IMG/VR virus record: IMGVR_UViG_3300007539_000262 | Location: 1-21,906 of that record | DNA from: a virus | Length of the DNA stretch: 21,906 bases | Direction: 5' to 3' (one strand) | Shown here: piece after piece, positions 1-21,906 of the stretch | How positions within the stretch are numbered: the first letter of the stretch is position 1 | Layout: each line of letters starts with the position of its first letter | The notes under the pieces: generated by a model | What the model was told of the DNA's origin: nothing | The model's input: only the letters and a program-made list of their open reading frames with translations | The model's database searches: none | Position numbers and translations under genes: made by a program

Positions 1-170
1 ACAAAACGATCTTCCTGAGACAGCTCACCAGCTTGGTTCGGCCTCTTAGCGGCACGTAGTGCTCCCAAATAGCCTTTTAAGAAGCCGGTTGCAACCGTAT
101 TGTCAATAGAATCTCTGCCAGCTTTATACCTGGCATCGACGTTGTAGGTTTGGCTAAGCTTTGGGATCAT
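1..170 (-). CDS. Partial hypothetical protein running off the left edge
   Basis: An open minus-strand frame begins with ATG at 170-168 and stays open for 56 codons to the window edge; the rest of the gene lies outside. It begins MIPKLSQTYNVDARYKAG and is rich in Lys, Arg and Ala, as expected of a soluble protein. I do not recognise the family. It is divergent from the plus-strand gene at 196, with only 25 bases between the two starts, so any promoters must lie within the neighbouring genes. The lack of stops and the protein-like composition support it; the function is unknown. Confidence 0.65.
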   Translation of the reverse strand, partial: MIPKLSQTYNVDARYKAGRDSIDNTVATGFLKGYLGALRAAKRPNQAGELSQEDRF

Positions 171-195
171 ACTACCATTGTGACAGAGCCTAACT

Positions 196-483
196 ATGGA
201 GCGCTACCTGGATACACAAACCCATATTGCAATGATCTGTGATGAGATCAAAGACTTACTCATTGAGAAGAACAAGAAGTATGGAGACTCAGCTTTAAAT
301 CCAGCTCGGATTTTTAGCAAGGCAGATGCTACAGAGCAAATTTTGGTTCGAATAGATGATAAATTGAATCGGATTCAAAAAGGTGCCGGTTTACTGGCAA
401 ATGATGAAGATGTAATCAATGACCTAATAGGCTATCTGGTCATCTTAAAGATATCTTTAATCAGGAACACGAAAACAACTTAA
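196..483 (+). CDS. DUF1599 / MazG-like small protein (nucleotide-modification-associated type)
   Basis: This 95-aa all-helical protein has the pattern of the DUF1599 (nucleotide modification associated domain 1) group, relatives of MazG-type nucleotide pyrophosphohydrolases. Visible signs are an acidic helix ending in KNKKYGD (residues about 25-31), a conserved RIDDKLNRI helix (52-60) and an EDVINDLIGYLVI helix (71-83), whose Glu/Asp residues would bind metal in MazG-like folds. In phages such proteins are thought to act on nucleotide pools or modified nucleotides; here that is inference. It is on the plus strand, divergent from the gene at the left edge, and its stop is one base before the ATG of the next small ORF, suggesting a two-gene unit. 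The ATG at 196 is the first plausible start. Confidence 0.7.
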   Translation: MERYLDTQTHIAMICDEIKDLLIEKNKKYGDSALNPARIFSKADATEQILVRIDDKLNRIQKGAGLLANDEDVINDLIGYLVILKISLIRNTKTT

Positions 484-484
484 C

Positions 485-658
485 ATGGATTACAAAGAGT
501 TTCTCAGGAATTACGTACCAGAGCTTCAATTAATAGAAGCACTTGACAAGCTCAATCAGTTTTCTGAAGACGCGGCGCAGACGATAGACCGCCTGGTTTC
601 TGGCGCCAAAGACGGAAAAAATATCGAAGAGCCCTCCCATCTGGATCCCAATCATTAA
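485..658 (+). CDS. Small hypothetical protein, 57 aa
   Basis: An ATG at 485, one base after the stop of the upstream DUF1599-like gene, opens a 57-codon frame ending TAA at 656-658. The product starts MDYKEFLRNYVPELQLIEAL and is acidic and strongly helical, with a regular Leu/Ile spacing typical of a real small protein. The tight coupling to the upstream stop suggests translational coupling. Its last 107 bases are antisense to the 3' end of the minus-strand GH24-like gene, so the two convergent genes overlap. I do not recognise the family. A chance ORF is possible, but the composition and spacing favour a gene. Confidence 0.5.
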   Translation: MDYKEFLRNYVPELQLIEALDKLNQFSEDAAQTIDRLVSGAKDGKNIEEPSHLDPNH

Positions 659-1292
659 TCTTGCCTTCTAAGTACTCAATTGCTCTTAATTGAGTACTAG
701 AGCCATTGAAAGTCTCAGCAAGATTTAAAAGACAAAACTCTAATTTACAGTTATGTGGTAACTGGGTTGGAATCTCTTTATCTGCAGCAAAAAAAGTATC
801 GAGTTCTGAGCGTCGTCGGTTTACTATCCGCTCCCCGCCAGATGCCCAAATTCGGTTTATATACGGACTCCATTCACGAATTATCTCATTTTTAGGTGCC
901 AACGTGTTAATAAGCTCTAATAACCTGCTATTTTTAAATGAGCAGATCCCAATACTGTGCGCAAAGCTCAATAATGCAGCCTTTTTGTTTCCATTAAGTG
1001 GAACAAAGACGTAGTCATCGACTACCGTTGAAAACAGTTTTAAATCTTCTACTAACTGTTTCTCAATTTCTACAGTAGTAGCAGTTTCAGAGCGGCCAAC
1101 AACGTGTTTGCCAATCTTTTTACTGCCAAATCCGATTCTCCAGGTGCTCTCACCGTAATCTCGATACGAAGCGTAACGCCCAGCACCTAAAAAGATCCTG
1201 GGCTCTGTAAAACGCTTAATCAATTCGATACCCTTCTGTGTCAGAAACGGGTATTCACTCCAGTCTTCAAGCTGTTCTTTACGGGACTTCAA
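552..1292 (-). CDS. Divergent GH24 lysozyme-like protein with C-terminal extension
   Basis: This 246-aa protein has the layout of a phage lysozyme (GH24, peptidoglycan muramidase): GIELIKRF (21-28), YRDYG then WRIGFGS (43-57), the core helix KKAALLSFAHSIG (103-115), and GGERIVNRRRSELDTFF (152-168), which matches the usual GLxxRRxxExxLF end. The catalytic pattern E-x8-D-x5-T is disturbed: the candidate Glu30 is 15 residues before Asp45, and the position before IG that is normally Thr is Arg52. It may therefore be a weak or inactive enzyme, or a virion protein using the lysozyme fold. About 75 extra residues follow the domain, including WDPDGRALRYFFRLW. Its start overlaps the 3' end of the upstream gene by 14 bases. 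A separate, canonical GH24 endolysin is encoded at 4860-6113. Confidence 0.7.
   Translation of the reverse strand: MKSRKEQLEDWSEYPFLTQKGIELIKRFTEPRIFLGAGRYASYRDYGESTWRIGFGSKKIGKHVVGRSETATTVEIEKQLVEDLKLFSTVVDDYVFVPLNGNKKAALLSFAHSIGICSFKNSRLLELINTLAPKNEIIREWSPYINRIWASGGERIVNRRRSELDTFFAADKEIPTQLPHNCKLEFCLLNLAETFNGSSTQLRAIEYLEGKINDWDPDGRALRYFFRLWRQKPGGLSSAPRLQKTD
671..698. repeat. Perfect 11-bp inverted repeat
   Basis: AGTACTCAATT at 671-681 and its exact reverse complement at 688-698 flank a six-base loop. It lies within the C-terminal part of the minus-strand lysozyme-like gene and 12 bases after the stop of the plus-strand 57-aa ORF. It could form a hairpin in either transcript, perhaps ending or stabilising the plus-strand message, but no T-run follows on either strand. 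Confidence 0.6.
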
Positions 1293-1665
1293 CGCTGCCG
1301 TTGTAGCTCACCTCAGAATAACCGTCTAAGGTCAGAAGCACAACATAGTTTTTTGCTGCGTTCGTAACCGTCAGGCCGACCACACCCTTGTTTTTACCAT
1401 CACGGGCGATGTTGGCAAATTTTTTGTAGCCAGAGGGGGAAGAACCTGCGCTGTAGTCGTCTTCTTGAAAAATCTCTACCGTGTTAATTCCAGTGCTGCG
1501 ATCTAATTTGACGATGATGTCACCAGTGGAAGAGGGATTTACACGAAAACCACGGATGTTAATGCCACCCGAAGTTGCAGCAGATGTGTTACCTAAATAA
1601 GTAATTTCAGATCCGCTATTTACCTGAAAGGTATCAAGAGTGCCTTTGATCGTGCGGGTGGCCAT
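1279..1665 (-). CDS. Hypothetical beta-rich protein, possible virion component
   Basis: This 128-aa protein is rich in Gly, Ser, Thr and Val with alternating hydrophobic residues, as in small beta-sandwich phage proteins. There are no Cys residues, membrane segments or signal peptide. It begins MATRTIKGTLDTFQV, which resembles the style of cyanophage structural proteins. It lies 4 bases after the NblA-like gene and its 3' end overlaps the lysozyme-like gene by 14 bases, so the three form one minus-strand unit. The function is unknown; a decoration or tail-accessory protein is possible. Confidence 0.6.
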   Translation of the reverse strand: MATRTIKGTLDTFQVNSGSEITYLGNTSAATSGGINIRGFRVNPSSTGDIIVKLDRSTGINTVEIFQEDDYSAGSSPSGYKKFANIARDGKNKGVVGLTVTNAAKNYVVLLTLDGYSEVSYNGSVEVP

Positions 1666-1669
1666 GGTT

Positions 1670-1885
1670 TTAAGAAATCTGCCCGAGCGTGGAGTAGTTG
1701 AAATTAATATCGGCGTCGATGCCGTGGTCCTTTAGGATACCCAGGAACATTTGACGATCCAGGGCTTTTTGGTGGAGCATCTCAATGAATGCTTCTTCCA
1801 GATCATCGCGGTCCATGTTCTGGATGGCTAGAGCGGCAGCGTGGATAGAAAATTCCACGTCCATTGGAAGATCTACTGCATCCAT
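1670..1885 (-). CDS. NblA-like small protein (candidate phycobilisome degradation protein)
   Basis: This 71-aa helical protein aligns without gaps, by eye from memory, to the NblA pattern: an EF-x-I start (VEFSI, 10-14), IQNMDRDDLEEAFIEML (22-38) against the family's VQNMS-x-x-x-x-x-x-LVELY, a Q-x5-R element, and LKDHGID (51-57) at the place of LKHQWGI. NblA is an adaptor that targets phycobilisomes for proteolysis in cyanobacteria, and phage copies are known in freshwater cyanophages. The conserved Trp near the end is absent, and small helical cyanophage proteins of unknown function have a similar look, so the assignment is tentative. It is the first gene upstream of the 128-aa protein and 20 bases downstream of a 57-aa gene. 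Confidence 0.45.
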   Translation of the reverse strand: MDAVDLPMDVEFSIHAAALAIQNMDRDDLEEAFIEMLHQKALDRQMFLGILKDHGIDADINFNYSTLGQIS

Positions 1886-1905
1886 GGTTGATCTAAACCT
1901 TACAG

Positions 1906-2079
1906 CTATCCTAACAGCGCTGAATTGTTTGGCAACTCCTCCATATAAGGAGGGTCTTCAAGGGGAACGTTCCTCCTGTCAACCGTAAACTCAGGTTCGT
2001 CAGAATCTGTAGGTGCGAGTAGATAGGGGCGAACTTTCAGAAAGTCTGCTAGAAACGCGGCGGTTGTGGGTGATTCCAT
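1906..2079 (-). CDS. Small acidic hypothetical protein, 57 aa
   Basis: An ATG at 2079-2077 opens a 57-codon frame ending TAG at 1908-1906, 20 bases before the NblA-like start. The product begins MESPTTAAFLADFLKVRPYL and continues with a Pro/Asp/Glu-rich tail (LEDPPYMEELP), a typical disordered, acidic small phage protein. No strong ribosome-binding site is visible. I do not recognise the family. It fills an otherwise empty gap in the minus-strand run, which supports it. Confidence 0.6.
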   Translation of the reverse strand: MESPTTAAFLADFLKVRPYLLAPTDSDEPEFTVDRRNVPLEDPPYMEELPNNSALLG

Positions 2080-2164
2080 TACTGGACTTATGCTCCAAAA
2101 AAGCAGTGCTCAGGCTATAAACGCAACCAAATACAGCACCAAAAGTAAGAACAACGAGCACCAT
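2000..2164 (-). CDS. Possible small single-membrane-segment protein, 54 aa
   Basis: An ATG at 2164-2162 opens a 54-codon frame to TGA at 2002-2000. The first 22 residues (MVLVVLTFGAVFGCVYSLST onward) form a convincing membrane segment or signal anchor; the rest is polar and basic. It overlaps the start of the 57-aa gene at 1906-2079 by 80 bases in another frame, and no ribosome-binding site is visible. Overlapping genes of this kind occur in phages, but a chance ORF is about equally likely. Confidence 0.3.
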   Translation of the reverse strand: MVLVVLTFGAVFGCVYSLSTAFLEHKSSNGITHNRRVSSRLSESSPLSTRTYRF

Positions 2165-2211
2165 AGTAATTTTTAGGCACTCATTTTATATTAAATCAAG
2201 TGACTCAGATG

Positions 2212-2484
2212 TCACCAAAGTCTACTGCAAGCCCAATAACGAGGTGTATTCTTGTCCATGGACTCATCGCAATTCATTCTCGCTCTAAAATTTTTACGGC
2301 GTTCAGGGTCTTTGTGCTGTGTATAGTCTTCGTAATCACGGTGACCATATCGAACAATTTTTTCTTTATTATCGTAGCAAGATTTGACGACGAATTTATG
2401 GGTGTCGCCAGGCGGTGCTTTTTGCGGTTTATTGCACTTCATCCGCTCCTTCGCTAAACGCTTGGCCTTTGCTCGATCAGCCAT
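2212..2484 (-). CDS. Uncharacterised protein with a YTQHKDPERRKNF / YWACSRLW motif
   Basis: This 90-aa basic protein starts MADRAKAKRLAKERM and has four cysteines. Its C-terminal half carries a pattern I recall from phage and giant-virus proteins of unknown function: RYGHRDYEDYTQHKDPERRK (45-64), an RARMNC segment, and TPRYWACSRLW at the end. The function is unknown; the basic charge suggests nucleic-acid or capsid contact, which is inference. It starts 2 bases after the stop of the 65-aa gene, in the same minus-strand unit. Confidence 0.65.
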   Translation of the reverse strand: MADRAKAKRLAKERMKCNKPQKAPPGDTHKFVVKSCYDNKEKIVRYGHRDYEDYTQHKDPERRKNFRARMNCDESMDKNTPRYWACSRLW

Positions 2485-2486
2485 GA

Positions 2487-2684
2487 TCAGAAGCGAATAC
2501 CGCTGGCATCCTGTGGCACTTGCCCTGATGCAACTTTATTAAAGCTGGTCGGAATACGTCCTAAACGTAACACACGAATGTTTGGCTCCTTCGCACTCTC
2601 AACAGCCAACAGTTGGTCAACTCTGTTTTTTAAGAAATCTTCTGCGCTAGGTTGCGACCCACCCAATGTAAAAATCATTTGCAA
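2487..2684 (-). CDS. Small hypothetical protein, 65 aa
   Basis: This 65-aa product has one helical segment (SAEDFLKNRVDQLL, 13-26) and then a short beta-rich end. The start is either Met1 or Met3 (ATG at 2684 or 2678); both overlap the 3' end of the HNH gene. It ends 2 bases before the next gene, so translation is likely coupled. The family is not recognised. Confidence 0.5.
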   Translation of the reverse strand: MQMIFTLGGSQPSAEDFLKNRVDQLLAVESAKEPNIRVLRLGRIPTSFNKVASGQVPQDASGIRF

Positions 2685-3057
2685 GATACGGAACAGCCGG
2701 TCCCGTCGAAGGTAGCTTTATGGATTGTGGCTTTTGTTCAAGCCACTTCTTCAGTTTATCAAGCCTTTCCTCGCAGTAGAAAGATTGACCAGAATGATAC
2801 CATTCAAATAGTTGCTGACTCGCTTTACTTCTGTTGCAGTTTGCACAAGCACAAGCCAGGTTCGACCTAATATTTTGACCGCCTTTATGTTTTGGAACAA
2901 TGTGATCAATTGTGGCCGTACCTTCGGAAAGTTGCTTATCACAATAAGCGCATTTCCATTCCCAGGCCTCAAAAATATGCTGTCGGAACTTCCGACGGGC
3001 AAGCTTTGGCGTCAGTACAACGAGGTTGACCAGTAGGTCGTTTTCGCAGTGGAACAT
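2647..3057 (-). CDS. HNH endonuclease, CxxC type
   Basis: This 136-aa protein has a clear HNH nuclease core: CAYC (37-40), the metal-binding DHIVPKHKGG (51-60), an N-x6-C stretch (IRSNLACACANCNRSK, about 63-78) with the second zinc-binding CxxC, and the family's Asn. HNH proteins nick or cut DNA; free-standing phage copies often act as homing endonucleases. It lies directly beside the tRNA genes but on the opposite strand, with a 9-bp palindrome two bases before its ATG that may control it. Its 3' end overlaps the next small gene by 38 bases. About 40 residues after the core (FEWYHSGQSFYCEERLDKLKKW) are predicted helical and could help bind DNA. A role in packaging is less likely, because it is not near a terminase gene here. 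Confidence 0.8.
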   Translation of the reverse strand: MFHCENDLLVNLVVLTPKLARRKFRQHIFEAWEWKCAYCDKQLSEGTATIDHIVPKHKGGQNIRSNLACACANCNRSKASQQLFEWYHSGQSFYCEERLDKLKKWLEQKPQSIKLPSTGPAVPYLANDFYIGWVAT

Positions 3058-3059
3058 GG

Positions 3060-3081
3060 TTTGTCATGTACCCATGACAAA
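3060..3081. promoter_or_regulatory. Perfect 9-bp palindrome between the HNH gene and the tRNA cluster
   Basis: TTTGTCATG (3060-3068) and CATGACAAA (3073-3081) form a perfect inverted repeat around TACC. It begins 2 bases upstream of the HNH start codon and 48 bases upstream of tRNA-Leu. It could be a protein operator acting on both transcripts, or an RNA hairpin hiding the HNH ribosome-binding region. A weak plus-strand promoter-like pair (TTGTCA, 17 bases, TGTATG) overlaps it. Confidence 0.5.
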
Positions 3082-3128
3082 ACTGTATGGTGCACACACC
3101 TGCATTCTTTGCTAGGCTTCTCGAGCCG

Positions 3129-3211
3129 GGGAGTGTGGCGGAATTGGTCCACGCAGCGGATTTAAAATCCGCTGGTCCTTGACCTTGTGGGTTCGAGTCC
3201 CACCACTCCTA
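3129..3211 (+). tRNA. tRNA-Leu (anticodon UAA)
   Basis: A full class II cloverleaf can be drawn. The acceptor is GGGAGTG (3129-3135) with CACTCCT (3204-3210), which includes one G-U pair. The D-stem is GCG/CGC, the anticodon stem GCGGA/TCCGC, and the loop TTTAAAA gives anticodon UAA. There is a long variable arm, GGTC-CTT-GACC (3174-3184), and a T-arm GTGGG-TTCGAGT-CCCAC. The discriminator is A3211 and no CCA is encoded. No intron is present, whereas cyanobacterial tRNA-Leu(UAA) genes often contain a group I intron. It would read UUA/UUG codons. Confidence 0.93.
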
Positions 3212-3213
3212 TT

Positions 3214-3285
3214 GCGGATGTAGCTCAGTGGTAGAGCTCCTGCCTTCCAAGCAGGCTGTCGAGGGTTCAAGTCCCTTCATCCGCT
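3214..3285 (+). tRNA. tRNA-Gly (anticodon UCC)
   Basis: It starts 2 bases after tRNA-Leu. The acceptor GCGGATG pairs perfectly with CATCCGC (3278-3284). The D-stem is GCTC/GAGC, the anticodon stem CCTGC/GCAGG, and the loop CTTCCAA gives UCC. The T-arm is GAGGG-TTCAAGT-CCCTT with one G-U closing pair. No CCA is encoded. The close spacing indicates co-transcription with tRNA-Leu. Confidence 0.94.
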
Positions 3286-3307
3286 TCATAGATTAACTAC
3301 CCGTACA

Positions 3308-3619
3308 TTGGCGCAGATTTCGCGTCAATTGGTGACCTCTGACAAAGTTAAAGAGACCAATAAACGAAGTAGAGAAGCTCGACGTCAGTGGTATATGGAC
3401 CTCATGAGCGAAAAAGCGTGTGAACTATGCGGTGAAGATGATCTGGTAACGCTGGACTGGCATCATCTCGATCCTGCTCAGAAAGATCACAATGTCTCCA
3501 AGATGTACAAATCTTTCGGAAGACAGCGGATTCTGGAGGAAATCTCCAAATGCCAGTGCTTATGCGCCAACTGCCATAGAAAGGTGCATCGGGATTTACG
3601 CCAAGCGAAAACCTCTTGA
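3308..3619 (+). CDS. Small HNH endonuclease-like protein
   Basis: The frame encodes up to 103 aa with an HNH core: CELCG (38-42), LDWHHLDPAQK (49-59) holding the His-His pair, and CQCLCANCHRKVH (82-94) with the second CxxC and closing His. It is a plain, single-domain HNH protein of a kind common in phages, probably a free-standing mobile endonuclease. It lies 22 bases after tRNA-Gly on the same strand. The start is uncertain: TTG at 3308, GTG at 3332 or ATG at 3395 are all in frame; the basic segment before RQWY suggests one of the first two. Its stop overlaps a promoter-like TTGATT for the next gene. Confidence 0.75.
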   Translation: MAQISRQLVTSDKVKETNKRSREARRQWYMDLMSEKACELCGEDDLVTLDWHHLDPAQKDHNVSKMYKSFGRQRILEEISKCQCLCANCHRKVHRDLRQAKTS

Positions 3620-3643
3620 TTGACTTACAATTCTCTCTATACT
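3616..3643 (+). promoter_or_regulatory. Sigma70-like promoter before the 67-aa gene
   Basis: TTGATT (3616-3621) and TATACT (3638-3643) are separated by 16 bases, close to the bacterial -35/-10 consensus and spacing, and lie 20 bases before the ATG at 3664. Transcription would begin near 3650 and could also run through the noncoding stretch and tRNA-Pro downstream. Confidence 0.5.
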
Positions 3644-3663
3644 CCTGGAAATTAACCATTCCC

Positions 3664-3867
3664 ATGGCGCTAACCAACCAAGTTAAGGAATCTACTGAGG
3701 CTGCAGCCGCAATCATTCGAGAGGCACTGGCGTTCGCTGCCAGGGCTGAAAACCCTGTGATCATCTCGAGTTTGACAGATATTCTGGTACGCCTCGAGAG
3801 CTTGGAGTCGATGGATGAAATTATGGAAAAATTTGGCAAGCCTAGGGAAATTCCAAAACCGTTTTGA
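3664..3867 (+). CDS. Small conserved-looking helical protein, 67 aa
   Basis: The frame opens upstream at a TTG, but the ATG at 3664 is the natural start and follows the promoter-like pair at 3616-3643. The 67-aa product starts MALTNQVKESTEAAAAIIRE and is almost entirely helical with two amphipathic segments (5-28 and 32-55) and a Pro-rich tail. It resembles small cyanophage proteins of unknown function with a QVKE...EALAFAAR pattern that I recall without a name. There is no membrane segment. It sits between an HNH gene and the hairpin-rich noncoding stretch. Confidence 0.65.
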   Translation: MALTNQVKESTEAAAAIIREALAFAARAENPVIISSLTDILVRLESLESMDEIMEKFGKPREIPKPF

Positions 3868-4306
3868 GTCTGTTAAAATTATTGAGTTCCCCCTCTCTTT
3901 TCGATGGGGCATCACCACCCATACTGCTCTGTCGGTATGGTGCACCAAAGGATACGCTTTATCGTTTCTAATTGGTGTGCGTGATAGAGGTGCAGTCCCT
4001 GTCTGGATACGCCTGGTTAACTCACAGCCCGATTGTCGGTAAGCCAGTCACACTGCATCCATCTATTAACAACACCCCCTATGCTTAGCTCCAGGACGCT
4101 GGATGACGCACAAACCAGGGGGTCACTAATTAAGGGTGCAACAAGGAACGTTGCATTAAACAAAGGATCCCCTCGGCCGCACCGTAGATTATCGTAGGCG
4201 GACATCCTTGCCCTTATTACAAAGGGGTTCTGCATGGTGCATGCTGAACTTAAATAACTGACGCCTCCCGCTGCAGAAAGCGTACCCACTAGGTCAGTGC
4301 CCTACT
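3868..4306 (+). other. Hairpin-rich noncoding stretch before tRNA-Pro (possible structured RNA)
   Basis: No convincing gene is present in about 440 bases, but several inverted repeats are. CACCCATAC/GTATGGTG lies near 3917-3943. GGTGCAG (3989-3995) pairs with CTGCATC (4053-4059) and encloses CTGGTTA/TAAGCCAG and CCGA/TCGG hairpins. ACCCCCT (4074-4080) pairs perfectly with AGGGGGT (4117-4123) around TCCAG-GACG-CTGGA. TGCAAC (4137-4142) pairs with GTTGCA (4150-4155), and AAGGAT (4163-4168) with ATCCTT (4204-4209) around CCGC/GCGG. This density suggests a folded RNA, a processed leader or decayed RNA genes. Open frames on both strands here look like chance. A T-arm or anticodon loop typical of a further tRNA was not found. 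Confidence 0.4.
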
Positions 4307-4307
4307 C

Positions 4308-4378
4308 CGAGATGTAGCGCAGCGGTAGCGCATCTGCTTTGGGAGCAGAGGGTCACAGGTTCGATCCCTACATCTCCG
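4308..4378 (+). tRNA. tRNA-Pro (anticodon UGG), slightly irregular
   Basis: The D-stem GCGC/GCGC, the anticodon stem TCTGC/GCAGA and loop TTTGGGA (anticodon UGG) are clear, as is a TTCGATC T-loop. The acceptor GAGATG pairs with CATCTC for six base pairs, but the outermost pair is C-C. The T-stem has only three good pairs (AGG/CCT) when a seven-base loop is kept; the 3' half looks one base short. No CCA is encoded. The gene may be functional with an imperfect stem or be starting to decay. It converges on the minus-strand 78-aa gene, which ends 4 bases further on. Confidence 0.72.
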
Positions 4379-4381
4379 ATT

Positions 4382-4618
4382 TCAGTCAGTTAATCCAATC
4401 TCGTAGGACAGGAAATCTTCTTCCTCAGCCGGATCATATTCCGCATCTTCCAGCAGCTTTAATAAAAAGTGGTGCAGACGATCGGTTACCCACTTCAAAT
4501 CTTCATCCGAGACATTACAAACAATCGCATTCAAACGCAGCTCCCTGGAGGGCTCGCGGATAAAATCTGCGATTAGCTCCAGGGCGCGATAGCGTTTGGC
4601 GTTGAGTTCGTTTAACAC
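4382..4618 (-). CDS. Small acidic helical protein, 78 aa
   Basis: The frame is open back to an ATG at 4687 (101 aa), but that start would overlap the upstream gene by 68 bases. A GTG at 4618-4616, one base after the upstream stop, gives a neat 78-aa protein and is preferred. The product is helical (LNELNAKRYRALELIADFI, then WVTDRLHHFLLKLLEDA) with a very acidic end (PAEEEDFLSYE). The family is not recognised. It pairs with the 74-aa coiled-coil protein upstream, and both follow the endolysin gene. Confidence 0.55.
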   Translation of the reverse strand: MLNELNAKRYRALELIADFIREPSRELRLNAIVCNVSDEDLKWVTDRLHHFLLKLLEDAEYDPAEEEDFLSYEIGLTD

Positions 4619-4619
4619 G

Positions 4620-4844
4620 TCATTCAAGAGCTGCAAGAACAGCCTCTGTATCGTCCTGAGCGGATTGTTTTTGTTTGAGGATTGCAAGGATCTCTAAAGC
4701 ACCTTGAACCTTCAAATAGCCCTCCTTGAGAGACATTAGCGCCGCTTCAGAGCTACGGATTTCTTTTGCAAGGCTCTCTAATTGAGCTTTTAGACCTTCC
4801 TCGAATTCGACCAGGGAGTCCATTTCAGACGTGGTAGCAATCAA
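4620..4844 (-). CDS. Small coiled-coil protein, 74 aa
   Basis: The 74-aa product is nearly one continuous heptad-like helix (LVEFEEGLKAQLESLAKEIR, then LMSLKEGYLKVQGALEILAIL), strongly suggesting a coiled-coil dimer or trimer. It has no Cys and no membrane segment. It begins 15 bases after the endolysin stop, so it may be co-transcribed with the lysis genes. The function is unknown; a chaperone or tail-accessory role is possible. Confidence 0.6.
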   Translation of the reverse strand: MIATTSEMDSLVEFEEGLKAQLESLAKEIRSSEAALMSLKEGYLKVQGALEILAILKQKQSAQDDTEAVLAALE

Positions 4845-4859
4845 GAAAAGTATAGCCCA

Positions 4860-6113
4860 CTATGCGTTACGGAGTTTAAAGTTTATCCAACACCACCCAT
4901 CTGCTCCACCACTCACAAAAATCCGTGGATTGGTGTTTTTGAAGCTATAGCGCTGGTTTTTACCAACGGTTGGACCGACACGTGCCCAACCACCGTTGAC
5001 AAGATCAATTTCTCCGTAAGGATCTTGAACTAGCCAGTGTGTGTCACTATATCCAGTAATAACAATGTAGTGGCCACCACCAACAGGACGAGAAACAGTT
5101 CCATGATGAAGAAGACCGGCAACAACTGGTAATCCTTTGTCAATCTGGGCTTTGATGTCATCTGGAGCTACATTTACGTCGAATTTAGCGTCGACACCTA
5201 ACTCGTCAAGAGCAGCCCGATGCGTAACCTGACGAGTTGTATCACCGTGCTTATTGACGATCTTTAAATAGTCGATGTCGTCGTTAATACCAGGGAGATC
5301 AATGTACTTCAAGCACATCGCAATTGAACTGGTTTGGCACTGACGCCAACCTTCTGGACCGTTGTCTCTTTGATAAAAATATGGGAAATCCCGGAGGTAA
5401 CGTAATTTACCGTCGACAGCGTAAGCCTGTACAGAAGTATCAGTAGTCAAGCCGGACCAGTGATCATCAAAAACCCACCACTTACCAAGTCCGTAACCTA
5501 GCTCCAATAGAGTGTGCTTGTCTTTGTGATCCAAAATTCGACAATTTGGTATCTTTCGACTACCAAACATCTTTACTTTTTGATCTGAGTTGAGCTCACT
5601 TGATGGGCGCACTTCTTTTTTGATCCAGGTATTTTGTTTCGCGACAATGTCAATTAAACCTTCTTTCTGTTTTGGAGGCTCTTTTGTAAATAACTCGACC
5701 TCAGCCTCACGGCGGCGTTTCAAACCCTCAAGTACGCGGCCTCCACCTTTATTCCACCTAGGCATTTCGGCTCGTGCGACTGTATTCGGATCTTCTTTAT
5801 TATTAAGACGCTTCAACAACGTGGATTCACTAAAAGCACCGCCTCCGATATTAAATACAAAGCTTACTAACGCATCAAATTGGTTTTGATTGAGCGAAAT
5901 TTTTACTTTTTGCAAGACAATATCTTCAAACCGCTTTACATCTTTGCGTAAAGTAAATTCAGCTTCGCGTTCGGTTATCTTCAGGCCTGCTTTAACTTCT
6001 GGGCCTGTATGACCATAGCCAATTGTCCACACGCCAGCAGGACAGATATAACTATTGGCACGGAACCCCTCAAAAGTCTTAATCAGGGAAAGACCCGCAT
6101 CTGAAATTTTCAT
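4860..6113 (-). CDS. Two-domain endolysin: GH24 muramidase plus C39-like peptidase
   Basis: This 417-aa protein should cut peptidoglycan at the end of infection. Residues 1-145 form a GH24 lysozyme: LIKTFEG with Glu15, CPAGVWTIGYGHT with Cys24 and Thr30, so the triad reads E-x8-C-x5-T, the known D-to-C variant of phage endolysins, and a closing EGLKRRREAEVELF. Residues about 160-235 form a linker or small beta domain. Residues about 243-412 form a papain-like C39-type peptidase: YFYQRDN, catalytic Cys259 in RQCQTSS, His348 in GGGHYIVITGY and Asp364 in VQDPYG. C39-like cores of this type occur in cyanobacterial proteins; here it may cut peptide cross-links or the protein's own linker. There is no signal peptide, so export would need a holin; the 84-aa membrane protein just upstream fits. 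ATG at 6113 gives the full domain. Confidence 0.9.
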   Translation of the reverse strand: MKISDAGLSLIKTFEGFRANSYICPAGVWTIGYGHTGPEVKAGLKITEREAEFTLRKDVKRFEDIVLQKVKISLNQNQFDALVSFVFNIGGGAFSESTLLKRLNNKEDPNTVARAEMPRWNKGGGRVLEGLKRRREAEVELFTKEPPKQKEGLIDIVAKQNTWIKKEVRPSSELNSDQKVKMFGSRKIPNCRILDHKDKHTLLELGYGLGKWWVFDDHWSGLTTDTSVQAYAVDGKLRYLRDFPYFYQRDNGPEGWRQCQTSSIAMCLKYIDLPGINDDIDYLKIVNKHGDTTRQVTHRAALDELGVDAKFDVNVAPDDIKAQIDKGLPVVAGLLHHGTVSRPVGGGHYIVITGYSDTHWLVQDPYGEIDLVNGGWARVGPTVGKNQRYSFKNTNPRIFVSGGADGWCWINFKLRNA

Positions 6114-6151
6114 TTTGCTATAAATCTTTCTCTACACTGTAGCGTTACATG

Positions 6152-6406
6152 TTATTCTGCGTTCCTGGAAAGACTTATAAGTGTCGTTAATACTCCCATC
6201 ATTACTGTGATTGTACGTGAGTCGACATCAGTACAGCCCATCGGTTGTGGGTCAATGCGCTCACCTTCTGAGGTGCCCACGTATTTGGCATACCATGGCC
6301 AGACTGTCGGGAGCACGTAGAAACGGCACGCAGCCCATTGAATAGTAGACACTAACAAAATAGCTGCAGCACATCCAACAATTGATCGCCACAGCCAGTT
6401 AGTCAT
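6152..6406 (-). CDS. Small membrane protein, candidate holin
   Basis: This 84-aa protein has an N-terminal membrane segment (residues about 6-27, IVGCAAAILLVSTIQWAACR) and a second hydrophobic stretch near the C-terminus (TITVMMGVLTTLISL, about 65-79), with a polar middle. Size, topology and position 38 bases upstream of the endolysin fit a holin, which forms the membrane holes that release the endolysin. No sequence signature proves this, and a spanin or other membrane accessory is possible. It starts 2 bases after the stop of the fibre-like gene upstream. Confidence 0.6.
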   Translation of the reverse strand: MTNWLWRSIVGCAAAILLVSTIQWAACRFYVLPTVWPWYAKYVGTSEGERIDPQPMGCTDVDSRTITVMMGVLTTLISLSRNAE

Positions 6407-6408
6407 TT

Positions 6409-6846
6409 TTAAGTCACCCTGACTTGAACTACAGATCCATTACGGTAAATACCGCCAATGGATACTCCACCAGTGGCAGCTGCTGCGTCGTCTGCGTAAT
6501 TACCAAGACCAGAAAAATTAATCTTGGAAGGCACGACAGTGCCGTCTGATGGAGTGCCAATATTTACTGCGTCGCCACCAATTACACCGAAAAAGCTTAG
6601 TCCACTTGCAGGAGCTGAGGTGAACGTGATTGTATTAGTGCTTACAGTGTAATCGACACCTGGTTCTTGTATTACACCACCAAGAGAAATAATCAACTGG
6701 TTAGCAGTCCCTGCAGTCACATAATATGCGCTGGTGCCAGGGGGGACAGATGTAGTAAAGCTAGTAGTGACTCCATTGAAGCTAGGAGAAATATCTGTTA
6801 GTTTACGCCACTGCCCGCGTGTTGGTTCATTACCGATGTAACTCAC
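6409..6846 (-). CDS. Short tail-fibre/adhesin-like protein
   Basis: The frame opens at an ATG at 6858, but the GTG at 6846 gives a product beginning SYIGNEP after the initiator, which lines up with the N-terminus of the 620-aa fibre (AYLGND). It also leaves 23 bases after a promoter-like TTAGAATA. The product (145 aa) contains the module FNGVTTSF, LIISLGGVIQEPGVDY and APASGLSFFGVIGGDAVNIG, matching residues 24-110 of the large fibre. The C-terminal third is Gly/Ala-rich. It is probably a paralogous tip or attachment protein that evolved from, or recombines with, the fibre N-terminus. Confidence 0.7.
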   Translation of the reverse strand: MSYIGNEPTRGQWRKLTDISPSFNGVTTSFTTSVPPGTSAYYVTAGTANQLIISLGGVIQEPGVDYTVSTNTITFTSAPASGLSFFGVIGGDAVNIGTPSDGTVVPSKINFSGLGNYADDAAAATGGVSIGGIYRNGSVVQVRVT

Positions 6847-6868
6847 AACAATATCCAATCAATCCTGC

Positions 6869-6876
6869 TATTCTAA
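6869..6876 (-). promoter_or_regulatory. TTAGAATA promoter-like motif
   Basis: On the minus strand this octamer (TAGAAT as a -10 hexamer) lies in the noncoding gap between the 44-aa gene and the fibre-like gene, 23 bases before the preferred GTG at 6846. The same motif occurs at three other gene starts in the window. Confidence 0.4.
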
Positions 6877-6903
6877 ATCAACTAGATGCAGAAGAGAAGG
6901 TGA

Positions 6904-7038
6904 CTACTCGTCTACGTCTGGTTCAATCCAACTTGGCCAAACCAGGTCAAACATTGCGGGGCACTCGCCAACATCCTCCTGATTGCTCAGGTCGAGGCTG
7001 GCTTCGCAGTAGTCCTTCCATGCTTCAGAATCAGACAT
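6904..7038 (-). CDS. Small acidic hypothetical protein, 44 aa
   Basis: An ATG at 7038-7036 opens a 44-codon frame ending TAG at 6906-6904. The product starts MSDSEAWKDYCEASLDLSNQ and is strongly acidic with three Trp and two Cys, a composition unlike a random frame. It begins 15 bases after the stop of the 620-aa fibre gene and fills the gap before the next promoter-like motif. The family is not recognised; no strong ribosome-binding site is visible. Confidence 0.55.
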   Translation of the reverse strand: MSDSEAWKDYCEASLDLSNQEDVGECPAMFDLVWPSWIEPDVDE

Positions 7039-7053
7039 AGAAGTGAGTAGGAC

Positions 7054-8916
7054 TTAGATGCCTGCCGCAGTTAAGCGACCTTCCAAATCTTCGATCTTCT
7101 GCAGAGCTTCCTGCAGCGCAGCCGTCAGTAGCGGCACCAGCTTGGACTGGTCAATGCCTTGGTAGACGGGATTGCCATCAGCATCCACTTCATCCTTGAT
7201 GCCAGTGACACATTCAGGGACAACAGCTTGTGCTTCGTGAGCGAGGAATCCATCAACGGTTTTGCCAGGATCAGCAATGAAGCTGAATTGGCTGGGCTTT
7301 AATTGCTTAACGCGATCAGCAGCGCCCGTTAACGGGACAACTTTTTCCTTCAGGCGGTAGTCAGAGGAGGTGTTGTAGGCAGTGGCAGATGCTGTGACTG
7401 AAATTGTGCCAACGGTAACGTTGTCTTTCCTGAGTTCAACAACAGGTCCATCGCTTGTGTTCCTGTTGTAGAATCCTGCTTGACTAGAATTTGCACTAGC
7501 AAAGATAAAGCCAAGGGGGTTTATTTGTACTCCGGCAGTCGTTGCGCTTGGTGTAGCGCCAAAAATAACGGTTCCGTCACTACTAATCCTCATCCGCTCC
7601 GTCGGGCTGCTCGCTCCGTCGGCGGTAGTGGAGAACACTAATCTTGACGGGAGATCGTTTGCGCCACATGTTCCATCGGTATAAGCTTCAATACGCGCAC
7701 CTACAACAAACTCTGTTCCATCATTGCCTTGGAAATTAAGAGCACCTAGTTGGTCACCAGAAGCAGAGCCTACAAGAGTGTTACTACCAACAGTTCCTCC
7801 CTTTGAGCGACAAAGCGAGATAACACCACCGCCATCGCCATCTGTTGCATAGTTATTGACAACAGACAAGAAGCGCTGAGCCGGAGTAATTCCTGCGCCT
7901 TCAAGCAGGATGGCTGCAGAAATTGTTGAGTTAAAGAAGTTTGCACGCGCAGTAGACGTGCCAACTAAAAGCCTGCCGGAGCTGTCGATGCGGGCGCGTT
8001 CAGATGTATTTGTATGGAAAGCAAGTGCGTTGGGCGCACCAAAATTCATTACACCGCTAAGGCTACTAGTCGTTGATCCAGTAGTAGGCGTGCCGCTATA
8101 TGTACCCCAAATGTTTAGATAATTGGTAAGTACCGTGTCTGATTCGCTGTCGCCATTCAGCATCATGCTTAGCATTTTTATCGTGCTGGCATTTGATGCA
8201 TTACGACGCAAAATTAAGCCAGGGTAGTTCCAATTCATTGAATTGGCGAAGGATACCCCAAAATTTGCGTTAATTACGTCAAGAACATAAGCAGGGCTAC
8301 TAGTCCCCAGACCTACCCGACCACTCGCATCAACAAACAACCGCCCAGTGCCATTAGTCGAGATGGCTACTTGATCTGCGCCGGGGGAGTAGATGCCTGT
8401 ATTTGGATCAGAATTGAAAGTAATGACGGGTGCACTAGCCGATCCAAGTGAATTCGCTCTAATTTGACCACTGGCATCAATAATTAAACGGGCAGTACCA
8501 CCAGTTGTTATACCAAGTTGATTAGCGGCCGGATTGTAAACGCCTGTATCTAAGTCACTGTCGAATGTAATGCTCGGAACTGCAGCGGTACCACTTGGAA
8601 AATTGGCGCCTGCATTCACATAGTCAGCACCGGCAAGAATAACGCCAAAGAAATCAACACCACCCGCTGGAGCAGACGCAAAAATAATATTTCCACCGCT
8701 TAACCGAAATCCTTCTGTACCTGAATCATCAGGACGTTGTACTACGCCGTTAACGGAAATTAAACATTGCTGTGAATTGATAGGAGCAGGTATAGGCGCA
8801 ACACCGCTAACAGTTAGCGGAAAACTAGTCAGAACCCCATTAAAGCTGCTGGAAATATCGTCAATATTTCGATAAGTTGGGAACGCAACTTGAAGGTCGT
8901 TACCTAAATAAGCCAC
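7054..8916 (-). CDS. Tail fibre with C-terminal S74 intramolecular chaperone
   Basis: This 620-aa protein has an N-terminal attachment module (SSFNGVLTSF, residues 22-31, LISVNGVVQRP, and GGVDFFGVILAGADYVNAG) shared with the neighbouring 145-aa protein, then two tandem copies of a module with the pattern ITF-x-SD-x-x-TG-x-Y-x-P and RL-x-x-DASG (about 119-200), then a long beta-rich shaft. The last about 104 residues are a peptidase S74 chaperone of endosialidase type: SSDYRLKEKV (517-526) with the predicted self-cleavage serine, DGFLAHEAQ, and a closing coiled coil. Such domains help fibres trimerise and then cut themselves off. The protein should be a host-recognition fibre. The start is a GTG at 8916. 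It is probably translated together with the 111-aa chaperone-like gene upstream. Confidence 0.88.
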   Translation of the reverse strand: MAYLGNDLQVAFPTYRNIDDISSSFNGVLTSFPLTVSGVAPIPAPINSQQCLISVNGVVQRPDDSGTEGFRLSGGNIIFASAPAGGVDFFGVILAGADYVNAGANFPSGTAAVPSITFDSDLDTGVYNPAANQLGITTGGTARLIIDASGQIRANSLGSASAPVITFNSDPNTGIYSPGADQVAISTNGTGRLFVDASGRVGLGTSSPAYVLDVINANFGVSFANSMNWNYPGLILRRNASNASTIKMLSMMLNGDSESDTVLTNYLNIWGTYSGTPTTGSTTSSLSGVMNFGAPNALAFHTNTSERARIDSSGRLLVGTSTARANFFNSTISAAILLEGAGITPAQRFLSVVNNYATDGDGGGVISLCRSKGGTVGSNTLVGSASGDQLGALNFQGNDGTEFVVGARIEAYTDGTCGANDLPSRLVFSTTADGASSPTERMRISSDGTVIFGATPSATTAGVQINPLGFIFASANSSQAGFYNRNTSDGPVVELRKDNVTVGTISVTASATAYNTSSDYRLKEKVVPLTGAADRVKQLKPSQFSFIADPGKTVDGFLAHEAQAVVPECVTGIKDEVDADGNPVYQGIDQSKLVPLLTAALQEALQKIEDLEGRLTAAGI

Positions 8917-8938
8917 AGCAATTGACGTCTACTACAAA

Positions 8939-9274
8939 TTATTCTACCGGATTTGTATTGGGACCAGCAAGTCCAGGAGGTTCAGGCCACTTTAATTTAT
9001 GCAGATTGTGCGGACCATAAGTTTGTGGTAAATCGCGCAATACTTGGCGATATGCTGACCAAGAACGCTGATCTACAGTCGCCCCTGGCGTCATTGTCCA
9101 ATCACTATTTTTGAGTAAGATATCACGCTTTGCACGAACAACATCCCAATTCGTATCTGGGATTGCCAAAATATCTTCTTTGTAAACAGTCACTTTAAGC
9201 TGCTCAACAACTTCTGTTAATTCTTCAAGCTGTTGAGCTAAGGTGATAATGTCGTTATTTTTCGTAAGTCCCAT
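8939..9274 (-). CDS. Tail assembly chaperone / fibre-assembly-like protein
   Basis: This 111-aa protein has an N-terminal coiled coil (TLAQQLEELTEVVEQLKVTV, 11-30) followed by a segment RAKRDILLKNSDWTM (48-62), then WSAYRQVLRDLPQ (72-84) and WPEPPG (96-101). The R-x-x-LL-x-x-SDWT...YRQ-x-LRDLPQ...WP-x-PP pattern is typical of phage tail-assembly chaperone-type proteins found next to fibre genes. It is placed directly upstream of the S74 fibre, which fits a helper in fibre folding or attachment. It starts 2 bases after the stop of the preceding gene. Confidence 0.7.
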   Translation of the reverse strand: MGLTKNNDIITLAQQLEELTEVVEQLKVTVYKEDILAIPDTNWDVVRAKRDILLKNSDWTMTPGATVDQRSWSAYRQVLRDLPQTYGPHNLHKLKWPEPPGLAGPNTNPVE

Positions 9275-9276
9275 AA

Positions 9277-9621
9277 TTACGGGGTCTGCTCAAGATAACT
9301 GACGGTCAAGTCTAACGCAGTCGCCGTATCTGCTCGTGCTTGAAGCTTATCGCTTGCCTGCATAATAATTTTATTCCCGCTAATCAGCTCTAATGTAGAT
9401 CCTGCAGGTATAGGAGCATTCCTAATTAAGTAAACATCATCCCCTGTGTTACGGTCTAAATAAACATCGACATTTGCACTGGTCGAAGTCTTATTAGAAG
9501 CAAGAACGCTAAGTACAATAAGCGTTGCGGTTCCTCCCGCTGTAACGACAGTGGCACTCGGATCGGTAATAGCTGCCGTTACCAAGCTCGCTTTTGAGTC
9601 GTTTTTAAAAGTATTTGCCAT
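9277..9621 (-). CDS. Small beta-sandwich structural protein
   Basis: This 114-aa product starts MANTFKNDSKASLVTAA and has a Gly/Thr/Val-rich body with APIPAGSTLELISGNKIIM (68-86) and a final LDLTVSYLEQTP. This order (MANTFK, beta strands, IPAGS-x-LEL, KI-x-x, L-E-x-T end) matches a family of small virion proteins that I recall from marine phages. It probably forms part of the tail tip or the fibre base. It is coupled on both sides by 1-2 base gaps. Confidence 0.65.
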   Translation of the reverse strand: MANTFKNDSKASLVTAAITDPSATVVTAGGTATLIVLSVLASNKTSTSANVDVYLDRNTGDDVYLIRNAPIPAGSTLELISGNKIIMQASDKLQARADTATALDLTVSYLEQTP

Positions 9622-9622
9622 A

Positions 9623-10027
9623 TCAGCCTAAAGCAACGATAAGAGAAAGGTTGGCAGAGGAGTCAAAATTACCAGTAACCGTGAGGCTGCCATTGACAAC
9701 CATGTTATTGGCAAAAGTTGCAGTACCTGATGAATCTATTGTAACCCTGGCAACACCACCAGTTACAATTGTGATTTGATCTGAACTACCTGAAATAATA
9801 CCCGTATTGGGATCATTTGCAAACTTTAAAGCACAGCTTGACAGGCTGCCAGGCGATAGCGCCATGTTTGTGCCGTCCTGCCGGAGAAGAGGGAACCCAC
9901 CTGCAGTTGTACCATCATGTACGACACAGACATTTTTAGAGGTGTCGACCGTTACTTCACCGCCGACACCGGTAAAAACCGCTGTCTCACCAGTTGTACC
10001 GCGACGGAATTGTACTTGTGTAGACAT
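9623..10027 (-). CDS. Short fibre protein with Mtd-like N-terminal module
   Basis: This 134-aa protein begins with QVQFRRGTTGETAVFTG (4-20), then GGEVTVDTSKNVCVVHDGTT and GGFPLLR, the pattern of the N-terminal attachment domain seen in major tropism determinant and many fibre proteins. A second module (LKFANDPNTGIISGSSDQ, then VARVTIDSSG) is also present twice in the 620-aa fibre. It is probably an adaptor that fixes fibres to the baseplate. It starts with ATG at 10027 after a weak TAGGATAG ribosome-binding site. Confidence 0.72.
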   Translation of the reverse strand: MSTQVQFRRGTTGETAVFTGVGGEVTVDTSKNVCVVHDGTTAGGFPLLRQDGTNMALSPGSLSSCALKFANDPNTGIISGSSDQITIVTGGVARVTIDSSGTATFANNMVVNGSLTVTGNFDSSANLSLIVALG

Positions 10028-10031
10028 GTTT

Positions 10032-11240
10032 CTATCCTAAAGCAATTGCAATTTCAGTAGCAAATTCTTGAGTTGCAGCAGTACCAGTTTCATCTGGGAG
10101 TGTAAAAGTACGATCCGCAGTGGGATCAACAACAGTGACAAGCGTTTCAAATGCATCCGCAGTCGCACCTTCGAATGTAATGCCACTACTGTTCAACACG
10201 ATGCTATTGGCCGCGCCGCTAGCGCCAACGTAAATTGAATCAGAGGTGAAAGATAAGAGTCCTGCAATAGTTGTTGCCGTACTTCCTAGTGCAATTGATG
10301 TAGAACCTAAGGTAAAACTAGAGTTCTGAAGTTGACTGTTTGGAATATTGCTAGTGCCGAACTCACCGGTCGTGCTGTTGTAGGTCAAACCAGAACCAAC
10401 AGCAACACTGAGATGTGCTCGAACCTCGGAAGCAGATGGACCTACATACGTAATAACACCAGTGGAATTGTCGTAACTTAATGAACCATCGCCACCAGAA
10501 TCTGTAACCGAGATCGCACCACGAATGTTTGCATCAGTTACAACGGCATATGTAAAGGCGCCAGTTGCTGAGTTATAGGTGAGGCTGCCATATCCTGTTC
10601 CCGTATCGCCAGCGCTTAACGTCGAGAGAAGGGCAACAGTTCCTGTTGCATCCGGCAGTGTGATTGTCCGCGCAACCGTCGGATCAGTAGGAACAATTGT
10701 TGTGAGAACTCCATCCCCTGTGGCACCTTCAAAGGCGATGCCACTGGCACTAAGTTGAATACTATTAGCAGCTCCAGCTGCACCAACATTCAACGTAGTG
10801 CTCGCGACTAATGTCGTTGAGGTTAGGCTCGTCAGACCTGTAAATATTGTCTCTGTAGCACCAAGCGAGACATTGGTTGAACCTAAAGTAAAAGAGCTAT
10901 TAGCAAGTTGGGCATTTGGAATAGCATTAGTTCCAAACTCTCCGGTCGTGCTGTTATACGTTAAACCGGAGCCAGCAGCAACGCTAAGGTGAGCCCTTGC
11001 CTCAGCAGCAGATGGTCCCGTATAAGTTATTACACCTGTCGAATTATCGTAAGCTAAGGAACCATCACCGCCCAGATCGGTAACAGAAACCGAAGCACGT
11101 GCCCGGCTATCCAGATAATAAAGATTAGTACCTTCAGTCAGATTTGTTGTTGTATTACCAGCAAAATCAAGGCCATCCGTCGGAGTATTTACCTCCTGGA
11201 ATAAGCCATTTACCAGAGCTATCGCTTTACGTGTAGTCAT
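10032..11240 (-). CDS. Repetitive tail-fibre shaft protein with internal duplication
   Basis: This 402-aa protein has a short N-terminus (TDGLDFAGNTTTNLTEGTN, 21-39, then LYYLDSRARA), found in other phage fibres, followed by two long copies of the same unit at residues about 51-205 and 243-389. Each copy contains SVTD-x-GGDGSL, NSTGVITY, RAHLSVA, GLTYNSTTGEFGT, NSSFTLGST and ITF/IAFEGAT and closes with LPD-x-TGT. The body is beta-rich with no Cys, as expected for a trimeric shaft. The duplication is also visible in the DNA (about 10080-10511 and 10640-11087). It probably extends the fibre. The end (EIAIALG) resembles that of the next gene (SLIVALG). Confidence 0.78.
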   Translation of the reverse strand: MTTRKAIALVNGLFQEVNTPTDGLDFAGNTTTNLTEGTNLYYLDSRARASVSVTDLGGDGSLAYDNSTGVITYTGPSAAEARAHLSVAAGSGLTYNSTTGEFGTNAIPNAQLANSSFTLGSTNVSLGATETIFTGLTSLTSTTLVASTTLNVGAAGAANSIQLSASGIAFEGATGDGVLTTIVPTDPTVARTITLPDATGTVALLSTLSAGDTGTGYGSLTYNSATGAFTYAVVTDANIRGAISVTDSGGDGSLSYDNSTGVITYVGPSASEVRAHLSVAVGSGLTYNSTTGEFGTSNIPNSQLQNSSFTLGSTSIALGSTATTIAGLLSFTSDSIYVGASGAANSIVLNSSGITFEGATADAFETLVTVVDPTADRTFTLPDETGTAATQEFATEIAIALG

Positions 11241-11241
11241 G

Positions 11242-11769
11242 TCAACTCAGTAAAATAGGAGGCTCGAGCTGGATGGCTAACTCACTGCCCGAGACAGCCT
11301 CACCGACTCGAACAACGTAATGACCAGCTGTCGTAGGAGCAGTTGTAGTAATTGCGCCGTATCCTCCAGTAGCCAGGAAATAGTGGTCTCCTGCATCCAA
11401 GCCAGAAATGGCTTCAATTCCAGTCACCAAAACCTTTACGGTCTCACCAGTAAGTTTACTTGTGTCGGCAAAACCAACAACATAAGCTTCATCTAAAGTT
11501 CCGCTCGCAGTTGCACGTCCAACTAAACCATCGCTAGAACGTAGATATAAAGCATCACCTTGAGAGACATCTTCAAATGTCACCGCGTCAAATCCAACAC
11601 GAAAAGGAATTACGGTTGGAAAGCCGTCTTTAAGATCAATTAGAGCATCTACTAAACCACGGTAATTAGGAGCGTAAGGTGATCTCGACATGGTAAAGCC
11701 ATTGCCCTGCATGAGGTCAACAAGAACTGCCAGGGCACCTTCAATATTAGGATCGTATCCTGTTGCCAC
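11242..11769 (-). CDS. Tail/baseplate accessory protein
   Basis: This 175-aa protein has an N-terminal helix (EGALAVLVDLMQ, residues 10-21) and a beta-rich body with FRVGFDAVTFEDVSQGDALY (56-75), TVKVLVTGIEAISGLDAGDH and a closing TTAGHYVVRVGEAVSG ending in PPILLS. The V-x-G-x-A...VKVLV-x-G...GL-x-x-G-x-x-Y-x-L...TTAGH arrangement recurs in phage fibre-associated proteins. It starts at GTG (11769), 24 bases after the TAGAAT core of a promoter-like motif, and is the first gene of the fibre block on this side of the divergent promoter region. The exact role is not known. Confidence 0.65.
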   Translation of the reverse strand: MATGYDPNIEGALAVLVDLMQGNGFTMSRSPYAPNYRGLVDALIDLKDGFPTVIPFRVGFDAVTFEDVSQGDALYLRSSDGLVGRATASGTLDEAYVVGFADTSKLTGETVKVLVTGIEAISGLDAGDHYFLATGGYGAITTTAPTTAGHYVVRVGEAVSGSELAIQLEPPILLS

Positions 11770-11792
11770 GTCCTTGTTAATTTCCTAGATCC

Positions 11793-11799
11793 ATTCTAA
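11793..11799 (-). promoter_or_regulatory. TTAGAAT promoter-like motif (minus arm of divergent pair)
   Basis: The minus-strand TTAGAAT lies 23-24 bases before the GTG of the 175-aa gene and is preceded by GCGAT, as is similar for the copy at 6869 (TTGAT). It forms a perfect 7-bp inverted repeat with the copy at 11813-11819. It could be a -10 element, an operator half-site, or both. Confidence 0.45.
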
Positions 11800-11812
11800 A
11801 TCGCTACATACC

Positions 11813-11819
11813 TTAGAAT
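11813..11819 (+). promoter_or_regulatory. TTAGAAT promoter-like motif (plus arm of divergent pair)
   Basis: TTAGAATAGG on the plus strand lies 20 bases before the GTG of the coiled-coil gene at 11839. With the minus-strand copy 13 bases away it makes a symmetric divergent control region, in which the -35 zone of each promoter overlaps the -10 of the other. Confidence 0.45.
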
Positions 11820-11838
11820 AGGAAAAAATATTTTTACA

Positions 11839-12087
11839 GTGACGCCAGAGTTAATCGCGGCAGTTTTGTCTGGCAGCGCTGGTGCCTTCGCCGGTCTGTC
11901 TAAAGCGCTGTCAAATTTTAACAGAAAAATCGAAAGTCGCTTCGAAGCGCTCGAACAAGAGATCGACAATCTTCAAGAACGTGTCATTCAAAATTACGTT
12001 CTGAAAGAGGATTTTTTACGTGAAGTTCAAGCCGTTCACGTAAAGTTAGATCGCATCCTTGACCATATCCTTAACCACCCACACTGA
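11839..12087 (+). CDS. Single-helix membrane/coiled-coil protein, only plus-strand gene in the tail block
   Basis: The 82-aa product starts at GTG (11839). Residues 5-24 (LIAAVLSGSAGAFAGLSKAL) are hydrophobic and small-residue-rich, followed by a clear coiled coil (IESRFEALEQEIDNLQERVI, 31-50) and an end LDRILDHILNHPH. The layout (one membrane-like segment, then a coiled coil) is like XhlA-type holin partners or spanin-like lysis proteins, but no diagnostic motif is seen. It is on the strand opposite to all neighbours, has its own promoter-like motif, and its stop abuts the stop of the convergent 141-aa gene. This separate control suggests a role or timing different from the tail genes. Confidence 0.65.
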   Translation: MTPELIAAVLSGSAGAFAGLSKALSNFNRKIESRFEALEQEIDNLQERVIQNYVLKEDFLREVQAVHVKLDRILDHILNHPH

Positions 12088-12513
12088 TTAAATAGCAATC
12101 CAGGCAGCCGTCGCAGAATCATACATAAATAATCCTGGTACTAACTTATCGTAATGAAGCTGGCCATCAGTAGGGTTGATTGGCTTGCCATTGCTATTGG
12201 AAGCAACAGCCTTTGGCGTTTGCCACGATGTGCCATCATACAACTTAAAGATACGAGTACTTGACGTATCCAACCAGGATTCCCCTTTGCTGAATGATGT
12301 AAAGCCAACAGCTGGAGTGTTAGGTGCCGTCGCCCCAATGAATGTAGGGCCTACCTTAATTAAGCCCGTTGATGGCGAAGCAGTATTATCTGCATAGAAC
12401 AGACCTGGATCCGTAACATTGAAATTAAGGGCTAACTCACCTGCGCCCAATCGAATTGGGAATGGCCTGTCAAAGGCAACAGAAGAACGCCTCGACAGAA
12501 TCTGAACAGCCAT
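12088..12513 (-). CDS. Fibre/baseplate-associated structural protein
   Basis: This 141-aa protein carries the N-terminal pattern RRSSVAFDRPFPIRLGAGEL (8-27), ALNFN, DPGLFYAD, LIKVGPTFIGATAPN and a middle GESWLDTSSTRIFKLYDGTSW (77-97), which also occurs in phage fibres as a short module for attachment to the tail. It ends LFMYDSATAAWIAI. It is probably a small fibre or a connector between the tail and longer fibres. It lies 2 bases after the large 765-aa gene and ends against the plus-strand coiled-coil gene. Confidence 0.7.
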   Translation of the reverse strand: MAVQILSRRSSVAFDRPFPIRLGAGELALNFNVTDPGLFYADNTASPSTGLIKVGPTFIGATAPNTPAVGFTSFSKGESWLDTSSTRIFKLYDGTSWQTPKAVASNSNGKPINPTDGQLHYDKLVPGLFMYDSATAAWIAI

Positions 12514-12515
12514 AA

Positions 12516-14813
12516 TTACGTATTGATGTAGGGACCAGCATCAACTATTGTATCTAACTCAGTTATAGGACTATAAGTTTCCGCGTCTACTTGCACCAAG
12601 GTAGCGACATCTTCCAGTATCTCTCCATTCCTATACTCACCGCCTTCAACAAAACCAAATTCGAATTCAGTAGTATATTCACTCAGTGGTTTAGTTAGAA
12701 GACCAAACTTGACCTCCTGAAGTACCTTAGGATCTAGATTAAATAACTTATTGACTAAGGTTATAAAGCGATTTGTGGCGTTGGCGACGATGCCAGTTCG
12801 AGTCGGTTTTCCTTGATCATCTCTACGAATATTATCATTTAAGGCCATCGTAGTGAAGGTTGGGCTGAAGTCTGCAATGTCCTCGGGATTATTGCCAGCA
12901 CCAATAACGGTCTGGTTACCCGCCCAAGCAGTCGTCTGAGAATCAAATACATACTGCTCTGCAACAGCTTTTAACTTTGCACTTTCCTTATCAAAGTTCT
13001 TATAGAACGTCTCTAAGCCGGTTCCAACTGGCTGATCACTCGGTTCGAGTAACCACGTATTGACATATTCGTGTGGCTTCAGGTTTGAAACCGTACAATA
13101 TCCTGCTGTCGTGTCAGAAAACGGATAAACAATGACAAACGAATCTTTATTTGGAACGCTACTAATTGTGTATTCACCAGAAATAGCATTACCGCTTGTG
13201 AAATCAATTTGTACCCTTGTGTTAGCTAAAAGTCCGTGGTCTGACGCAAGTACTGTAATATTTGGGCCTGTTTGATCATATCGAGAGTTTAGAGAGATCG
13301 GATCACCGCCTTCATCATGAATTAACGCCCACATCGATGCATAAATGTGCTTACACCACCGCATCTGGTAATAAAGTAAATTTTGAGTCGAGAGTTCAGC
13401 GCTATCTTCGTATTCAGGCAACTGATAAAAATTATTGATGGTTGTGTAGCCAATATCCTGAAAAACGCCGGGTAAATCTCGAGTATCTGACGTAGTTCCG
13501 TCATTATTGAGAATTGAACCTGGTTTTAAATTGCTTAAGCTCGTTCTAGGGAATCGACGTCTGCTATTTTCGCTGTACAAGTTATAACTGTCACGTTTAC
13601 TGAAATCCTCACAGGTACATTGCCAGCGAAGTTCAGTTGTCAGGTATCGACCTACCGTGAAGCCGCGATGAGCTGGCACAACTGTCTTGGTAATGCCATT
13701 TGTAGTCTTACCAGCGTAACTATCGGCTCTTTGAAAAATTAATTCGTTTGTAACAGCGTCTGAACCGACAACTGTATATCCTACGTAGTCTTTATAATCA
13801 AATCCACGCAATAATCGAATAACTGTAAGACTTCCAGTTGTCGATCCACTAGTAATTGTCGTGATTTCGAGGACGGTTGGACTTATTACGGTGACTGTGT
13901 AGCGTCCAGACGAGACAAGGCCTGTACTAACGTCCAAATACACCTGATTACCCGTCGCAAGACCGTGTGCCGAGCCGCAAGTAACAGTTACAGTGTCTCC
14001 AGTACGTGAATAAGTAGCAGAAACGCCGGAATCACGCTCAATTACGCGATCCGTCATGCGTTCACCCGGTAATAACGCTGTTTCCGTAGGCAAAAACCTC
14101 AATCCAACCCGTAAAAAGGTCCATCTCGGGTCAGTAAAACCAGTTGAGACGTAATATGTAACGTTTCCACTCGTTGTAAGTGGCGCACCTGCGGTAACAG
14201 TGAACGTATTTTGGGTTTTACTAACAATTGTTAGCGTTGCATCGACCCCAGAACCCGAAGTAAACCGTAAATAAACGTTATCACCCGGAAATAACCCGTG
14301 GTTTGAGCGTGTAACAGTTAAGGTTGTACCGCTCTGACTGTAAGTACCAGTATTTTCAACCCCTAAATAGCGGACACTCTCGATAGGGAGCCCATAATCG
14401 TAGAAAGTGAAGGAATTGGTGTCCCGCATTCCAACCAGTTGCTCACCGATGTCCTGATTCGTAGAAGGATACGTGAATAATCGGGCTGGTACAAAAATGC
14501 CAGGGTACTGCTGAAAAGAAAAATAAAGCCTATAATCACCACGAACTTGTCGTTCCGTGGCTGTCGATCCTAATGCGCTTTGTGTAATCGAATAAAGTTC
14601 ATATCCACGACGCCATCTCGTCCACAGCGAGTCGTGATTGTAAAATCTAATCTCACTTTCGATCTCAGGAGAAAGTGATGGATCAAACGGGTTCTCAAGG
14701 GCAGACTTTTTATCAGTGCCCTTAAATGTTGTAAGACTACTAAATTTCTTATCCTGCTTGCCGCCAAAAGGCGAGCCTTTCGATTTAGGAAATCCGCCTA
14801 CACCAAAAGGCAT
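12516..14813 (-). CDS. Large virion structural protein with three HGL-type beta repeats and a SWIM-like zinc motif
   Basis: This 765-aa protein is probably a tail or baseplate component. After a Gly/Lys-rich start, residues about 60-150 include WTRWRRGYELY and FSFQQYPGIFVPARLFTYP. Three copies of a beta domain of about 65 residues follow: at about 157-222, 267-332 and 511-575, each with the pattern Y-(S/D)-(Q/R)-(S/T)-G, HGL, (V/I)-x-(L/I)-x-(F/V)-(T/S)-(S/T)-G, and a Thr/Val-rich end. Between repeats two and three is a CxC...CxH arrangement (C399, C401, C487, H489; WQCTCEDF and WCKHIYA) that resembles a SWIM zinc finger with a long insertion. The C-terminal part (LQEVKFGLLTKPLSEY) is mixed alpha/beta. 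Upstream and downstream genes are coupled by gaps of 2-6 bases. The overall family is recalled from cyanophage virions but has no assigned function here. Confidence 0.72.
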   Translation of the reverse strand: MPFGVGGFPKSKGSPFGGKQDKKFSSLTTFKGTDKKSALENPFDPSLSPEIESEIRFYNHDSLWTRWRRGYELYSITQSALGSTATERQVRGDYRLYFSFQQYPGIFVPARLFTYPSTNQDIGEQLVGMRDTNSFTFYDYGLPIESVRYLGVENTGTYSQSGTTLTVTRSNHGLFPGDNVYLRFTSGSGVDATLTIVSKTQNTFTVTAGAPLTTSGNVTYYVSTGFTDPRWTFLRVGLRFLPTETALLPGERMTDRVIERDSGVSATYSRTGDTVTVTCGSAHGLATGNQVYLDVSTGLVSSGRYTVTVISPTVLEITTITSGSTTGSLTVIRLLRGFDYKDYVGYTVVGSDAVTNELIFQRADSYAGKTTNGITKTVVPAHRGFTVGRYLTTELRWQCTCEDFSKRDSYNLYSENSRRRFPRTSLSNLKPGSILNNDGTTSDTRDLPGVFQDIGYTTINNFYQLPEYEDSAELSTQNLLYYQMRWCKHIYASMWALIHDEGGDPISLNSRYDQTGPNITVLASDHGLLANTRVQIDFTSGNAISGEYTISSVPNKDSFVIVYPFSDTTAGYCTVSNLKPHEYVNTWLLEPSDQPVGTGLETFYKNFDKESAKLKAVAEQYVFDSQTTAWAGNQTVIGAGNNPEDIADFSPTFTTMALNDNIRRDDQGKPTRTGIVANATNRFITLVNKLFNLDPKVLQEVKFGLLTKPLSEYTTEFEFGFVEGGEYRNGEILEDVATLVQVDAETYSPITELDTIVDAGPYINT

Positions 14814-14819
14814 CGCTTC

Positions 14820-15536
14820 TTAGTAGTAACCGCCCTGACAAGTAACGTAGAAACCGTTGGTGAGTGCCGTCGCACCACTGAATGCGGCATACAGTGCTTG
14901 ACCACGCTTCAACATCAAACCACGAATCTTAGGTGCGGTTGTGCTGTTAGCACTCGAGAAGTTGGCACCTGCCTGGACCGTTGGGTGGTTGATTAAAGGT
15001 AAAACGTTATTTTCTGTGAGACTGTAATACTGATTTTCATACGTGGCTGGGATGCTGGCCACAAACAGAGGGAAAAACTGGTTTGTATTTGTAATGGAAC
15101 CAGTTTCTACAAGGTAAATACAGAAGTTCAGCGGCAGACGGCATTCGACGTTACCGGTAATAGGACCAGAGACACTGGGAATCGTACCGGTGAACGTTGT
15201 CGGAGTTACAGCGGTAACAGTAACAGCCTGATCAATTGGATTTGTGCCACTGCTATAAGAGGTGAAGTTCAGATAAACCTTCTGGCCAACTTGTACGTTA
15301 TGACCGCCAGAAATAGTTACGACTACGCTAGTGCTGTTAGCAGAATAAGTTCCAGCAGTGGGCGAGATCGCGTCGATAAACTCAATGTTCCGTTTTGAGT
15401 ACTGGAACCAAATCTCATCAATGTAGGCGCCACTGATCGAGGTGTCGGTCTGCGAAGAGTCAACGTCAAAGATCAGCGTTGCGTTACCAACTGCGGTTGG
15501 CACCAAGCTGGTCAAAAACGACTGTCCAGAAGCCAC
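14820..15536 (-). CDS. Virion structural protein with one HGL-type beta repeat; start unclear
   Basis: From the GTG at 15536 the product has 238 aa: an N-terminal beta segment (SFLTSLVPTAVGNATLIFDV, 6-25), a copy of the beta repeat also found in the 765-aa protein (YSANSTSVVVTISGGHNVQV, then VYLNFTS and TFTGTIP, about 64-132), and a C-terminal jelly-roll-like part (LMLKRGQALYAAFSGATA). The coding signal clearly continues upstream of the GTG for 24 codons (SSSSNKQPLLVDRPATTSSL, a pattern I recall from cyanophage structural proteins) to an in-frame stop near 15615, but that stretch has no ATG, GTG or TTG. Initiation at an ATA at 15608 or a sequence error is possible. The gene stops 6 bases before the 765-aa gene. 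Confidence 0.7.
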   Translation of the reverse strand: MASGQSFLTSLVPTAVGNATLIFDVDSSQTDTSISGAYIDEIWFQYSKRNIEFIDAISPTAGTYSANSTSVVVTISGGHNVQVGQKVYLNFTSYSSGTNPIDQAVTVTAVTPTTFTGTIPSVSGPITGNVECRLPLNFCIYLVETGSITNTNQFFPLFVASIPATYENQYYSLTENNVLPLINHPTVQAGANFSSANSTTAPKIRGLMLKRGQALYAAFSGATALTNGFYVTCQGGYY

Positions 15537-15703
15537 CGTAACCAGACTCGAGGTCGTCGCTGGACGGTCGACAAGAAGCGGTTGTTTGTTGCTGGAACTA
15601 GAGCTTATACGTCAAAACACCCTGTCTTGAATTAACTCGAGCAGGGGCCTCCGAAACCTACTGCAATTCTACCTCTATAAAACCTATTTGCTACCGGCGT
15701 GAA

Positions 15704-15875
15704 TCACTTCTTCTTGCGCTTACTCTCTTCAAGATGCACACGAGCTTTTTTCACAGCAGACTTGCGACGCTCTTTGTCGCCACCCATCTCTTTTTCGTCT
15801 GCCTCACCGCCCTCTCCTCGCTTCTTTTTGAAGTGAGCCAAAAGCTCAGGAGGCATAGAACCTTTCCCAGCCATG
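15704..15875 (-). pseudogene. Small basic gene split by a one-base frameshift in a T run
   Basis: An ATG at 15875 starts MAGKGSMPPEL, but after a run of five T (minus strand, 15844-15840) the frame reads FGSLQKEARRGR and stops at 15806-15804. With four T instead, the product would read on as LLAHFKKKRGEGG and through to TGA at 15706-15704, giving 56 aa with a Lys/Arg-rich end (VKKARVHLEESKRKKK). The PPELLAHFKKK start is a familiar style of small basic cyanophage protein. The 3' part could alternatively start at TTG 15841 (45 aa). Explanations are a sequencing error, a real mutation, or programmed slippage. A TTAGAATA motif lies 25 bases upstream, which supports a once functional gene. Confidence 0.55.
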
Positions 15876-15899
15876 TGTGTAAACCAGTACGTATGAAAC

Positions 15900-15907
15900 T
15901 ATTCTAA
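15900..15907 (-). promoter_or_regulatory. TTAGAATA promoter-like motif
   Basis: The minus-strand octamer sits in the gap between the 97-aa gene and the frameshifted basic gene; its TAGAAT core ends 25 bases before the ATG at 15875. It matches the motifs at 6869 and 11813 in all eight positions. Confidence 0.4.
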
Positions 15908-15912
15908 TACCT

Positions 15913-16206
15913 TTAGTAAATATCCTCTTCCAGATCGTCGACTTCACCGCCTTCTGCGTATGGTTCATTCAACGGTGGGGGAACCTCTGACATAGCATTA
16001 AGATCAAGATTGAAGGCCTCACCGGCCAGGCGAGATCGCCCAGATCCACGTCGTGGGTAGCGAGCACCAACCATGTAAAAACCGCCTTCAGTAGGCAGCA
16101 TCGCTTGGAAGTCGCCGGCATTAGTCCGAAGAGGATACTCGTAGGGCTCCCTTCCACCGGTAATGCCGATGGTATAACCCATTCGACGGCCAGCACGATC
16201 AGCCAT
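15913..16206 (-). CDS. Hypothetical small structural protein, 97 aa
   Basis: The product starts MADRAGRRMGYTIGITGGRE after a strong ribosome-binding site (GGAGG, 5 bases before ATG 16206). It has a basic, Gly-rich body (GARYPRRGSGRSRLAGEAFN) and an acidic tail (GGEVDDLEEDIY). The mix of a charged N-terminus and a flexible acidic C-terminus is common in small cyanophage virion or scaffold-like proteins. There are no Cys and no membrane segment. It overlaps the upstream gene end by 8 bases. The function is unknown. Confidence 0.65.
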   Translation of the reverse strand: MADRAGRRMGYTIGITGGREPYEYPLRTNAGDFQAMLPTEGGFYMVGARYPRRGSGRSRLAGEAFNLDLNAMSEVPPPLNEPYAEGGEVDDLEEDIY

Positions 16207-16411
16207 TTTTCCTCCTAGAAGCTAATTCGACTGCACGCCTAGCTTTACGTGCGGTCTCTGTGTTTGGTACAAATTGGCGGCCTGAACGGGATGCTCTCTG
16301 TTTCTTATCGTCAGTCTGTTTCCTCTCCTCGGGACTCAGACGAGCCCAAGCCTCCTTTGGTAGGTACCTCTCAGTACTTTTCTTGCCTGGTTCGATTGCT
16401 TTATCAGCCAT
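16199..16411 (-). CDS. Small basic hypothetical protein, 70 aa
   Basis: The frame is open to an ATG at 16444 (81 aa), but the internal ATG at 16411 gives MADKAIEPGKKSTERYLPKE, a typical clean N-terminus, and avoids overlap with the upstream cysteine-rich gene. The protein is highly charged and helical, with a Lys/Arg-rich end (TARKARRAVELASRRKNG). It may bind nucleic acid or act in assembly; this is inference. The last bases overlap the start of the 97-aa gene by 8, suggesting coupled translation. Confidence 0.62.
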   Translation of the reverse strand: MADKAIEPGKKSTERYLPKEAWARLSPEERKQTDDKKQRASRSGRQFVPNTETARKARRAVELASRRKNG

Positions 16412-16416
16412 GGTAC

Positions 16417-16836
16417 TTAAGAGATCGGTCCACCATGAAGCCACGCGTCACAGGTTCTAACACCTGCACACTTGAACTTAAACAACTGGCAGTAACCTAG
16501 ATCTGACAAACACTGAACATCATGAGGATCAGCAGCTTCTGTCTCATTGATGCCTTCGATAATGCAATTCAAGATTTTTTCAGACTGATCAAAGGCAGCA
16601 CAATTGCAACACCGTGCGGTTTGAACTGTCTCCAGATCGGTGTTCCAAAGTTCAGCTTTTTTTTCCCAGAAGCCAGGATCAGGAGCATCTGGGTTTAATG
16701 GACCGTAGCCAAAATTCTTAATAGTCCAATTGCGATTTTTGATATTTTCTTTAATATCAGTTGTCGCCCGAGGACAAGATGCTCCCACCTCGGAGACTTT
16801 TTTATTAAGAAGAATAGTTACTTTCGGCTCCATCAT
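16417..16836 (-). CDS. Cysteine-rich protein with HiPIP-like motif
   Basis: This 139-aa protein has nine cysteines, eight in the C-terminal half: RCCNCAAFD (75-83), C91, C109, and GYCQLFKFKCAGVRTCDAWL (114-133 spans this motif with C116, C123 and C129). The order C-x2-C-(spacer)-C-x-LF-x-x-K-(spacer)-C-x-AW is that of high-potential iron-sulfur proteins, where four Cys hold a 4Fe-4S cluster. Upstream is a conserved-looking DPGFWEKKAELWN segment. A zinc-bound or disulfide structural protein is the alternative. It lies among small virion-type genes, and its ATG overlaps the previous stop by 4 bases (ATGA). No export signal is present. The product may be an Fe-S-containing virion or assembly protein. 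Confidence 0.68.
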   Translation of the reverse strand: MMEPKVTILLNKKVSEVGASCPRATTDIKENIKNRNWTIKNFGYGPLNPDAPDPGFWEKKAELWNTDLETVQTARCCNCAAFDQSEKILNCIIEGINETEAADPHDVQCLSDLGYCQLFKFKCAGVRTCDAWLHGGPIS

Positions 16837-17177
16837 GCAGCTGCTACGTTGAAAATAACTTGTGCACTAGTGCCGCCGGACTCACTGACAAATGAAGGCC
16901 TGACCCACTTAACCGGACGTCCGCTTACGCTGAAAACAAACGGACCGTTAGCGGTGATTGTCTGATTTGCAATAATAGGCGCGAAATTTATGCCGTCGAT
17001 GCTGCCATCCAAACGAACGACAACGTTAGTGTTGATATTCGAAACGATAGCAATTAAGGTGTAATCACTAGTTCGGAATAAATCGTTGACAGCAACCTGC
17101 AATAGATTACCAAGACCTGGCGCCGTCAGCGCTGGACTGATATCAAAAATTGTGTCCTGAACGTAAGTAAGTGCCAC
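16833..17177 (-). CDS. Small beta-sandwich structural protein, 114 aa
   Basis: The product starts MALTYVQDTIFDISPALTA and alternates hydrophobic and polar residues through the whole length, with VVVRLDGSIDGINFAPI (52-68) and FVFSVSGRPVKWVRPSFVSE (80-99) as clear strands; there are no Cys residues. The layout resembles small phage proteins that measure noise-like data or tail-surface sandwiches; I can only say that it is likely a virion beta protein. It is translationally coupled to the cysteine-rich gene and begins 27 bases after the DUF5872-like gene. Confidence 0.62.
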   Translation of the reverse strand: MALTYVQDTIFDISPALTAPGLGNLLQVAVNDLFRTSDYTLIAIVSNINTNVVVRLDGSIDGINFAPIIANQTITANGPFVFSVSGRPVKWVRPSFVSESGGTSAQVIFNVAAA

Positions 17178-17203
17178 GCCGTAACCAACAGTCTCCTATT
17201 AGT

Positions 17204-17437
17204 TTAACCTTTCCCCTTCTCGTACTCTTCTCGCGTCATCCACTTCTGCTTGCCCCAACGGTCAAGTGATTTCTGGGATTCAGTCTTTTCTCCGGTGTAT
17301 CCACCACCACGTTTTTTATAGGCCTGTGCTAAAAGCTGAGCCTTTCGTGCGGACCACTGGCCGGGTTTTCCTCCTTTGGATCCGGCTTTAATCCTATTCT
17401 TAAGGCGCTCGCGTAGTTCCGGTTTACTGTAACTCAT
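17204..17437 (-). CDS. DUF5872-like small basic protein
   Basis: This 77-aa protein contains the pattern KAGSKGGKPGQWSARKAQLL (17-36), AQAYKKRGGGY and SQKSLDRWGKQKWMT (54-68). KGGKPGQWSARKAQLL-x(4)-YK-x-x-GGGY and SQKSL-x-x-W-x-x-(Q/E)KW is the signature I recall for DUF5872 proteins of phages, giant viruses and some bacteria. Its function is unknown; the strong positive charge suggests contact with DNA or a charged surface. The start overlaps the previous stop by 4 bases. Confidence 0.75.
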   Translation of the reverse strand: MSYSKPELRERLKNRIKAGSKGGKPGQWSARKAQLLAQAYKKRGGGYTGEKTESQKSLDRWGKQKWMTREEYEKGKG

Positions 17438-17715
17438 AACGTGTTCTGGATTGGACGCCTGTTCAGGATTACTGGCGGAACATAATCACTTGCACTTCGA
17501 GAAACTTCTCTCATGTACGCAGGATTATTCAATTGATAACGAGGGTCATCTGTACCATTGTAAGCCACCACGAAATCACATGGGCTGTGCTTTTCTTTCT
17601 TGTGTAGATTAAACGGATCACTGAATCCAGCCGTTTCCATTGAGTAATCACGGTACATATTTTCATATGTCACCGGATACGAAGGGCTGTAACCAGGGAC
17701 CGCAGCGAACCGCAT
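17434..17715 (-). CDS. Hypothetical Tyr/Pro-rich protein, 93 aa
   Basis: The product starts MRFAAVPGYSPSYPVTYENM and has many Tyr, Pro and Asn, a central HKKEKHSPCDFVVAYNG (38-54) and an end PPVILNRRPIQNTL. No domain is recognised. It is joined by a one-base TAATG overlap to the M15-like gene before it and by ATGA to the DUF5872-like gene after it, so it is clearly part of the operon. It may be a small virion or linker protein. Confidence 0.6.
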   Translation of the reverse strand: MRFAAVPGYSPSYPVTYENMYRDYSMETAGFSDPFNLHKKEKHSPCDFVVAYNGTDDPRYQLNNPAYMREVSRSASDYVPPVILNRRPIQNTL

Positions 17716-18428
17716 TAGGCTAAATAATTAGGTGTCTGATTGAAAGCACTCATCAACATCTGAGCGGGATTAATCATGGATTGAATCGGTTGAGCTTTAC
17801 TTTTTAATATCTCTTGTTTATAAAGAGATAGAAGATCATCGACATTTTGATTAGATCCCAGTAGAGCTGAACTTGGTAAATAAATAAAAGTATCACCTTG
17901 TTGCGAAACTTTAGGCATTTCTACGGGTTGTTGCACTGCCGGCTGTTGATTTATGGCAGGCGGCATTACATCTGTTAATTCCTTATCTCCCCATCGTCCT
18001 GTTGCCAACCATCTCAATTGGTCATCTGTAATATTTTTCTTGCCAGCTAAAGCTAAATGTACATGGGTATCGTGTCCTTTATCTCCAGGACCATAAACTT
18101 CATCAAAAATCCCATACTTTTCTTTTAACTGTTTTGCACGCCACGCTAATTCCCCTGTTCTCTGTTGCCAAGTTTTATCTGGTAGGCCCTTCATAACAGG
18201 GCCTACATCTGGACCGAAATCACCAATGTCAACTGCGGCACCTCCTGGAGCGTAATGATACGAAGTAGGGCTATGAACGCCTTTGGTAACACCGCCGTAC
18301 AGCGGATGTTCCGTTGGCCTAAGTCCCTGCCTGTATTTCCTAAGAGCGTTGATTACATCGACAATGCTGCGTTCGGCCACGTTCTTCTTATCCTTAGTAG
18401 TTTGAGGTTTTAAAGGGATTCTCAACAA
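17715..18428 (-). CDS. M15-type zinc peptidase (peptidoglycan L,D/D,D-peptidase-like)
   Basis: This 237-aa protein has the metal-site pattern of the hedgehog/M15 group: His58 and Asp67 in YHYAPGGAAVDIGDF (57-71), and HVH (122-124) in DTHVHLAL. These residues would bind zinc and cut peptide bonds in peptidoglycan. The remaining 100 residues are Gln/Pro-rich linker and a helical end, perhaps for virion attachment. It is directly downstream of a lytic transglycosylase, giving a pair that cuts glycan and peptide, as expected for a virion-associated wall-piercing activity during DNA entry. Its start overlaps the upstream gene by 35 bases. Confidence 0.78.
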   Translation of the reverse strand: MLRIPLKPQTTKDKKNVAERSIVDVINALRKYRQGLRPTEHPLYGGVTKGVHSPTSYHYAPGGAAVDIGDFGPDVGPVMKGLPDKTWQQRTGELAWRAKQLKEKYGIFDEVYGPGDKGHDTHVHLALAGKKNITDDQLRWLATGRWGDKELTDVMPPAINQQPAVQQPVEMPKVSQQGDTFIYLPSSALLGSNQNVDDLLSLYKQEILKSKAQPIQSMINPAQMLMSAFNQTPNYLA

Positions 18429-18990
18429 ACGCCTTTGTTAATTCTAAAACAGGATTGAAACCTGTGTCGATTTGTAGTGGCTTTAGATCTGCAAAATTTC
18501 TAAAAATGTAATCTTGTAAGTGGTACTTGGTGTCCACTGCTGGTTGTGTATCGCCAAAAATAATAAAAGTACGCCCGCTTTGTTTGGCGGTATCCTGTGG
18601 TGCAGTAGTTTGCTGCTGTAAATCTGGTAGATTCTGTGCAGCTTGCTGAGCCTGTGGAAGGAATTTTTTATACTCACCACTTTTATAAACCGACCAGGCG
18701 GGAAGACCTTGGCTACGGAAGATCTCTGTGGCAGCTTTAACGTTTGTGGTTGGATCAAATAAATCTTGCTCTTTTGACAAGCCAAACTGCTTCATTCGAG
18801 CAGGGCCTAGACCACCGTACATGTTCACCTGGAACAGGCCATACGATTTATCTAAACCGGTAGGGTTATAAGCCTTGGAGCGGCCGCCCGATTCCGCCAA
18901 TGCGATGGCTGTCATCGTCGGAATCTGCTTGTCAGGGATTCCCTGTTGTTTCAACAGAGAGGCGATCTGTTGTGCATTTAACTGGGACAT
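18394..18990 (-). CDS. SLT-type lytic transglycosylase
   Basis: The preferred start is ATG 18990, with AGGAG 8 bases upstream, giving 198 aa; the frame continues to 19149 but would overlap the upstream gene by 137 bases. The product has the transglycosylase core: catalytic Glu33 in ALAESGGRSKAYNP (30-43), KSYGLFQVNM (48-57), the FDPTTNVKAA segment (78-87) and AWSVYKSGEY (98-107). It cuts the glycan chain of peptidoglycan with formation of a 1,6-anhydro end. The C-terminal 80 residues are Gln/Thr-rich and then beta/helical, probably for attachment to other virion parts. With the M15-like peptidase it forms a likely entry-stage wall-cutting pair. Confidence 0.85.
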   Translation of the reverse strand: MSQLNAQQIASLLKQQGIPDKQIPTMTAIALAESGGRSKAYNPTGLDKSYGLFQVNMYGGLGPARMKQFGLSKEQDLFDPTTNVKAATEIFRSQGLPAWSVYKSGEYKKFLPQAQQAAQNLPDLQQQTTAPQDTAKQSGRTFIIFGDTQPAVDTKYHLQDYIFRNFADLKPLQIDTGFNPVLELTKAFVENPFKTSNY

Positions 18991-19012
18991 GTTTATGGCT
19001 CCTTGTCTCGCA

Positions 19013-19492
19013 TCAACGGAAGTCGGATGAAAGCATAAGGCGAGTGCCGACAGCGACGTCAGCAGGGCCGGGCAGAGCTTGAATAAACTCTGAACCTTCT
19101 CGGTTAAACCGATACCGAGCTTGCTCGGGATTTCGGTAATTGGGTACATACAAATGGAGGGCTAATCGATCCGTCTCGTATATGTAAATCGCCGTCCAAG
19201 TCTTGAGCGTGTCCCTAAAATCAGAAGTCGCAATGGTTCGATCAACATCACCGGCAATACTCTCGATACGACTACGGGGAACAGTATTGTTATTCACGCT
19301 ACCAGTCATGTCCGTGCGCTTTTCAGCTTCATCGCACCGACCGACCTGTTCGACAATTTTTGAATACCAGAACGAATCCGGAATGTTGTTGATCGCTTCC
19401 TCTAGTCGCGCTAAATCACCTGCCGGAATAGACGTAGTGTTATAGCCTAGGTGCCAGCGGACTTTAGATTTGAGAAAGTTATCTAGTTGCAT
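19013..19492 (-). CDS. Hypothetical protein near head-neck genes, 159 aa
   Basis: The product starts MQLDNFLKSKVRWHLGYN and is helical for about 55 residues (DLARLEEAINNIPDSFWYSK), then contains a polar segment with RSRIESIAGDVDRTIATSD and an end with many Tyr. Size and position between the head proteins and tail genes suggest a connector or completion protein, but no motif proves this. It is preceded by a 13-bp hairpin 18 bases before its ATG (19510-19545). It ends 22 bases before the transglycosylase start. Confidence 0.6.
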   Translation of the reverse strand: MQLDNFLKSKVRWHLGYNTTSIPAGDLARLEEAINNIPDSFWYSKIVEQVGRCDEAEKRTDMTGSVNNNTVPRSRIESIAGDVDRTIATSDFRDTLKTWTAIYIYETDRLALHLYVPNYRNPEQARYRFNREGSEFIQALPGPADVAVGTRLMLSSDFR

Positions 19493-19509
19493 TACTCAAA
19501 AGGAAATGC

Positions 19510-19545
19510 GTTATTGGGCATAGTTCTTCTTATATGCCCAATAAC
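19510..19545 (-). promoter_or_regulatory. Perfect 13-bp hairpin in the leader of the 159-aa gene
   Basis: GTTATTGGGCATA (19510-19522) and its exact complement TATGCCCAATAAC (19533-19545) flank a ten-base loop. It lies 20 bases after the stop of the HhH gene and 18 bases before the ATG of the 159-aa gene. Only a broken T-run follows on the minus strand, so it may be a weak terminator, an attenuator or an RNA-processing site. Confidence 0.6.
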
Positions 19546-19565
19546 ACACTAGCACGCGCAAATTA

Positions 19566-20006
19566 TCACTCAACGCGAACTAAGTTCTCCTTAAAAATCT
19601 CGTCCCAATCAATGCGCTTGATTGATTTCAATTGGTCAAGGCGCGTAAATTTTTCACCTGGTAAAGACAGTTGGAGATCTTTAATATCACGAGCTGTTTT
19701 AAGACCAACGCCAGGAAGGGCATCTGCGATTTGTCGCGCAGTCGCAGTATTCAGATTAATCCGAACATCAAGTGGAAAAGTCTCTCGCTGCGTAGGCTTT
19801 GGAGGTTTGACACCTTCCGACTCTAACTGAGCTGTCAGTCTTTCTTCTGTACGAATTTTTTCGTTTGTAGCTTCAAGGTGTGGAGTGAGATCTGCCTCGT
19901 CGATGTACAAGACCTCATCTTGTGAATCGAGACACATTACAACGCCATCTCCATGCTTGGAGATCATCTCAACAAGACCACCTGTTAAGCGGTATTGGTA
20001 CAGCAT
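19566..20006 (-). CDS. Helix-hairpin-helix (ComEA-like) protein
   Basis: This 146-aa protein has an N-terminal beta part (residues 1-45, SKHGDGVVMCLDSQDEVLYI), a charged linker, and a C-terminal ComEA-type domain: INLNTATARQIADALPGVGL (83-102), then TARDI, FTRLDQLKSIKRI (120-132) and a closing DEIFKENL. Such domains bind DNA without sequence preference. In this place, just after the head genes, it may handle DNA at the portal or tail entrance, or be a structural protein that uses the fold; this is inference. It is the first gene after the terminator at 20064, so it needs its own promoter; only weak candidates (for example TTGAAA near 20052) are visible. Confidence 0.72.
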   Translation of the reverse strand: MLYQYRLTGGLVEMISKHGDGVVMCLDSQDEVLYIDEADLTPHLEATNEKIRTEERLTAQLESEGVKPPKPTQRETFPLDVRINLNTATARQIADALPGVGLKTARDIKDLQLSLPGEKFTRLDQLKSIKRIDWDEIFKENLVRVE

Positions 20007-20063
20007 CCTGCTAAATTAAGTCTTCGCTTAGCTTAACAAACTAATCCCATAGTTTCAACCCAT

Positions 20064-20089
20064 GAAAAAACGGGTCCCGAAGGACCCGT
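20064..20089 (-). terminator. Rho-independent terminator after the head genes
   Basis: ACGGGTCC and GGACCCGT (20070-20089) form a perfect 8-bp GC-rich stem with a four-base loop, followed on the minus strand by a run of T (complement of 20065-20070). It lies 22 bases after the stop of the 272-aa head protein and ends the capsid transcript. Confidence 0.88.
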
Positions 20090-20111
20090 CATTTCAACTT
20101 TTAAGCGGAGG

Positions 20112-20930
20112 TCAGCTGTCGCTACCGCCCACTTGGGAAGCGAAATCAATGAACTCGTTGATGGTCTCCCAACCAGCAGCGGCGGCAGGACGCAGGTAGT
20201 TCACGCGGCACACCAGATAGCCAGCCTTGCCAGCATCGGAATCAGTCTGACTGATGAACACACCGTCGCCGTCGACAGTGGTGGAGGTCACACCGTTGAC
20301 GTTGAACACCTTGAAGGTGGTGTCAGCGGTAACCTTGTAGAACATCGAGTTCGCAGCATCCTGGTCGTCGATACCAGCAGTGGTAACGGTAGTCCAGAAG
20401 GGCAGGTCGGCGACAGTAGTGTCGTCCAGACCTTGAGCAAACAGCGAGCTGGTGGCGGAAACAATCGAGCTAGCGGCGGCGAGACCGTTGGCTTGGGTAG
20501 CAGGAACACCGAAAGGAGCGCCAGCATTGTTAGGACCGAGCAGCAGACCTTCAGTAGAGGTACCACCGATGTCAGCAGTCACAGGGGAGGCGGGGAAACC
20601 AGCCAGACCACCGGAAGGCAGGTCCTGAGCCACAGCGACAGAAGCGCCGTAGATGTAAGCGGGACGAGCAGCGGTAGCTTTCACCACCAGAGAGGTGCGG
20701 TTGTCACGCACGCGATCATCAGGACGACGATCAGGCGAGGGGACGATGATGTCGAAGCTCTTGTAGGAAGCTTTGTCTGCGGCAAGGTTAGTAATCTTGA
20801 CGTAGCCAATCAGCTCATAAGCCTCGACGCCAGGCCAGGCATAAACACCTTCGGTGTTATACGAGGAGAGGCGGTTGATTTGGTTGCCGGGCTGGAGAAT
20901 TGCACCGGCGTCTTCTTTGTAAGCAGCCAT
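20112..20930 (-). CDS. Abundant head protein (decoration or minor capsid candidate)
   Basis: This 272-aa protein starts MAAYKEDAGAILQPGNQINR after a strong GGAGG site ten bases upstream. It is Ala/Gly/Thr/Ser-rich, beta-type, with one Cys near the end (VCRVNYLRPAAAAGW) and no membrane segment. It follows the capsid gene directly and precedes a strong terminator, a place typical for a decoration or second major head protein. Codon use is strict: from 20133 to 20930 no TTA, CTA or TCA codon appears, which leaves the opposite strand open as well. This bias, with high GC, suggests strong expression. The family is not recognised from motifs. Confidence 0.7.
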   Translation of the reverse strand: MAAYKEDAGAILQPGNQINRLSSYNTEGVYAWPGVEAYELIGYVKITNLAADKASYKSFDIIVPSPDRRPDDRVRDNRTSLVVKATAARPAYIYGASVAVAQDLPSGGLAGFPASPVTADIGGTSTEGLLLGPNNAGAPFGVPATQANGLAAASSIVSATSSLFAQGLDDTTVADLPFWTTVTTAGIDDQDAANSMFYKVTADTTFKVFNVNGVTSTTVDGDGVFISQTDSDAGKAGYLVCRVNYLRPAAAAGWETINEFIDFASQVGGSDS

Positions 20931-20949
20931 TAGTTAGGTTCCTCCTTTA

Positions 20950-21906
20950 TCACTCAACGATGGTAAAGGCAGTGGTCACGAAGTCCTTATTCAGGTTCGC
21001 GAAACCGGCGTACAGCTGCCAAATCAGGATGATAAAGCGGCTGAAGTCGTCGTTGTTGTTGATGAGCACCTGAGCGTTAGGACCGCCGATACCCACGCCG
21101 ACAGCCTGAGGACCGAAGAACAGACCAGCAGGGGTAGTGCGGGTTGAAGCACCGCCACCGCTACCGATGTCAACGGAAATACTCTTGTCGGGGAAGTTGG
21201 TGGACTCGAAGAAACGAACACCTTCGAACACGAAGCCAGAAGGCATCACAGGTTCGCCAGCCAGGAACTGAGCCTGACCATACTGACCGCCACCATAGAT
21301 AGCTGCGTTAGGAGCCATCATGCCGAGCAGCGGGTTAGGTCCGCCAGTGCCAGGATAACGTGCCACTTCGCGGAAGCCCTGGTCAGCACGCAGGTCCTTC
21401 ATAAAGGAAGGATCAGCAATACAACGGTAGTAACCGTCGGCAAACACTGGGGTGTTACGCTTACGCAGCTGCTTCACAACTTCAAGAAGGTCAGTCTTGA
21501 CGTTGAACTTGAAGCGCTCAGAAGCATACTCAGTAGCGGAGTAGCTGTTCAGGCTGGTGGACGAAGCCTTGGTCTTACCGTTGGGGTAGTAGTAGCCACC
21601 CTGGCTATCGGAAGCGGCGCCACGGGACTCAGCTTTGAACAGCTCGTCCAGGAACACGCGATCACGCCAGCGGCGATAATCGTCCAGCAGTGTCAGCGAA
21701 CCGATGGACTGGTGGAACATGTTGAGGTTCCCGGTGTCCAGCAGCAGACGCTGAGCAGTCATCAGAGTCTCACGAGCAATCTTGAAGGTGCTCGGGAGAG
21801 TGGTGTTATTCGGGTCAGCAGGGCCGGTGTACTCACGCAGAGACACAAGCACCTTATCCTTCACGATGGACCGGCTGTTAGCAGTACCGATGGTTTGATC
21901 CTGGGT
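20950..21906 (-). CDS. Major capsid protein, N4-gp56-like candidate (5' end outside window)
   Basis: The frame is open to the right edge: upstream of a GTG at 21864, 14 more codons (TQDQTIGTANSRSI) read without a stop, so the true start is outside. The visible 318 residues include KVLVSLREYTGPADP (5-19 from the GTG), RLLLDTGNLNMFHQSIGSLT, then YRCIADPSFMKDLRADQGFR, VARYPGTG and FVFEGVRFFESTNFP. This order, an N-terminal arm, an ADP-x-FM-x-DLR segment and a G(V/I)-x-FFES strand, is what I recall of N4-gp56-type HK97-fold capsid proteins in cyanophages. Codon use is GC-rich as in the next gene, with which it shares the terminator at 20064-20089. Capsid function is favoured by position, expression signs and this pattern. 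Confidence 0.75.
   Translation of the reverse strand, partial: TQDQTIGTANSRSIVKDKVLVSLREYTGPADPNNTTLPSTFKIARETLMTAQRLLLDTGNLNMFHQSIGSLTLLDDYRRWRDRVFLDELFKAESRGAASDSQGGYYYPNGKTKASSTSLNSYSATEYASERFKFNVKTDLLEVVKQLRKRNTPVFADGYYRCIADPSFMKDLRADQGFREVARYPGTGGPNPLLGMMAPNAAIYGGGQYGQAQFLAGEPVMPSGFVFEGVRFFESTNFPDKSISVDIGSGGGASTRTTPAGLFFGPQAVGVGIGGPNAQVLINNNDDFSRFIILIWQLYAGFANLNKDFVTTAFTIVE

Follow-up and report, generated by a model that had tools for sequence, protein, structure and literature searches.

Genes and recurrent boxes in the window

The stretch of DNA analysed here (the window; IMG/VR virus record IMGVR_UViG_3300007539_000262, 21.9 kb) belongs to the structural region of a cyanophage of the S-EIV1-like group. 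At the DNA level, its major head protein gene is 86.6% identical to that of S-EIV1 over 157 bp; the encoded protein matches PHROG 1357, and its close relatives are encoded by hundreds of IMG/VR contigs. Six structural-strand genes of S-EIV1 have matches in all 10 other records of the set described below, the window included.

A short motif recurs in the window upstream of start codons. The first-pass annotation placed TTAGAAT(A) in four noncoding gaps, and all four sites are exact matches. The minus-strand TTAGAATA at 6869-6876 (hexamer 6870-6875) lies 23 nt from GTG 6846 of the minus-strand gene 6409-6846, which encodes an appendage-like protein beginning VSYIGNEP, with the predicted +1 A at 6863. 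Two sites form a divergent pair: TTAGAAT on the minus strand (11793-11799), 23 nt from GTG 11769 with the predicted +1 A at 11786, and TTAGAATA on the plus strand (11813-11820), 19 nt from GTG 11839 with the predicted +1 A at 11826. The fourth site, a minus-strand TTAGAATA at 15900-15907, is located 26 nt from the start of the gene 15704-15874, with the predicted +1 A at 15894. The measured TAGAAT-to-start distances are 23, 23, 19 and 26 nt, in place of the reported range of 20-26; the ATG of the fourth gene, given as 15875, is at 15874.

Two occurrences had been missed. TAGAATA at 8940-8946 (minus strand, hexamer 8941-8946) precedes GTG 8916 of the tail fibre gene 7054-8916 by 24 nt; the predicted +1 base is T at this box, in contrast to A at all four sites listed previously. 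A fifth TTAGAAT, at 18441-18447 on the minus strand, is embedded in the coding sequence 18394-19149, 60 nt before GTG 18380; we judged it to lie outside the box set, and it is probably a chance match. A probable variant of the box, TAAACT at 17201-17206 (minus strand), is found 23 nt from GTG 17177, with A at the predicted +1 (17194).

The box at 6870-6875 is retained in two near orthologues of the downstream gene (loci L263 and L264, 89% at the amino acid level) though the upstream DNA differs. These orthologues also support the start at GTG 6846 that had been chosen on the basis of the motif: both carry an in-frame TAA just 5' of the same GTG, which excludes in them a start equivalent to TTG 6858. 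The box at 15901-15906 is retained in seven near relatives; in other relatives, TAAAAT or CTAGAAT occupies a comparable position, and where the genes adjoin directly, the box is missing.

The raw count gives no sign of TTAGAAT enrichment in the window (5 occurrences vs 3.5 expected). Placement tells more: 5 of the 10 TAGAAT hexamers are positioned 14-34 nt before starts, on the sense strand, with 0.19 expected (binomial P = 5e-7). As shown below, TTAGAATA is one realisation of a degenerate box, TA[G/A]A[A/C]T, so that counting TTAGAATA alone understates the box, and because of this degeneracy the raw TTAGAATA counts per genome are too low to be useful.

The divergent pair of boxes

The two boxes at 11793-11819 make up the arrangement ATTCTA-N15-TAGAAT, a putative back-to-back divergent promoter read on both strands, with a spacing that is nearly fixed across the lineage. 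Leftward, it faces a conserved gene of the tail region (11242-11769, minus strand, start GTG 11769) and, rightward, an 82-aa gene (11839-12087, plus strand) that forms an antisense island in the structural block. The 82-aa gene is conserved in approximately 296 contig stretches, and its match to PHROG 462, 'lipoprotein', looks like a poor label.

Of the 66 loci compared, nearly all retain the divergent arrangement ahead of the 11242-11769 gene, with variable flanks. In a comparison of 83 regions, obtained from the genes on either side, 76 contain ATTNTA...TANAAT; the invariance of the hexamer columns is in part a product of the search pattern, which required them, but the spacing, the third position and the other columns were free to vary. 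The hexamers are separated by 15 nt in 67 of the 76 regions, by 14 nt in six and by 16 nt in three. In each outer flank, no column is better conserved than the predicted +1 A, which is present on the right in 24 of 25 representatives and on the left in 18 of 25 (as T on the plus strand). Given that the two promoters would stand back to back, the polymerase footprints should overlap, and transcription in the two directions would be mutually exclusive. S-EIV1 has a second divergent pair, at 18619-19494, where TAAAAT and TATAAT are arranged back to back between a ferritin-like gene and its neighbour.

Enrichment across S-EIV1-like records

The window was compared with S-EIV1 (KJ410740) and nine related contigs of 60-78 kb, for a total of 11 records. 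A simple script, crude in its start calls, was used for gene calling, and upstream regions of 60 nt were extracted, giving 1,185 regions, or 1,103 after removal of redundancy. In the full set, TTAGAATA is the most over-represented octamer (25 regions vs 2.0 expected), TAGAATA the top 7-mer, and TAGAAT the most over-represented hexamer (83 vs 25 expected). After redundancy removal, TAGAAT ranks first among all hexamers for strand bias (59 sense vs 7 antisense), and among gapped hexamers TAnAAT is first (157 vs 47), followed by TAnACT. Unsupervised expectation maximisation from 150 mostly random seeds converged on TAnAAT as the best motif, present by the model in approximately 32% of the regions. 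The distance of the box from start codons peaks at 20-24 nt, with no such peak on the opposite strand. Within 40 nt of starts, sense occurrences of TAGAAT outnumber antisense ones in 11 of the 11 records, which are metagenomic in the case of the contigs, incomplete in several cases and, as related genomes, not fully independent. Enrichment upstream of starts in related phages, the check suggested with the first-pass annotation, was thereby confirmed independently in S-EIV1 and the nine contigs.

Anatomy of the predicted promoter

The hexamer that emerged from the unsupervised search has the sigma-70-type pattern of T at -12, A at -11 and T at -7, the key contacts of sigma-70-family factors. 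At the predicted +1 position, 7 nt downstream of the hexamer, A is found in 63% of the cases (z 8.8 vs a background with the same start-codon distances), compared with 31% for identical hexamers within coding DNA; A is also enriched at +2 (z 6.4 vs this background). The predicted 5' leaders are mostly 13-24 nt long. The box itself, its strand, its fixed distance from starts and the A at the exact +1 position strongly support the previous suggestion that the motif is a -10 element. G at the third position is atypical of the sigma-70 consensus, and no preference for it was seen in a single Prochlorococcus genome, of which 398 kb were sampled; this sample is small and may represent the wrong host.

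A -35 element was not detected: at 16-18 bp from the box, at least 4 matches to TTGACA occur in 3% of late genes vs 16% at control spacing, and a column scan from -40 to -30 produced nothing above z 3. Nor is there a T-15/G-14 enrichment indicative of an extended -10 (TGn). In the column analysis upstream of the box, which reached down to -52, the stronger sites are marked by G at position -24 (z 5.1) and by T at both -22 and -21 (z ~3); tentatively, this weak G(-24)nTT(-21) patch may replace the -35 element.

Late bias and lineage specificity

Strand in S-EIV1 was used as a proxy for timing, the plus strand being structural and the minus strand carrying mostly replication and early genes. Among genes with an upstream gap of at least 20 nt and an S-EIV1 homologue, the box precedes 39 of 132 on the structural strand vs 9 of 95 on the early strand (odds ratio 4.0, P 2e-4); a coarser division of the genes gives 35 of 109 vs 15 of 115. 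Hence, by this proxy, the box is late-biased but not late-specific, and the designation of the motif as a late promoter holds as a bias toward the structural strand, not as a restriction to late genes.

The TAGAAT peak is absent in the phages S-CBP4, MED4-184 and Syn9, as well as in the 398 kb Prochlorococcus sample, a weak host control; as a positive control, the same script recovered the T4-type ATAAATA in Syn9 (13 sense vs 0 antisense). The motif had been described as phage-specific. This is borne out insofar as the box is a lineage-wide signature, whereas its T-12/A-11/T-7 pattern resembles that of sigma-70 and the searches turned up no phage sigma factor.

Search for the reading factor

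Sigma-70 region 2 (Sigma70_r2, PF04542) was detected in none of the 10 genomes, and Ogr/Delta (PF04606) searches gave nothing over the cut-off. Searches with the Syn9 proteins (tblastn and phmmer) returned no credible match to gp55 or gp33 in the 11 records, some of which are incomplete. Two of the Sigma70_r4 matches correspond to the HTH of a 115-aa protein that combines an NrdR-like zinc ribbon with a sigma region 4-like HTH and is encoded near thyX (S-EIV1 34871-35215, minus strand; L394 1471-1818, minus; L396 1288-1635, plus). This candidate is present in only three of the 10 genomes (S-EIV1, G002 and G003), and its nearest PHROG is an HNH endonuclease. A match in S-EIV1 to 'Srd / decoy of host sigma70' is spurious, the protein being an endonuclease VII/HNH.

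The lineage also encodes an orphan early protein, AHV82252, of approximately 197 aa (164 in S-EIV1), found at 76836-77330 of S-EIV1 (minus strand), at 38064-38657 of contig G001 (plus strand) and in loci L508-L587. It occurs in at least 294 contigs, with 69-77% identity among the contigs aligned, and has no Pfam or PHROG match. Its AlphaFold model is unusable (mean pLDDT 41), and with the failure of the fold prediction nothing ties the orphan to transcription.

Comparison with known promoter systems

The late promoters of P2, with Ogr, are activator-dependent and have a poor -35. The S-EIV1-like promoters resemble them in combining a sigma-70 -10 box with a weak or missing -35 in front of late genes; the difference is that the S-EIV1-like phages have no Ogr/Delta protein over the cut-off. 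With the bacterial Pribnow box, the motif shares T-12, A-11, T-7 and the spacing to a +1 purine. Unlike in TATAAT promoters, there is neither a -35 nor an extended -10, and the bases preferred at positions three and five are not the same.

T4-type late promoters consist of TATAAATA in T4 and NATAAATA in S-PM2, with ATAAATA known as the T4-type late box (PMC2984593). Like these, the S-EIV1-like promoters precede virion genes and have one box around -10 but no -35. The sequence, however, is different, with no sign of a TATAAATA-like octamer ahead of the late genes (ATAAATA, 4 sense vs 5 antisense), and gp55 and gp33 were not found.

In the cyanophage Ma-LMM01, which lacks gp55 and gp33, late genes carry a motif described as very similar to that of SigA, and the early signal consists of two 6-bp motifs 16-18 bp apart; this phage is a precedent for a cyanophage that apparently relies on host sigma for all gene classes (PMC5780444). 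The S-EIV1-like phages are similar in having a SigA-like signal before late genes and no detected gp55 or gp33, but unlike Ma-LMM01, their box lacks a -35 and favours G or A as its third base.

Interpretation of the box

Combined with the Ma-LMM01 precedent, the failure to find a phage sigma-70 region 2, gp55/gp33 or Ogr/Delta favours the host polymerase, with sigma-70-type recognition and probably a phage helper. Judging from sequence comparison, we consider TTAGAATA to be, with a probability of about 0.72, the commonest form of a -10-type box, TA[G/A]A[A/C]T, that is found across S-EIV1-like cyanophages, mostly before virion-gene transcription units, and is read by host RNA polymerase. The box would occupy positions -12 to -7, and transcription would begin at the A located 7 nt downstream, producing a 5' leader of mostly 13-24 nt, with the weak G(-24)nTT(-21) patch perhaps present instead of a -35. 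The polymerase would act with a sigma-70-family factor, and a phage helper protein would probably substitute for the -35 contacts and confer late timing.

The main rival to reading by the host polymerase is a phage sigma-like or polymerase-appropriating protein that is unrecognisable by sequence and reads the box as T4 gp55 reads TATAAATA. The box stands alone without a -35, the commonest octamer extends, as the T4 late box does, from -13 to -6, and the signal is lineage-specific and late-biased, with G or A preferred at position 3, all of which would fit such a factor; so would the existence of the strongly conserved orphan early protein. Nevertheless, we regard this explanation as rather unlikely, given that no Sigma70_r2 domain was found in the 10 genomes and no credible gp55/gp33 match in the 11 records, that the box also precedes some early-strand genes and that the orphan has no tie to transcription. 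The more specific proposal that these promoters are read via a new kind of phage transcription factor, sigma-like or polymerase-appropriating and unrelated in sequence to gp55, Ogr and known sigmas, with the 197-aa orphan as one candidate, is similarly doubtful.

Two other explanations concern the sites themselves. The near-perfect dyad ATTCTAA-N13-TTAGAAT, with its almost fixed spacing and partly conserved spacer, could be taken not for two promoters but for an operator bound by a dimeric repressor or activator. This is very improbable: outside the dyad, most sites occur singly and are directed at a start codon at a distance of 20-24 nt; within it, the two boxes disagree at their third base in 8 of 25 representatives, yet each strand retains the -10 pattern, and both outer flanks preserve the +1 A. 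That the recurrences are AT-rich chance matches, or leftovers of stop codons and gene spacing, might seem compatible with the unremarkable raw count of TTAGAAT in the window and with the overlap between some boxes, such as that at 8940-8946, and the stop of the upstream gene. For the set, however, this explanation is refuted by the placement of the boxes relative to starts, the independent enrichment in the 10 other records and the conservation of boxes in orthologues despite diverged flanks.

In the literature searched, we found neither a report of a TAGAAT-type motif (the S-EIV1 genome paper was outside that scope) nor a promoter map for S-EIV1-like phages. These phages are a widespread cyanophage lineage, and the box makes their late transcript starts directly testable, predicting them at single-base resolution for about a hundred genes of the 11 records. 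The box is also of use in assigning start codons, GTG 6846 among them, and marks a pair of putative back-to-back promoters whose conservation is deep. It raises the question of where the late bias comes from at promoters without a -35 when no phage sigma factor is found.

Other features of the window

The window encodes tRNA-Leu(taa), tRNA-Gly(tcc) and tRNA-Pro(tgg), at 3129-3285 and 4306-4380; the tRNA-Pro shares approximately 90% identity with tRNA-Pro of proteobacterial phages across about 60 bp. Close to the Leu/Gly pair are HNH-like ORFs (2647-3057 and 3308-3619). In the endolysin (4860-6113), the N-terminal half resembles lysozyme, and a second domain, also conserved, forms the C-terminal part (PHROG 10051 and 3617).
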